A stretch of DNA of 41,672 nucleotides, taken from the NCBI GenBank assembly GCA_025774805.1, contig JALGZR010000017.1, forward strand, positions 1 to 41,672, given 5' to 3'. This document shows positions 1-41,672 of the stretch, in pieces. A program made the position numbers and the translations under genes. The notes below the pieces were generated by a model, which searched no databases, had not been told where the DNA came from, and worked only from the letters and a program-made list of their open reading frames with translations. This DNA comes from a bacterium (GTDB taxonomy: Bacteria; ARS69). Numbering within the stretch: position 1 is the stretch's first letter; the number at the start of each line of letters is the position of its first letter.

Positions 1-767
1 CCCCGGTAGTGGAGGGCGAAGTTCGTGCCCGCCAGCAGCATGAAGAAGAGGATGATCCAGTCGATCCGCGGATCGGCATAGGCCGCGATGGACGCGTTGC
101 GGGTGGAGAATCCCCCGGTCGCCATGGTCGTGAACGTGTGACAGATCGCGTCGTAGACGGACATCCCGGCGAGGGACAGGGCGACGGCCTCCGCCGCGGA
201 GATGACCATGTAGACCCCCCACAGGTAGGCGGCCGTCTGGCGGATGCGCGGGGTCAGCTTGTCCGGCGAAGGGCCGGGAGCCTCGGCCCGGTAGAGCTGC
301 ATGCCTCCGACTCCCAGCATCGGGAGAATGGCCAGGGAGAGGACGATGATCCCCATCCCCCCGATCCACTGGGTGAAGCTCCGCCAAAAGAGGATACCCC
401 GTGGGACGCTCTCGATGTCGGTCAGGATGCTCGCGCCCGTGGTCGTGAACCCCGACATCGTCTCGAAGAACGCGTCGGTGACGCCGGACGTCGTCCCCGA
501 GATCAGCAGAGGGAGACAGCCGAAGAGGGCCATCGCGGTCCACCCGAAGACGACGACGCCGAAGCCGTCCCGAATCCCGAGATCGAGGTTTCCGCGGGTG
601 AGCAAAAAGAGTCCGAGCCCCGCGACCAGGGTGATTCCGGAGGAGATCCCCAGGGCGGAGGCGTCTCCGTCGCCGTAGTGGAGAGCGACGCCGAGCGGAA
701 CGAGCTGGGCCAGCCCGATGAAGGCGATGAGCGCGCCGACCGCGTGGAGGACGCAGCGGAGATTCAT
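1..767 (-). CDS. trkH: Trk potassium uptake membrane subunit TrkH (3' part beyond window)
   Basis: TrkH is the inner-membrane K+-translocating subunit of the Trk system, gated by cytoplasmic TrkA. The reading frame starts at the ATG at 767 and is open to the left edge, giving about 255 of an expected 480 or so residues. The N-terminus ([18 protein letters not shown]) begins with a hydrophobic helix. Two pore-loop signatures are visible: [14 protein letters not shown] and, later, [13 protein letters not shown], which fit the first two selectivity-filter repeats of the Trk/Ktr family. It lies downstream of trkA on the same strand, with only a palindromic repeat (776-951) between them, so the two are probably one transcription unit. 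The region before the start has only a weak Shine-Dalgarno (TAAGG close to the ATG). Identification is firm; the missing C-terminus cannot be judged. Confidence 0.93.
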
Positions 768-775
768 GGCCTTAG

Positions 776-951
776 CCCGGAGGATTCATGAAGTATCTAC
801 TGCGATCGCGGATACGCTCCACCGGACGGGCGTCCTCGGGACACGTACCCTGCGACGTATCCTCAAGATACGCCTCGGGTCCAACCCCCTGCGGGTGCCC
901 GTCCGGTGGGCGTCTCCACGATCTCGCGACGATCTTCATGAATCCTCCGGG
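776..951 (-). repeat. Palindromic intergenic element A1 (trkA/trkH junction)
   Basis: A 176-bp imperfect palindrome with perfect 17-bp terminal inverted repeats, CCCGGAGGATTCATGAA at 776-792 and its reverse complement at 935-951. Inner arms CCACCGGACGGGC (819-831) and GCCCGTCCGGTGG (897-909) are also exact inverted repeats, and an apical stem CGTATC/GATACG lies at 856-861/867-872. The same sequence recurs in opposite orientation at 7840-8019 and at the right edge. It fills the whole space between the trkA stop codon (952-954, directly abutting) and the trkH start. It has no coding potential of its own. Confidence 0.9.
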
Positions 952-2298
952 TCAGGAGAACATCTTTTCGACCTTCGGGATTGCAGAAGGAAGGGCGAAG
1001 ACGATCACGTGGTCGTGGGGCTCCAGGACGGTGTCGCCGTCGGGAATGTCGAATCGATCTCCTCGGGAGTAGCCTCCGATGATCGCGTCCCGCGGGAAGC
1101 GGACCTCCTTGAGCGGCTTCCCGACGATGCGGGCCTTCTCGCTCGTCGCGAGCTCGAGAGCCTCCGCGTCGATGTCCTTGAACGTGGTCACCTGCAGGAT
1201 ATGCCCGCGGCGGACGAACCGGAGGATGGCGCCCGCCGCGGTCAGGCGGGGGTTCACCGCCGCGTCGAGGCCGATCTCCTTGAGGACCGGGATGTAGTCG
1301 GTCCGCTTCACCAGAGCGACCACCTTGCGGGCGCCCAGGTGGCGCGCCAGGAGCGCCGACATCACGTTCCTCTCCTCGTCGCCGGAGACCGCCGCGAACC
1401 CCTCGCAGTCGGACACACCGCTCTCGCGCAGGGCCGACAGATTCGTTCCGTCGCCGTGGAGAACGGTCGTCTTCACCAGCCGGGCCGCGAGCTCCTCGGA
1501 GCGGTCCCGGGTCGCCTCCAGGAGCCGAACCTCGAAACCGTTCGCCTCGAGCCGGGCACAGAGCCTTTCCCCGACCCCACCTCCACCCACGACGAGAACG
1601 CGCCGGTTTCCGGAGGTTCCCTCGTTCCGCTCCGTCGTCGTGACGAATTGCGCAAGGTCTTCCCTCGAGCCGATCATGTAGAGCCGATCGTCGGGGAGGA
1701 CCCGATGATTCCCCCGGGGGACGATCGTGTCCCCCTCCCGCACGATCGCGACCACGAGGACGTTGGCCCCCTCGTAGAGCTTCTTGAGCTCGGCGAGGCT
1801 CTTGTGGGCGAGAACCGACTCCTCGTCGACGCGGACTCCGATCAACCTCACCCGCCCCTCGTCGAACTCGACCGACTCGGTGACCTGTCGGCCCTCCATA
1901 AGACCGACGATCTCGCGGGCCGCCTCCTCGTCCGGATTGATGACGTAATCGATCCCGAAGGTCTCCATCACGAGCCGCACGTCCTCCTCGGAGCCGATCG
2001 CTCCGCTCAGGCGGGCGACCGCGCGGGTCACGCCGAGCCGGCCCGCCAGGCCGCACGCGGAGAGATTCACCGAGTCGTGCTGCGACACCGCGAGGAGGAG
2101 ATCCGTGTGATCGATCCCGTTCTCCCGCAGGACCACCGGATCGGTCCCGTCTCCCACGACCCCGAACACGTCCAGCTCGTTGATCCGGCCGATCATGGCG
2201 GCCTCCTTGTCGATCACCACGAGGTCGTGCCCCTCGCGGAGGAGACGCTCCGCGATGTAGGTACCGACCTCGCCCGCTCCGATGATCATGATCCGCAT
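952..2298 (-). CDS. trkA: Trk system potassium uptake protein TrkA (NAD-binding regulatory subunit)
   Basis: TrkA is the peripheral cytoplasmic regulator of TrkH; it binds NAD(H)/nucleotides through RCK domains and gates K+ flux. The 448-aa protein has the classic duplicated RCK_N-RCK_C layout. The first Rossmann motif is at the very N-terminus (MRIMIIGAGEVGTYIAERL), followed by TrkA_C around residues 140-215. A second Rossmann motif (VLVVGGGGVGERLCARL) sits near residue 235, and a second TrkA_C domain closes the protein. The start at 2298 is chosen because GGAG lies about 8 nt upstream and because the family begins exactly at MRIMIIGAGEVG; the open frame extends 42 codons further upstream without support. 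The stop codon TGA (952-954) directly abuts repeat A1, and trkH follows on the same strand. Confidence 0.95.
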   Translation of the reverse strand: MRIMIIGAGEVGTYIAERLLREGHDLVVIDKEAAMIGRINELDVFGVVGDGTDPVVLRENGIDHTDLLLAVSQHDSVNLSACGLAGRLGVTRAVARLSGAIGSEEDVRLVMETFGIDYVINPDEEAAREIVGLMEGRQVTESVEFDEGRVRLIGVRVDEESVLAHKSLAELKKLYEGANVLVVAIVREGDTIVPRGNHRVLPDDRLYMIGSREDLAQFVTTTERNEGTSGNRRVLVVGGGGVGERLCARLEANGFEVRLLEATRDRSEELAARLVKTTVLHGDGTNLSALRESGVSDCEGFAAVSGDEERNVMSALLARHLGARKVVALVKRTDYIPVLKEIGLDAAVNPRLTAAGAILRFVRRGHILQVTTFKDIDAEALELATSEKARIVGKPLKEVRFPRDAIIGGYSRGDRFDIPDGDTVLEPHDHVIVFALPSAIPKVEKMFS

Positions 2299-2488
2299 GA
2301 AGGAGCTCCCCACCCGGTGCCCGGGTTTCCCGCGAGGGGGATCGGATCCGGGTATCTCACCATGATTCGATACGGCCCCGTCAAGTGGCGTCTGGAGGGG
2401 AAACCGGCCGGGCTCTCGGTCCATTCCCCCCGGATCTGTCCACAGCGCGCCCCAGGACCCTCTCCGGGGCGGTGCCTCGTCCGTCTCC

Positions 2489-2518
2489 TTGACATCCCGC
2501 GAACTCCGTCCCTAGAAT
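2489..2518 (+). promoter_or_regulatory. Sigma70-type promoter for the 2546 lipoprotein gene
   Basis: TTGACA (2489-2494), an 18-bp spacer, and TAGAAT (2513-2518) form a near-consensus housekeeping promoter reading toward the ATG at 2546. This would give a leader of about 20 nt containing a G-run as ribosome-binding site. Confidence 0.7.
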
Positions 2519-2545
2519 CCGCGGCGCGATCCGGGGGCATGTCCG

Positions 2546-3373
2546 ATGGCCATCTCTCCTCTCGTTCTCTCGATTCTCGTCGCGCTTGCGGTCCCGATGC
2601 TCGGGGGATGCGGGGGAAAGCGCGACACGGCCGAGGAGCATCGCAAGCTCTCCCTTCGCATCGAGCACCTTCCCCCCCGCCGATCCGCCGCGGGCGAGGA
2701 GGTGGAGCTCAGCGCCCGAGTCCAGAGCTCGCTGGACGGGCCGAAGCTCGAGGCGGCGGTGACCGTCCTCGAGCCCGAGGGCGAGCGACGTCATCCCCTT
2801 CCCCTCGCGGAAGACGGATCCGGGGCCCTTACCCTTCCGGGTCTCGACCGGGGTGAGGTGCTTCGCTACTACATCGAGGCGCGGGATGCGGCGGGCCTCG
2901 TCGTGACGCTCCCGCCTCGAGCCTCGGAGGGCAACGTCTACGAGCTCCGCTTCGAGGGCTCGAGTTACCGCCTGTTGGGCGGAACCTCTCATCTCTCGGC
3001 GGTGCTCGCCACCCTTCTCTTCGTCGGGGCCGCCGCGGCCGCGGCGCAGAATCTCCGGGGCCGGATGAGCGCGGGACCGGCGGGAATGCTGGGCGGGTTC
3101 GGTCTCCTGCTCGCGGTCGTCGGCCTGTTCTTGATCGGCGGCATCCACGCGACGCTCGTCACCGGCCGGCCCTGGCCGTCCTCCCCCCTGTTCCTCTCCC
3201 TGACCCGGGGAGACCTCGGAATCGTCTCTCTGATCTGGGCGGCCACTCTCCTCTTCGGACGGAACGTGCTGCTCGACGAGACGCCGGAGGGCGGAGCGCC
3301 TCAGGGAGAGCGCTTGTTCTCGATCGCGGCTCTCGCCGCCGGGATCCTCACGATCGGGCTCGCGCTGTTCTGA
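2546..3373 (+). CDS. Hypothetical lipoprotein with four C-terminal membrane segments
   Basis: I do not recognise this 275-aa protein. Residues 1-22 form a lipoprotein signal peptide ending in a lipobox-like VPMLGGC. Residues about 30-130 look like an extracytoplasmic beta-rich domain (LSLRIEHLPPRRSAAGEEVE, then VLRYYIEARDAAGLVVTLPP), reminiscent of an Ig/FN3 fold. The second half has four hydrophobic stretches near residues 150-172, 180-206, 222-240 and 257-275, and the chain ends in the membrane. It has its own promoter at 2489-2518, is divergent from trkA and convergent with the next gene, so it is probably monocistronic. A lipid-anchored domain followed by several membrane helices is unusual. 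An uncleaved signal anchor is the alternative reading. Function unknown. Confidence 0.75.
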   Translation: MAISPLVLSILVALAVPMLGGCGGKRDTAEEHRKLSLRIEHLPPRRSAAGEEVELSARVQSSLDGPKLEAAVTVLEPEGERRHPLPLAEDGSGALTLPGLDRGEVLRYYIEARDAAGLVVTLPPRASEGNVYELRFEGSSYRLLGGTSHLSAVLATLLFVGAAAAAAQNLRGRMSAGPAGMLGGFGLLLAVVGLFLIGGIHATLVTGRPWPSSPLFLSLTRGDLGIVSLIWAATLLFGRNVLLDETPEGGAPQGERLFSIAALAAGILTIGLALF

Positions 3374-3481
3374 TTCTCCCCGAATCGATCCACTTCGGAC
3401 CTGACGCTCCCTCGGGTGTCCCGGCGGTGACCCATCGAGGTGAAGAGGCCCCGAGCGACCCACCGGGCCGGACGACCCCGA

Positions 3482-4375
3482 CTACTGCGAATCGGGCACA
3501 AGGCCGAACGCGTCGAAGCGAAACGTCCCGGGCCCCCGGAACGCATCCTCCGGGAAGACGACGTCGAGCTCGTAGCGACCGTAGCGGACGTGGATCTCCT
3601 CCATCTCGCCCGGATCGTACCGGCTCGGAAACAGCACGTGGCGGGAGGCGGGCACCCGGACCTCCCCCTCTTCCCGAAACTCCGTCCGGATCTCCACGGT
3701 GTCCCCGCTCGGAAGCTCCCAGGTCGCGTACCCGGGCTGGGGGGCGAGCGGAGCTCCGGCGTAGTCGCACGCGAGATGCATCCTCGCGGGACCTCCGTCG
3801 GGAGCCCCCTCTCGGAGGTGAAGCGTCAGCGTGCGGAGCCGCCCCTTCCGATCGAGCTCAGCGTCGATTCCCGAGAGGTCGCTCTCGAGGTCGGAGCGGG
3901 CGGAGTCCGCTCCCTCCGGCAGGCGGATCGCGATGCGCTCCCCTTCCCCCGGCGTCGCCTCGGACGTCGAGACGTGTCCCGATCTCTCGATCCGGGCCCG
4001 AAACGTGTCCAGGTCCACCGCGAGGAACGACGAGCGGGCCACATAGAGCGGCTCGAGGTAGAGGGCGAGACTGCGCACCATCGCCGGCGGAGTCTCCGGG
4101 CGGGCGGCTCGCAGGGCGAGGTCTCCGGGAGAGCGCCAGATCTCCCGGAGAGAGATCGTGTCCTCGTCCGGTTCGTCGGGAAGCGTGAGCTCGACGCGGT
4201 AGCTCCCCACCTCCGGGTAGCCGACTCCCCGGAGCCGCGCGACGGCGTCGATCAGTCGATCGAGAGAGCGATCCGCTCCCGCCCCGGAGTCGGCCGGGCA
4301 GAGCCCGGAGAGCAGCGCCAGAAGCAGCATCCCGACGCCACGGCTCCGGACCGTCGAGGGGTTCTCTGCATCCAT
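3482..4375 (-). CDS. Exported hypothetical protein, weakly LolA-like
   Basis: A 297-aa protein with an N-terminal signal sequence (hydrophobic core VGMLLLALLSGLCPADS around residues 14-30), so it should act in the periplasm or outer membrane. The body is beta-rich with alternating hydrophobic strands. The C-terminus (HVRYGRYELDVVFPEDAFRG) recalls the end of LolA-fold or outer-membrane lipoprotein-sorting proteins, but no diagnostic motif is visible, so this is a guess. The ATG at 4375 is preferred because the signal peptide begins there and GGAG lies about 10 nt upstream. The longer open frame to 4576 runs into repeat B1 and has no signal sequence. It converges with the plus-strand lipoprotein gene, about 108 bp away. 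Confidence 0.65.
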   Translation of the reverse strand: MDAENPSTVRSRGVGMLLLALLSGLCPADSGAGADRSLDRLIDAVARLRGVGYPEVGSYRVELTLPDEPDEDTISLREIWRSPGDLALRAARPETPPAMVRSLALYLEPLYVARSSFLAVDLDTFRARIERSGHVSTSEATPGEGERIAIRLPEGADSARSDLESDLSGIDAELDRKGRLRTLTLHLREGAPDGGPARMHLACDYAGAPLAPQPGYATWELPSGDTVEIRTEFREEGEVRVPASRHVLFPSRYDPGEMEEIHVRYGRYELDVVFPEDAFRGPGTFRFDAFGLVPDSQ

Positions 4376-4461
4376 CGGGGGATCTCCGGGACGGATCTCG
4401 GGTGAAGAATGGAGCACGCCCGAGGAACGCGCAAGGGGCTCCGAGGTTCCACTTGGATCTC

Positions 4462-4640
4462 CTGGCCTGCGTTTCTCATCAGACGCGTCGCGAGGCTGCG
4501 GATCGTCGTGTCTGGCGAGGAGGTGGGGTGGTTTCGCCCGAGGCGGGGCCATGGCCCCGTCGCAGGGCGGAGGCACCTCAACGACGAAGCATGCGCGCCA
4601 GGCCGCCGCAGCAGCAGAGGCTGGTGAGCTTGCAGGCCAG
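4462..4640 (+). repeat. Palindromic intergenic element B1
   Basis: A 179-bp element bounded by CTGGCCTGC (4462-4470) and its inverted copy GCAGGCCAG (4632-4640). The apical hairpin CGGGGC/GCCCCG is at 4544-4549/4554-4559 with loop CATG. It matches elements at 7665-7838 and 27534-27715 over their whole length. It lies upstream of the 3482-4375 gene and just beyond the HU terminator. Together with that terminator it fills the 341-bp gap 4376-4716; the remaining 86 bp next to the gene show nothing recognisable. Confidence 0.88.
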
Positions 4641-4643
4641 ACA

Positions 4644-4678
4644 AAGGGCAGGCCGCTCGACTCCGGCGGCCTGCCCTT
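4644..4678 (-). terminator. Rho-independent terminator of the first HU gene
   Basis: A perfect 13-bp stem, AAGGGCAGGCCGC (4644-4656) and its complement (4666-4678), with a 9-nt loop. On the minus strand it is followed by TTTGTCT. It begins about 39 nt after the HU stop codon at 4717. Confidence 0.8.
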
Positions 4679-4716
4679 CTCATGCTCATGGGTCTGAACG
4701 GGGTCGGAATCCCCCC

Positions 4717-4986
4717 CTACAGCATCGTCTTGAAGGCCTTGCCGGGACGGAAGCGGACGGTCTTCGAGGCCTTGATCATGATCGTCTCGCCGGTCTGCGG
4801 GTTGCGCCCCTTGCGCGCCTTCCGCTTGACCGTGTTGAAGCTTCCGAAACCGACGATCGAGACGCCGTTCTTCTTCTTCGCGCCCTTCTTGATCGTGTTG
4901 ATCGTGGCGTTGACGGCGTTCGTCGCGTCCTTCTTCGTAAGCCTGGTCTGGCGAACCACGGCCTCGATGAGCTCAGCCTTATTCAT
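4717..4986 (-). CDS. HU family DNA-binding protein (copy 1)
   Basis: An 89-aa histone-like nucleoid protein that binds and bends DNA as a dimer. The sequence has the full HU/IHF fold: N-terminal helices ([20 protein letters not shown]), then the signature region [18 protein letters not shown] with the QTGE beta-arm and the C-terminal helix. The start at 4986 (MNKAEL) is chosen because GGAGG lies 9 nt upstream; the ATG at 4995 (MTKMNKAEL) would leave almost no spacing. The C-terminal end ([10 protein letters not shown]) is typical of HU rather than IHF. It has its own strong terminator. A second HU gene lies about 500 bp upstream on the same strand, with a small HTH gene between, so the cell has at least two HU paralogues. 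Confidence 0.95.
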
Positions 4987-5193
4987 CTTCGTCATCCTCC
5001 ACACACGGGTGGCTTGACTCGTTTCGTCCTAACTTCGGTTCATGAGGCGGCTCGTCTTGCACGAACCGACGGCAAGCTATCAGCGGAGGACCGCAGCGTC
5101 AATGGGTTTCGTGGGGTGGGGAGCTCTGAGACCGCTCGGGGCACGGATCTCCGAGAGAGAGGACACGCAACTCCAGTACTGCCGAGGATCCGG

Positions 5194-5379
5194 TCACCTG
5201 CGGATCGGCGAGTCCTTGCCCCGCCGAAACAGCTCGTCGAGCCTCTCGCGCTTGAACCGCCATTGGCCGCCGATCTTGATCCCGGGCACCTGCCCGCTCT
5301 TGGCCAATCGGTAGAGAGTGCCCTTCTTGATGTTCAGGTAGACCGCAGCCTCGGTGATGTCCATGATGTCGGAAACCAT
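5194..5379 (-). CDS. Small MerR/excisionase-type helix-turn-helix protein
   Basis: A 61-aa protein consisting almost entirely of one HTH_17-type winged helix (MDITEAAVYLNIKKGTLYRL, then GQVPGIKIGGQWRFKRERLD). This is the domain found in phage excisionases, BldC-like regulators and DNA-modification helpers. The ATG at 5379 (MVSDIMDITEA) is preferred because GGGAG lies 5 nt upstream; the open frame extends 23 codons further with no ribosome-binding site. It sits alone between two HU genes (110 bp and 207 bp away). No integrase or phage genes are near, so a resident regulator or architectural protein is more likely than a true excisionase. Confidence 0.85.
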   Translation of the reverse strand: MVSDIMDITEAAVYLNIKKGTLYRLAKSGQVPGIKIGGQWRFKRERLDELFRRGKDSPIRR

Positions 5380-5489
5380 TTGCTCTCCCGCCCGGGTGGG
5401 CGCGACCTCCTCAGGGTTGCGTCTCCCGGATCTTCCTCGAGTTGTCATTGCCAGGGTGTCTTGCAGGAGTCATCGATCCGGGGTCAACC

Positions 5490-5780
5490 TCAAAGGCCGC
5501 CCCCGTCCTCCGTGATTCGATCCTTCAATTCCTTCGAGACCTTGAAGATGGCAACCTTTCGGGGGGGGAGCTGAACCGGGTCACCCGTCCGTGGATTTCG
5601 GGCGGTCCGGGCCTTGCGCTGCTTGACCTTGAACGTGCCGAATCCACGAATCTCGATGTGTCGGCCCTCTCGGAGGGCTTCCTTCACCGCTTTGATCAGA
5701 TGGTCGACGGCCAGGGCCGTGTCCTTTTTCGTGAGGCCGGTGGAGTTCGCGATCTCCTCCACCAGATCGGCTTTCGTCAT
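5490..5780 (-). CDS. HU/IHF family DNA-binding protein (copy 2)
   Basis: A 96-aa HU-fold protein: N-terminal helices (MTKADLVEEIANSTGLTKKD), then RGFGTFKVKQRKARTARNP with the RTGDPV arm. The C-terminus has the IHF-like VAIFKVSKELKDRI. It is only moderately similar to the other HU copy, so the two are diverged paralogues, perhaps one HU-like and one IHF-like. The ATG at 5780 has GGAGAGG about 9 nt upstream. A clear promoter lies at 5872-5900. The C-terminal tail after the fold is short and glycine-rich. Confidence 0.94.
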   Translation of the reverse strand: MTKADLVEEIANSTGLTKKDTALAVDHLIKAVKEALREGRHIEIRGFGTFKVKQRKARTARNPRTGDPVQLPPRKVAIFKVSKELKDRITEDGGGL

Positions 5781-5871
5781 GCCTACCCCTCTCCAGTGGG
5801 ACGCGAGTCAAGGAACCGGAAGAACGCCGCGCCGAATCGAAGATCCGACAAGGACGCACGCTGATGACGAA

Positions 5872-5900
5872 AACATAGCAAGCGGGGAATCGCGGGTCAA
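5872..5900 (-). promoter_or_regulatory. Sigma70-type promoter of the second HU gene
   Basis: On the minus strand TTGACC (5900-5895), a 17-bp spacer and TATGTT (5877-5872) form a good housekeeping promoter. Transcription would start near 5865, leaving a leader of about 85 nt. It drives the HU gene and possibly the HTH gene behind it. Confidence 0.65.
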
Positions 5901-6142
5901 GCGGGTTGCGCGCTCTCTCCGGTGTCCGCCTGGAGGTTGGGAGTCCATCTTCGATCGAATTCTGATGAACAATCTGTAAGCATTTATTGACCATTCAGTT
6001 ACAGGTGCCACGCTTCATGCGACACCTGCGCCGACCCGCGGAACTTCCTGCCGTTCAATGAGTTCCTACGCACTTTCCCGGCGCGGAAGGGGACCGTACG
6101 GCCCCTCTGAGACTGCACGAAGCCGCGAAGAGGCGGGACCTC
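5901..6142. other. Intergenic stretch with an AT-rich patch and hairpins
   Basis: No gene is visible in the remainder of the 5781-6142 gap. The patch 5955-6000 is markedly AT-rich for this genome. Next to it is a hairpin: CAGGTG (6002-6007) pairs with CACCTG (6023-6028), with a nested CGC/GCG. A second inverted repeat, GGGGaCCGTACGGcCCC at 6089-6105, lies 38-54 nt beyond the M20 stop codon and could act as a weak terminator for that gene. Confidence 0.4.
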
Positions 6143-7537
6143 TCAGCCGCTTCCCCTCCCCGTCAGCGCGCCCTGCATCTCGTGGAGATAGTGGGCCGAG
6201 CTGAGGATGCCGGCGTGGAAGCTCCCCAGGTCGAAGTGCTCATTCGGACCGTGGGCTCCCTCGTCGTGCTGTCCGAGCCCCATCATCACCGCGGGGATTC
6301 CCAGGGCCTCCGTGAGCATCGAGACGATCGGAATCGATCCGCCCTCCCGGGTCGGCACGGGAGTCCTTCCGAACCCCCTCTCGATCGCCCGAAACGCGGC
6401 CTGCACCGCGGGATGATCGAGGGAAGACGTCCAGGGGCGGCCCTCGTGGAGCTCGAGGAACCTCTCGAGGACCATGGTCTCGGGAAGGTGGCGATCGAGG
6501 TGGGCTCTCGTCTTCGCCGCGATGTCGGCGGGAGTCTGGTTCGGCACGAGACGCATGCTGATCTTCGCGCTCGCCCGGGCGGGGAGCACGGTCATGCTCC
6601 CCTCCCCGGTGAACCCACCCCACACGCCGTTGACGTCGAGCGAGGGCCGCGACCAGATCCGCTCCAGGAGCCCGCGCCCCCTCTCGCCGTAGAGAACGGG
6701 GGCCCCGGTCATCTGCAGGTAGCGCTCTTCCGGGGCGGGCAAGTTCGCCCAGGAGGACTTCTCCTCCTCGGGGGGCTCCACCACGTCATCGTAGAACCCC
6801 TCGATGAGAACGCGCCCCGTCGCCCGGTCCTTGAGCGAGGAGAGGAGGTGGGCGATCGCCATCGCCGGATTGTCCACGGCCCCCCCGAAAGCCCCGGAGT
6901 GCAGGTCGGTGGTCGGGCCCCGGAGGGTGAGCTCGAAGTAGGCGATGCCGCGGAGACCGGTGCAGAGCGACGGGACCCCCGGCGCGTACATCGCCGTGTC
7001 GGAGATGACGAGGGCGTCGCAGGCGAGCTTCTCCCGGTGCGCCCGCACGAAGGCCTCGAGGTTCTCGCTTCCGATCTCCTCTTCCCCCTCGATCAGAAAC
7101 TTCACGTTGACCGGGAGGCTCCGGCTCGCGGCGAGGTGCGCCTCCACCGCGAGCACGTGGGTGAGGAGCTGTCCCTTGTCGTCCGTGGCGCCGCGCGCCC
7201 AGATCTTCCCCTCCTCGATCCGGGGCTCGAAGGGAGGCGAGGTCCACTCCGAGGGATCGCCGATCGGCTGCACGTCGTAGTGACCGTAGACGAGAATCGT
7301 GGGCGCATCGGGCCGGCCCCTCCACTCCGCGTAGACGACCGGATGCCTCGGCGTGTCGTGGATCTCGACCGTCGGCAGGCCGGCCTCGCGAAGGGTCTCG
7401 GCCATGAACTCGGCCGCCCGGACCACGTCGCCGCGGTGATCGGGATCGGTGCTGATGCTCGGGATGCGGAGGAACTCCTCCAGGATCTGCCGGGAGCGTT
7501 CCCGACGGGTCTCGATCGCGCGAACGACGGCTTCCAA
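6143..7537 (-). CDS. M20 family metallo-dipeptidase (CNDP/DapE-like)
   Basis: A 464-aa cytosolic zinc-dependent peptidase of the M20 family, expected to cleave dipeptides or similar N-acyl substrates. Family motifs appear in order: YGHYDVQP near residue 84 (first metal ligand His with catalytic Asp two positions on), ARGATDDKG near 114, IEGEEEIGS near 150 (general-base Glu pair), VISDT, the dimerisation/lid domain with LHSGAFGG, and the final HGPNE metal ligand. Length fits the family. The TTG at 7537 is taken as start because AAGGAGGA lies 5 nt upstream; a GTG at 7573 would add 12 residues but has no comparable ribosome-binding site. No signal peptide. It is flanked upstream by repeats B2 and A2 and appears monocistronic. 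Substrate cannot be read from sequence. Confidence 0.92.
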   Translation of the reverse strand: MEAVVRAIETRRERSRQILEEFLRIPSISTDPDHRGDVVRAAEFMAETLREAGLPTVEIHDTPRHPVVYAEWRGRPDAPTILVYGHYDVQPIGDPSEWTSPPFEPRIEEGKIWARGATDDKGQLLTHVLAVEAHLAASRSLPVNVKFLIEGEEEIGSENLEAFVRAHREKLACDALVISDTAMYAPGVPSLCTGLRGIAYFELTLRGPTTDLHSGAFGGAVDNPAMAIAHLLSSLKDRATGRVLIEGFYDDVVEPPEEEKSSWANLPAPEERYLQMTGAPVLYGERGRGLLERIWSRPSLDVNGVWGGFTGEGSMTVLPARASAKISMRLVPNQTPADIAAKTRAHLDRHLPETMVLERFLELHEGRPWTSSLDHPAVQAAFRAIERGFGRTPVPTREGGSIPIVSMLTEALGIPAVMMGLGQHDEGAHGPNEHFDLGSFHAGILSSAHYLHEMQGALTGRGSG

Positions 7538-7664
7538 AGCGCTCCTCCTTGCCGTGGGTCTCTTCGGCGGCACGGTCGTCCAAGATAGCAGCCACCCTTT
7601 CGGGCGACCACGGAAAGGGGCGGCCGCCGGGGAGAGCGGCCGCGACAGGCCCGGCGTGAGGCCA

Positions 7665-7838
7665 GCCTGCTTTTCTCACCAGGCTCGTCGCGAGGCTGCG
7701 GATCGTCGTGGCTGGCGAGGAGATGGGGTGCTTTCGCCCGTGGCGGGGCCGTGGCCCCGTCGCAGGGCGGAAGCGCGCCAGCGACGAAGCCAGGCGGCCT
7801 CGCCGCTGCCGCAGCAGAGACTCGTGAGACGTGCAGGC
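7665..7838 (+). repeat. Palindromic intergenic element B2
   Basis: A 174-bp element running from GCCTGC (7665-7670) to GCAGGC (7833-7838). The apical hairpin CGGGGC/GCCCCG is at 7744-7749/7754-7759. It is nearly identical to elements at 4462-4640 and 27534-27715. It is joined head to tail with element A2, one base apart. A separate 7-bp stem (CGGCCGC 7621-7627 with GCGGCCG 7636-7642) lies between it and the M20 gene. With A2 it accounts for most of the 480-bp gap 7538-8017. Confidence 0.9.
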
Positions 7839-7839
7839 A

Positions 7840-8019
7840 AGCCCGGACTATTCATGAAGATCGTCGCGAGATTGCGGAGACGCCCACCGGACGGGCACCC
7901 GCAGGGGTTTGGACCCGAGGCGTATCTCGACGATACGTCGCAGAGTACGGACCCCGAGGACGCCCGTCCGGTGGCGTGGATCCGCGATCGCAGCAGATCC
8001 TTCGTGAATAGTCCGGGCT
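7840..8019 (+). repeat. Palindromic intergenic element A2
   Basis: A 180-bp element with 19-bp terminal inverted repeats, AGCCCGGACTATTCATGAA (7840-7858) and a one-mismatch inverted copy (8001-8019). Inner arms CCACCGGACGGGC (7884-7896) and GCCCGTCCGGTGG (7962-7974) are exact; the apical stem CGTATC/GATACG is at 7921-7926/7932-7937. Its right end overlaps the TAG stop codon (8018-8020) of the LTD gene. Confidence 0.9.
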
Positions 8020-9430
8020 AGGGTCGGTAGAGCGCCTTGACGCGAGCCCAGCTCTCCCGGGGGAGGGCGGACGGAGAGCCGTTCGGGGCGCCCGGAGAGA
8101 AGCTCCACCCGAAGCCGGCGTCGGAGGGACGGGTCCACTCCCCGTGACCGTCGGGCAGGCGGATCAGCGACTCATCGGCGCCGGCCTCCGAGCCGTAGGC
8201 GTGGGCGTCGGCCGTCACCCCTTGGACGTTCACCAGACGGACCTCGTCCCCGGTGTTGTTGAGGGAGAGTCCGCCGGTGGAGGCCACGGTCGCCCCGGAG
8301 GGAATCCCGGTCGGAGTACCCCCGCCGAAGACCACGAAGATCTCACCCGGGCCGAGGACCCCACCCTCGCCGAACTCGTGGCGAAGACCCGTCGCGTCGT
8401 GCAGGGACCACCCGGTGATGTCCTGGGGCTCTCCCGACCGGTTGATCACCTCGATGAACTCGTCGTCCGACGTGCTCCGAACGCCGTCGCCGTTCGCGTC
8501 GCCCTCGAGGCCCGCGGGGGGGTCCGCGAGAATCTCGTTCAGCGCGATGGGGGAATCGCTCCCCCCGACGACGATCTCGACCTCGTTCGTCTCCTCGAGA
8601 AGCGCCCCGTCCGACACCCGGACGACGACGCCCAGGACGGTTCCCTCCGGCTGGGCGGGAATCACGATCTCCCACGTCCCGAGGTGGACCGTGCCCTCCA
8701 CCAGGCTCATGGGTTGCGACTGCACGCCGCCCCCGTCGACCGTGAGCCGGAGGACGCACTCGGCGACGCCGTCGGCGTCGCCCGCGGTCGCGCGGACCCC
8801 GATCGGGTCGGCGCTCGTGGGAAACGTCGGCTCGATCTCGACCGAGAGGATCTTCGGGGTCGCGGGGCCCCCGTTCTGTCCCCCGGGAGTGGGCTGGGGA
8901 CCCGTCCCCCCCGGAGCCAGCGCGTCGAACGGAGTCCATGCCGGATCGCCGTCCGGAAGCCGCCCGAGGGAGACGTCGGTGTTGACGTCACCCGAGGTGT
9001 ACGTGAGCTCGTCCAGGAGTGTGGTGTCGCCCCCGGAGGCACGGAAGAGGGAGACCGTGTCCCCCGAGTTGTTGAGGGAGAGCCCGACGGCGGGGAAGCC
9101 GTTCGCCGCCTCCCAGTCGACGGCCAGCTCTCCCGTCAGGAAAAGGTGCTCACCGGGGGCGAGGCTGCCCGAGAGACCGATTCGGGGGGTGCTCGGTCCG
9201 GCTCCGTCCGTCACGAAGTGATCGGTCAGATCCGCGGGCGCGGAGCCGGCGTTGAAGATCTCGACCCACTCGTCCTCCGAGGACGAATAGATGCCGTTGC
9301 CCGTCCAGTCGGTACCGGGGGCCGGAAGCAGCTCGTTGAGCACGAGCTGGGCGCCGGCCCGATCGGCGAAGGCGGCCGCCGCGACCAGCAGTGCAGCGCC
9401 GGCCGCGGGGACCCGTCGTGGGAACCGCAT
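8018..9430 (-). CDS. Exported protein with two lamin-tail domains
   Basis: A 470-aa secreted or surface protein. Residues 1-27 are a signal peptide (cleavage likely after DRAGA). The first LTD follows at once (LVLNELLPAP, then SSEDEWVEIFN, to about residue 185). A central Ig-like region spans about 195-285. A second LTD (IALNEILADPP, then DDEFIEVINRSGEPQDITGW) runs to the end. LTDs are Ig-fold modules found in exported bacterial proteins, often with nucleases or surface enzymes; here no catalytic domain is seen. Asp-rich segments (DANGDGVRSTSDDE) look able to bind calcium. The ATG at 9430 has GGAGG 8 nt upstream. The protein ends in KALYRP with no FlgD-type C-terminal domain, unlike the neighbouring LTD proteins. 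Confidence 0.8.
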   Translation of the reverse strand: MRFPRRVPAAGAALLVAAAAFADRAGAQLVLNELLPAPGTDWTGNGIYSSSEDEWVEIFNAGSAPADLTDHFVTDGAGPSTPRIGLSGSLAPGEHLFLTGELAVDWEAANGFPAVGLSLNNSGDTVSLFRASGGDTTLLDELTYTSGDVNTDVSLGRLPDGDPAWTPFDALAPGGTGPQPTPGGQNGGPATPKILSVEIEPTFPTSADPIGVRATAGDADGVAECVLRLTVDGGGVQSQPMSLVEGTVHLGTWEIVIPAQPEGTVLGVVVRVSDGALLEETNEVEIVVGGSDSPIALNEILADPPAGLEGDANGDGVRSTSDDEFIEVINRSGEPQDITGWSLHDATGLRHEFGEGGVLGPGEIFVVFGGGTPTGIPSGATVASTGGLSLNNTGDEVRLVNVQGVTADAHAYGSEAGADESLIRLPDGHGEWTRPSDAGFGWSFSPGAPNGSPSALPRESWARVKALYRP

Positions 9431-9673
9431 GGGGGTTTCCTCCCAGGGAGACAGTGGCTCTCGTCGGGGAGGGAGGGTGAGGGTCGCGGCGGGGAGAGGG
9501 AGAGGTGGGAGACGCGGGGGGGGAAGAAGCCGGCCAAGATACCCGGGGCGCGGACGCCGGCAAGGGGGGAATCGCGGGAGGCGCGGCCGGCGGCACGTCG
9601 AGATGTCGGGGCGGAGAGGCCGGCGGCGGCTCGGGCGCGGACCGCGCGGACGCCGGCGGCGACGGGGGAAGAA

Positions 9674-9703
9674 GAACGGGCGCCCCGGTCGGGACGCCCG
9701 TTC
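9674..9703 (-). terminator. Probable terminator after the 9729-10361 gene
   Basis: The arms GAACGGGCG (9674-9682) and CGCCCGTTC (9695-9703) form a 9-bp stem, extended internally. On the minus strand it is followed by TTCTTCCCC. It lies about 26 nt past the stop codon. The rest of the 298-bp gap 9431-9728 is purine-rich on the plus strand and shows no gene. Confidence 0.55.
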
Positions 9704-9728
9704 GGGTCGACTCTGGAGACGGCGAAGG

Positions 9729-10361
9729 CTACCGGTACTGGGCCTTCATGCCGCCCCAGGTCTCGCTCTCGATCGCCACCGGACCCTCGCAGGGGGTGGT
9801 GACGGAGGCGGTGTTCGAGATCACCGACACGTCGAGATCGTCGATGTAGAAATCGGGCTCGGCCGGCGCGGCCGGACTGTAGAGACGGCACTCGACGACG
9901 AGGGCGTCCCCGTCGGTCGCCGTGGTGTCGTACGCCCAGGAGTGGGAGACCTGGCTCCAGCCGGTGCCGTCGGTGTACGTGTTGTTCCCGCCCGCGGAAC
10001 CGTTGTAGCTGTCGATGTCACCGCTCGTGGCCCAGTGGCCCCAGATGCGCATCGACGGCGAGGCGGCCGGGGTCGTGTCGTGGCCCCAGAAGCTCGCGTC
10101 GATCGTGTCCCCGTGGGACAGGTTCTGGATGAAGGCGAGGAACACCTGCGGGGTGCCTCCGTTCGGGGACTCCGTGACGCGCAGCGACCGGAGGTCGATG
10201 GTGGGCTCGGGGGCCCCGACGTTCGTCGGGTTCGCCACGTTGCCGTAGAAACCCAGGATCGTGCTGGTCCCGTCCTCCCAGTCGCAGCTGGCCACCGTGT
10301 CGGCGGCCGCGGGGAGAGCGAACAGGGCCAGGCAGGCGAGGGTGATGGTCACTTTCTTCAT
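9729..10361 (-). CDS. Small exported hypothetical protein
   Basis: A 210-aa protein with a clear signal peptide (MKKVTITLACLALFALPAAA, cleavage near residue 20). The mature part reads as a beta-sandwich: it opens with SCDWEDGTSTILGFYG and closes with AEPDFYIDDLDVSVIS, a pattern common in jelly-roll, carbohydrate-binding-like domains of secreted proteins. I cannot assign a family. GGAGG is 11 nt upstream of the ATG at 10361. It lies between two LTD protein genes on the same strand, but hairpins on both sides suggest it is transcribed alone. No FlgD-type sorting domain is present. Confidence 0.65.
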   Translation of the reverse strand: MKKVTITLACLALFALPAAADTVASCDWEDGTSTILGFYGNVANPTNVGAPEPTIDLRSLRVTESPNGGTPQVFLAFIQNLSHGDTIDASFWGHDTTPAASPSMRIWGHWATSGDIDSYNGSAGGNNTYTDGTGWSQVSHSWAYDTTATDGDALVVECRLYSPAAPAEPDFYIDDLDVSVISNTASVTTPCEGPVAIESETWGGMKAQYR

Positions 10362-10478
10362 TGCTGTTCATGCCTCCGGAGAGGGTGAGTGATCGCCGCC
10401 CTGCGGCGGCGGGTCGGGACGGACTCTCCGCCCCGCGCTCCCTCCGGTCCCCGGATCCTCGGAACCGGAGAGACTTCA

Positions 10479-10499
10479 CCGGACCGTCCGACGGTCCGG
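10479..10499 (-). terminator. Hairpin downstream of the 993-aa LTD protein gene
   Basis: A perfect 9-bp stem with a 3-nt loop: CCGGACCGT (10479-10487) and ACGGTCCGG (10491-10499). It lies about 58 nt past the stop codon at 10558. On the minus strand it is followed by TGAAGTCTCT, so the T-tract is weak. A second small stem, GCCGCC/GGCGGC at 10395-10410, lies closer to the next gene. Confidence 0.5.
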
Positions 10500-10557
10500 G
10501 CTCTCGGGAAGGGCACCGCGGCGACCCTTTCGCCGGAGGCCCCTCGATTCCTGCGAC

Positions 10558-13539
10558 CTAGCGCAGGAAGATGAGCTTCTTCGTCGCCTCGTTCTCCTCC
10601 GCCTCGAGACGGTAGAAGTAGACGCCGGAGCTCACCCTCCGGCCCTGATCGTTCCGTCCGTTCCAGTCCACGACATGCGCCCCCGCGTCGACGGGGCCGT
10701 TCACGAGCGTCCGCACGAGACGGCCCTGGACGTCGAACACCCGGAGCTTCGCCTCACCGGAACGCGAGACGCTGAAGCCGATCCGCGTGCTCCCCCCGAA
10801 GGGGTTCGGAGCGCCCTGGCGCAGCGCGAACTCGAGCCTCGCGCTCTCGCCGACCTCCACTCCGGTGGGGACGTCGTAGGGCATGATGTCGGAATCGCTC
10901 CGCGGCTGGATCTTGAATTCGGAGTACGCGTACTGCACGACGCCGCGGACGGAGATCGAGTCGCCGTTCGCCGGATCGTAGGTCAGCAGTCCTCCGATGC
11001 GCCCCTCGTCGTCGACGAGCGTCTCCTGCGCGTTCCGCGGTTCGGTGTTGTCGATGTAGTACTGGCCGTACGTGGCGTACGCGTTCGTGACCACCGCGCC
11101 GGTCATCGCGACGAGCACCCCTTCCCACGGTTCGCTGGTCGACGGGACCCCCGGTCCCGACGTGGGCAGGTCCGTGCTCTGGAGGTACCAGGCCGGGTGC
11201 GTCCCCAAGCCGCCGTAGTTCGTGTACGCCTCCGTGAAGTGCATGTCGATCTGCGTGGAGTTGTAGTACTCCACGACGTCCCCGCTGACGGCGACCGAGT
11301 CACCGACATCGATCAGGCCGGTGAGGTCTCCGCCCGAGTAGACCCAGATGCCGTGGTAGGCCGGCGAGAGCGTCCAGCTGTTCTGGATGGCGAAGATGTT
11401 GGTCGCGATCGTTCCCGGCGCCATGGTCACGATCCCCGCCACGTTCGTGGGGGTCCGGTCCCGGGCGTAGGTCGAGCTGTCGGTGCCGGCGATCATGTTG
11501 GACTGAATCTCGCTGATCGTCAGGAAGCCGACGCCGAGATCGTAGTCCCCGACGGCCGGAGCCCGTCCCTCGTATCCTTCGTCGTCCGTGGCTTCGATGT
11601 GGTAGTCGATCACGTCTCCGGGGCCGAACGAATTGCCGAGGGCGTGCTCATAGGAATCGCCGCCGACGTTGGTCATCGCCACGGAGTCCACGGCTCCCCC
11701 GTTGACCGACCAGAAGAGCTTGTAGCGCGTGAGCGTCCCGTTGTCGATGATGTCCGCGGAGATCACGATGTTGTCGCCCACTCCCGCCGGCGTCGGGGAG
11801 TAGCGGACCGAGGAGACGATCGGGGGACCCACGATGTCGAGGTTGTCGCGCGGCTCGAGCTTGCGCTCGTCCGACCCCTGAGTGGATCCGTTCCACGACC
11901 AGGTCACGATGCCCTCGATCGCGACCAGGGAGTCCCCGATGGTCGGGTTGTAGCTGTAGTATGCGAGATCGCCGATCTTCGCCGTTCCCGTTCCCGATCC
12001 GGTGTCGACGTCGGTGACCGACCACTGCCCGAAGCCGTCGTTGTCGTTGCTGACGTAGACGTCTTCCATGCGGACGTAGACGCCCTCGTATCTCTCCGGA
12101 CCGAGGGCTCCGGTCTGGATGCTTCCCGCGTTGATCGGGAGCGGAGTGGGAAGTGGCTTCCCGGTGCCGAGCTCCGTCACGTGATTATTGCCGAAGATCT
12201 GGAGCTGCGTGAGGTTGTAGTACTCTCCGACGACGCCCGCGACGCGCACGCTGTCACCTCGCTCGACCTCCACCTCGCCGAAGTAGTCGACGACGTGAAC
12301 GCCTCTCCAGAAGCCCGGGAGGTCCTGGATCGTGAAGGTGTGAATTGATCCGGTCGGGGGATTGAACGGGCCGGTCTCGGTCGTCACGATCCCCTCGACG
12401 TTCATCGCGTGGCCCACGAGGTACGGCCGCCCCGTGTCGGTCGGCGGCCCGTTCTGCACGCTGTAGATCGTCTGGACTCCCCAGCGGATCCGCCGCGTGG
12501 AGTAATCCGGGTACTTGCTGACCCCGACGCCGGCGGGGGTCCCCCCGTCGTAGGCGCGGACGAAGTACACGACCTCGACGCTGTCGGCCTGGTCCGGAAT
12601 CGACGCGCTGTACTGATCGAATCCCTGGTGGATCATGAGCATCGAGTCGGGAGCGGCGTTGCTGGGATCGTAGACGAGCCAGACCGCCGCCACGGAGTCC
12701 GGGTCCGTCGCGGTGATCACGACCCCGACCGTCTCTCCCACGAGCGGATCGAGGTTGTCCACGGCCAGCTCGTCGAGCGCCGGCCCGGTGTTCGCGACGT
12801 TCGCGGCGCCGGGAGTCGGAGTCCCCAGGTGGAGGTCGACGTTGCAGCTGTCCGTGTCGGAGGAGGAGGCGTCGCGGCCGAGCGACTGCCCCACGTCCGG
12901 ATACCCCGGATACGCGTCCGTGTTCGAGTTGCCCACGGCGCAGACGTCCGTGGCGCACGGCCCGGGGTCCTTCCACTCGATCGCGTCGATGAGATTGCCG
13001 CCGATTCCGTCGTAGAGGTAGAGCGCGTCGTACTGGTTGTACGCCGTGCAGGTCGCCCCGTAGCCGGACCCCGGGATCAGGCCGATCTGGTCGTCGTACG
13101 GGCTCTGCGTCCCGACGAAATCGAGGTTGTCGACGTTGGGGTCGTCGCTGTCGTGGTCGAAGACCGAATCGTACATCTCGAAGTCGGGATCGTCACCGAA
13201 CCGCTGGCGGAACCCGTCCTCGCTGTCGATGTCGACGGCCGCGGTGTCCTCCACGTCCTTCGCGATGACGAGATACTCTCCGGGGCCCAGAATCGGGGTC
13301 AAGGCGGGAATCCGCCAGGGGTCCTCGCCTCCGCAGGTCCCGTCGTACTCCGTGCCGGTGATGACCCAGCCGCTCACGTCCACGGAATCACCCTTGTTGT
13401 AGAGCTCGATGAACTCCGCCCCGTCGTACTCGGACCCGGGGTTCGGGAGAATCTCGTTGATCACCACCTGCCCGGCGGCGGGAGCGGCGGCTGCTGCTAC
13501 CAGGATCGGCAACAGGAAACCGTTGACCTTCAAGCGCAT
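10558..13539 (-). CDS. Large exported LTD / OB-fold protein with FlgD-type C-terminal domain
   Basis: A 993-aa surface or secreted protein. The signal peptide is residues 1-23 (ends PAAG). Next comes an LTD (VVINEILPNPGSEYDGAEFIE, to about 245) and an Ig-like domain (about 260-345). Two OB-fold modules follow, similar to those next to YhcR/ExeM-type extracellular nucleases: one near 380-475 (EGIVTTETGP, then GDSVRVAGVVGEYYNLTQL), one near 680-780 (AGIVTMAPG, then GDSVAVSGDVVEYYNSTQI). The last 90 residues are a FlgD-like Ig domain (RQGAPNPFGGSTRIGFSVS, then GVYFYRLEA) ending in KKLIFLR, as in cargo proteins of type IX-like secretion. No nuclease catalytic domain is present. A candidate promoter lies at 13674-13703. 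No SD is obvious before the ATG. Confidence 0.8.
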   Translation of the reverse strand: MRLKVNGFLLPILVAAAAAPAAGQVVINEILPNPGSEYDGAEFIELYNKGDSVDVSGWVITGTEYDGTCGGEDPWRIPALTPILGPGEYLVIAKDVEDTAAVDIDSEDGFRQRFGDDPDFEMYDSVFDHDSDDPNVDNLDFVGTQSPYDDQIGLIPGSGYGATCTAYNQYDALYLYDGIGGNLIDAIEWKDPGPCATDVCAVGNSNTDAYPGYPDVGQSLGRDASSSDTDSCNVDLHLGTPTPGAANVANTGPALDELAVDNLDPLVGETVGVVITATDPDSVAAVWLVYDPSNAAPDSMLMIHQGFDQYSASIPDQADSVEVVYFVRAYDGGTPAGVGVSKYPDYSTRRIRWGVQTIYSVQNGPPTDTGRPYLVGHAMNVEGIVTTETGPFNPPTGSIHTFTIQDLPGFWRGVHVVDYFGEVEVERGDSVRVAGVVGEYYNLTQLQIFGNNHVTELGTGKPLPTPLPINAGSIQTGALGPERYEGVYVRMEDVYVSNDNDGFGQWSVTDVDTGSGTGTAKIGDLAYYSYNPTIGDSLVAIEGIVTWSWNGSTQGSDERKLEPRDNLDIVGPPIVSSVRYSPTPAGVGDNIVISADIIDNGTLTRYKLFWSVNGGAVDSVAMTNVGGDSYEHALGNSFGPGDVIDYHIEATDDEGYEGRAPAVGDYDLGVGFLTISEIQSNMIAGTDSSTYARDRTPTNVAGIVTMAPGTIATNIFAIQNSWTLSPAYHGIWVYSGGDLTGLIDVGDSVAVSGDVVEYYNSTQIDMHFTEAYTNYGGLGTHPAWYLQSTDLPTSGPGVPSTSEPWEGVLVAMTGAVVTNAYATYGQYYIDNTEPRNAQETLVDDEGRIGGLLTYDPANGDSISVRGVVQYAYSEFKIQPRSDSDIMPYDVPTGVEVGESARLEFALRQGAPNPFGGSTRIGFSVSRSGEAKLRVFDVQGRLVRTLVNGPVDAGAHVVDWNGRNDQGRRVSSGVYFYRLEAEENEATKKLIFLR

Positions 13540-13673
13540 GGGGAATCCTCACTGAGGTCGGAAACAATAGGTCCCGACGGATCACGGTTGCAGCCCAAGG
13601 ACGCGGTCGCGACCCTGTTCTTGTGCAGGACGGACGGCTGGTCGGCCCCGGAGGTCCTTTCCCGGAGCTCTAT

Positions 13674-13703
13674 AGAATACCAGAATTTACGGTCCGATAC
13701 CAA
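13674..13703 (-). promoter_or_regulatory. Candidate promoter of the 993-aa LTD protein gene
   Basis: On the minus strand TTGGTA (13703-13698), an 18-bp spacer and TATTCT (13679-13674) lie in an AT-rich patch within an otherwise GC-rich gap. The leader would be about 125 nt. With diverged repeat B4 this accounts for the 308-bp gap 13540-13847. Confidence 0.5.
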
Positions 13704-13747
13704 GAGACACGCAAATCCGCCGGGCGCGGTCCTGAAGCCGGCGGCTC

Positions 13748-13851
13748 GCCGCGGTTCTCACCCGGTTCGTCGCGAGGCGCGAATCGTCCTGTCGCGCGAG
13801 GAGAGGAGGTGCCCCGGCCCGAGAGGGGGCCGGGTAAGAGATGCAGGCTAG
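13748..13851 (+). repeat. Diverged palindromic element B4
   Basis: About 104 bp related to the B elements: the left part has GGTTCTCACCCGG then CGTCGCGAGGC, and the right end TGCAGGCTAG (13842-13851) is exact. The middle is shortened and has a different apical stem, CCCGGCCC (13813-13820) with GGGCCGGG (13827-13834). This stem could also end transcription of the six-gene operon. The TAG stop codon of the phosphatase gene (13848-13850) lies inside the right terminus. Confidence 0.6.
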
Positions 13852-15539
13852 GGCGCGGGGGAGCTCCGGGCGGCCCGTGCGAAGGCCGGATCGGGCTCGG
13901 AGGAGTCGTCTCGGAGCCAGCGCCCGTCGGTCTCGGGCGAGACCGGAGTGTGCCGGGTGACCCAGGCCTCCAACGCCTGGCGCATGGTCTTGCCCGTGTA
14001 GGTCTTCAGCGAGTCGGGCACGTCGGGGAGCATCGTCAGGTCGGCGTTTCCTTTGGCGAGGAAGTCGCTCGTCACCACGCGATACGTGGAGTCCGGATGC
14101 CAGATCCTCCCCTGGACCTCGAGATAGGTCACCCGATCGAAGTCGGGACGGGTCTTGTTGTAGACCACCTTCCCTCCGGCGATGTAGAGACCGTGATGGC
14201 TTCCGCTGATCCGGGTCTCGATCACTTCGCGCAGAAGGCGGCCCGACATCCGGAAGATCTCCATCCTGTTCCCGAAGGGAAGCACCTGGAAGATGTCCCG
14301 GGGAGTGATGGGCCCCGGACCGAGCTCGTCGCGGATTCCGCCCAGGTTCGTGAACGAGAAGTCCGCCCCCGTCTCCTCGAGCATCGCGTCGCAGACCGCG
14401 TTGCCCATGGGCGTCTCACCCGATCCCCCCCGGGTGAACTTCCCGGTCGCCCGGCCGATCACGCTGTCCATCCCCTCTTCCGCCGCCTCGACCTCCCGGC
14501 TGATGAAGTCCGCCATCTCGGGGTCGGGCCAGAACTGATCCTCGAAGAAGGTCACGAGATAGCCCCGCTCCGTCCAGAACTCGTAGTCCACGATCTGGTT
14601 CGTCTCGGTGTCGATGGAGAGGGTCACGATGCCGGCCCCGGACCCCCTTCCGTAGGTCTGGAAGAGGAGCGTGTGGGTGTTCGCCATGGCCCACGCGTCG
14701 TCGAAGCCCTTGTGGATGTGCCCGCAGAAGAACGCATCGATGCCCTCCACCGAATGGGCCACGTCCACGGCGAGCGACCGGGGCTCGTCGTCCGCGGGCC
14801 ACCCCGTGCGGTTCCGGTACTCGAGGTGCTCCTCGGGGTCGTACGGGATCCCCACGTGCCCCACCGCCAGGATGACGTCGACGTCCCGCGCGCGGAGGGC
14901 CCGGACCACGTCCCGCGCCACGGGGGCCATCGGAGCGAAGTCGAGTCCGGCGACGTTTGCCGGGAAGCTCATGTTTTCCGTCTCCGGGGTGATCAGCCCG
15001 AAGATCCCCACGCGGAGGTTCCCGAAGTCCTTGATGATCCAGGACTCGACCCAGTCGACGATTCTGCCCGTCTCTTCGCTGTGGAGATTCGCGGCCAATA
15101 CCGGGAACTCCGCCCTTTCGACGAGGGCCATGCAGTTCTCCTTCCCCTCGTCGAAATCGTGGTTTCCCAGAGCGAGAAAGTCGTAGCCGGCGGCGTTCAT
15201 GAAGTCGATCACCGCCCGTCCCTTCGTCAGCGTTCCGACCGGTGTGCCCTGGAAGAAGTCTCCGGCGTCCATCAGGAGGAAGTGACCCTCCCCCGCCTCG
15301 ACGTCCCGCCGCAGGCTCCTCAGCAGCGTGACCATCGATGCCGCCCCTCCGAGGCGCGGAGGGTACTCTCGGTTCATGTAGGTGGCGTCCGACGGATCGA
15401 TGCCCCCGTGGATGTCGTTCGTGTGGGTCACGGTGAGCTTCACGATCTCCGCGGACGCAGACCCCGAAGAGGACGCGGTGAGCGCCGCGAGAAGCGCGAT
15501 CGCGGTGAGTGCCCGACTGAGTACTCTGCGCCGCTTCAT
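13848..15539 (-). CDS. 5'-nucleotidase / metallophosphatase family protein
   Basis: A 563-aa exported phosphatase of the UshA/5'-nucleotidase family, expected to release phosphate from nucleotides outside the cytoplasm. Signal peptide: residues 1-30 (ends GSASA). The N-terminal calcineurin-like domain has all dimetal motifs in order: TNDIHGG near 40, MDAGDFFQGT near 90, GNHDFD near 125, then GHVG and CGHIH. The C-terminal substrate-binding domain starts near residue 355 (GRATGKFTRGGSGETPMGN) and includes FTNLGGIRDEL and VLPFGNRM. The start at 15539 (MKRRRVLSRAL) has GGAGG 8 nt upstream. That SD lies at the end of the upstream barrel gene, 4 nt away, so this is the last gene of the six-gene operon. 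Its substrate range (nucleotides versus other phosphoesters) is not readable. Confidence 0.92.
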   Translation of the reverse strand: MKRRRVLSRALTAIALLAALTASSSGSASAEIVKLTVTHTNDIHGGIDPSDATYMNREYPPRLGGAASMVTLLRSLRRDVEAGEGHFLLMDAGDFFQGTPVGTLTKGRAVIDFMNAAGYDFLALGNHDFDEGKENCMALVERAEFPVLAANLHSEETGRIVDWVESWIIKDFGNLRVGIFGLITPETENMSFPANVAGLDFAPMAPVARDVVRALRARDVDVILAVGHVGIPYDPEEHLEYRNRTGWPADDEPRSLAVDVAHSVEGIDAFFCGHIHKGFDDAWAMANTHTLLFQTYGRGSGAGIVTLSIDTETNQIVDYEFWTERGYLVTFFEDQFWPDPEMADFISREVEAAEEGMDSVIGRATGKFTRGGSGETPMGNAVCDAMLEETGADFSFTNLGGIRDELGPGPITPRDIFQVLPFGNRMEIFRMSGRLLREVIETRISGSHHGLYIAGGKVVYNKTRPDFDRVTYLEVQGRIWHPDSTYRVVTSDFLAKGNADLTMLPDVPDSLKTYTGKTMRQALEAWVTRHTPVSPETDGRWLRDDSSEPDPAFARAARSSPAP

Positions 15540-15543
15540 GATG

Positions 15544-16878
15544 TCATCCTCCGAAGGGGACGTGCGCATAGCTGAGCGTGACGAAGGCGGACGTGGCGTC
15601 CTCCTCGACGAGGTCGGTGCCGGTGCGGGTGCGACCGCCGTAGAGAGCGTCGTCGAAGAGATCCTCGAAACGGTACTCCCGGTGGGAGACCTCGAACGCG
15701 AGGTCCGCCCGGAGCGGCCCCTTTTCGATCCCCGCCCCGAACGTGAACGCCGTCGTCGTGATCTCGTCGTCCCGCGGTGACGGTCGGTAGAGCATTCCGA
15801 ATCGTGTCGGAAGCTGATTGTAGAATATGTGCTCGATCCCGACCCGGAAATCCCACACGTCGTCCAGGTCCAAACCCTCCCAGAGCTCGTGCTCGAAGTC
15901 CGACCACTGGATCCGCGTCGCGTCGAAGTGAAGCGACGTGCGGACCTTCGCGCGCGGCCGGTACGAGATGCCGAAGGCGAGCTCGGAGGGGTAGGTCACC
16001 TCCACGGACCCTCCGGCCGCGTCCGTGACCGCCGGCACCCCCGGGTGGGAGAGGTCCGCGAAGTCGCCCCCCCGGAAGAACGTCCCGTCCAGCGTCGTCT
16101 CCGACTTCCAGGTCGCGCCGATGTCGAGGCGATGGACGGGGGAGAGACACAGGCCGACCGCCGAGCGCTTCCCCGTGAGCGACCTCAGACGTACGGTGGA
16201 CGCTTCCGGGAGCCGGACCGGATCGACGGTCCCCTCCTTCATCCACCGGATTCGCTGCTCGAAGTCCTGCTCGCCGTCGAGGACCTGAAGGGCGAGCCCG
16301 ACGCCGAGCCACCGGAGAGGCGAGAACCCGGCACCGAAGGTCCAGGCATCGACCGACCCGTCCCCCTGCACCTCGTTGATCGCGAGGAGGGCGTCCCGAG
16401 GCCGGGTGAACGCGTCGTTCTCCCGGACCTCCTCCGAGTACTCGTACTGGAAGTCGCGGATCGGCGCCCGGGAGACGGCGATCCCGATCGGGCCGGGGAG
16501 GCCGTCCGACACGAAGGTGAGGGCGGCCCCGAAGCCCTGATCCCACTGGTACTCGTCGTTGAGGACGTAGATCGACTCGACGAGGTATCCGTCGAAGCTG
16601 TCGTAGGCGGGGATCGCTCGCGCCTCCTTGAGCTTGAGCACGCTGCCGCCCAGCGACACCACGCTCCCGTCCAGGCGCGCGAGCAGAGCCGGGTTCGTCG
16701 TGCCCGTGAACGCGCCGACCGGTTCGGCCGTTCGCGTCCTCCCCATCCCGACCGAACGGGCGTCGGGGACGACCGCCTCGTCGCCGGTCGCGAGCTCCAG
16801 GAACGTGAGGGCGAAGGCCTCCCCCGGCGCGGCGAGCAGAGCGGCCATCAGCAGTGTCATCAACGGTTCTCTTCTCAT
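15544..16878 (-). CDS. PorV/UPF0164-like outer-membrane barrel protein
   Basis: A 444-aa protein with a signal peptide (MTLLMAALLAAPGEAFA, starting a few residues in). The mature start, DARSVGMGRTRTAEPVGAF then TTNPALLA, is the hallmark of the PorV/UPF0164/FadL-like family, in which a small N-terminal helix plugs a beta-barrel. The rest alternates amphipathic strands, and it ends in a strand (SAFVTLSYAHVPFGG), although without the usual terminal Phe. PorV-type proteins shuttle type IX cargo or serve as porins; the role here is not determined. It is gene five of the operon, 28 nt after the HhH-barrel gene and 4 nt before the phosphatase gene. A second, smaller relative is encoded two genes upstream. 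Confidence 0.75.
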   Translation of the reverse strand: MRREPLMTLLMAALLAAPGEAFALTFLELATGDEAVVPDARSVGMGRTRTAEPVGAFTGTTNPALLARLDGSVVSLGGSVLKLKEARAIPAYDSFDGYLVESIYVLNDEYQWDQGFGAALTFVSDGLPGPIGIAVSRAPIRDFQYEYSEEVRENDAFTRPRDALLAINEVQGDGSVDAWTFGAGFSPLRWLGVGLALQVLDGEQDFEQRIRWMKEGTVDPVRLPEASTVRLRSLTGKRSAVGLCLSPVHRLDIGATWKSETTLDGTFFRGGDFADLSHPGVPAVTDAAGGSVEVTYPSELAFGISYRPRAKVRTSLHFDATRIQWSDFEHELWEGLDLDDVWDFRVGIEHIFYNQLPTRFGMLYRPSPRDDEITTTAFTFGAGIEKGPLRADLAFEVSHREYRFEDLFDDALYGGRTRTGTDLVEEDATSAFVTLSYAHVPFGG

Positions 16879-16906
16879 TGCGTCCGTCCTCTCTCCCGCA
16901 CCCGGC

Positions 16907-19417
16907 CTAGAAGGACCAATCCGCCTGGAGGCGGTAGTAGTTCGTGACCTCGCGGACGTCGTCGGCGTCGATCGTGTCGCCGACCTCTTCGTTGTACTGG
17001 CGGAGGTCGACGGCGGTGTTCCGGAGCTGGTTGTCCCGGACGTATCGCAGGCGAACCGTGAAGTCGTCCGACACCCGGTCGGTCACCTCGAACCAGGCCC
17101 GATATCCGCCCCGCCCGTCGGCGATGCGGAAGGTGTTCTTCTCGAAGAACCACCAAAACCCCTCGTACACCATGACCTCACCGTCGAACTTGAGCCGTCG
17201 GCTCTTCGAGTGGTGCGTGAACTTGCCGCTGAAGAGCTGTCCCGGTTGGGCGTTGTTGCCGAAGATCGGGTTGTCGCCGGTGGCATCGACCTCCCCCTGG
17301 AGGCGGCCCCGCGGGGGCCATTGCGTGTATGACGAGCCGTACCGGAACTCGAGCTCGTCGTATCGGGAGAGGCGGTACTCGAGCTGCCAGATCGTCTCCA
17401 CGTTGTTGAAGATCGTCGGATCCTGGAGGTTCTGGTGCTCCCGGTTCTGCCACTTGTGGCGGAGCTTGAGGCGGAGCGGGAACAGCAGCCGGTACTCGAG
17501 CCTCCCCACGAACCGGGAGTACTTGCTCATGTCGGCCTGCCGGCGCCAGGTGTCCCATTCGACGGTCGTGATGAAGGGCTCCGCCCACCGGTAGCGGGTG
17601 TTGACGTAGAAGCCGCGCTCCGCCTGCGGCTGGGCGGCGTTCTCGTAGGCCAGGCCGTAAATCGGATCCTGCAGTCGGAAGTTGTCCTCGAGAACCGTTC
17701 CCTTGAAGCGCTTGTAGTTCGAGAAGGAGCGCTGGTAGGGATTGTCGAACGCGACGTCGTAGTCCCGATAGACGGTCAGGAAGCTGAGGTTCTCGTGCTG
17801 GACGAACGCGTTCAGCACGAGGGCCTTGGGATCGTCCCCGAACTCGAGGACTCCCCCTCCCTTGTCGAGCTCCGCGTACTCCCCCTGGAGGGCCAGGTTG
17901 CCGTGGACCAATTGGAAGTCGCCCCCGTACACCCGGCGGAACTTCCCGTCGCTCTTGAAGGAGGAGAAGATCTCCCCGTCCTGGGCGACGATGTTGTCCT
18001 CGTCGTCGTCGGCGATGAGGGGATGCTTGTCTCCCGGATCGTGGGGATTCCACTTGGGATCGAAGAAGCGATCGTACCGGCTCTCGTATCCCCCCAGTCC
18101 CAGGTGGCACCCGGGAGCGAACGAGTAACGGACATTGCCGCCCCAGGTCTCCTCGTGGAGTTGATCCCGGATGGGACGGAGTCCGGCGGCGATGAGCTCG
18201 TCATTGTCGATTCGCGGCGTCATCCAGACCAAGAGGTTGACCGACCCGTCGTCGTTGAGGATGGCGTCCTTGTCGTCATCGGACCAGAAGCCGACCGCCC
18301 GCACCGGACCCCACGTCGCCTCGGCCGCCGCCCCGCGGAGCTGGGACTGCTCGGAGCGGGAGAGATCCCCGAGGACCCCGTCGTATCGCTTGGCGAAGTT
18401 GTAGCCGGACTTCCGTGAGCTGAAGAAGTCCGTGTTGTCCATGATGACGCCCTGGCCCCAGGACACGCTGTAGCTGCCGACGAAGAACTTGTCGATCCGC
18501 AGGCCTCCGGGGAGCCGCAGATCGCTCACCCCGACGAAGGCCTTCTTCGTGTCCAAAAGGTCCTCTTCCCCGAGCCGGCGGTTCGTCACCAGCCCCATCT
18601 GGAGGTGGTTCCCCCGGCGCAGTCGGAGCTTCTGGAAGACGGCCGGCCGGGGAGAGTCCAGACCCAGTCGGTCGTACCAGTTGTCGTTCGTCCCCTGTCC
18701 CCGGTCGCGGTCGGCTCGGAACAGATCGATGTGATCGGGGAAGTACGACGTCGTCTCGACACGGATCGAGTAGTTCCCGTGGATCCGGTCGTCCGCCTCC
18801 GGCTCCTCGTAGGTGACGAAGTTCCGGATGTTTGAGTACCCCCACCCGGAGAGCCCGGGGGTGCGCCGCAGCGCGCTCCGGTTCCCGATCTCGCCGACGC
18901 GGTCGCGGTGCCTCGCGATCGCGACCGCGTCGGTCGGTGCGGCGTTCTGGAGATTCTGGAGCTCGAGGATCGTGGCCTCGTTCACGTTCACCGGATCGAG
19001 CGCCAGGTCCTTGTAGAGCTCGACGAGAGACTCGTCTCGCCCCTCGGCGCCCTCCCACCATTCGAAGCGGTAGAAGAGATCGTCCTTCCGCTGCCGCTCG
19101 GGGGAGATCTTGATCTCTCCGAGGACCACGAGGGGGCGGATCCGGGCCAGGAGCTCGGGCGTCATTCCCTCGGCGTCGAGGAGGTCCGTGACGGTGCGGA
19201 ACCAGTCGACGTACTCGCGGTGCTCCCAGAGCCCCCGGGCCGCCTTCTCGGGAATCGGCAGCGCGAGAATCTCCTCGAGCGTGGCCCGGTTGAGGTCGAG
19301 ACGGTTCTCCTCGGCGCCGCCCGTGATCGGAGCGGCCAGGAGGACGAGAAGAAGACACGAGAGGATCCGTCGGACGGAGGCCCGCCGTCCTTTTCCGCAG
19401 AGGATCCCTGCCGCCAT
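16907..19417 (-). CDS. Helix-hairpin-helix domains fused to an outer-membrane beta-barrel
   Basis: An 836-aa exported protein. Residues 1-35 are a signal peptide (IRR-type N-region, core LSCLLLVLLAAPITGGA). Two ComEA-like helix-hairpin-helix modules follow: residues about 39-95 (RLDLNRATLEEILALP) and about 141-203 (DPVNVNEATILELQNL, then the HRDRVG turn). The remaining 600 or so residues are long amphipathic strands with many Asp/Asn/Tyr turns, ending in YYRLQADWSF, a typical barrel beta-signal with terminal Phe. HhH modules normally bind DNA non-specifically, so a DNA-handling outer-membrane protein is possible, but HhH motifs also mediate protein contacts. The ATG at 19417 has AGGAGGT 5 nt upstream; that SD overlaps the stop codon of the preceding gene, showing tight coupling. 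Confidence 0.78.
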   Translation of the reverse strand: MAAGILCGKGRRASVRRILSCLLLVLLAAPITGGAEENRLDLNRATLEEILALPIPEKAARGLWEHREYVDWFRTVTDLLDAEGMTPELLARIRPLVVLGEIKISPERQRKDDLFYRFEWWEGAEGRDESLVELYKDLALDPVNVNEATILELQNLQNAAPTDAVAIARHRDRVGEIGNRSALRRTPGLSGWGYSNIRNFVTYEEPEADDRIHGNYSIRVETTSYFPDHIDLFRADRDRGQGTNDNWYDRLGLDSPRPAVFQKLRLRRGNHLQMGLVTNRRLGEEDLLDTKKAFVGVSDLRLPGGLRIDKFFVGSYSVSWGQGVIMDNTDFFSSRKSGYNFAKRYDGVLGDLSRSEQSQLRGAAAEATWGPVRAVGFWSDDDKDAILNDDGSVNLLVWMTPRIDNDELIAAGLRPIRDQLHEETWGGNVRYSFAPGCHLGLGGYESRYDRFFDPKWNPHDPGDKHPLIADDDEDNIVAQDGEIFSSFKSDGKFRRVYGGDFQLVHGNLALQGEYAELDKGGGVLEFGDDPKALVLNAFVQHENLSFLTVYRDYDVAFDNPYQRSFSNYKRFKGTVLEDNFRLQDPIYGLAYENAAQPQAERGFYVNTRYRWAEPFITTVEWDTWRRQADMSKYSRFVGRLEYRLLFPLRLKLRHKWQNREHQNLQDPTIFNNVETIWQLEYRLSRYDELEFRYGSSYTQWPPRGRLQGEVDATGDNPIFGNNAQPGQLFSGKFTHHSKSRRLKFDGEVMVYEGFWWFFEKNTFRIADGRGGYRAWFEVTDRVSDDFTVRLRYVRDNQLRNTAVDLRQYNEEVGDTIDADDVREVTNYYRLQADWSF

Positions 19418-19427
19418 CGTCGACCTC

Positions 19428-20312
19428 CTAGAACCTCAGCCCCAGGCCGTAGTGGAACGTCCCGTCGAGGACCGGATGGTGGGTGTAGGTGAAGTCGACG
19501 TTGACCTTCGGGAGCAGGAGCCCCGCGCCGACGTCGAACAGGTTCGGCTCGGATTGGGCCCCGAATCGCAGCACCAGCGGGCTCGCGACCTGGAACTCGA
19601 TCCCCCCGTGGAACTGGACCTCCTGCCCGATCTGCTTCTCCACCTCCACCGCGGTGATCACGCCGTCGTAGGGACGGTAGGCCATGCCGCCGGAGATACG
19701 CTGCGGGAGCTCGGTCTCGACGGGATCACCGAGCGTGGGGTTGTTCACGTTCTCGAAGAAGACCCCGGCGGTCGTCCGGTCCCGCAATCTGGCCTGGAAG
19801 CCCACGTCGATCCCGATCGTGCTCTCCGACCCGAGGTCGATGTCCCCCACCGTCGGTGTGGGAAAGTCGAGGTTGTAGACGTTGACCGCGTACCCGAAAG
19901 TGAGGGCCGAGCTCAGGTCCTTCATGAGCTCGATTCCATGGGCCAGGGAGAACGTCCTCTCGATCATGAGAACCGCCCTCTCGTAGTCGACCCGGTAGTC
20001 GTGGTATCCGAGTCCGATCGTTCCCCAGGTCCCGGTCGGGTAGGCAATCGTGATGAGGTTCACCCGGTGGAACCCGTAGTTGAAGGGCTCGAACGCGGAC
20101 GCGTAGATATCGAGCGATTCGACGTTCACGAGTCCCGCCGGGTTGTAGTAGATCCCCGTCGCGTCCCCGGAGAGCCCCGCGTAGCAGCCGCCGAGACCGC
20201 GGGCCCGGGGACCGACCTCCAAGTCGTCGAAGATGGTGGCCCCGCCGGGCGACGCGAGCCCGAGTCCGAGGCCGATCGCCCCGAGGAGCACCGTCCCCCG
20301 CCACTTCTCCAT
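19428..20312 (-). CDS. PorV/PorQ-like outer-membrane barrel protein
   Basis: A 294-aa protein with a signal peptide (WRGTVLLGAIGLGLGLASPGGA). The mature N-terminus has the family signature PRARGLGGCYAGLSGDATGI followed by YYNPAGL, then about ten to fourteen amphipathic strands, ending HYGLGLRF with terminal Phe. This is a small outer-membrane barrel of the PorV/UPF0164 class; transport or cargo-handling role unknown. The ATG at 20312 is preceded directly by an in-frame GTG (20315); GGAGG lies 9-10 nt upstream of the ATG and 6-7 of the GTG, so either could start. It sits in the operon between the 1101-aa LTD protein gene and the HhH-barrel gene (10 nt to the latter). Confidence 0.78.
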   Translation of the reverse strand: MEKWRGTVLLGAIGLGLGLASPGGATIFDDLEVGPRARGLGGCYAGLSGDATGIYYNPAGLVNVESLDIYASAFEPFNYGFHRVNLITIAYPTGTWGTIGLGYHDYRVDYERAVLMIERTFSLAHGIELMKDLSSALTFGYAVNVYNLDFPTPTVGDIDLGSESTIGIDVGFQARLRDRTTAGVFFENVNNPTLGDPVETELPQRISGGMAYRPYDGVITAVEVEKQIGQEVQFHGGIEFQVASPLVLRFGAQSEPNLFDVGAGLLLPKVNVDFTYTHHPVLDGTFHYGLGLRF

Positions 20313-20355
20313 CACCGGGACACCTCCCGCGCTGTGTTCGCGTTTCGTCGTCTCT

Positions 20356-23300
20356 TCATCGCATCGACCTCCAACCCTCGAGTCGCGTTCCCACCACGAT
20401 CGGCGCGGAGTCGGTCTTCACGCTTCCTCCGTCGAGGGCTACGGCCCGGATGTGGCAGATGTACACGCCCGGCTCCACGGTCGAGCCGTGCTGGTCGACG
20501 CCGTTCCACCCGAGATCCAGGCGGCCCAGGCCGACCCCGTCGTAGAGCGTCGTCACCTTGCGGCCGACGCGATCGAAGATCTCCACGATCACCTCGCTTC
20601 GCGTCGGCGATCTCGTGGTGATTTGAATCTGCTCGCCGAGCTCCGGGGCGAGCACGCGCCGCTCGACCGCGACGATCGGGCCATCGCGCGTGAAGTCCCC
20701 GTCGACCTTGAAGATCGCATCCTGGTTCTGCGGCACGAGCTCGTATCCGGAGAAGTACGGCTCGGTTGCGTCGTACTGGGTGATGATCCCCGTCACGTCC
20801 AGGCGGTCGCCGACCGTGAATCGGGTCAGATCCAGGTCGGAGAAATTCTGGAAGACCTGGATGGGGCCGGATCCGTCGTCGACGTACGCGGCCAGGGAGT
20901 TCGAGTTGACCACCGTCCCCTCGACGTGAACCAGGGAACCCTCAAGCGTCTCGTCCCCCGCGTCTCCGGTGGCCACTTCGAGAGGCTCGGGACCCTCGAG
21001 ACCGCGCAGGAGGAGCCGGTAGCCGGTATCACCCTCGTCCACGTCGATCTCGGTGACCGCCCCGTTGCCTGAAGAGGCGGAGACGAACTCGACGACCCGC
21101 CCCCTGATCTGCACGAAGTCGTTCAGCCGAAGACCGTCCCGGCTGATCACGGGGCGTTCAAAGGCATAGCCCGCGGAATCGGAAGAAAAGAAGGAGAACA
21201 AGTTGACTCCGCAGCCGCCCGGATCCTGGATCCAGACGCTGAGCCGGTCGGTGGGGGGCAGTCCATTCGGGAGAGCCGGATCGATGTCTCCCAGGGTCAC
21301 GTACCCGACCACCGTGACGGGCTCGCCCACGAGGGGCGAGAACCCGGAGTCGTCGAACTCCTGAATCGCACAGATCGTGGCTGCCGGGGCATCGTCCTGA
21401 TCGATGGGGGGAACGAGGAAGGTGCCGACCGTTGGAGCACTGTTGCCCCCCCCCGGCCCGATCACGGGATCTTCGACGCCCGTCGCGGTGACCGTGGCCT
21501 CGACCCCGGGGGGAAGCTCCGCGGCGACCAGGAAGAAGTGCCGGCCGGCCTCGATCGGATCGGCGATGATGTCCGTGACCTCGACCGTCTCCCCGGTCGA
21601 CGGCACCTGGATCGTGTACCGGGTCGGGTCGAGCGCCGTCGCCTCGTTGACCGGCTCGTCGAACCGGATCTCGATTACCGTCGCGGAGAGGGCGGCCCCG
21701 AAGGAATCGACGAGGAGCAGCGGCGGCGCCGTGTCCCCCGGCACGTTCACCGATCCCGGCGTGGGATCGGACGAGGGAATGAGATCGGCTCGCGAGTCGT
21801 CGGTGTCGCGCGACGCCGCGTCCCGGCCCAGGGTGTGCCGGACTTTCGGAGCGCCCCAGAAGTAGGCGTCGTCGGGGCCGGTGATCCCGCCGTCGCACAG
21901 GTCGGTCGGGCACGGTCCCCTCTCCCGATACTCGATCGCGTCGACGACCGTTCCGGTCACGTCCTGCAGGACGACCAGCTCGGAGAAGGGCACGATCTTG
22001 CCCGGCCAGTCCGGAGCCTCGCACTGGCCCCCGTTCGTCTGGGCCCCCCCGAGCAACGCGATCTGGTCGTCCCTCGAAGTCGGATCCAGCAGGACCATGT
22101 TCTCCGTGACCGGGTCGTCCACGGACGGTGGCTCAGAACCCGCGTCGTGCATCTCGAATAGAAGAGAGGTCGCCGACGGGGAGAAGTCGCGGAAGTAGGC
22201 GAGGAACTCGCCGGCGTTTCGACAGACGACGGCGTATCCCCCGGGGGCGAGCACGGTTCCGACGGGGAACGCCCATCGTGCGTCGAGCGTGCAGTCGGCC
22301 TGGCGGCCGATGTCCGCCAGCGCCCAGCCGGAGACGTCGAGATCCTCGCCGGACCGGCTGAAGATCTCGACGTACTCCGCCCCCTCCCGTCCCTGGGACT
22401 GTGTGGTCGTCACGGGATAGACCTCGTTGATGACAACGTCCCCGGGCTCCGCATCCGTCACGACGAGGACCGTGGGGGACGCGGAGATCTCGGTGAGGGT
22501 TCCTCCCGCGGTCGCGGTCCGGGTGACGAAGACCGTGGGGCCCAGTGCGGCGGGGGAGGCGAGGGACCGGAGGGCGACCGTGCCCGGATTCGCCGCGGAC
22601 ACCGCGGCCCCGGAGACCTCCAGAACCCAGGAGGCTCCTTCGGGACGAAAGCTTTTCGTGGCTCCCGTGAAACCGTCGCCCCCGATCGAAAAGTCGCCCT
22701 GCGACTCCCAGGTCCACGTCTCGGGGATCGCGATCTCGATCTGTGCGAGAGTCGCCTCCTGCCCCGTGATCGTGAAGTCGAGCGTGAGGCCGTTCTGTCC
22801 CTGCGCGACGACCTCCGGGCGGACACGGACCAGACCCGAACCGTCGCCCGCAATGAGATCCGAGACCCCGGTCGGGTAGAGGTAGTGATCCGTTCCGGGG
22901 GCCGGACCGTTCTGCGCGACGAAGCCGACGAGATCGAACGGTCCCCCGGGCAGCGTCGCCCCGTCGAGGTCGGTGTCTTCGTCGACGTAGAGCCGCCCGA
23001 CGCTGACGCCGTTCGTGAAGGACACGAAGCCCGAGCTGCCGGCCGGCGGCCACTCTCCCGGATCGACGATCGAGACTCCGTTGATCCTTACTCGAGTGCC
23101 CTCCCAGGCCGCCCCGGTGTCTAGAAGATCCGTCATTCCGATCACGGTCGGATCGTCGACGACGCCCCCGCCCGGCGCGATCACGGTGATCGTGGGGGTT
23201 ATACCCGATAGGAAAGCGTATTCGAAGTCGACCGTTCTCGTCCCCCGGATCGGAGGGAGGTCCTGCGTCCGGACGACCACGGAATCGACCTCGACGATGT

Positions 23301-23661
23301 CGCCCGCGGACACAGTCGTCGGGACGCCTTCGGGATACGAGACGGCCAGCCCGCCCGTGCCGTCGGAGACGTAGAACCAGGTCGAGGGTCCGGCCCCGTC
23401 GAACGGATCGAGGGCGCCCGTCCCGGTCTGGGCCACGCCCCGGATGTTCACCGGGCTGAACTCGAGCGGACTCTCGCCGAAAGCCGTGTTCGCATTGATA
23501 TCGGAGATCGGGGTGAAGGTCCCGCGACCCGAAGGGAGCGTCGCACCCGCCTGTAGCCCGGCTCCGGACGCGGGCGTGAAGAGCGCTCCCCCCGCGAGGA
23601 GGAGGGTGGCACCCCGGAGCCGCAGAGGGCCCGGATCGAACCACGTCCGCCGGCGCGTCAT
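20356..23661 (-). CDS. Very large exported LTD / multi-OB-fold protein with FlgD-like C-terminus
   Basis: A 1101-aa surface or secreted protein. The signal region is residues 1-35 (core ATLLLAGGALFTPASG). Visible modules: an OB-fold-like domain near 45-140 (VNIRGVAQTGTG, then VSAGDIVEVDSVVV); a second OB-like stretch to about 285; a beta-domain to about 430; an LTD near 455-690 (DVVINEVYPV, then GAEYVEIFSRSGEDLDVSGW); an SbsA/Big_5-like Ig domain near 700-790 (TVIEIRFDEPVNEATALDP); two more OB-like domains (GEPVTVVGYVTL; VGDRLDVTGIITQYD); and a FlgD-like Ig domain at the end (VIVEIFDRVGRKVTTL, then PGVYICHIRA). No catalytic motif is seen. The ATG at 23661 overlaps the stop of the preceding LTD gene as ATGA. 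OB modules of this type usually accompany secreted nucleases. Confidence 0.78.
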   Translation of the reverse strand: MTRRRTWFDPGPLRLRGATLLLAGGALFTPASGAGLQAGATLPSGRGTFTPISDINANTAFGESPLEFSPVNIRGVAQTGTGALDPFDGAGPSTWFYVSDGTGGLAVSYPEGVPTTVSAGDIVEVDSVVVRTQDLPPIRGTRTVDFEYAFLSGITPTITVIAPGGGVVDDPTVIGMTDLLDTGAAWEGTRVRINGVSIVDPGEWPPAGSSGFVSFTNGVSVGRLYVDEDTDLDGATLPGGPFDLVGFVAQNGPAPGTDHYLYPTGVSDLIAGDGSGLVRVRPEVVAQGQNGLTLDFTITGQEATLAQIEIAIPETWTWESQGDFSIGGDGFTGATKSFRPEGASWVLEVSGAAVSAANPGTVALRSLASPAALGPTVFVTRTATAGGTLTEISASPTVLVVTDAEPGDVVINEVYPVTTTQSQGREGAEYVEIFSRSGEDLDVSGWALADIGRQADCTLDARWAFPVGTVLAPGGYAVVCRNAGEFLAYFRDFSPSATSLLFEMHDAGSEPPSVDDPVTENMVLLDPTSRDDQIALLGGAQTNGGQCEAPDWPGKIVPFSELVVLQDVTGTVVDAIEYRERGPCPTDLCDGGITGPDDAYFWGAPKVRHTLGRDAASRDTDDSRADLIPSSDPTPGSVNVPGDTAPPLLLVDSFGAALSATVIEIRFDEPVNEATALDPTRYTIQVPSTGETVEVTDIIADPIEAGRHFFLVAAELPPGVEATVTATGVEDPVIGPGGGNSAPTVGTFLVPPIDQDDAPAATICAIQEFDDSGFSPLVGEPVTVVGYVTLGDIDPALPNGLPPTDRLSVWIQDPGGCGVNLFSFFSSDSAGYAFERPVISRDGLRLNDFVQIRGRVVEFVSASSGNGAVTEIDVDEGDTGYRLLLRGLEGPEPLEVATGDAGDETLEGSLVHVEGTVVNSNSLAAYVDDGSGPIQVFQNFSDLDLTRFTVGDRLDVTGIITQYDATEPYFSGYELVPQNQDAIFKVDGDFTRDGPIVAVERRVLAPELGEQIQITTRSPTRSEVIVEIFDRVGRKVTTLYDGVGLGRLDLGWNGVDQHGSTVEPGVYICHIRAVALDGGSVKTDSAPIVVGTRLEGWRSMR

Positions 23662-25181
23662 CGGGACGTCCCCTCCGTCGACAGGCCGACGACGATCGGC
23701 GCGACGGTCTCGTCTCCCGTGGCGGTGTTTGCCAGGTGCAAGTAGTAGATTCCGGCCGGCAACCGCTGCCGGAGAGGATCCCGGCCGTCCCACGTGAGAA
23801 CGGCGAGTCCCCCGGGAGGAATCGGCTCCTCGGCGAGCACGAACAGCTCCCGGCCCGTGGGATCGAAGAGCCGCAGGAGGACGTTCTGGCCCTGAGGGCC
23901 AGCGTAGGTGATCTCGATGGATCCGTCGAGCTGCGGGGCGTACGGACGGCGGGGAACCGTGAGCCGCAACTCGGTCGACGGTCGATAGCCCCGGAAGAAC
24001 GCCCGACTCCCGAACACGAGAACGACGGAGAGATCATCGCTCCGGATGCCCTCGGCCTGAACCTCGTAGAGGGCGCCCGGCATCTGGTCCCCGGTCTCCA
24101 GCCGGACCTCGCTGCCGCCTCCGGCCCTGCGGGCCGCTCGAACCGGGAGCCGGACGATCCCCGTCTGGATTTGTCCCCCCCCTGTCTGCACTTGCTGAAT
24201 CAAGTAGTTATCCAGATCGGCGGCGGTCACCGGGTCCAGATCCCGAGAGAAGGTCAGGATCACTTCGTTGGAACCACTGGCGGCTGCGGAAAGAAGAGCC
24301 GGGGGTCCGAACTCGCCCGGCGAGCCGATCGACGGCGGGGAGCTGTCCATCCAGGTCGAAGAGTAGTTCTCACTCGTCTCGTCGTGTCCGGAAATCCCGT
24401 TGCCGTCGACCGTTCTCTCCGACCCTTCCGCGAAGTCGATGCGGGATATCGTCGTGCGCTCCTCGTGCGCGTAAGGTGAGCTGGTGGACGCCAGATCCTG
24501 TTGCGCCGGAGGCGTATCCTCCCGGTAGGCGGACGGGATGTCGTCCTCGTCGGGGCCGTCGATCTCCACGCCCGTCTTGTCGGGAGAGAGGTTTACGTGG
24601 GTGGACGTCTCGTCGCTGTACTGCACCATATCCACGTCCTGCACGAGATCGCTGAGACCGTCCCAGTGGAAGAGGATGATCTCCTCGCGGCCGTTGGTGA
24701 AGCCGACGTTCGCCTGGATGAACGGCCGGCCGATCAGCTCCCACCCCGGGTCCACCATGTCCGCAACGCCGTCCTCGTCCCCATCCTGATTCAGCTCGAA
24801 GTCGATCGGCACGTTTTCGACTACGTCCGACCAATACGCGGTGAAATCAGCGTCGTCGTGCAGGGAGATGACGAGCGTCTGTCCCGGCCGGATCGAAGCT
24901 CCCGCCGGAAACCGAACCACGAAGTCGTAGGGAAACGCGGGGTCGGGCTGAAGGCCCCCATTCACAATCGTCCAGTAGAAGTCGTGGTCGGTGCCGAACC
25001 GGTCCACGTGGTGGAAGTCGGTCACGTAGTAGTTGGAGAGGTCGACGGTCTCTTCGGTCGGGTTGAAGATCTCGAAGAACTCCGCCTCGGTGGGCGAGAC
25101 CGCGAACTCCGTGATCAGGACGTGTTCGGTCGCCCGGACCCCTCCGGCTGCGCCCAGGATTCCCCCCATAAGCCCGATCAT
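23658..25181 (-). CDS. Exported LTD protein with FlgD-like C-terminus, first gene of surface operon
   Basis: About 507 aa from the ATG at 25181. An N-terminal hydrophobic segment (MIGLMGGILGAAGGVRA) looks like a signal peptide but lacks a basic N-region. Upstream in-frame GTG (25256) or TTG codons could add one; none has a good SD, so the N-terminus is uncertain. The LTD follows (EHVLITEFAVSPTEAEFFE, then DLSNYYVTDF) with Asp-rich loops (QDGDEDGVADMVDPG). The middle part contains an SbsA-like Ig domain (NEVILTFSRDLDPVTAADLD). The C-terminal 95 residues form a FlgD-like Ig domain (VLLRLFDPTGRELFVL, then PAGIYYLHLA). A good promoter at 25276-25304 reads into it. Its stop overlaps the next start by four bases. 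Confidence 0.75.
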   Translation of the reverse strand: MIGLMGGILGAAGGVRATEHVLITEFAVSPTEAEFFEIFNPTEETVDLSNYYVTDFHHVDRFGTDHDFYWTIVNGGLQPDPAFPYDFVVRFPAGASIRPGQTLVISLHDDADFTAYWSDVVENVPIDFELNQDGDEDGVADMVDPGWELIGRPFIQANVGFTNGREEIILFHWDGLSDLVQDVDMVQYSDETSTHVNLSPDKTGVEIDGPDEDDIPSAYREDTPPAQQDLASTSSPYAHEERTTISRIDFAEGSERTVDGNGISGHDETSENYSSTWMDSSPPSIGSPGEFGPPALLSAAASGSNEVILTFSRDLDPVTAADLDNYLIQQVQTGGGQIQTGIVRLPVRAARRAGGGSEVRLETGDQMPGALYEVQAEGIRSDDLSVVLVFGSRAFFRGYRPSTELRLTVPRRPYAPQLDGSIEITYAGPQGQNVLLRLFDPTGRELFVLAEEPIPPGGLAVLTWDGRDPLRQRLPAGIYYLHLANTATGDETVAPIVVGLSTEGTSR

Positions 25182-25275
25182 GAAGAGTGCGGGAAAGGAT
25201 GGAGAACGGGGAGACGGTTCCAACGCAGGGTCCGGCTGAATGGTGCGGCGCGACACCGGCGGCGGCGAGACGACC

Positions 25276-25304
25276 CGTTTATCACGCCAACCGGAAGACG
25301 TCAA
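25276..25304 (-). promoter_or_regulatory. Sigma70-type promoter of the six-gene surface operon
   Basis: On the minus strand TTGACG (25304-25299), a 17-bp spacer and TAAACG (25281-25276). It lies in the 148-bp gap between the sugar-binding lipoprotein gene and the first LTD gene. This shows that an open frame starting with the TTG at 25304 is not the true gene start. Confidence 0.6.
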
Positions 25305-25329
25305 CCCAACCCGCGTTCCTCCTGGACGG

Positions 25330-26619
25330 TCAGGCGCCGGCCGCGAGCTCCGCGTCGGCCTTTTCGGCCGCGAGCCGAAGCGCCTCCACCGGCTCTACGC
25401 GACCGCGCAGCACCGGCTCGATGGCCTCCCGCTCGAGGATGTTACGGCCCGCATACCACCCGCGCGCCTTCGGCTGGGGAAGAGCGCGTTCGAGCTGCTC
25501 GTAGGCCTCCCGCAGGCCGGGATTGGAGTCGAGCCGGGCCCGCATCGCCGGATGCTCCATGGCGGATCGCCTCACCGGCAGATAGCCGGTCTCCGCCCCC
25601 CATCGCGCCGTCTGATCGGGGTCGGTGAACCACCGGACGAACCGCCAGGCCTCCGCCTCGCGCTCCGGGGTCGAGGCGAAGATCACGACCTCGGTCCCGG
25701 CGAGGAGCTGGGTGTCGAGCTTGCCCGCGGGGAGCGGAGCGATCCCCAGGTCGAACGAGAACTTCCCCTCCATGAAGGCGAGACTGACCGAGCTTCCCTC
25801 GATCATCCCGACCCTCCCGGCCAGAAACTCGTTCTGGTACTCGAACCCCTGGCTGAGCAGGCACGATCCGTCCCGGAGCAGAAGGTCGGTCATGAACTCG
25901 AGCGCCTCGACGCCCTCGGCCGAGTCGAACGCGACCGCGGTCTCGTCCTCGTTCAGAAGCCGCCCCCCGTTCTGAACGATCAAGTTCTCGAAGACGGAGA
26001 CCGTGATCTGGCTCGCGAGTCCGTACTGCTCGGGATTCCCGTCCCCGTCCCGATCGACCGTCAGCTTCCGGGCGATCTCGCGGTACTCCGACCACGTGCG
26101 GGGCGGAAGGTCGGGGTCGAGACCGCTCGCCCGAAACAGGTCCCGGTTCGTGTAGAGACACCGCACCGACTTGTTGAAGGGAAAGGCCCACAGCTCCCCC
26201 CCCTGGGTCGAGGTCGTAAGGAAGATCGGATGGATGTCTTCCAGACTCTCCGGAGACAGGCCTTCCGGCCCCTCGAGAAACCGGGAGAGGGGCACCACCG
26301 ATCCGTTGCTCACGAGGTTCGCCGTCCACGCCTCGTAGCACTGGGCGATGTCGGGGGGGCCGCCCGCGGCCACCGCGGCCATGATCTTCTGGGACAGCGC
26401 CTGGTACCGACCCATGGAGACGCACTCCAGAGGGTCGTTCCGTTCGGCGTTGTAGTCGGAGACCAGCGCGTCGAGAGAGCGACCGAGGGGCCCGCCCATG
26501 GCGTGCCAGAAGCGGATGGGCCCCCGGTCGGCATTCTCCCCTCCCCCGCCGCAGGAGACGAGTCCGAGGAGAGCGCCGGCGAGGAGCGGAGACGAGGGCG
26601 TTCCGGAACGACGTATCAC
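25330..26619 (-). CDS. Extracellular solute-binding lipoprotein of a carbohydrate ABC importer (family 1)
   Basis: A 429-aa substrate-binding protein of the UgpB/MalE type, lipid-anchored and facing the periplasm. The signal peptide ends in the lipobox ...GLVSC with Cys23, followed by a glycine linker. The mature protein starts with the family pattern PIRFWHAMGGPLG and contains AAGGPPDIAQCYE, the GELWAFPFNKSVRCLYTN hinge segment, FNKSV and DGDGNPEQYGLA, all usual for sugar or glycerol-phosphate binding proteins. Start is a GTG at 26619 with an AAGGGG SD overlapping the stop codon of the permease gene, only 4 nt away. It is the third gene of the importer operon; ligand unknown. Confidence 0.92.
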   Translation of the reverse strand: MIRRSGTPSSPLLAGALLGLVSCGGGGENADRGPIRFWHAMGGPLGRSLDALVSDYNAERNDPLECVSMGRYQALSQKIMAAVAAGGPPDIAQCYEAWTANLVSNGSVVPLSRFLEGPEGLSPESLEDIHPIFLTTSTQGGELWAFPFNKSVRCLYTNRDLFRASGLDPDLPPRTWSEYREIARKLTVDRDGDGNPEQYGLASQITVSVFENLIVQNGGRLLNEDETAVAFDSAEGVEALEFMTDLLLRDGSCLLSQGFEYQNEFLAGRVGMIEGSSVSLAFMEGKFSFDLGIAPLPAGKLDTQLLAGTEVVIFASTPEREAEAWRFVRWFTDPDQTARWGAETGYLPVRRSAMEHPAMRARLDSNPGLREAYEQLERALPQPKARGWYAGRNILEREAIEPVLRGRVEPVEALRLAAEKADAELAAGA

Positions 26620-26623
26620 GATG

Positions 26624-27478
26624 TCACCCCTTGAGACCGGTGTGGGTCAGACTCTCGATGATCTGTTTTTGGGCGAAGAAGTAGGCGACGAGGAGCGGGG
26701 CGATGGAGAAGACCGCCGCCGCCATCATCAGTCCGTGCTCGGTCCCCTCCTCCTGGGCGAAGAAGGCGAGCCCCACCTGGATCGGACGGATGGAGTCGGA
26801 GTTCGTCATCACCAGGGGCCAGAGGAAGCTGTTCCACGTGCTGATGAACGTGAACAGGCAGACGGTGGTCAACGCGGCCCGCGACAGCGGGAGGATCATC
26901 GTGAAGATGAAGCGGATCGGGCCGCACCCGTCGATCACCGCGGCGTCCACCAGATCCCGGGGAAACGTCTTGAAGTGCTGGCGGAGGAGGAAGATCGAGA
27001 ACACGTGGGCGAGCCACGGAACGATGAGGGCGGAGTAGTCGTCGATCCACCCGTCCCCCCCTCCTCCCGGCAGGTTGTAGAGAAGGATGTAAGAGGAGAT
27101 GATGTAGACCGGCTCCGGAACCATCATCGTGGAGAGAAACGTGTTGAACCATCCCTCCCGGTGGCGGAAGCGGAGAAAGGCGAACGCGAACGCGGAGAGC
27201 CCGGAGGTGATCACGACTCCCACGACGATGCACCCGGCGACGAAGATCGTGTTGAAGAAGTACCGGGGGAACGGGACGCTGTTCCACGCCATCGGGTAGT
27301 TCTCGAACCTCACCTCGCCGGGAAACCACGTGGGAGGTGACTGATAGAGGTCGGCCGGCCCCTTCAGCGAGGTCGAGACCATCCAGTAGAAGGGCAGGAC
27401 GAAGGAGACCGCCCCGACGATCAGCAAGACGTGGACGGCCCAGTTTCGGGGGATCGCCCGAGAGAAGCCGGCCTGCAT
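26624..27478 (-). CDS. Carbohydrate ABC transporter permease (MalG/UgpE type)
   Basis: A 284-aa inner-membrane permease with six predicted helices. The cytoplasmic EAA loop that contacts the ATPase is visible as DAAVIDGCGPIRFIFTMILP. The family N-terminus (VHVLLIVGAVSFVLPFYWMV) and the typical NTIFVAGCIVVG segment are present. It pairs with the 27712-28692 permease and the binding lipoprotein. Notably the ATG at 27478 and the codons for MQAG lie inside the terminus of a B-type repeat remnant (27470-27537), so the start region is repeat-derived. The only SD-like sequence is GGGTGAG within that repeat. A downstream start would shorten only the cytoplasmic tail. Confidence 0.92.
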   Translation of the reverse strand: MQAGFSRAIPRNWAVHVLLIVGAVSFVLPFYWMVSTSLKGPADLYQSPPTWFPGEVRFENYPMAWNSVPFPRYFFNTIFVAGCIVVGVVITSGLSAFAFAFLRFRHREGWFNTFLSTMMVPEPVYIISSYILLYNLPGGGGDGWIDDYSALIVPWLAHVFSIFLLRQHFKTFPRDLVDAAVIDGCGPIRFIFTMILPLSRAALTTVCLFTFISTWNSFLWPLVMTNSDSIRPIQVGLAFFAQEEGTEHGLMMAAAVFSIAPLLVAYFFAQKQIIESLTHTGLKG

Positions 27479-27537
27479 CTCTCACCCGCCTCTGCTGCGG
27501 CGGCGGGTCGCCGCGCCGGATGAGGACTGCAGGCTAG
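27470..27537 (-). repeat. Internally deleted B-type element (B3')
   Basis: A 68-bp remnant: the left end GGCCTGCATCTCTCACC (27470-27486) followed by CGCCTCTGCTGCG matches the reverse complement of the right end of a full B element. Its right end TGCAGGCTAG (27528-27537) is the B terminus. It overlaps the left end of element B3 by the shared CTAG. The start codon of the MalG-type permease lies inside it. Confidence 0.7.
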
Positions 27538-27715
27538 CCTGCATTTCTCACCAGGCTCGTCGCGAGGCCGCGGACAGGCGTATATGGCGAGGAGATGGGG
27601 TGCTTTCGCCCGAGGCGGGGCCGTAGCCCCGTCGCAGGGCGGAAGCGCGCCAGCGACGAAGTCAGGCGCGGCTTTGCCGCGGACGCAGCAGAGGCGGGTG
27701 AGATATGCAGGCTAG
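27534..27715 (+). repeat. Palindromic intergenic element B3
   Basis: A 182-bp element bounded by CTAGCCTGCA (27534-27543) and TGCAGGCTAG (27706-27715), an exact inverted repeat. The apical hairpin CGGGGC/GCCCCG is at 27616-27621/27626-27631. It separates two permease genes of one importer. The TAG stop codon of the upstream permease (27712-27714) lies inside its right end. Confidence 0.9.
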
Positions 27716-28692
27716 GCATAGTGCACCCTCTTCTCCACGACCTTCCGCTGGAAGAGAGTGAGGGCCAGGATGATCGCGAACAGGACCAGGGCCACCGCCG
27801 AGGCGTAGCCCATGTTTCCCTTCTCGCCGAAGCCCTGCTCGAAGAGGTAGTAGACGATCACGTTCGTCGTGCCCATGGGACCGCCGGTGAGCGGGCCGGT
27901 CATGAGGTAGATCGGGGCGAAGACCTGGAAGGAGAGAATGGTCGTCATCACCACGACGTAGAACGTGGTCGGAGTGAGAAGCGGCCAGGTGACGTGCCGG
28001 AAGATGCCGAGGCGACCGGCGCCGTCGATGCGGGCCGCCTCGTAGTAGTGCTCGGGGATGCTCTGCAGCCCCGCCAGGAAGATCACGACGTTGTAGCCGA
28101 TTCCGCGCCAGACCGAGACGAGGATGACACAGACGAGGGCGAGGCTCGGACCCCCCGCCCAGGCGGGAAGCTCGGCGCCCACCGTCCCCGCGAGGAGCTG
28201 GAAGATCCCCGTCGGCTCCTCGAGCCAGAGCGGCCCCGATTCCCCGAGCCGCCCGATGACCGAGTTCGCGAAGCCGAACCGCGGATGGAAGATGAGCTTC
28301 CACACCATGGAGACGGCCACGAACGAAGTCACCACCGGCAGAAAGTAGATCGTTCGGTAGAGGCCGAGGGCCCTCACCCCCCGGCGCAGCAGGACGGCGA
28401 AGAGGAGGGAGGTCGCCACCGAGAGCGGGACGGATCCGGCCACGAACCAGAGCGTGTTCGCCGCGCTCTGCCAGAACTTCGGATCGGAGAAGAGCGTCTC
28501 GTACTGTCCGAACCCCGCGAAACCACGAATGCGTCCGAAGCTCGCGTCGAAGAAAGAGACGGCCAGAGCGGAGACGATGGGAAGGAGCCGGAACGTGAAG
28601 ATGATGACCGCGGCCGGGAGAAGGAACAGGTAGGGCATGACCCGACCCCATCGGCCTCGCTGGAGCGGACTCGTCGGCTCGAGGTCGGGCAC
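27712..28692 (-). CDS. Carbohydrate ABC transporter permease (MalF/UgpA type)
   Basis: A 326-aa inner-membrane permease. After a short cytoplasmic tail the first helix (VMPYLFLLPAAVIIFTFRLL) is followed by five more. The EAA loop is EAARIDGAGRLGIFRHVTWP, and NTLWFVAGSVPLSVATSL is the usual second-helix region. The GTG at 28692 is taken as start: GAGGA lies 4 nt upstream and a strong promoter at 28739-28767 places the transcript start near 28732, excluding longer frames. It is the first gene of the importer operon; no ATPase gene follows, so a shared MsiK/UgpC-type ATPase must be encoded elsewhere. Element B3 sits right after its stop codon, inside the operon. Confidence 0.9.
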   Translation of the reverse strand: MPDLEPTSPLQRGRWGRVMPYLFLLPAAVIIFTFRLLPIVSALAVSFFDASFGRIRGFAGFGQYETLFSDPKFWQSAANTLWFVAGSVPLSVATSLLFAVLLRRGVRALGLYRTIYFLPVVTSFVAVSMVWKLIFHPRFGFANSVIGRLGESGPLWLEEPTGIFQLLAGTVGAELPAWAGGPSLALVCVILVSVWRGIGYNVVIFLAGLQSIPEHYYEAARIDGAGRLGIFRHVTWPLLTPTTFYVVVMTTILSFQVFAPIYLMTGPLTGGPMGTTNVIVYYLFEQGFGEKGNMGYASAVALVLFAIILALTLFQRKVVEKRVHYA

Positions 28693-28738
28693 TGGATCCT
28701 CGGATCGGTCGGTGCGATCGGGGTCGTGGAGGGGGCGC

Positions 28739-28767
28739 AGGATAGGAGAGGCCCCCCGGAGTGTCAA
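28739..28767 (-). promoter_or_regulatory. Sigma70-type promoter of the sugar importer operon
   Basis: On the minus strand consensus TTGACA (28767-28762), a 17-bp spacer and TATCCT (28744-28739). It reads into the MalF-type permease gene with a leader of about 40 nt. Confidence 0.75.
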
Positions 28768-28808
28768 TCCCGCGGCCCGAGCGCGCTCCGTCCCCCGGGT
28801 CCGCGCCG

Positions 28809-28837
28809 TTGCCGTCGGAGGAAGCCGATGATAGCTT
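28809..28837 (+). promoter_or_regulatory. Candidate promoter of the EF-G gene
   Basis: TTGCCG (28809-28814), a 17-bp spacer and TAGCTT (28832-28837) lie about 30 bp ahead of the EF-G start codon. The match is moderate. It is back to back with the importer promoter. Confidence 0.45.
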
Positions 28838-28868
28838 CGCGCGACGCGCCCGTCGCCACGGAGGACGC

Positions 28869-30935
28869 ATGAACCCGCGGGAACGGATCGCCCGACTTCG
28901 CAATCTCGGCATCATCGCGCACATCGACGCGGGCAAGACCACGACGACCGAGCGGATTCTCTACTTCTCCGGAACGTCCCACAAGATCGGGGAGGTGGAC
29001 GAGGGAACGGCCGTCATGGACTGGATGGATCAGGAGCGGGAGCGGGGCATCACGATCACGTCGGCGGTGACGACGACCCGGTGGCGCGATCACACGCTCA
29101 ACATCGTCGACACTCCGGGGCACGTGGACTTCACCGCGGAGGTGCAGCGCTCGCTGCGGGTCCTCGACGGGGCGGTCGTCGTGATCTGCGGCGTCGGGGG
29201 AGTCGAGCCCCAATCGGAGAAGGTCTGGCACCAGGCGGCCGACTACCGCGTGCCGCGCGTCGTGTTCGTCAACAAGCTGGATCGGACGGGCGCCGATTTC
29301 GAGCGGGCGCTCGCGGACCTGGAGAAGAAGCTCGACGGCATCTTCCTCCCCCTGCTCTTACCCGTAGGGAAGGACGACGGCTACCTTTCGGCCATCGATC
29401 TCGTCCGGAATCGCCTCCTGACCTGGGATCCGGGCGATCCCGAGGATCGGCCCCGATCCGCCCCGATTCCGTCTGAGCTTCAGGCGATCTTCGACGCCGG
29501 GTGCGAGAAGCTCGTGGAGGCCGCCGCGACGGGAGACGAGACGCTCCTCGACGAGTACCTCGAGACCGGAACGCCTCCGGCACCCCCACGCCTCCTCCCC
29601 GCGCTGAGGACAGCCGTTCTGACCGGCGGGATCCACCCCGTCCTGGCCGGCTCGTCCCTGAAGAACCGCGGCGTGAGAGCGCTCCTCGACACGGTCGTCG
29701 ACTTTCTGCCCTCCCCCCTCGACGTGCCTCCCATCGAGGGCAAGGATCCCGCGACCGACGAGACCGTGCGCCGCAATCCGAATCCGGAGATCCCGCTGTC
29801 CGCGCTCGTCTACAAGGTGATGAACGACGAGTCTCGCAACCGCCTCTATTACGCGCGCGTCTACTCGGGCACCCTGGCCCGCGGCGCCAAGGTCTGGAAC
29901 GCCTCCCGCGAGGGCGAGGAGCGAATCACCCGCATCTACCGGATGCACTCGAACCGAAAGGAGGCACTGGAGGAGGCGTCTGCGGGGGATATCGTGGCGC
30001 TCGTAGGGCCGAAGCGGACCGCGACCGGAGACACCCTCTGTCCGAAGGGCCACGCGGTTCTCCTCGAGGAGATCTCCTTCCCCGAGCCGGTGATCGCGGC
30101 CGCGATCGAGCCGAAGAGCCAAGGCGATTTGGCGGACTTGGAGAAGGCGCTGAGCGAGCTCACCGTGGAGGACCCGACGTTCGCCGTGAAGGACGATCCC
30201 GAGACGGGTCAGAAGATCATCTCCGGCATGGGGGAGCTCCACCTCCAGGTCCTCGTGGAGCGGCTCGCCCGCGAGTTCCGGATCGAGGCCCGGGTGGGGA
30301 ATCCCCAGGTCGCCTATCGGGAGACCGTCGCGGCGACGGCGCGGGGCACGGGCAAGTTCGATCGGGAGATCGCCGACAACATCCATCGGGCCGTCGTGAC
30401 GTTGGAGATCGGACCGAACGAACGCAACCGGGGCTTCACCTTCGACGGGGATCTTCCGGGAGAGACGGTCCCGAAATACGCCCGTGCGTGGATCGAGGAG
30501 GCCGCGCGCGAGTCGACCGCCGCCGGACCGTTCGCCGGCTATCCGATGATCGACGTCCGGCTCGTGCTGCGCGGCGTCGAGCTCCCCGGCGAGGCCGCGA
30601 CCGAGATCGCGGTGAAGGGGGCCACCGCCGAGGCGTTCCGCCAGGCGGCCCGCGCGGCGTCCCCCGTTCTGCTCGAGCCCGTGGTGCGGCTCGAGATCCT
30701 CGTTCCGGAGGAGTACGCCGGAGAGGTCATGCGCGATCTCAACGCCCGCCGGGCCCAGGTCACCGGAATGGAGGCCCGGGGCCGGCAGGAGCGCGCGACC
30801 GCGACCGTTCCGCTCTCCCGCATGTTCGGGTACGCCACCGACCTCCGTTCCCTGACCCGGGGGCGGGGGATCTTCTCGATGGAGACCTCCCACTTCGAGC
30901 CCGCGGAAGAGGCGATGAAGCGCTTCGCGGAGTGA
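28869..30935 (+). CDS. fusA: Elongation factor G (stand-alone copy)
   Basis: A 688-aa translational GTPase that drives ribosomal translocation and/or recycling. GTPase motifs are intact: G1 AHIDAGKTTTTERIL near residue 16, G2 ERGIT, G3 DTPGHVDF, G4 NKLDRTGADF. The downstream EF-G domains II-V follow, including the domain IV segment near NERNRGFTFDGD and a C-terminal RGIFSMETSHFEP. The ATG at 28869 has GGAGG 4 nt upstream. Unlike the usual fusA it is not next to rpsL, rpsG or tuf, so it is probably a second EF-G paralogue. The segment after G4 is divergent (FLPLLLPVGKDDGYLSAIDL, with WDPGDPEDRP). Whether it works in translocation, recycling or stress cannot be told from this window. Confidence 0.93.
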   Translation: MNPRERIARLRNLGIIAHIDAGKTTTTERILYFSGTSHKIGEVDEGTAVMDWMDQERERGITITSAVTTTRWRDHTLNIVDTPGHVDFTAEVQRSLRVLDGAVVVICGVGGVEPQSEKVWHQAADYRVPRVVFVNKLDRTGADFERALADLEKKLDGIFLPLLLPVGKDDGYLSAIDLVRNRLLTWDPGDPEDRPRSAPIPSELQAIFDAGCEKLVEAAATGDETLLDEYLETGTPPAPPRLLPALRTAVLTGGIHPVLAGSSLKNRGVRALLDTVVDFLPSPLDVPPIEGKDPATDETVRRNPNPEIPLSALVYKVMNDESRNRLYYARVYSGTLARGAKVWNASREGEERITRIYRMHSNRKEALEEASAGDIVALVGPKRTATGDTLCPKGHAVLLEEISFPEPVIAAAIEPKSQGDLADLEKALSELTVEDPTFAVKDDPETGQKIISGMGELHLQVLVERLAREFRIEARVGNPQVAYRETVAATARGTGKFDREIADNIHRAVVTLEIGPNERNRGFTFDGDLPGETVPKYARAWIEEAARESTAAGPFAGYPMIDVRLVLRGVELPGEAATEIAVKGATAEAFRQAARAASPVLLEPVVRLEILVPEEYAGEVMRDLNARRAQVTGMEARGRQERATATVPLSRMFGYATDLRSLTRGRGIFSMETSHFEPAEEAMKRFAE

Positions 30936-30998
30936 TCGGACGGAGGCTTCGGCCGGGTCGGGAGAAGGCGGCCAGAACGGCGATCGGCCAGCGCGGCC

Positions 30999-32354
30999 CT
31001 ACTCGTAGTACAGATTGATCGGAGCGACGGTGAAGGCCTCACCGTCCGTCACGATCACGATGTCGCCGCGCACGCCACTCTCGGCGCGGTCCCGGTTCGG
31101 AATGGCGCGGTCGGAGGCGTAGTAGTCGATGCCCCGGACCCGGAGGCGATTGAGCACGTAAGGATGCTCCACGCCGGGGTTCTCGCTGATCGCGTTGGGG
31201 ATGAGCCCCACGATCGGCTGCACGACGTCGATGAAGCGCTCGCTGTTCGAGTCGTTCGAGCCGTGGTGTCCGAGCTTGAGCACGGAGGCCCGCAGGAACT
31301 CCCGCGGCCAGTTGTTCTGGAGATACTGCTCGGTCGCGAACTCCCCGTCCCCCATCAGGAGCAGGACGAACCGGCCGTACTGGACCCGATAGACCATCGA
31401 GTCGTTGTTCTGCACGCTCCCGATTTCTTCCTGGAGGCTGTAATCGGGGATGAGGAAGTCCTTTTTCCCCGACGCGAGCAGATCGACCCGGAGCATGTCG
31501 CTCCAGCGAAGCGCTTCGTGGGTCTCGCTCGACTCCCCGGGCCCGAGAAACACCCACTCACCCAGCTTGCCAAGAGCGCGAAGCGAGTCGACCGCGAACT
31601 CGAGGTCGCCGTACGGCCCGTTGATCGTGCCGGGGGTTTTGTCCCGGATGTCCAGGAAGGTCCCGACCGAAAACGGCGAGCCGGTTCCGCCACGATTCAG
31701 GAGCAGACCGTCCAAGCCATCGAAGTCGTCTCCGTAGAACCCTCCGATGTGATCCTCGTGTACGTGGGTCATCGAGGCGAAGTCGAGCCGGTTCACTCCG
31801 AAGCTGTCCTCCAGGAATTCCCGCACTTTGAGTCCATCCTGACCCGGGTGCCCCGCGTCGATCAGGATGTGCCGGGGATGAGAGTCCGGGGTTCGCAGAT
31901 AGAGAGCATCGCCCCAGCCGACGTCGATCATGGCGATGGTGAGGAGGTTCTCGAGGTCGACCGTTCCGGTCGTGAACGTCGTGTCGCGTTCCGTGATCGT
32001 CTCGTTGCCGGCGCGATCGGTCAGACGCACCCCCACGATTTCGTAGGTCGTCGCGGAGGAGACCGCCACGAGCTTCGTGATCCCCGCCTCGGCCCACTCG
32101 CGCTGCCCCGAGTATGCGTATCGGGATTGCTCGCTCTCTTCGAGTCGATACTCGACCACAGCCCGCACCGGTTCGCTCGCCGCCCAGAGCGCGTACACTC
32201 CTCCGCTCGGGGTCCGGGATTCTATCTCGAAGTCGGTGAGCTCGGGCGGGGTCCGGTCGGCATCCGGATCGAACGGCGACTCTTCATTGTCGGCGCAGGA
32301 CGAGCCGAGCAGGAGCAGCCCTACGAGCGCGATCGAAGCGGCAGCGAAACGCAA
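30999..32354 (-). CDS. Lipoprotein with a ComEC-type metallo-beta-lactamase domain
   Basis: A 451-aa lipid-anchored protein (lipobox LLLGSSC, Cys20). Residues about 35-130 form an FN3/Ig-like domain. From residue 137 it has the metallo-hydrolase fold found at the end of ComEC/Rec2 and in free-standing relatives: IDVGWGDALYLRTP, ILIDAGHPGQDG, THVHEDHIGG (HxHxDH at 197-202), LMGDGEF and LKLGHHGSND. Such enzymes include nucleases and phosphodiesterases. Being a lipoprotein, it should act outside the inner membrane. The TTG at 32354 starts 5 nt after GGAG. It is the last gene of the nine-gene operon, 32 nt after the phosphatase gene, and converges with the EF-G gene. Substrate unknown. Confidence 0.85.
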   Translation of the reverse strand: MRFAAASIALVGLLLLGSSCADNEESPFDPDADRTPPELTDFEIESRTPSGGVYALWAASEPVRAVVEYRLEESEQSRYAYSGQREWAEAGITKLVAVSSATTYEIVGVRLTDRAGNETITERDTTFTTGTVDLENLLTIAMIDVGWGDALYLRTPDSHPRHILIDAGHPGQDGLKVREFLEDSFGVNRLDFASMTHVHEDHIGGFYGDDFDGLDGLLLNRGGTGSPFSVGTFLDIRDKTPGTINGPYGDLEFAVDSLRALGKLGEWVFLGPGESSETHEALRWSDMLRVDLLASGKKDFLIPDYSLQEEIGSVQNNDSMVYRVQYGRFVLLLMGDGEFATEQYLQNNWPREFLRASVLKLGHHGSNDSNSERFIDVVQPIVGLIPNAISENPGVEHPYVLNRLRVRGIDYYASDRAIPNRDRAESGVRGDIVIVTDGEAFTVAPINLYYE

Positions 32355-32386
32355 GACGTCTCCTCGAGGCGAGAGAAGTCGTGAAC

Positions 32387-33826
32387 CTAGCCGCCGCCCG
32401 CGTCGCTGTCAATCGACGCGGAGTCCGCGGACACGGAGTCGGCCGACTCGGCGGCGGAATCCGGCGCGGCGGCCGGAGGCAGCTCGAGGACCTCGGCGAT
32501 CCAGCGCCCGAGCTCGCCGTGGTCGCGCACTCCCGCCACCTCGGAAGCGCGCGGTCCCCACGCGCGCACCGGGACCGGCTCCCCGGTGTGCCCGTGGACC
32601 TCGGCGGAGGCAACCTGGTCCTCGCACGGCAGAAACGCGATCCCGAACCGCCGGGAGACCGCGGTCCCGAGGACGGCGCGACGGTCGTATCGGTTCGCGG
32701 CGGTGATCAGGCCGTCGAGAGTCTCCGGCCTGAGCCCGGTGTGGCGCGCCCCCCGGTCGAGGATCGGAATCGCTTTCTCCTCGAGCTCGGCGGGAGTTCC
32801 GCGCCAGGCGCGGCCCTCGAAGATGCGCTCCGCCATCCGCTCGATCGATGCGGTCACCACCTCCAGGCTCTCGGGATGGGCGAACTCGAGAAAGACCGGG
32901 CTCGCGGTGGCGTGATCGGAGCCGACGACCACGAGGGTGCGCTCCCGATCCGTGACCTCGATCAGCGCCCGGACCGCGCGATCGAGGCGCACCGTGTTGA
33001 GAGCGAGCCCCGGCCCGTCGTGGTCGTGGGCCGCGCTGTCGATCCGACCCTCCTCGACCAGGAGAAACCAGGATCGCCCCGTGGCCTCGAGCCGTCGCAC
33101 GGCGGCCACGGCCAGCTCCGCGAGGTCGGGCTCGTCCTCCTCCCGATCGAGCTCGTGGGGAAGGTGAGATTCGGCGAGCAACGCGAGCACGGGGCGATCG
33201 ACCGGTAACGGACCGGCGAGCTCGCTCCGGACCGCGATTCCGTCGGCCTCTGCCTCGCTCAGCAGGTCCCGGCCGTCGGTACGGGACCCGCCCGCGGCCC
33301 GGGGCCGGAAGTGACGGCGGCCCCCGCCGATCGCCACGTCGGGCCGGGCGTCGAGGAGCTGGACGGCGATCTCGTCCTCCCTCTCCCGATCCGGCACCCG
33401 CGCGTAGAACCCGGCCGGGGTGGCGTGCGTGATCCGGGACGTCGTCGCGAGACCGAAGGCGCGTCCGGCGGCCCGGAGCCGCTCGAACAGGGGAATGACC
33501 TCCTCGCCCTCGGCCGGCCCGACGCGGAACCGGGGGCCGAGTCTTCCCGTCGACCACGCGGTCGCGGCCGCCCCCGAGTCGGTCACCAGGGCGTCGCCGG
33601 CATGCACCTCGAGGAACCCCACCGCCGAACCGTGGTCGAGGACCAGCTCCTCGCCCCGGGTCCGCGCCCACTCCCGCGCCAGGCTCCAGGCACCCGCCCC
33701 GAAGCCGTCCCCGATCACGAGAACCACGTTCGGGGGAGGTGGAGGCGGAGGGGGAGGCTCCACCACCTCCTTCGCACAGGCGGCCCCGAGCACTCCCGCG
33801 ATCAGCGTGATCATCCTTCGTCGCAT
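32387..33826 (-). CDS. Alkaline phosphatase family lipoprotein
   Basis: A 479-aa periplasmic or surface phosphatase. Lipobox LGAAC (Cys17) is followed by a run of nine prolines, a stiff linker. Catalytic features of the PhoA family are complete: VIGDGFG (Asp40), VTDSGAAAT with nucleophile Ser84, THATPAGF near 133, VEEGRIDSAAHDHD at 257-270, GSDHA near 302, and the final HGHTG near 411. The last 30 residues are a low-complexity Ala/Ser/Asp tail. The ATG at 33826 is 2 nt after the stop of the permease gene; the SD is weak, so translation is probably coupled. Position behind a nucleoside importer suggests it dephosphorylates nucleotides, but it could be a general phosphomonoesterase. Confidence 0.9.
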   Translation of the reverse strand: MRRRMITLIAGVLGAACAKEVVEPPPPPPPPPNVVLVIGDGFGAGAWSLAREWARTRGEELVLDHGSAVGFLEVHAGDALVTDSGAAATAWSTGRLGPRFRVGPAEGEEVIPLFERLRAAGRAFGLATTSRITHATPAGFYARVPDREREDEIAVQLLDARPDVAIGGGRRHFRPRAAGGSRTDGRDLLSEAEADGIAVRSELAGPLPVDRPVLALLAESHLPHELDREEDEPDLAELAVAAVRRLEATGRSWFLLVEEGRIDSAAHDHDGPGLALNTVRLDRAVRALIEVTDRERTLVVVGSDHATASPVFLEFAHPESLEVVTASIERMAERIFEGRAWRGTPAELEEKAIPILDRGARHTGLRPETLDGLITAANRYDRRAVLGTAVSRRFGIAFLPCEDQVASAEVHGHTGEPVPVRAWGPRASEVAGVRDHGELGRWIAEVLELPPAAAPDSAAESADSVSADSASIDSDAGGG

Positions 33827-33828
33827 CG

Positions 33829-34695
33829 CTATCGCTCGGTCGCCAGGGGCACGCCCAGGGACGCCGGGGGACGGGAGCGTCCCACGAATCCGGCGAGCGC
33901 CACCATCGTCAGCACGTAGGGAATCATCTGCACGAACTGCGTCGGGACGCCGAGCCCCTGGAGCCGGATCTGGACCGCCTCGGCGAGACCGAAGAAGAGA
34001 CAGGCCGCCGCCGCCCCGCCGGGCCGCCACTTTCCGAAGATGACCGCCGCCAACGCGATGAACCCGCGGCCCGCCGACATGTTTTTCACGAACTGGGAGG
34101 TCTCGAGGGCCAGGTACGCCCCCCCGATGCCCGCGAGCGCGCCCGCGAGAAGGACCGCTCCGATGCGGACCCGCAGGGGATTCACGCCGAGCGATTCGGC
34201 CGCCTCCGGGTGCTCCCCCGACGCGAGCACGCGGAGTCCGAACGGCGTCCCGCGCAGCAGGAGATGGACGGCCGGCACCGCAATGAGCGCTCCCCACACC
34301 AGAGGAGAGAAGTTGAGCAGACCTCCCGCGGAGAGTCCCCGGAACGGCGGCGTGTTGGCCGAAGAACCGTAGAGGAGGCTCATCAGGAACTGGGTCAGAC
34401 CGACCGCCAGCAGGTTGATCGCCACCCCGACGACGATCTGGTCGCCGCGCAGAACGACGCCCCCGAGAGCGTGCACCGTCCCCAGCAGCGTGCCGGCCGC
34501 CGCGGCGGCGAGGACGCCGAGCCAGGGGCTTCCCGTGGCGTGCGCGACGACCGCGGCGGCGAACGCGCCGATGAGTAGCTTGCCTTCGAGGGCGATGTTG
34601 ACCACCCCCGACCGCTCCGAGAGCACGCCGCCCAGTGCCGCGAAGAGCAGGGGGGTCGCGAGGCGGACCGCGGAGAGACCGAGATCGAGACCCAC
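33829..34695 (-). CDS. Nucleoside-type ABC transporter permease (YufQ/NupQ-like)
   Basis: A 288-aa inner-membrane permease of the BPD_transp_2 family. Family pattern: TPLLFAALGGVLSERSGVVN followed by IALEGKLLIGAF near the N-terminus, then GVNPLRVRIGAVLLAG and SAGRGFIALAAVIFGKW near the end. It pairs with the upstream 372-aa permease. The GTG at 34695 overlaps the TAG stop of that gene by one base (TAGTG) and is preceded by GGAGGAGG, deciding the start; the longer open frame is a shadow of the neighbouring gene. It forms the inner-membrane channel with YufP-like and ATPase partners, taking nucleosides delivered by the BMP lipoprotein. Confidence 0.93.
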   Translation of the reverse strand: MGLDLGLSAVRLATPLLFAALGGVLSERSGVVNIALEGKLLIGAFAAAVVAHATGSPWLGVLAAAAAGTLLGTVHALGGVVLRGDQIVVGVAINLLAVGLTQFLMSLLYGSSANTPPFRGLSAGGLLNFSPLVWGALIAVPAVHLLLRGTPFGLRVLASGEHPEAAESLGVNPLRVRIGAVLLAGALAGIGGAYLALETSQFVKNMSAGRGFIALAAVIFGKWRPGGAAAACLFFGLAEAVQIRLQGLGVPTQFVQMIPYVLTMVALAGFVGRSRPPASLGVPLATER

Positions 34696-35813
34696 TATCC
34701 CTCCTCCTCCCCCGGTCCCAGGATCTCGGCGTCCGCCGGGCGGCGGATTCGGGAGAGTACGCGACGGGCGAGATCGTCGCCCGCGACGACGAAGAGAAGG
34801 ATCCCCGCCTCCACGACGAGGACGACCTCCCGGGGCACCTCGGTGAACAGATCGATCTCGACCGCGCCCGCGTTCAGTCCGCCGAAGAGAAGCGCGGCGG
34901 CCACCACCCCCGCCGGTCGGGCGCGGCCGAGCAGCGCCACGGCGATTCCGAGGAAGCCGACCCCCGAGGTAAAGTTGTCGAGAAAGCGGTGTCGAAACCC
35001 GAGGACCTCGTTCACTCCCGCGAGACCGGCGAACGCTCCCGCGAGCGCCATGGCCGCCACGAGGGTCCGGCCCGTGGGTATCCCCGCGGTGCGGGCGGCG
35101 GGCTCCCCGGAGCCGAGCGCCCGCACTCGAAACCCGAAGGGCGTGCGGTGGAGGATCCAGGCCGCCCCGGCGGCGACGGCGAGAGCGAGAAACAGCGAGA
35201 CGTTCGCGGGGCTCGACGCCGGGAGAGGGTTCCCCGGCAGGCGGAGATCCCCGAGGCGGGGGATCCAAGCGGCGGCGGGGATCGGCGGCGTGTGGGGAAT
35301 CATCTGCCCCGGCTCCTTGAGCAGGTGAACGGTGCAGTATCCGGTCAATCCCGCGGCGATGAAGTTCATCATGATCGTGTTGATGACCTCGTGGACTCCG
35401 AGGCGCGCGCGCAGAAGACCGGGCACCGCGGCCCAAGCCGCGCCGCCCGCCGCCGCGGCGAGAACGCAGAGCGGCACGAGCATCACCGCGGGCAGCCGGG
35501 GGAAGGCCAGACCGGTCAAGGTCGCCAGGAACGCCCCCATGAGGAGCTGACCCTCGGCGCCGATGTTGAAGAGCCCCGCCCGAAAGGCGAACGCGACGGA
35601 GAGACCGGTGAAGATCAGGGCCGTCGCGTTGAACAGAACCGCCGCGAGGCCGTCCGGGGTGCCGAGGATACCCCCGATCACGGTGCGCAGAACGGCCGCC
35701 GGACTCTCCCCGATCGCCACCACGAGAATCGCGCCGAACGCCGCGGCACCGGCGACCGCCGTCACCGGCGGCAGGAACCGGCGAAGATCGGGAAGGAGCG
35801 CGCCGACCGTCAT
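34695..35813 (-). CDS. Nucleoside-type ABC transporter permease (YufP/NupP-like)
   Basis: A 372-aa permease of the BPD_transp_2 family. Diagnostic segments: TALIFTGLSVAFAFRAGLFN followed by IGAEGQLLMGAFLA, HEVINTIMMNFIA, and FGFRVRALGSGEPAARTAGI. About eight to ten hydrophobic helices. The ATG at 35813 overlaps the stop codon of the ATPase gene (ATGA). The short charged C-terminus (GPGEEEG) is cytoplasmic. It is the longer of the two permeases, as usual for BMP-type importers. Confidence 0.93.
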   Translation of the reverse strand: MTVGALLPDLRRFLPPVTAVAGAAAFGAILVVAIGESPAAVLRTVIGGILGTPDGLAAVLFNATALIFTGLSVAFAFRAGLFNIGAEGQLLMGAFLATLTGLAFPRLPAVMLVPLCVLAAAAGGAAWAAVPGLLRARLGVHEVINTIMMNFIAAGLTGYCTVHLLKEPGQMIPHTPPIPAAAWIPRLGDLRLPGNPLPASSPANVSLFLALAVAAGAAWILHRTPFGFRVRALGSGEPAARTAGIPTGRTLVAAMALAGAFAGLAGVNEVLGFRHRFLDNFTSGVGFLGIAVALLGRARPAGVVAAALLFGGLNAGAVEIDLFTEVPREVVLVVEAGILLFVVAGDDLARRVLSRIRRPADAEILGPGEEEG

Positions 35814-37330
35814 GGCAAGCTCCCCCCGGTCATGTGCACGCCCAGGGTCTCCTCGTCGGCCTCCCCCCTGCGGAAGACGCCGGCCACCCGACCGGAGAAG
35901 AGGACGACGACGCGGTCGGCGAGGTGCAGGATCTCCCCGAGATCCGCGGAGACCAGGAGAACCGCGACCCCGGCGTCGCGCTGATCGAGGAGAGCGGCGT
36001 GGATCGCCTCTTGAGCGCCGACGTCGACCCCCCGGGTCGGGTGGGCGGAGAGGAGGAGTCGCGGGCGCCCCTCGGTCTCGCGCGCGATCACGACCTTCTG
36101 CTGATTCCCTCCGGAGAGGGATCCCGCCGGAACCTCGGGCTCGGGCGGGCGGACGTCGAACTCGGCGATTCTCTCCGCGGCGTAACGCCGGATCGCCTCC
36201 CGATCGAACGCGAGCCCCCGGCGGAAGCGGGGCTCGCCTTCCCTTCCGAGTAGGAGGTTCTCGGACACCGTCATCTCCGCGACGACTCCGGCCGTCGTGC
36301 GATCCTCGGGGATGTGCGCCAGCCCCCGGCGCCGCACTCCGACCGCCCCGACTCCGGAGAGGGAGCGCCCGTCGAGCGTCACCTCGCCCCGGAACGGACG
36401 GAGTCCCGCCACGATCTCCACGAGCTCCCGCTGCCCGTTCCCTTCGACGCCGGCGACTCCGACGATCTCCCCCTCCCTCACCTCGAGGGAGACGCGCCCG
36501 AGACGCGGGGGTCCGGCTCCCCCCGGCACCTCCCCGGCGTCCCGCAGGCGAAGCACGACTCCGCCCGCCTCGCGTCGCGGACGCGCGTCTCTCGCGGCCG
36601 GCTCCCGGCCGACCATCATCCGGGCCAGCGCGCGCTCGTCGGTGTCCGACGCCCGCACCGTGGCGACCCGCCGCCCCCGACGCATGACCGTGACCCGATC
36701 GGCGTGCTCGATCACCTCGCGCAGCTTGTGGGTGATGAACAGCACCGTCGTGCCGCGCTCCGACAGCCCCCGGACCGTCTCGAAGAGGGCGCGGGCCTCC
36801 GCCGGGGCGAGGACGGCGGTCGGCTCGTCGAGCACGAGCAGACGGGCCCCCCGCATCAGGACCTTGAGGATCTCGAGGCGCTGTCGCTCCCCGACGGAGA
36901 GGCTTTCGGCGGGGGCGTCGGGATCGAGGGCGAGCCCGTACCGATCGATCGTCTCCAGTACGGCTCGCCGCGCCGCACCTCGGTCCAGAGCGATGCCGCC
37001 GCGAGCCGGCTCATCGCCCAGTATCGCGTTCTCGGTCACGGTGAACGGAGGAACCAGCATGAAGTGCTGGTGCACCATGCCGATGCCCCGCGCCAGGGCG
37101 TCGCGCGGGCCCGCGGGAGCGTGGGGACGACCGTTCACCTCCATCGTCCCCCCGTCCGGTCGGGTGAGGCCGTAGAGCACCCGCATGAGGGTCGACTTGC
37201 CGGCACCGTTCTCGCCGGCGATCGCGTGCACCTCGCCCGGTTCGCACGAGAAGTCGACGCCGTCGACGGCGACGACCCGCGGGTAGCGCTTCACGATGCC
37301 GCGCATCGCGACGGCGGGAGGGCCGGTCAC
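35810..37330 (-). CDS. Nucleoside-type ABC transporter ATP-binding protein (YufO/NupO-like, two ABC domains)
   Basis: A 506-aa cytoplasmic ATPase with tandem ABC domains. First domain: Walker A GENGAGKST at 39-47, Q-loop HQHFMLVPPFTVTEN, signature LSVGERQRLEIL near 144, Walker B LLVLDEPTAVLAP near 164. Second domain: degenerate Walker A GVEGNGQRE, signature LSGGNQQKVVIARE, and LLLSAHPTRGVDVGAQ in place of a canonical Walker B. This asymmetry is normal in the family. The GTG at 37330 overlaps the TGA of the glycosyltransferase gene (GTGA); the N-terminus VTGPPAVAMRGIVKRYP fits the family. It energises the two permeases that follow with 4-nt and 1-nt overlaps. Confidence 0.94.
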   Translation of the reverse strand: MTGPPAVAMRGIVKRYPRVVAVDGVDFSCEPGEVHAIAGENGAGKSTLMRVLYGLTRPDGGTMEVNGRPHAPAGPRDALARGIGMVHQHFMLVPPFTVTENAILGDEPARGGIALDRGAARRAVLETIDRYGLALDPDAPAESLSVGERQRLEILKVLMRGARLLVLDEPTAVLAPAEARALFETVRGLSERGTTVLFITHKLREVIEHADRVTVMRRGRRVATVRASDTDERALARMMVGREPAARDARPRREAGGVVLRLRDAGEVPGGAGPPRLGRVSLEVREGEIVGVAGVEGNGQRELVEIVAGLRPFRGEVTLDGRSLSGVGAVGVRRRGLAHIPEDRTTAGVVAEMTVSENLLLGREGEPRFRRGLAFDREAIRRYAAERIAEFDVRPPEPEVPAGSLSGGNQQKVVIARETEGRPRLLLSAHPTRGVDVGAQEAIHAALLDQRDAGVAVLLVSADLGEILHLADRVVVLFSGRVAGVFRRGEADEETLGVHMTGGSLP

Positions 37331-38160
37331 GTCGACCGGATCCGCGATGCGTCGTTCGCACCGGAGGTCGTCGCGCTTCCTTCGGGTCCGGCCGACGCTC
37401 CGACCTTCCCCTCGCGCTGGATCTCCCACGCCCTCGCGTACACGGAGAACTTCACCATCGCGTGGATCCCGGCGATGAGGAATCCGTGGGTGCCGTCCCT
37501 CCACCCCGACTGCCACACGTACTTGCGGAAGAACGCCGCGAACGGATGCGCGAAGAGGTGCCACCCCCGGATGCGTTTCCGGTGCGCGCGGTCGGGGGCG
37601 AGCCGGCTCGAGTAGCGTTCCACCCGGGCGAGCGACGCCCGCAGGGTCGGGTGGGTGTCGTGCACCAGATGGCCGGGCAGATCCTCGATCCGCCCCTCGA
37701 TGTGGAGCGTCTCGTGACCCGGAGCGCCGCGCACGCACGCCCCCTCCCGGCGTACGAGGCGGAGCTGCGGATCGGGCCACCAGCCGCCGTGGCGGATCCA
37801 CCTTCCGAGGAAATGGTTCTTGCGGCGGACCCGGAATCCGTCGGGCGCGTCGGGCCGCTCCACGCCGTTCCGGATCTGGACGGCGAGCTCTTCGCTGACG
37901 GTTTCGTCCGCGTCGAGGCGGAACACCCAGTCGCCGGTCGTGGCGTCGAGGGAGCGCTGGATCTGGACGCCGAAGACGCCGGGCCAGGGATGGACCGCGA
38001 CCTTCGCGCCGTGGGCGCGCGCGACCTCCACGGTGTCGTCGGCGCTCCCCCCGTCGATCACCACGAGCTCGTCCGCCCACCTCACCGAGGCGAGGGCCGC
38101 GCCGATTCGCGCCGCCTCGTCCTGGGCGATCATGCAAACGGAGACCGTGGGGTGGCTCAC
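37327..38160 (-). CDS. Family 2 glycosyltransferase (WaaE/KdtX-like)
   Basis: A 277-aa GT-A fold glycosyltransferase, probably acting on lipopolysaccharide core or a related glycolipid at the inner membrane. Motifs: SVCMIAQDEAARIG near residue 7, VVIDGGSADDT near 34 (nucleotide-sugar binding), and RLDADETVSEEL near 81 (DxD-type metal site). The central FRVRRKNHFLGRWIRHGGWW and the later region with LVHDTHPTLRASLARVERYS are characteristic of the WaaE-like subgroup. The GTG at 38160 overlaps the TGA of the BMP gene (GTGA). Its place inside a nucleoside-importer operon is unexpected; both ends overlap neighbours by four bases, so it is a fixed member of the operon and not a separate unit. Confidence 0.9.
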   Translation of the reverse strand: MSHPTVSVCMIAQDEAARIGAALASVRWADELVVIDGGSADDTVEVARAHGAKVAVHPWPGVFGVQIQRSLDATTGDWVFRLDADETVSEELAVQIRNGVERPDAPDGFRVRRKNHFLGRWIRHGGWWPDPQLRLVRREGACVRGAPGHETLHIEGRIEDLPGHLVHDTHPTLRASLARVERYSSRLAPDRAHRKRIRGWHLFAHPFAAFFRKYVWQSGWRDGTHGFLIAGIHAMVKFSVYARAWEIQREGKVGASAGPEGSATTSGANDASRIRST

Positions 38161-39251
38161 CGTCGTCCCGTCGTGTGCGGCACCGCGATCGTGCCCGCGA
38201 CGATGGAGTCGCGCAGCGCCCCGACCCGCTCGAGCATCGCCGCGGAGAGCAGATGTCGATTGTGCTCGTCGAGGCTGAAGCCCACCCCTTCCTCGGCGAG
38301 GCCGAGCTCGACGAGCCCGCCCCGGGACTCGCCCTGAACCGCCGCCTCGATCTCGCGGTAGATCGCGTTGTCCACCCGCTTGATCATGGAGGTGAGAACG
38401 CTTCCCGGAGCGACGTGATTCTGGTTCGAGTCGACGCCGATCGCGAGCTTCCCTCGGTCCTTCGCCGCCTCGATCACCCCGAGACCCGTGACACCGGAAG
38501 CGTGGAAGATCACGTCGGCCCCGCGACCGATCTGGGAGAGCGCGATCTCCTTTCCGCGCACGGGATCCGCGAAGGCCTCGGGCCGCACTCCGGCGTACCC
38601 CACGAGCACCTCGACCCCGGGCCGCACGTGTCGCGCTCCGGCGGCGTACCCGGCCTCGAACTTGTGGATGAGAGGAACGTCCATGCCCCCCACGAAGCCC
38701 AGCACCCCGGTGTCGGAGGCGAGCGCGGCCAGCGCTCCCACGAGGAACGAGCCCTCGTGCTCGCGGAAGACGAGCGACGCGACGTTCGGCAGATCCTCGA
38801 TCACTCCGTCGACGAGAACGAAGCGGACCTCGGGGTGATCGCGGGCCACGGCGCGGATCGCCTCGGTGAAGAGGAAGCCCACCCCGATCACCACGTCGTA
38901 GCCGCGCGCCGCGAGCTTGCGCAGACCCACCTCCCGATCGGCGTCCTGCCCCGGCTCGAAATCGGAGATCTGAATGGAGAAGTCCCGCTCGGCCCGGGTG
39001 AGCCCTTCGTACGCGGAGTCGTTGAACGAGCGATCGCCCTTCCCTCCCACGTCGAACACGAGCCCGACGCGGATCCTCTTCCGGTCGGCATCCGTTTCGG
39101 AGGGCCGACCCTCGCTCCCCTCGCGGCCCGATTCGGGGGGCGGGCTCTCTTCCCCCCCGCCGCAGCCGATCGCGCCGGCGACGACGAGACCGGCCAGAAG
39201 CGCTCCGACCCCGCGGAGCCGGAGTCCGGGTCGCCGGGCCGGGCCGATCAC
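38157..39251 (-). CDS. BMP (PnrA-like) nucleoside-binding lipoprotein
   Basis: A 364-aa binding protein of the BMP/PnrA family, lipid-anchored, delivering purine or other nucleosides to the ABC permeases. Lipobox VAGAIGC, Cys30, then an acidic Ser/Pro/Glu linker. Family motifs: RVGLVFDVGGKGDRSFNDSA near residue 62, GVGFLFTEAIRAVA, GVLGFVGGMDVPLIHKFEAG, DVIFHASGVTGLGV, and AIGVDSNQNHVAPGSVLTS. The Phe/Asp residues used for nucleoside binding in PnrA appear kept. The GTG at 39251 overlaps the TGA of the amidohydrolase gene (GTGA). It precedes the glycosyltransferase and the transporter genes in the operon. Confidence 0.94.
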   Translation of the reverse strand: MIGPARRPGLRLRGVGALLAGLVVAGAIGCGGGEESPPPESGREGSEGRPSETDADRKRIRVGLVFDVGGKGDRSFNDSAYEGLTRAERDFSIQISDFEPGQDADREVGLRKLAARGYDVVIGVGFLFTEAIRAVARDHPEVRFVLVDGVIEDLPNVASLVFREHEGSFLVGALAALASDTGVLGFVGGMDVPLIHKFEAGYAAGARHVRPGVEVLVGYAGVRPEAFADPVRGKEIALSQIGRGADVIFHASGVTGLGVIEAAKDRGKLAIGVDSNQNHVAPGSVLTSMIKRVDNAIYREIEAAVQGESRGGLVELGLAEEGVGFSLDEHNRHLLSAAMLERVGALRDSIVAGTIAVPHTTGRR

Positions 39252-40636
39252 GGGAACACCTCCGGCGAGGGGGACTCGGCGACCGGGGGCCGCGTCGCCG
39301 CGAATCCGTGCTCGACCGCCCGCTCGAGCGTTCGTCTCTCCGCCTCGCGCGCGTCCTCCAGCACGCCGGCCGGATCGAGGCGGACCGGAGCCGCGTTCTC
39401 CACCAGAACCTCGCCCTGCACGAGAACGTGACGGACGTCGGACGCACGGGCCGAGTAGACGAGAGCGGTGACCGGATCGGCGACCGGGGTCGAGTGGGGC
39501 GTGTCCAGGTCGACCGCGATGACGTCCGCCTCCGTTCCGGCGTCGAGCCGTCCGATGCGATCCGCCCACCCGAGCGCCTCGGCTCCCCGCCGGGTGGCCA
39601 TCGTCAGAATCTGCCTCGCCGTCACCGATCCGGGTCCCGCCTTCACCGAGGCGAGGAGGGCGGCCGTCCGCATCTCGGCGAAAGCGTCGAGACGGTTGTT
39701 CGCGGGGGCGCCGTCGCACCCGATCGTCACGTCGACCCCGGCGTCGAGAAGCCGGCGCACCTCGCAGATTCCGGAGCCGAGCTTGAGGTTCGTGTGGGGG
39801 CAGTGGACGACGTGCGTTCCGCTGCGGGCCAGTCTCGCGACCTCCTCCTCGTCGACCCAGATCCCGTGGGCGACGAGAGTGCCCGGTCCGAGGAAGCCCA
39901 GGTGATCGAGGTGCTCGACGTTGCGCCTCCCCTTGAGCTCGATCACCCGGCGGGTCTCGTCCCGGTTCTCGGAGGCGTGCGTGTGGAGCAGGTACTTCCC
40001 CTTGGCCATGGCGACGACGTCGCGCAGAAGCTCGTCGGAGCAGGACAGAACGAACCGAGGAGCGAACGCGTACCGGAGGCGCCCGTTCGCGCCGCCGTCC
40101 CATCGCTCCGCCAGATCGAAGCTGTCGCGGAGGGAGTCGAGCGTCGTCTCGAGCAGGCCGACCGGCACGCCCTCCCCCTCGTCCATCATGGCCTTTCCGC
40201 TCGCGGCCCGGATTCCGGTCTCCTCCAAGGTCTCGAAGACGGCGGTGTGGTGGTGGGTCGTGCCCATGTCGAGGATCGTCGTGGTGCCCGAGAGGAGGAG
40301 CTCGAGCACCGACAGGCGGGCGGAGGCGCGCAGGCTTTCGGAGTCGTGGGCGGCCTCCAGGGGCCAGATCCGGTCGTGCAGCCAGGGCAGCAGGGAGAGC
40401 TCCTCGGCGTGGCCGCGAAAGATCGTCTGGCAGAGGTGCACGTGGGTCTGGACCAGGCCGGGCAGCAGGGTAAGTCCGGACGCGTCGAGCACCCGCACGC
40501 CCTCGACCGGTTCCCCGAGATCCCCTCCGACGTGCCGGATGCGTCCCTCGCGGACGAGAAGGTCTCCGCTCGTCTCGTCCCATTCCGGACCGCCGATCAG
40601 GATGCGGGTGGCGCCCCGGAGAAGAACGTCGCTCAC
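39248..40636 (-). CDS. Amidohydrolase of the MtaD/SsnA/GuaD-like deaminase group
   Basis: A 462-aa cytosolic metal-dependent hydrolase, expected to deaminate a purine, adenosine derivative or related heterocycle. Metal and catalytic motifs are intact: LVQTHVHLCQ (HxH at 65-67), LLHTHASENRDE near 216, LVAHGIWVDEEE near 254, VVHCPHTNLKLGSGI near 276, and GCDGAPANN with Asp308. The C-terminal composite domain (RRGAEALGWADRIGRLDAGT, then TPVADPVTALVYSA) matches MTA/SAH deaminases and SsnA. Exact substrate is not fixed by these motifs. The GTG at 40636 overlaps the TGA of the carbamate kinase gene (GTGA). Next to a nucleoside importer and a carbamate kinase, purine catabolism is the most likely pathway. 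Confidence 0.9.
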   Translation of the reverse strand: MSDVLLRGATRILIGGPEWDETSGDLLVREGRIRHVGGDLGEPVEGVRVLDASGLTLLPGLVQTHVHLCQTIFRGHAEELSLLPWLHDRIWPLEAAHDSESLRASARLSVLELLLSGTTTILDMGTTHHHTAVFETLEETGIRAASGKAMMDEGEGVPVGLLETTLDSLRDSFDLAERWDGGANGRLRYAFAPRFVLSCSDELLRDVVAMAKGKYLLHTHASENRDETRRVIELKGRRNVEHLDHLGFLGPGTLVAHGIWVDEEEVARLARSGTHVVHCPHTNLKLGSGICEVRRLLDAGVDVTIGCDGAPANNRLDAFAEMRTAALLASVKAGPGSVTARQILTMATRRGAEALGWADRIGRLDAGTEADVIAVDLDTPHSTPVADPVTALVYSARASDVRHVLVQGEVLVENAAPVRLDPAGVLEDAREAERRTLERAVEHGFAATRPPVAESPSPEVFP

Positions 40637-41529
40637 GAGGATCGCTCGCCGTCGGGGACGACCCGGGTTCCCGTGCGGTGGGCCATCGCCTCGAGCACGC
40701 GCGGCGGCACCGTGATGATCGCCTCCTCTCCTCCGCCCTCGACGAAGTCGATGCTGGCCTCGATCTTCGGACCCATGCTTCCGGGCGGGAACTGGCCGTC
40801 GTCGAGATGACGCCGGGCCTCCGAGACCGTCATCCTCTCGATCAAGCGCTCCCGCGGGCTCCCGAAATCGAGGGCGGCGCCGTCGACGTTCGTGAGATTG
40901 ACGAGCTGCCGGGCTCCGAGCTGTCGACCGAGCACCGCCGCCGCACGGTCCTTGTCGATGACGGCCTCGACGCCCCGCAGGCACCCCGTTGCGCTGCGAA
41001 CCACCGGGACGCCGCCGCCCCCCGCGGCGATCACGACCGCGCCGCTGTTCACCAGAGAGCGGATCGCCTCCCACTCCACGATCTCGACGGGACGGGGCGA
41101 GGGCACGACCCGCCGGAATCCGCGATCTCTATCCTCCCGGAAGACCCACCCCTTTCGCGACTCCAGCTCCCGGGCCCGCACCGCGGCGTAGAAGGGTCCG
41201 ATCGGCTTCGTGGGGCGGGTCATCGCCGGATCCGCGCTGTCGACGACGCACTGGGTCACGACCGAGACCACGGGGCGGCGGACGCCGCGGGCGGTCAGCT
41301 CGTTTACGTCGAGCGGCATGGGCGGGATCGTGTCCCTCGCGGCCTCGTTGCGGACGATGATGTTGCCGACGATCGGACCGTTTCCGTGCGAGAGCACGAC
41401 CCTCTCGCCGGACGCAATGAGGTCCGCGACGGCGGACATCGCCTGGGTCGTGATCGCGATCTGCTCCTCGATCGTCCCGGCGCCGGTCGGGGGGAGAATC
41501 GCGTTTCCGCCGAGAGTGACGACGATCAT
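40633..41529 (-). CDS. arcC: Carbamate kinase, lacking a conserved internal segment
   Basis: A 298-aa kinase-family protein that would make ATP from carbamoyl phosphate and ADP. Family landmarks: MIVVTLGGNAI at the N-terminus, SHGNGPIVGN, DPAMTRPTKPIGPFY, FRRVVPSPRPVEIVE, VIAAGGGGVPVV, GVEAVIDKDRAA, and FPPGSMGPKIEA. Between MPLDV and NELTARGV about 18 residues usually present in the family (around the SQGxIGY motif) are missing without a frame change. Whether the enzyme is active is therefore open. The ATG at 41529 begins exactly as the family does; the SD is poor. It opens the nine-gene operon. Element A3 lies upstream. In E. coli a carbamate kinase homologue (yqeA) lies with ssnA in the yge/ygf purine gene cluster, a similar neighbourhood. 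Confidence 0.88.
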   Translation of the reverse strand: MIVVTLGGNAILPPTGAGTIEEQIAITTQAMSAVADLIASGERVVLSHGNGPIVGNIIVRNEAARDTIPPMPLDVNELTARGVRRPVVSVVTQCVVDSADPAMTRPTKPIGPFYAAVRARELESRKGWVFREDRDRGFRRVVPSPRPVEIVEWEAIRSLVNSGAVVIAAGGGGVPVVRSATGCLRGVEAVIDKDRAAAVLGRQLGARQLVNLTNVDGAALDFGSPRERLIERMTVSEARRHLDDGQFPPGSMGPKIEASIDFVEGGGEEAIITVPPRVLEAMAHRTGTRVVPDGERSS

Positions 41530-41561
41530 GGGCGCGCTCGGACCACCGGGCCCAAGGTCCT

Positions 41562-41672
41562 AGCCCGGACTATTCATGAAGGGCCGTCGCGAGATCGTGG
41601 AGACGCCCACCGGACGGGCACCCGCAGGGGCTCGAACCCGAGGCGTATCTGAACGATACGTCGCAGGGTGCG
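41562..41672 (+). repeat. Palindromic intergenic element A3 (cut by the window edge)
   Basis: The left 111 bp of an A element: terminal repeat AGCCCGGACTATTCATGAA (41562-41580), the inner arm CCACCGGACGGGC, and apical stem CGTATC/GATACG at 41644-41649/41655-41660. It is preceded by CT, forming the same CTAG seen at other element ends. Same orientation as A2. It lies 32 bp upstream of the carbamate kinase gene; its right half lies outside the window. Confidence 0.88.

Follow-up and report, generated by a model that had tools for sequence, protein, structure and literature searches.

Several imperfect palindromes stand between genes in the window, i.e., the whole stretch of 41,672 nucleotides that was analysed (contig JALGZR010000017.1, assembly GCA_025774805.1). 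The question raised by this locus is what kind of element these palindromes are, and what could have placed them next to genes. The original prediction described a family, form A, with three copies between genes. The family is real, and it comprises two full copies and one copy cut by the window edge.

776 to 951, minus strand (strand of the body): form A copy A1, 176 bp, flanked by TTAG (772-775) and TCAG (952-955)
7842 to 8017, plus strand: form A copy A2, 176 bp, flanked by CAAG (7838-7841) and CTAG (8018-8021)
41564 to 41672, plus strand: form A copy A3, of which the window contains the first 109 bp, with CTAG on its left (41560-41563)

The predicted boundaries of A1 were retained, whereas those of A2 were corrected from 7840-8019 and the start of A3 was moved from 41562. 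The inverted repeats were recognized as predicted, but their outermost AG/CT belongs to the flanking YTAR, and the element proper extends from CCCGG to CCGGG. The termini read CCCGGA-N2-ATTCATGAA, inverted at the other end. As first described, the inner arms are exact (CCACCGGACGGGC / GCCCGTCCGGTGG) and a central hairpin is present. A1 and A2 are 89% alike as inverted copies, and each runs from CCCGGA to TCCGGG. The predicted RNA fold of A2 was -126 kcal/mol, against -70 +/- 4.4 in 200 shuffled sequences (z = -12.8).

A1 is located with trkA (952-2424, minus strand) on one side and trkH (minus strand, start codon at 767) on the other. The stop codon of trkA, TGA, is contained in the flanking tetranucleotide at 952-955. 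Similarly, the right flank of A2 contains the TAG stop of a gene for a lamin-tail-domain protein (8018-9430, minus strand). A3 is complete on the contig beyond the window, where it is split by a scaffold gap and reaches C87:41801. It was considered as an extended 238-bp copy, which was rejected because the extra length is the assembly gap (20 N). A coding role of the element was rejected as well. A2 is open in one frame, yet 1-nt indels separate the 176-bp and 177-bp subfamilies, and low-GC relatives carry stops on inspection.

In the source genome (5.1 Mb, 284 contigs), approximately 45 form A copies were found, of which 23 aligned fully at 176-177 bp with fixed boundaries. The prediction had named few copies and variable lengths as the result that would speak against it; many copies of fixed length were found instead. 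The remaining copies were in part cut by contig ends and in part internally deleted. The deleted copies, i.e., 59, 74, 96, 127, 134, 142, 150, and 159 bp, retained both ends. A 127-bp deletion derivative (L073:954-1080) was placed within a palindromic target, ccatggcgg-CTAG-ccgccatgg. The form A end pattern gave 74 matches in the source genome and the reversed pattern gave one. By BLAST and end pattern, the four further genomes from the family of the source genome gave no match to form A, and the plasmid collection gave none either. A single form-A-type end was seen at the very edge (19-38) of one viral contig (L095, IMG/VR), the only viral contig matched. Form A has the build of a MITE, with terminal inverted repeats at fixed boundaries, a length below 300 bp, many copies, and no transposase gene.

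The flanks of 32 copies from the source genome were compared. CTAG was present on both sides in 14 and YTAR on at least one side in 24. In 17 of the 32, the flank served as stop codon for a long coding-like ORF, and the distances peaked sharply at zero. CTAG itself is scarce, i.e., 11 sites in the window against 123 expected from base composition, which is approximately a ten-fold depletion. Eight of the 11 sites are stop codons, and so are about five of the seven sites that do not flank elements, as counted from the listed coordinates. Because CTAG is depleted otherwise and survives mostly as TAG stops, an enzyme seeking CTAG would meet mainly such stops, which explains why half of the form A copies sit exactly on stop codons. 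A special recognition of stop codons by the element was ruled out, since genomic CTAG is largely confined to TAG stops. In all six informative copies, the bases adjoining the two ends were complementary, and none of the six had a 4-bp direct repeat, so the true target duplication may be just the TA within YTAR. The orientation of form A relative to the adjacent gene was approximately 11 to 5 in a hand tally, without strong bias.

The species genomes of GTDB were scanned with the end pattern CTAGCCCGGANNATTCATGAA. At least 117 stretches were matched, and many of these were complete palindromes of approximately 160-205 bp. Among the matches listed, the carriers were Nitrospira, Sedimenticola, Myxococcota, Planctomycetota, Eisenbacteria, Krumholzibacteriia, Desulfobacterota, and others. 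Counted in 25 carrier genomes, the ends numbered from 2 to 260 in each, and the reversed pattern never occurred. IS1380 transposases were then searched in 20 carrier genomes, with 53 matches in Jannaschia seosinensis. The complete 1.6-kb IS1380 transposons of Jannaschia have termini of YTAR followed by CCCGGATAATTCAYGA, the same as form A. These complete copies are bounded by YTAR before CCCGGATAATTCACGAG on one side and by CTTCATGAATTATGCGGG before YTAR on the other, and their transposase was assigned to PF13701 with 507 bits. In three other carrier genomes, IS1380 genes or fragments were found with the same kind of end adjoining. One Jannaschia IS1380 copy (L236:1324-2945) is enclosed by an inverted repeat that resembles a hairpin (tgttccatcttc / gaaggtggaaca), and terminator-like palindromes may have been targeted by that copy.

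Form A resembles the IS1380 family (NF033539 / PF13701) in repeats that begin with CCC, in a 17-bp end (CCCGGATAATTCATGAA), and in a target of the YTAR/TTAA type. It differs from IS1380 in having no transposase gene, in being near-palindromic across 176 bp, and in a body that, as far as seen, does not consist of IS1380 sequence. The ends of piggyBac, a distant relative of IS1380, also begin with CCC, and its target is TTAA (PMC10140906). The transposase with matching ends that the prediction had called for was thus found in Jannaschia. In the source genome, no intact transposase was found, the sole trace being a degraded C-terminal piece of an IS1380 transposase (G000:C17:1801-2088). No IS1380 match was obtained in 13 of the 20 element-carrying genomes searched, many of which are incomplete MAGs.

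Evidence of mobility came from Nitrospira, which carries an element of the same kind with a length of 173 bp. For 10 Nitrospira insertions, the two flanks were joined in silico and the resulting sequences used as queries against 29 Nitrospira genomes. Five sites gave contiguous matches across the junction in sister species, i.e., base-precise empty sites of the sort that had been suggested as a check, here for the Nitrospira insertions. By base-level alignment, the junctions contained a single YTAR, as CTAG or TTAA, or a mutated YTAR. In the donor genomes, the joined-flank queries gave two separated matches.

The part between the ends is a body of approximately 135 bp, and in alignment the copies from several phyla share much beyond their ends. 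Recognizable motifs are CGTCGCGAG near the left end and GTCGCAGCAG near the right end, with GAGGCGTAC-N4-6-GTACGTYGAGG in the centre. The central pairs covary between phyla, i.e., GTAC/GTAC, GTATC/GATAC, and GTGTT/AACAC. The conserved features of the palindrome are asymmetric, and covariance model R1 scored the two strands of A2 with 166.7 and 64.4 bits. By the same model, 20 of 241 genomes contain the element, some of them with different outer ends. Because the ends or generic hairpins might drive such matches, the ends of IS1380-ended copies were removed and a profile based on sequence alone was trained on the remaining bodies. This profile recovered elements with other ends (e.g., L259, L185, L198, and L130). 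Reversed sequences gave no match at E <= 1 in the first round, and after iteration there were 100 matches against 0-1 reversed. A core covariance model, R2, built of the eight central pairs only, detected the body in 27 of 386 genomes, 18 of them at E < 1e-6 and in 16 families (count from our own table). The carriers of the body include Nitrospira, Desulfobacterota, Krumholzibacteriia, and Lysobacterales, together with the source lineage. Judged from these alignments and profiles, the body is conserved independently of the ends, and this middle part of the element seems itself to be under selection. In the arms of 23 aligned copies from the source genome, 47 pair cells showed compensated double changes versus 44 singly broken, and paired columns were half as variable as unpaired ones. 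This pattern could arise by selection on the fold, by hairpin-templated repair, or from different master copies.

The same body was seen under at least eight different terminal sequences. Two of these are IS1380-like, i.e., CTAG before CCCGG..TTCATGA and CTAG before CCYGC..TCTCACC. A third, CTAG before GAGYCTGTCCGAG, was found in many full-length copies in one Nitrospira genome, and the end type CAGGATGYTCAAAA also occurs in tandem arrays of roughly 130-bp units (Nitrospira L291 and L284). Further outer ends are GGGCAGTCACAAAAACC, GGATCGCGCCGCCCGG, TTCGGGTGGCGGGAG, GAGCCCACGTTGAGCGA, and GGGGTTGGAGTTTTT, plus others. In Nitrospira L185, three elements with three end types adjoin each other (92-272, 276-450, and 461-579). 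No autonomous transposon with ends other than those of IS1380 was detected among the loci examined. In the source genome itself, the form A body also occurs under CCTGC..TCTCACC ends, and this second form, form B, has approximately 350 candidate copies. Four form B or B-like elements were identified in the window.

4466 to 4636, plus strand: form B copy, same body design, ends CCTGC..TCTCATCAGAC
7666 to 7837, plus strand: form B copy (B2), directly abutting A2, with one flanking tetranucleotide common to both
27538 to 27711, plus strand: form B copy, CTAG on both sides, model R1 match of 69 bits
27471 to 27536, minus strand: short B-like derivative, inverse to and abutting the form B copy at 27538 to 27711, with CTAG common to both

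REP/BIME units are hairpins of 20-40 bp with a GTAG foot and with a RAYT in the genome. Form A shares with REP/BIME, ERIC, and other extragenic palindromes that it is an imperfect intergenic palindrome in many copies, but it differs in length, termini, and target, and it is IS1380-ended. It is 176 bp long with CTAG on both sides, which agrees with the earlier remark that it is longer than REP/BIME units. MITEs of bacteria are normally regarded as remnants of a single IS that are specific to one lineage and whose middles are dispensable. Form A is like the bacterial MITEs Chunjie, Correia, and Nezha in size, terminal repeats, target flanks, intergenic placement, and deletion variants. Unlike these, its body is conserved across phyla and common to different termini; Chunjie, a 178-235 bp MITE of Geobacter uraniireducens (review PMC10969869), was compared by description only.

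The centre of the body was probably glimpsed before in Geobacter. The genome paper of Geobacter metallireducens (2009) lists 24 intergenic 'predicted short RNA elements' with a central palindrome, GRCGTAGCGCTGCTACGCC, and reports them from Desulfotalea too (PMC2700814). An earlier glimpse is probable because this palindrome has the form of the body centre; it matches the centre of several relatives (e.g., L256), as compared by motif form. The Geobacter elements are also intergenic and multicopy, and by motif form their centre is of the type GGCGTAGC..GCTACGYC. They differ from form A in that the passage of the paper that describes them presents them as RNA, without termini or mobility (PMC2700814). 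Rfam gave no match to the element at both thresholds, and a paper search by terminal sequence gave none to the ends. The view that no named family has these ends, which a hit to a known family would have contradicted, holds for Rfam, but the ends are those of the IS1380 family.

Form A is very probably a MITE-like, non-autonomous transposon with IS1380-type ends, which is moved in trans and whose body is an old shared module. It is assigned to the MITE-like elements of the IS1380 type because its ends are IS1380 ends and because empty sites exist in Nitrospira. The original reading, a non-autonomous mobile element with its enzyme encoded elsewhere, gains support from the approximately 45 length-conserved copies, the deletions that keep the ends, the YTAR flanks, the IS1380-identical termini, and the Nitrospira empty sites. 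Since the termini of form A are IS1380 termini, we infer that an IS1380-type DDE transposase supplied in trans is the most likely enzyme to excise it in the source genome. The excised element would be pasted into YTAR (CTAG/TTAA), with YTAR left on each side. Surviving insertions would accumulate on TAG stops, CTAG being avoided elsewhere. The flank would restore the stop codon, so that the reading frame would be kept and a long hairpin would be the first thing after the stop. The body would be a module common to related elements in many phyla and to elements with other termini, and it is probably kept for its action either in folded single-stranded form or as a site of protein binding. Against this explanation, a MITE needs no conserved body.

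The conserved body could instead function as a structured RNA, an alternative that the prediction also offered, or as a 3'-UTR element. It would then be selected at gene ends as a terminator, stability hairpin, or small RNA, with mobility being secondary. The covarying central pairs across phyla, the compensated and less variable arm pairs, the half of the source-genome copies directly after a stop codon, and the annotation of the Geobacter relatives as predicted short RNAs (PMC2700814) are consistent with such a role. However, the other four genomes in its family gave no form A match, the deleted copies are without much of the body, and the stop-codon placement is accounted for by CTAG scarcity. 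The orientation is also without strong bias, Rfam is without a match, and the covariation is possible from hairpin-templated DNA repair or different master copies, so we regard this role as rather unlikely. The strand asymmetry of A2 under model R1 is what would be expected if one folded strand were recognized, as in a REP/BIME-like element that a Y1 (RAYT/IS200-like) enzyme moves in its folded single-stranded form. With IS1380 termini, YTAR placed symmetrically on both sides, empty sites that hold one YTAR, no GTAG foot, and a length of 176 bp, this mode of movement is very improbable.

It is a serious possibility, if short of a probable one, that the body hitch-hikes as a module and that its terminal repeats were exchanged between transposon families several times. 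The eight or more outer ends on one body, with three types adjoining in L185, point to such an exchange, as does the recovery of these elements by the ends-excluded profile with no reversed match in its first round. But the other ends are without a matching autonomous transposon among the loci examined, different ends could also have arisen as an ancient terminal stem drifted, and single-copy cases may be misassigned. A wider proposal, which we advance tentatively and with some doubt, is that the palindromic body, whose asymmetric internal loops are conserved, is itself a selfish module. It might have repeatedly acquired the ends of different transposon families, might be movable by different transposases, and might work as a folded single strand, i.e., replication-fork DNA or RNA, across many phyla.

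In our view, an IS1380-ended MITE is a known kind of element and form A is a new member of it, whereas a conserved body under changing ends is the new aspect. Here the middle of a MITE is the conserved part, in distant bacteria and under several transposon-like ends. If this is true, there would be a widespread class of non-coding mobile modules, absent from the family databases checked, and these modules would place a strong hairpin at the 3' end of many genes. It would also become testable why the body of a MITE is selected and how its use by one transposase or another is determined.

Follow-up and report, generated by a model that had tools for sequence, protein, structure and literature searches.

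The window, which comprises the first 41,672 bases of contig C87 in a 5.1-Mb assembly of 284 contigs, carries copies of two near-palindromes of about 180 bp, forms A and B (full elements 168-182 bp). Form B is present on the plus strand at 4462-4640 (CTGG 4462-4465, element 4466-4636, CCAG 4637-4640; delimited from the sequence), at 7662-7841 (CCAG 7662-7665, element 7666-7837, CAAG 7838-7841) and at 27534-27715, the last two being supported by both sequence and profile search. Form A occupies 772-955 on the minus strand (TTAG 772-775, element 776-951, TCAG 952-955; nhmmer window 951-773, limits from the sequence) and, on the plus strand, 7842-8021 (element 7842-8017, target CTAG 8018-8021) and 41560-41672. 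The first and second A copies are 89% identical, and the TTAG/TCAG flanks of the first represent a decayed target duplication. The third A element, which starts at 41564, extends past the end of the window: its left half lies inside, and the contig continues (41673-41805) across a 20-N scaffold gap. Since this copy is split by the gap and core sequence occurs on either side, what looks like a second core at contig position 41701 probably stems from an overlap in the assembly, not from tandem duplication.

The apical hairpin reads GAGG-CGGGGC-CATG-GCCCCG-TCGCAG in the first B copy (4540-4565, plus strand) and GAGG-CGTATC-TCGAC-GATACG-TCGCAG in the second A copy (7917-7943, plus strand). A first-pass annotation of this DNA had described the two forms as homologous, which is supported here, and its apical stems were recovered at the same sites: CGTATC/GATACG in form A (856-872 on the minus strand, 7921-7937 and 41644-41660) and CGGGGC/GCCCCG in form B (4544-4559, 7744-7759 and 27616-27631). 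The flanks listed as common to both forms, GAGGCG / CGTCGCAG and GTCGCGAG / GCAGCAGA, are present with small deviations in single copies, the A copy at 7842 reading CGTCGCAGAG and the B copy at 7744 reading CCCGTGGCG.

The B and A copies within 7662-8021 lie directly against each other, with one CTAG-like tetranucleotide (CAAG) in common, as expected for insertion of one element into the target site of the other. Similar tandem arrays occur at loci L163 and L049. Next to the B copy at 4462 lie three minus-strand genes (4717-5004, 5194-5448 and 5490-5780; assigned by reading the sequence only): two that resemble HU/IHF DNA-binding genes and, between them, a small one of helix-turn-helix (excisionase-like) type.

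Copy number and palindromic structure

Forms A and B are a genome-wide repeat and not an isolated RNA gene. A profile search of 1.66 Mb, about one third of the genome taken around matches, returned 26 full A and 75 full B copies as well as truncated A copies. Genome-wide searches with a single copy as query yielded at least 40 B copies that are complete or almost so, and about 37 A copies, partial ones included. The pattern GAGGCG-N8-24-CGTCGCAG matches 90 times in the genome and its reverse 11 times, so that the repeat lies far outside what chance would give. Both forms are imperfect palindromes over their full length, the reverse strand of an A copy matching at 69-76%. The predicted minimum free energy is -121 kcal/mol for form A (z -13.4) and -108 kcal/mol for form B (z -5.7). 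The ends are CTAGCCCGGACTATTCATGAA in form A and CTAGCCTGCATTTCTCACC in form B. No coding capacity was found within the elements, and the ORFs called there merely end inside them. Characteristic features of MITEs are present: small size (in MITEs about 70-300 bp) with no coding capacity, terminal inverted repeats and multiple dispersed copies.

The A end is absent from the four other genomes of the phylum. Viral contigs contain one match to the A end and none to the B end, and the plasmids searched contain no form B. A tRNA-like reading of GGTTCGAGCCCC was rejected, as ARAGORN finds no tRNA.

Terminal repeats, target sites and the IS1380 family

The terminal inverted repeats of about 20 bp match the ends of autonomous IS1380 elements. 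In one of these (L196/L281) the ends, CTAGCCCGGGTTATTCATGAA / TTCATGAATAATCCGGGCTAG, are identical to form A at 19-20 of 21 positions; at L196 the two ends lie 1,702 bp apart and enclose a 456-aa protein that matches PF13701 (DDE_Tnp_1_4, the IS1380 transposase family) with E=7e-117. A second, broken transposase enclosed in this way (L206) matches at 8e-24. Among 20 genomes searched with PF13701 there were 11 matches, including six distinct IS1380 loci with a TTCATGAATAATCCGGGCTAG-type end at 0-3 mismatches (L281, L287, L282, L284, L285, and L288/L291, which form one broken element). Ends of this kind, with CTAG before them, are also found in named IS1380 elements from plasmids. An Acidovorax IS1380 element has CTAGCCCGGATATTTCAC at both ends; the ISPosp7 end, CTAGCCTGAATATTTCACC, agrees with form B at 16 of 19 positions; and that of ISNha3, CTAGCCCGTCTTATTCGTGAG, is closely resembled by ISBdi2, the form of the end in these two being CTAGCCCGTCTTATTCGT. 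Because their ends match those of IS1380 elements, A and B are very probably two related families of MITEs belonging to the IS1380 (PF13701) transposase family, each with its own subtype of the IS1380 end, an identity that the first-pass annotation had not recognised.

The 21-mer end TTCATGAATAATCCGGGCTAG occurs in at least 120 GTDB stretches, which include Myxococcota, Mariprofundus, Sedimenticola, Burkholderiales, Nitrospira, Planctomycetota, Armatimonadota, Krumholzibacteriia and Pyrinomonadaceae. At most loci among the matches listed, the end has an inverted partner 105-230 bp away, with modal distances of 168 and 181 bp. The host genome contains only one PF13701 fragment (131 aa, contig C17) in its 284 contigs, and for most of the copy-rich genomes among the 20 searched no IS1380 gene was seen; the mobilising enzyme may therefore have been lost, have escaped assembly or be a different one.

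The target is a 4-bp YTAR duplication, mostly CTAG, and CTAG/CTAG is the commonest pair of flanks in the host genome (8 A and 13 B copies). A Nitrospira copy (L143) has TTAA on both sides; the tetranucleotide therefore represents the YTAR target in duplicate and does not belong to the repeat itself. The empty orthologous site that was found belongs to a Nitrospira relative (L112) rather than to any copy of form A or B. The flanks of L112, joined over one CTAG, align uninterrupted in four genomes of the same genus (G078, G061, G071 and G051). The occupied site, which is also occupied in G070, G083 and G043, reads CCGGT-CTAG-element-CTAG-GCTG, and the empty site CCGGT-GTAA-GCTG (with slightly different bases in G061 and G071). 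At the level of sequence, these comparisons demonstrate IS1380-type ends, a target duplication, many gene-less copies, an empty site in Nitrospira and relatives across phyla.

The 4-bp target would account for the position of elements exactly at gene stop codons. Among 17 Nitrospira copies, nine have an ORF stop located precisely in the terminal YTAR; the window offers an example in the ORF called at 8018-9430 (minus strand), whose stop is the minus-strand TAG of CTAG 8018-8021. In the host genome, the gene 3' ends found near elements lie no more than 6 nt from the element in 15 of 24 cases for form A and 27 of 54 for form B, counts that are approximate because the gene caller was a simple codon-usage script. 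The element strand bearing CGTCGCAG shows a mild bias with respect to flanking tandem genes, being opposite to them in a ratio of 14:5 for A and 26:16 for B.

In the mechanism proposed here, an IS1380 transposase would act in trans on the terminal repeats through a cut-and-paste or related DDE reaction, and would drop the element at CTAG, TTAG or TTAA. Since TAG and TAA stop codons supply such target sites, insertion there would place copies at the 3' ends of genes without disrupting the stop codon. Abundant and hitherto unexplained palindromic repeats of uncultured bacteria, including Nitrospira, Myxococcota, Planctomycetota, Sedimenticola and Krumholzibacteriia, would in this way be tied to one transposase family and to a defined 4-bp target.

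Conservation of the fold between and within families

A cross-family alignment was assembled from 20 elements, of which two are form A, two form B and the remaining 16 are drawn from several phyla. Several rows are Nitrospira sequences and G039 is also represented twice, so that the rows outnumber the lineages. Conserved in the alignment are the terminal repeat, the subterminal motifs CGTMGCGAG (left) and CGCAGYAG (right) and the apical GGCG...CGTYG, and the arms between these motifs are almost unalignable. At the 39 pairs scored, 91.2% of cells are paired and two-sided change is seen at 27, with a covariation score of 0.388 against 0.156 +/- 0.012 for shuffled alignments and at most 0.105 when the pairing is slid. 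The apical helix is 96.8% paired, with two-sided change at six of its eight pairs, and one apical G-U (columns 87-106) is invariant in all 20 elements. The folded hairpin is thus conserved between families through strong two-sided change. The core motifs were absent beside the ends of the autonomous IS1380 elements examined.

The first-pass annotation had taken the paired difference between the A and B apical stems as evidence for a hairpin actively maintained as RNA or single-stranded DNA, in which only the loops vary freely. Its argument from paired change holds between families but not within the genome. Among the collected copies, the apical stem of form A is intact in 24 and changed on one side in two; that of form B is intact in 60 and changed on one side in 14. 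No copy of either form is compensated. These 16 one-sided copies are the very observation that the annotation had named as speaking against its reading, and stem bases, like loops, vary genome-wide, mostly on one side. The contrast between the A and B apical stems was fixed between two old families, and on its own it is no demonstration of maintenance.

Double changes are concentrated elsewhere. In the terminal repeat they number 27 in form A (6.1 when shuffled) and 50 in form B (16.9), in the inner stem 13 (4.4) and 10 (4.4), and in the apical region none in A and five in B (1.4). The excess of matched changes in the terminal repeat is consistent with both ends having to be compatible with a single transposase. 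Within families, compensation is seen in roughly 10-20% of changed-pair cells (in form B, 65 double against 495 other changes), whereas between families about half of the changed cells are double (101 of about 210).

It is also possible, if on balance unlikely, that the two-sided changes are mutational in origin, template switching or gene conversion having copied a change from one arm of the palindrome to the other. The recurrence of matched end changes within single genomes points in this direction, as does a variant end in G057, AATCAT, found at both ends of the same elements. Such copying should however affect the whole stem, and the excess of double changes peaks in the terminal repeat and is slight or lacking at the apex; moreover, the conserved unpaired motifs of the core would require a separate reason.

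Selection of the hairpin by the host at each site, as a functional RNA such as a 3'-UTR stabiliser or a structured small RNA, is improbable. The frequent abutment on gene 3' ends makes transcription of the elements likely, the fold is very stable, and an invariant G-U pair and conserved unpaired apical motifs persist across phyla. Against this, the apical stem changes on one side only, and the transcribed strand shows no preference for G-U over A-C departures. At symmetric pairs (columns), G-T and A-C departures stand at 25:14 in form A, 48:44 in form B, 17:16 in Nitrospira and 11:7 in Sedimenticola, the excess in A stemming largely from a few pairs changed in one subfamily. Once split by transcription direction the departures balance (G-U to A-C 30:36 in A and 69:67 in B), and RNA selection on one strand was accordingly rejected. 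Moreover, at an orthologous Nitrospira site the centre, including the apex, is missing in one species (106 bp, -35 kcal/mol compared with -98), and two other species have a rearranged version of about 240 bp, some 60 bp longer. No Rfam family reached its gathering score anywhere in the window; a permissive scan of 4400-8100 gave two sub-threshold matches (psaA and sR38), neither of them over an element, and no family overlapped an element at E<=1.

In view of the one-sided apical changes, the balanced departures and the mainly terminal position of double changes, it is apparently the transposing lineage that preserves the fold, with no detectable maintenance as a host RNA at individual sites. 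Within A and B, variation in stem columns is about half that in unpaired ones, so that some constraint on the stem in place may exist. Under the IS1380 mechanism, the palindrome and its core (subterminal CGTMGCGAG / CGCAGYAG, apical GGCG-stem-loop-stem-CGTYG) would be preserved in lineages that are still transposing and would decay in settled copies, where degeneration is indeed seen in the one-sided stem changes and at the orthologous Nitrospira site. For RNA discovery this is a caution: strong covariation across genomes can stem from mobile palindromes and not from maintained host RNAs. A requirement for the conserved fold as single-stranded RNA or DNA during mobility, for example as a strand bound by the transposase or a host factor, seems doubtful. 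If it did exist, the element would be structure-dependent and so differ from a MITE whose ends alone are recognised. The conserved core poses a testable question, namely whether a MITE of a DDE transposase can depend on an internal fold for its movement.

Relation to known elements and derivative forms

IS1380 insertion sequences (IS1380A, ISPosp7, ISNha3 and ISBdi2; PF13701) have the same terminal repeats, CTAGCCYG..TWTTCAY, with the flanking CTAG in the same position. They differ from A and B in carrying a transposase gene and in having no long palindromic core. MITEs with stable stem-loops beside genes are already well known (PMC10969869, PMC3733652), with Correia/NEMIS, ERIC and Nezha among those named in PMC3733652. 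Bacterial MITEs have in common with A and B their short, gene-less structure, terminal inverted repeats, target duplication and high copy number (PMC10969869), as well as a very stable stem-loop and frequent abutment on genes (PMC10969869, PMC3733652). A and B are tied to a different transposase family, and one core is found across many phyla; the text of the review PMC10969869 does not mention IS1380. The Tn3-derived TIMEs (PMC4133298) are MITEs too, whose members likewise show conserved core motifs and resemble one another in predicted RNA fold, but they have Tn3-family ends, 5-6 bp duplications and a low copy number.

It is scarcely credible that the elements are REPs moved by a REP-associated tyrosine (Y1) transposase, with CGTC and GTAG-like motifs as REP tags: the hairpins and the subterminal CGTC/CGTAG motifs are reminiscent of tagged REPs (PMC3733652), and copy number is high and position intergenic, but there is no Y1_Tnp gene in the genome and the elements are about 180 bp long with 20-bp terminal repeats and 4-bp target duplications, so that REP identity is contradicted by the target duplication and the IS1380-type ends. 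GTAG/CGTC-tagged REPs (PMC3733652) are, like A and B, palindromic, present in several phyla and adjacent to gene 3' ends. They are however single hairpins of 20-40 bp with neither terminal repeats nor target duplication, and RAYT, the partner of GTAG-type REPs, is absent from the host genome. As IS1380-type MITEs, A and B would be of a known kind and unusually widespread. Within an incomplete coverage of the literature, we found no earlier description of this family, of an IS1380 MITE, or of the end sequence or core.

Elements of about 168 bp with the same ends and another apex (AATAC-loop-GTATT followed by GCCGAGG) occur in Sedimenticola, Dokdonella and related loci (L100-L105, L195), which suggests that several core types share the IS1380 end. 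Form B also has derivatives that retain only the ends, of which about 38 were counted with a regular expression reporting each site on both strands. These hairpins measure roughly 55-90 bp (for example L229 13276-13363, L217 15592 and L214 13187), and some comprise little beyond the two terminal repeats. Similar back-to-back repeats of 34 bp are found in other phyla (L106, L185).

Follow-up and report, generated by a model that had tools for sequence, protein, structure and literature searches.

Palindromic MITE-like elements flush with stop codons: target choice at CTAG as a very probable explanation

Why should dispersed palindromic repeats of two families begin exactly where the reading frames of neighbouring genes stop? 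The question was raised by a stretch of 41,672 nucleotides (the window; contig C87, positions 1-41672) from a bacterial genome assembly of 5.1 Mb in 284 contigs. Four contacts between an element and a gene 3' end were listed in the original prediction (A1 with trkA, A2 with the gene of a Lamin-tail-domain (LTD) protein, B3 with a permease gene, B4 with a phosphatase gene), and it was proposed that insertion targets CTAG or stop regions, that insertion truncated the genes, or that the element serves as a signal for 3' end processing. All four contacts are present as described (Table 1). The stop codon, which the prediction placed within the element or overlapping its end in three of the four contacts, lies just outside the TIR, in the CTAG flank. 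In a fifth case, A3, the next gene stops at the right CTAG of the element, beyond the window.

Elements and gene ends in the window

Family A has the TIR CCCGGACTATTCATGAA and copies mostly of 176 bp. Family B has the TIR CCTGCATTTCTCACC and copies mostly of 173-174 bp, with additional short forms of 47-100 bp. Both families are strongly palindromic, and a transcript of either would form a hairpin. As is usual for MITEs, the elements are small (47-240 bp), carry TIRs at both ends, have no coding capacity and are dispersed in many copies, with about 40 copies of A and 224 exact ends of B in 5.1 Mb. Two pairs of elements in the window are stacked head to tail with one target tetramer for each pair, namely the short B copy with B3 (CTAG, 27472-27711) and B2 with A2 (CAAG, 7666-8017); the stacking looks as if the flank of one copy was the target for the next.

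Table 1. Elements, flanks and adjoining genes in the window
Feature	Position	Strand	Description
trkH	3-767	-	Cut by contig start; starts 4 bp past the distal flank of A1; TrkH by Pfam
A1 left flank	772-775	+	TTAG (coding strand CTAA); decayed duplicate of TCAG 952-955
A1	776-951	.	Family A MITE, 176 bp, TIR CCCGGAGGATTCATGAA; between trkA and trkH
A1 right flank	952-955	+	TCAG; holds trkA stop TGA (952-954, - strand)
trkA	952-2298	-	TrkA_N, TrkA_C; flush with A1
B1	4466-4636	+	Family B MITE; flanks CTGG (4462-4465) and CCAG (4637-4640); no flush gene
B2	7666-7837	+	Family B MITE; flank CAAG (7838-7841) common to B2 and A2; not flush
A2	7842-8017	+	Family A MITE, 176 bp; right flank CTAG 8018-8021
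LTD protein gene	8018-9430	-	TAG stop 8018-8020, in the CTAG flank of A2
B4	13748-13847	.	Decayed 100-bp family B copy; right flank CTAG 13848-13851
5'-nucleotidase/metallophosphoesterase gene	13848-15539	-	TAG stop 13848-13850, flush with B4
Short B copy	27472-27533	.	Family B, 62 bp; CTAG 27534-27537 common with B3; not flush
B3	27538-27711	+	Family B MITE, 174 bp; CTAG at either side
ABC transporter permease gene	27712-28638	-	BPD_transp_1; TAG stop 27712-27714, flush with B3
A3	41564-41672	+	Family A copy; continues beyond the window to 41801 of C87; left flank CTAG 41560-41563

Distances to stops and the target word

Distances were measured in 60 stretches, none longer than 20 kb, which together with the window gave 1.23 Mb of the same genome. 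The stretches were picked around known copies, so that no genome-wide density can be taken from the sample, while the distances are unaffected by that choice. Genes were modelled with a coding-potential caller trained for this analysis (914 genes, 85% coding), and TIRs were paired into 84 elements (67 B, 17 A). The distance from a TIR to the stop facing it showed a sharp peak at zero, made up of 27 B ends and 8 A ends, with the remainder scattered from 2 to more than 1000 bp. Elements at zero bases from a stop numbered 34 of the 84 and gave 37 flush gene ends (including elements that overlap a predicted gene). Uniform intergenic placement would give about 0.4, and the original claim that flush contacts are hard to obtain by chance thus holds across the sample. 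Random distances at other copies had been named as evidence to the contrary; 50 of the 84 copies are indeed not flush, 12 of the copies lie between divergent genes, yet the peak at zero remains. The stops of ftsA and ftsZ are both directly followed by B copies (contig C156, stretch L175, 15233-16779 of the stretch).

The bases next to the TIR were CTAG at 40 of 65 B ends and 25 of 40 A ends, and most others differed by one base. The target can be written YTAR, mostly CTAG, which bears out the proposal that insertion targets CTAG or stop regions; stops are hit because a C followed by a TAG stop reads CTAG. Among the 37 flush stops 34 were TAG, two TGA and one TAA, compared with TAG in 282 of 914 genes (31%) of the sample (p about 1e-14), and TGA stops are twice as common as TAG in the genome. 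Facing 3' ends that are not flush had 25 TGA, 13 TAG and 2 TAA. In three copies, each between convergent genes, both stops were flush, which is expected because CTAG reads the same on both strands and served both genes.

CTAG is depleted 12-fold in the 1.23 Mb (303 observed against 3640 expected from base composition), and element flanks account for 118 of the 303. Copy-free CTAGs comprised 70 at stops, 78 intergenic and 37 intragenic sites; those at element flanks comprised 57, 53 and 8, respectively. The flush fraction was 17/30 for elements with CTAG at both flanks and 34/84 for all elements, against 70/148 for copy-free noncoding CTAGs, with no difference in either case (p 0.42 and 0.34). 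Given the depletion of CTAG and the share of noncoding CTAGs that are stops, the flush rate is that of random CTAG targeting. Intragenic CTAGs were depleted at element flanks relative to copy-free sites (8/118 against 37/185, p 0.0015). Random choice among CTAGs, together with removal of gene-breaking insertions, is therefore enough to explain the placement.

These comparisons bear on the proposed 3' end processing signal or, more broadly, a functional 3' end element (terminator, mRNA-stabilising hairpin or processing site) selected next to stops. The hairpins that both palindromic families would form in a transcript, and the many copies placed directly after a stop codon, are what such a signal would look like. 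A 3' end function, however, would be indifferent to the type of stop, and the dependence on TAG in a genome where TGA prevails argues against it. Elements are no more often flush with a stop than copy-free CTAG sites are, and they lie in tandem, convergent and divergent gaps in similar proportions (p 0.37), with copies also found between divergent genes. Nor was there a significant preference as to which end of the element touches the stop (B 9:3, A 2:7; 21 oriented cases). A signal function is unnecessary to account for the contacts and is very unlikely.

The reading that we hold to be very probably correct is that A and B are non-autonomous MITEs with IS1380-type ends, and that their contact with stops results from YTAR targeting, target duplication and purging. 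A transposase acting in trans would insert A and B copies at YTAR, with CTAG much preferred, and would duplicate the 4 bp. CTAG is an avoided word in this GC-rich genome, where about half of the copy-free noncoding sites consist of C and a TAG stop. An insertion at such a stop would place one CTAG at the end of the gene and another at the far end of the element; with the target duplicated, the neighbouring gene would keep its stop and its protein would be unchanged. Insertions within genes would be purged. Zero-distance contact would thus be the product of target specificity, duplication and purifying selection.

Gene ends in relatives and duplication of the target

Orthologues of the flush genes were compared in four element-free genomes of the same family, and for nearly all genes compared the ends fell within 0 to about 3 residues of each other. 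The same last residue was found for the permease (4/4), the LTD protein (2/2), FtsA (3/3) and FtsZ, and the trkA orthologues ended at 0, 0 and +1 residues. Orthologues ending alike mean that the flush genes were not truncated, where tested. The proposal that insertion shortened the genes, with the TAG end of the element as the new stop, has in its favour that the flank supplies the TAG at which the flush gene stops, and a gene interrupted in that frame would end there too. Most orthologues tested share the end of the flush gene, however, and the TAG flank belongs to the duplicated target and not to the element; truncation as the general cause is hardly credible. For the permease, trkA, LTD, FtsA and FtsZ genes it is refuted by the orthologue ends. 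The exception was a cysteine desulfurase whose orthologues extend 5-20 residues further with a variable tail, and this gene may have been truncated by insertion.

An empty site was found between trkA and trkH of a related genome. It reads TTCTCCTGA-CGGC-ATG, compared with TTCTCCTGA-(176 bp)-CTAA-GGCC-ATG here, and taking out A1 (176 bp) and one tetramer gives back the trkA-trkH spacing of the relative. On the coding strand the flanks of A1 are CTGA and CTAA, a near-perfect 4-bp duplication with one mismatch. Judged by this alignment, made with a relative from another genus, the trkA stop predates the insertion of A1.

Target duplication, as expected of MITEs, was further seen as CTAG pairs in this genome and as direct pairs elsewhere for family A. 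CTAG, a palindrome, stands on both sides of 30 of the 84 copies in the own genome, and for family B the duplication is seen in CTAG/CTAG pairs only. The A end was found in more than 100 genome contigs, by their titles from Planctomycetota, Nitrospirota, Acidobacteriota, Myxococcota, Proteobacteria, Eisenbacteria, Krumholzibacteriia and others. Its flanks in these genomes were CTAG (117), TTAG (37) and CTAA (7). Seven exact direct non-palindromic pairs (CTAA/CTAA or TTAG/TTAG) were obtained for A in other phyla against one inverted pair, and direct matching of flanks there was above permutation (p 0.0002). A ends in other genomes were flush with long open frames in 42/173 cases, against 203/2838 control YTAR sites; these controls include intragenic sites and overstate the excess, which is about 1.6-fold against CTAG sites alone (89/573). 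The interiors of A copies differ by host, though the ends are common to many phyla, and many of the copies lie near contig ends (loci L196-L311), as expected of repeats that break assemblies. B ends gave one match in viral contigs.

The flank pairs also bear on a narrower duplication, of TA only, with the outer C and G belonging to the element ends and CTAG thus partly supplied by the element. Among the flank pairs of the 84 elements no exact non-palindromic direct duplication was found; inverted symmetry scored slightly above direct, and inverted matching exceeded permutation. This inverted symmetry speaks for a TA-only duplication, as does a B copy of 48 bp, from a related genome, with the inverted pair TTAG at its left and CTAA at its right. 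Against it stand the excess of direct over inverted pairs of A in other phyla and the CTGA that the trkA empty site has before insertion. A TA-only duplication is quite unlikely. The 48-bp copy is a lone perfect B-type palindrome (locus L189, 1500-1548) in genome G004, of the same family and otherwise almost without A or B ends. At some elements the two decayed flanks form an inverted complementary pair, such as CTGG/CCAG at B1 and CGAG/CTCG elsewhere, as if the palindrome reached into the flank or correction had occurred across the hairpin.

Relation to IS1380 and to known systems

A search for IS1380 transposases covered 24 genomes, of which nearly all carry an A end. One locus (L314) is a 1703-bp IS1380 (transposase NF033539, E 1.2e-93) with the TIR CCCGAATTATTCATAAG beside TTAG, and 12-13 of 17 positions match between this TIR and that of A. 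The IS1380 ends of a second genome are CCCGCATTTCTCATCA beside CTAA, TAG or CTAG. The head of B could be aligned with gaps over about 40 bp to the left ends of these elements (L332, L324), and none of 2000 shuffles was as good. With TIRs that resemble IS1380 ends, A and B are most plausibly MITEs derived from two lineages of IS1380. From these similarities we infer that an IS1380 transposase moved the copies, presumably by cut-and-paste. An intact transposase flanked by A or B ends, as a candidate autonomous partner, was not found in the own assembly, whose only trace of IS1380 was a transposase fragment (C17:1747-2085) without such ends. An intact partner may possibly be absent as a missing repeat from an assembly this fragmented. 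Among 116 genome-contig loci no full-length IS with exact A ends was found, only MITE-sized pairs.

The kind of element is ordinary and its placement is explained. A repeat can mimic a 3' gene signal and yet be a neutral insertion, when insertion duplicates a target word that is itself the stop; in GC-rich genomes a palindrome next to a stop codon need not be functional. As a rule, any element that targets YTAR should pile up at TAG stops, most of all in CTAG-poor sequence. No paper describing this stop-codon effect was found in the literature searched, the coverage of which is partial. It is doubtful that YTAR specificity evolved as a safe-harbour strategy that steers copies to stops in CTAG-poor, GC-rich genomes; if it did, harmless insertion by duplication would explain the spread across many phyla. 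The presence of A-type ends in many bacterial phyla marks a widespread MITE group, linked here to IS1380.

Several known systems can be compared. REP and REPIN sequences moved by RAYT are likewise short palindromic intergenic repeats in high copy, and the 47-bp forms of B, two inverted ends back to back, resemble a REP doublet. That the elements are such palindromes, moved by a Y1 tyrosine transposase with CTAG as a terminal tag, is nevertheless extremely improbable: no Y1_Tnp (PF01797) was found in the genome, while control genomes gave matches, the CTAG tag is present at both ends, 4-bp target duplications exist, and the TIRs match IS1380, with ends like those of DDE-type IS. The Chunjie MITE of Geobacter uraniireducens, of about 178-235 bp and inserted in an operon (as summarised in PMC10969869), resembles A and B in size, in having inverted and direct repeats and many intergenic copies, and in its operon insertion (here trkA/trkH). 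In piggyBac, to which IS1380 serves as outgroup, TTAG and CTAA have been reported as rare duplications beside TTAA (PMC10813416). The piggyBac TIR often starts with CCC and its target is of the 4-bp TTAA type; unlike A and B, which prefer CTAG, it is eukaryotic and strongly prefers TTAA. IS1380 itself (PF13701, NF033539) shares with A and B the YTAR flanks and the TIR, CCCG(N)ATTATTCAT(A/G)A or that of the second genome, and differs from these elements of 47-240 bp in that they carry no transposase.

Follow-up and report, generated by a model that had tools for sequence, protein, structure and literature searches.

A conserved outer-membrane gene cassette of FCB-type bacteria, tentatively read as a receptor/channel coupled to type IX secretion

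In the window (the whole stretch of bacterial DNA analysed, 41,672 nt), six genes, here called A to F, follow each other on one strand (Table 1); all six frames lack inner stops and the junctions measure -4 nt (A-B), 43 nt (B-C), 10 nt (C-D), 28 nt (D-E), and 4 nt (E-F), just as an earlier note on this DNA had described. Pfam assigns LTD to A and B, a weak OB to B, two HHH_3 to D, and Metallophos with 5_nucleotid_C to F. The cluster extends past F, where the LTD/OB gene G starts after a gap of 308 nt.

Table 1. Genes and modules of the cassette and its surroundings
Feature	Position	Strand	Description
Gene A	23658-25304	(-)	Exported LTD protein with FlgD-like C-terminal domain, 548 aa from TTG (ORF, Shine-Dalgarno sequence)
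Gene B	20356-23661	(-)	Exported OB/LTD/OB protein with FlgD-like C-terminal domain, 1101 aa (ORF, Pfam)
Gene C	19428-20312	(-)	PorV-family 14-strand outer-membrane barrel, 294 aa (profile, model)
Gene D	16907-19417	(-)	HhH domain and predicted 24-strand outer-membrane barrel, 836 aa (Pfam, model)
D residues 40-205	18803-19300	(-)	Pair of HhH modules lacking the canonical GxG, predicted to be periplasmic
Gene E	15544-16878	(-)	FadL/BamG-type barrel, 444 aa (Pfam, NCBIfam, family profile)
Gene F	13848-15539	(-)	Phosphatase of UshA type, exported, 563 aa; keeps the metal ligands but has another residue for the ribose-binding Asp
Gene G	10558-13539	(-)	LTD/OB protein with T9SS type-A C-terminal domain; after F in this lineage
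MBL gene	30999-32354	(-)	ComEC-type metallo-beta-lactamase-domain lipoprotein; candidate phosphodiesterase/nuclease partner
ABC importer genes	25330-28767	(-)	Two permeases and a solute-binding protein; Ugp is the closest characterised family, with scores below cut-offs

A promoter had been placed at 25276-25304, but a consensus scan of 9400-27600 returned 0 such sites, against a mean of 1.0 in shuffled sequence. In the sequence of the stretch, TTGACG-17-TAAACG, the TTG serves as start codon of the gene A frame, with AGGAGG upstream, and the promoter was rejected because the presumed -35 box falls on this start, behind a Shine-Dalgarno sequence. The stretch is more likely a translation start, and as the gene for the solute-binding protein (SBP) upstream stops at 25330, 25 nt before the TTG, the ABC importer genes are probably part of the transcription unit. 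Judged from spacing, perm1-SBP-A-B-C-D-E-F may be one unit, with gaps of 4, 25, -4, 43, 10, 28, and 4 nt.

The neighbourhoods of 80 loci encoding homologs of D (the best 80 of 226 relatives, from many FCB-type phyla) were compared; some of them share contigs with genomes G001, G003, G004, G029, and G077. In this sample the gene set is kept over several phyla, which bears out the idea of a surface operon. C adjoins D in 72/73 testable loci (L049, at first scored as lacking C owing to a long open frame, does encode it; hence 72, not 71), E directly follows D in 66/72, and F comes next in 51/56. The lead protein upstream is usually of the LTD/OB kind, with LTD in 39 and OB in 29 of 52 upstream proteins; by the neighbourhood counts, the cargo gene together with C and D forms the most constant portion. 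E and F are dispensable, since six loci lack the former and five the latter despite sufficient room. The order LTD-C-D-E-F recurs in relatives whose titles name Calditrichota, Krumholzibacteriota, Marinimicrobia, Zixibacteria, Eisenbacteria, Latescibacterota, and further groups. De novo clustering of the neighbours gave blurred groups, owing to antisense frames in the GC-rich DNA; RsgA, AAA, glycosyltransferases, ParA, Sulfatase, and PTS_EIIA_2 were dropped as candidate members because these housekeeping neighbours are not constant, and D had no tblastn match in phage records. For residue-level comparison, alignment A4 comprises 68 of the 80 loci and the window (L084, L091, and L093 are out for an in-frame stop; nine others were partial or unchosen), and alignment A3 holds the 52 upstream proteins, derived from the 61 of A2 by removing ten (nine short ones and L051), adding one, and replacing L071 by a longer frame. 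With its core together in several distantly related phyla, the cassette looks like an undescribed outer-membrane machine.

The assignment of C as PorV-like holds up in both family profile and structural model. The profile matches T9SS PorV 6h3i_F (2.3e-8); the model (pLDDT 92, 14 strands) superimposes on PorV 8gl6_F with a Z of 32.2 over 271 residues (rmsd 2.5) and on FadL with a Z of 30.8, and PorV ranks first in profile, Foldseek, and VIA. C scores below the cut-off of NCBIfam PorV_fam (NF033709; 42.9 vs 90 bits), a model to which E gives 31.8 bits. E had been taken for a second PorV-like barrel; its best matches are instead Pfam Toluene_X/FadL and NCBIfam BamG, and its family profile finds FadL-type chains of the Bacteroidota BAM complex first (E 4e-19), TodX/TbuX next, and PorV more weakly. 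E stays under the BamG cut-off (NF053685; 43.5 vs 250 bits) and is not the BamG of most genomes: of ten genomes with a match, eight have their best-scoring locus elsewhere than in the cassette, the exceptions being G002 and G003.

D combines an HHH_3 match (1e-13) with a barrel modelled at 24 strands (pLDDT 81, pTM 0.79), whose loops are mostly long on one side and shortened to turns of 2-5 residues opposite; the N-terminal HhH domain is predicted to be periplasmic. Structural alignments, which covered the barrel, place pilus ushers FimD/PapC closest (Z up to 14.7, rmsd 4.8, 375 residues); ordinary porins also match at Z 12-14, so that Z values from barrel to barrel are unspecific. Inward-facing strand positions, assigned from sequence parity rather than coordinates, average 30 K/R vs 18 D/E, while both the predicted extracellular loops and the HhH domain are net acidic. 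DNA binding by the HhH part, as had been proposed, does not fit with its hairpins: across D and 68 relatives none of the four carries the canonical GxG (0/68, 0/69, and 0/69 in three of them; in the fourth, nothing closer than a GWG out of register, in 8/69). In these genomes, ComEA-like proteins that stand alone have kept GxG at most hairpins. A lack of DNA-contact residues is the outcome that the earlier note had said would overturn its reading. A function of the HhH domain as DNA ratchet is thus disfavoured, by the missing GxG and by the acidity of the domain. D also remains below the NCBIfam cut-offs for comE (36.5 vs 152 bits) and TIGR00426 (32.9 vs 53.1 bits).

Genes A and B had been described as encoding exported proteins of LTD/FlgD type. 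The LTD part stands (4.3e-9 in A); FlgD_ig matches are sub-threshold only, yet the FlgD-like motif is family-wide, being terminal in 48/52 upstream proteins. The tails of A and B close with a conserved APxVVGTxL-type stretch, that of G with KKLIFLR, and G passes TIGR04183 for the T9SS type-A C-terminal domain (37.4 bits, cut-off 23). All three proteins are strongly acidic (pI 4.1-4.2; B, 4.1), A carrying a net charge of -51 across its last 498 aa. OB modules gave matches to RPA2-like chains and, among DNase-family chains, to the N-terminal part (E 2e-4 to 7e-3). The T9SS translocon SprA was matched in 11/11 genomes with long D matches vs 22/87 others (Fisher 1.7e-6, kinship ignored); in the genome of the window it is found at G000:C50 with 509.9 bits (cut-off 200), in a frame that includes neighbours. 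By their FlgD-like C-terminal domains, A and B would be candidate T9SS cargo.

For F, the signs of a 5'-nucleotidase are divided. Domains and metal ligands agree with one (the latter kept, by position, in 45/50 to 51/52 sequences), but the nucleoside pocket does not: the stacking aromatic F/Y is present in 49/49, whereas the position of the ribose-binding Asp of UshA is Ala in F and mostly Ser in relatives. A nuclease, according to the earlier note, would have to come from elsewhere. The upstream ComEC-type MBL lipoprotein is a candidate, but neither ExeM/NucH nor Endonuclease_1 nucleases were found in the genome of the window (G000), and the Pfam matches of A, B, and G, as well as the families listed for the 52 relatives, include no nuclease domain. 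In L072 and L086 the slot separating E from F is taken by a relative of the MBL, and in L041 by a PLD-type secreted protein; the MBL is found in 5/11 D-carrying genomes, in three of them on the contig of the cassette. Import of nucleosides by a second operon (34695-40583) is plausible from Pfam matches of Bmp/PnrA type, but the best NCBIfam models read "putative B6 transporter" and all are below cut-off.

The reading we prefer, at a probability of roughly 0.42, is that of a T9SS-coupled outer-membrane receptor/channel cassette of FCB-type bacteria whose most likely substrate is a phosphodiester polymer. It builds on gene content and order, conservation, modelled folds, loss of GxG, and the metal sites of the phosphatase; complex formation, direction of transport, and substrate are what we infer. 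The T9SS would recognise the FlgD-like domains of A and B and export the two proteins, which a PorV-type barrel of their own, C, would then keep at the surface, as PorV binds the C-terminal domain of cargo. They would be placed over the wide barrel of D, whose periplasm-facing HhH domain may be a gate or docking module; E would serve as an accessory barrel of FadL type, and F, an exported phosphatase, would finish the substrate, with nucleic acid the first candidate. The conserved order, the FlgD-like motif, the SprA matches, the PorV likeness of C, the strand and loop pattern of D, and its surplus of K/R at inward-facing positions speak for this reading. RPA/DNase-like OB modules, MBL, PLD, and the family-wide metal ligands argue for such a role, while HhH modules without DNA-contact glycines, the acidity of A, B, and G and of the extracellular loops of D, the Asp lost in F, the dispensability of E and F, an MBL in no more than 5/11 genomes, and a lumen charge read from sequence parity argue against.

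An export or anchoring unit, in which D would be usher-like or a small SprA-like translocon displaying LTD/OB proteins together with C, and E and F would act in envelope assembly or modification, seems doubtful to us. The usher-like fold of D, the likeness of C to PorV, a protein seated on the T9SS translocon, and of E to BamG, an outer-membrane assembly subunit, the constancy of cargo, C, and D, and a PorV-like/HhH-barrel pair also present in L042 and L046, two distant loci, are in its favor; it leaves the phosphatase and the nuclease-type neighbours unexplained, all 11 D-carrying genomes already have a match to SprA, and barrel Z values are unspecific.

The remaining alternatives differ in what is bound at the surface. 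That D's HhH part grips DNA like ComEA, as first thought, is now very improbable: its modules are related to ComEA, LTD/OB modules occur in ExeM-type nucleases, and ComEC is found in 10/11 D-carrying genomes, but a separate HHH_3 gene outscores D in 11/11, and to this are added the absence of GxG from 69 sequences, the acidic domains, and the missing ExeM/NucH and Endonuclease_1 genes. DNA as substrate is weakened by the same GxG loss, by the acidic surface proteins, and by the absent ribose-binding Asp, and partly rescued by the MBL upstream and by MBL/PLD genes inside the cassette of three relatives. Unlikely is a machine for uptake and digestion of nucleic acid in FCB phyla outside Bacteroidota, working without type IV pili by way of a T9SS-exported OB/LTD receptor that hands polynucleotide to D, a 24-strand pore with positive lumen, an HhH-derived gate, exchangeable MBL/PLD nucleases, and the phosphatase. 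It is quite improbable that the genes scavenge organophosphates (glycerophosphodiesters, teichoic-acid-like polymers, phospholipids), MBL/PLD cutting the diester, F and an alkaline phosphatase freeing phosphate, E taking lipid parts, and a Ugp-like importer the headgroup. All three ABC genes do come closest to the Ugp family, an alkaline phosphatase gene lies at 32387-34297, the MBL weakly matches teichoic-acid phosphorylcholine esterase, E is FadL-type, and the nucleoside pocket of F is changed; on the other side, the Ugp scores are all below cut-offs, a solute-binding gene stands beside the cassette in just 11/80 loci (best 80 of 226 relatives), and we know of no LTD/OB modules serving such substrates.

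The literature search yielded no description of a five-gene outer-membrane cassette of fixed order. Its conservation in several poorly cultured phyla suggests a fundamental role in the envelope that has yet to receive a name, and T9SS-type secretion would gain a new set of associated partners, a private PorV and a 24-strand HhH barrel. The function could be tested in cultured members of these phyla such as Caldithrix; if nucleic acid is the substrate, the cassette would bear on the use of environmental DNA as food by these bacteria.

Several known systems resemble parts of the cassette. In Riemerella anatipestifer, transformation requires a DUF5689 protein, the outer-membrane barrel encoded next to it, and also an HhH protein (PMC8459023). 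DUF5689 is also found in 5/52 LTD/OB upstream proteins; the Riemerella barrel is at most a possible counterpart of D, and DUF5689 was dropped as a mark of DNA uptake because the DUF5689 gene of G066 sits in a SusCD-type locus. ExeM/NucH extracellular nucleases share LTD/OB modules with A, B, and G, and G partly matches their model NF033681, but the nuclease domain sets them apart. With ComEA/TIGR00426 proteins D shares HhH modules by sequence; in D these lack GxG and are fused to a 24-strand barrel, and a separate ComEA-like gene exists. FimD/PapC ushers have the 24-strand barrel in common with D, its best structural match, but at ~7-10% identity and with an HhH domain instead in D, which has no usher Pfam match; no chaperone or pilin was matched among the window proteins scanned. 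BamG of Flavobacterium johnsoniae and Bacteroides thetaiotaomicron belongs to the BAM-complex chains that the E profile matches best, the curated cut-off and the better loci elsewhere marking the difference. SprA-PorV of F. johnsoniae (PDB 6h3i, 8gl6) differs in that C is shorter and under the NCBIfam cut-offs, its neighbour barrel is D, not SprA, and the tails of A and B are unlike that of G; the two systems agree in PorV being the top profile and structural match of C and in the candidate cargo genes with FlgD-like tails that adjoin it.

Six head-to-tail genes, which the earlier note had described together with their junctions, were confirmed between positions 25304 and 13848 of the minus strand: two exported LTD or OB/LTD proteins (A, B), a PorV-family barrel (C), an HhH domain joined to a predicted barrel (D), a second barrel (E) and a phosphatase (F). 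The cassette is a real, broadly conserved outer-membrane set and apparently undescribed; no account of an LTD/PorV/HhH-barrel cassette was found in a literature search outside which subscription papers mostly, and preprints wholly, lay. Of 98 genomes searched, 21 contain a match to D (E <= 1e-3), a long one in 11. A profile from 11 D proteins run against genome contigs gave 226 relatives, and the analysis used the 80 best; their record titles, 26 of which carry no group name, point to Calditrichota, Krumholzibacteriota, Marinimicrobia, Zixibacteria, Eisenbacteria, Gemmatimonadota, Latescibacterota, KSB1 and others. Neighbourhood conservation, the check proposed for the operon, was borne out by profiles built for each of C to F among these best 80 of 226: at testable loci, C lies immediately 5′ of D in 71/73 (72/73 once locus L049 is corrected), E immediately 3′ in 66/72, and F within 3 kb beyond E in 51/56. 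Because E is absent from six loci and F from five although room was there, the core is LTD-C-D. Distant single-HhH barrels at L042:6123-11019 and L046:7109-11233 have a PorV-like gene immediately 5′ and an Amidase_3 gene after the barrel; L047:5286-11412 holds consecutive PorV-like, HhH, ComEC-type metallo-beta-lactamase (MBL) and further D-like frames, with a FlgD-tailed protein 5′.

The single promoter once placed at 25276-25304 is doubtful, because a promoter scan returned no site and the first three bases of the supposed -35 hexamer are the TTG start codon of A, which AGGAGG precedes. Since only 25 nt separate this TTG from the end of a gene for a solute-binding protein, the unit probably starts further upstream. 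At the other end, 308 nt after F, comes G, an LTD/OB protein whose tail is of T9SS type A; a short protein and one that carries two LTD stretches come next. Elsewhere in the window, both strands of 28761-31018 carry open frames, of which 29358-30893 (minus) has counterparts at three loci (L031, L033, L035) and no Pfam family; 34695-40583 encodes an ABC importer that includes a PnrA-like binding protein and whose best NCBIfam models, putative vitamin B6 transporters, score below cut-off.

The sole significant PDB match of the C family profile is T9SS PorV (2.3e-8), and the model of C (pLDDT 92) resembles PorV with bound cargo tail (Z 32.2) and FadL (Z 30.8). The 24-stranded model of D (pLDDT 81) best matches FimD/PapC ushers (Z up to 14.7); as porins reach Z 12-14, these matches indicate a large barrel more than an usher. 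Mostly long loops follow its odd strands and turns of 2-5 residues its even ones, which places the HhH domain, by prediction, in the periplasm; by a parity estimate, its inward-facing strand positions hold a mean of 30 basic residues against 18 acidic ones, which speaks for handling of DNA. E is FadL/BamG-type by family profile, and the best-scoring BamG locus lies outside the cassette in 8/10 genomes. The UshA-type F and its relatives conserve the metal ligands; at the position aligned with the Asp of the GGDG motif, the residue that binds ribose in UshA, F has Ala and its relatives mostly Ser.

Among 52 proteins encoded ahead of C, LTD occurs in 39, an OB-fold model in 29, FlgD_ig in 21 and DUF5689 in 5, with no nuclease family among those listed; 48 end in a FlgD-like motif. 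A and B (20356-25304) and their relatives share an APxVVGTxL-type tail, possibly the class recognised by a private PorV-like C; G (10558-13539) has a KKLIFLR tail instead. SprA was matched in 11/11 genomes with long D matches versus 22/87 others, those with distant D-like matches included (Fisher 1.7e-6, uncorrected for kinship).

That the cassette handles extracellular DNA has lost its HhH argument: canonical GxG occurs in 0/68, 0/69 and 0/69 sequences at three D-family hairpins, a fourth shows nothing but an off-register GWG, in 8/69, and the domain's net charge is -8. In these genomes, HhH proteins that stand alone mostly retain GIG. The pI of A, B and G is 4.1-4.2, and 50/52 proteins ahead of C are not net positive. 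Of the nucleases searched for, ExeM/NucH has no match in this genome and one weak match across 11, and Endonuclease_1 is absent here and present in 4/11, which also speaks against DNA. In favour of DNA, a nuclease-type neighbour lies in the window.

Nuclease-type genes near the cassette or its relatives
Feature	Coordinates	Strand	Match
Predicted lipoprotein, ComEC-type metallo-beta-lactamase domain, THVHEDH motif	30999-32354	minus	1.1e-16 to PDB 9ic4
Secreted PLD-family protein, HKD-like motif, E-F slot	L041:6664-7260	minus	

This MBL lipoprotein gene, flanked by an alkaline phosphatase gene and an ABC permease region, has one match each in 5/11 genomes, on the cassette's contig in three (G000, the present genome, G001 and G004) and on another in G002 and G072. 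Its relatives occupy the E-F slot of two loci (L072, L086); L040 has CAP-domain frames there instead of a nuclease-type gene. According to PMC8579336, this domain of ComEC has been demonstrated elsewhere to be a nuclease. The DNA reading gains this neighbour and is a possible one.

The analysis establishes the composition, order, conservation, predicted folds and residue losses of the cassette; on the mechanism we propose, A and B would be exported by the T9SS, held by C and brought into contact with D, through which a phosphodiester may be transported. According to PMC8459023, transformation in Riemerella requires a DUF5689 protein adjoining an outer-membrane barrel, plus an HhH protein, and an amidase mutant in the same screen also lowered it. 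This likeness in gene types is suggestive, but DUF5689 is not specific.
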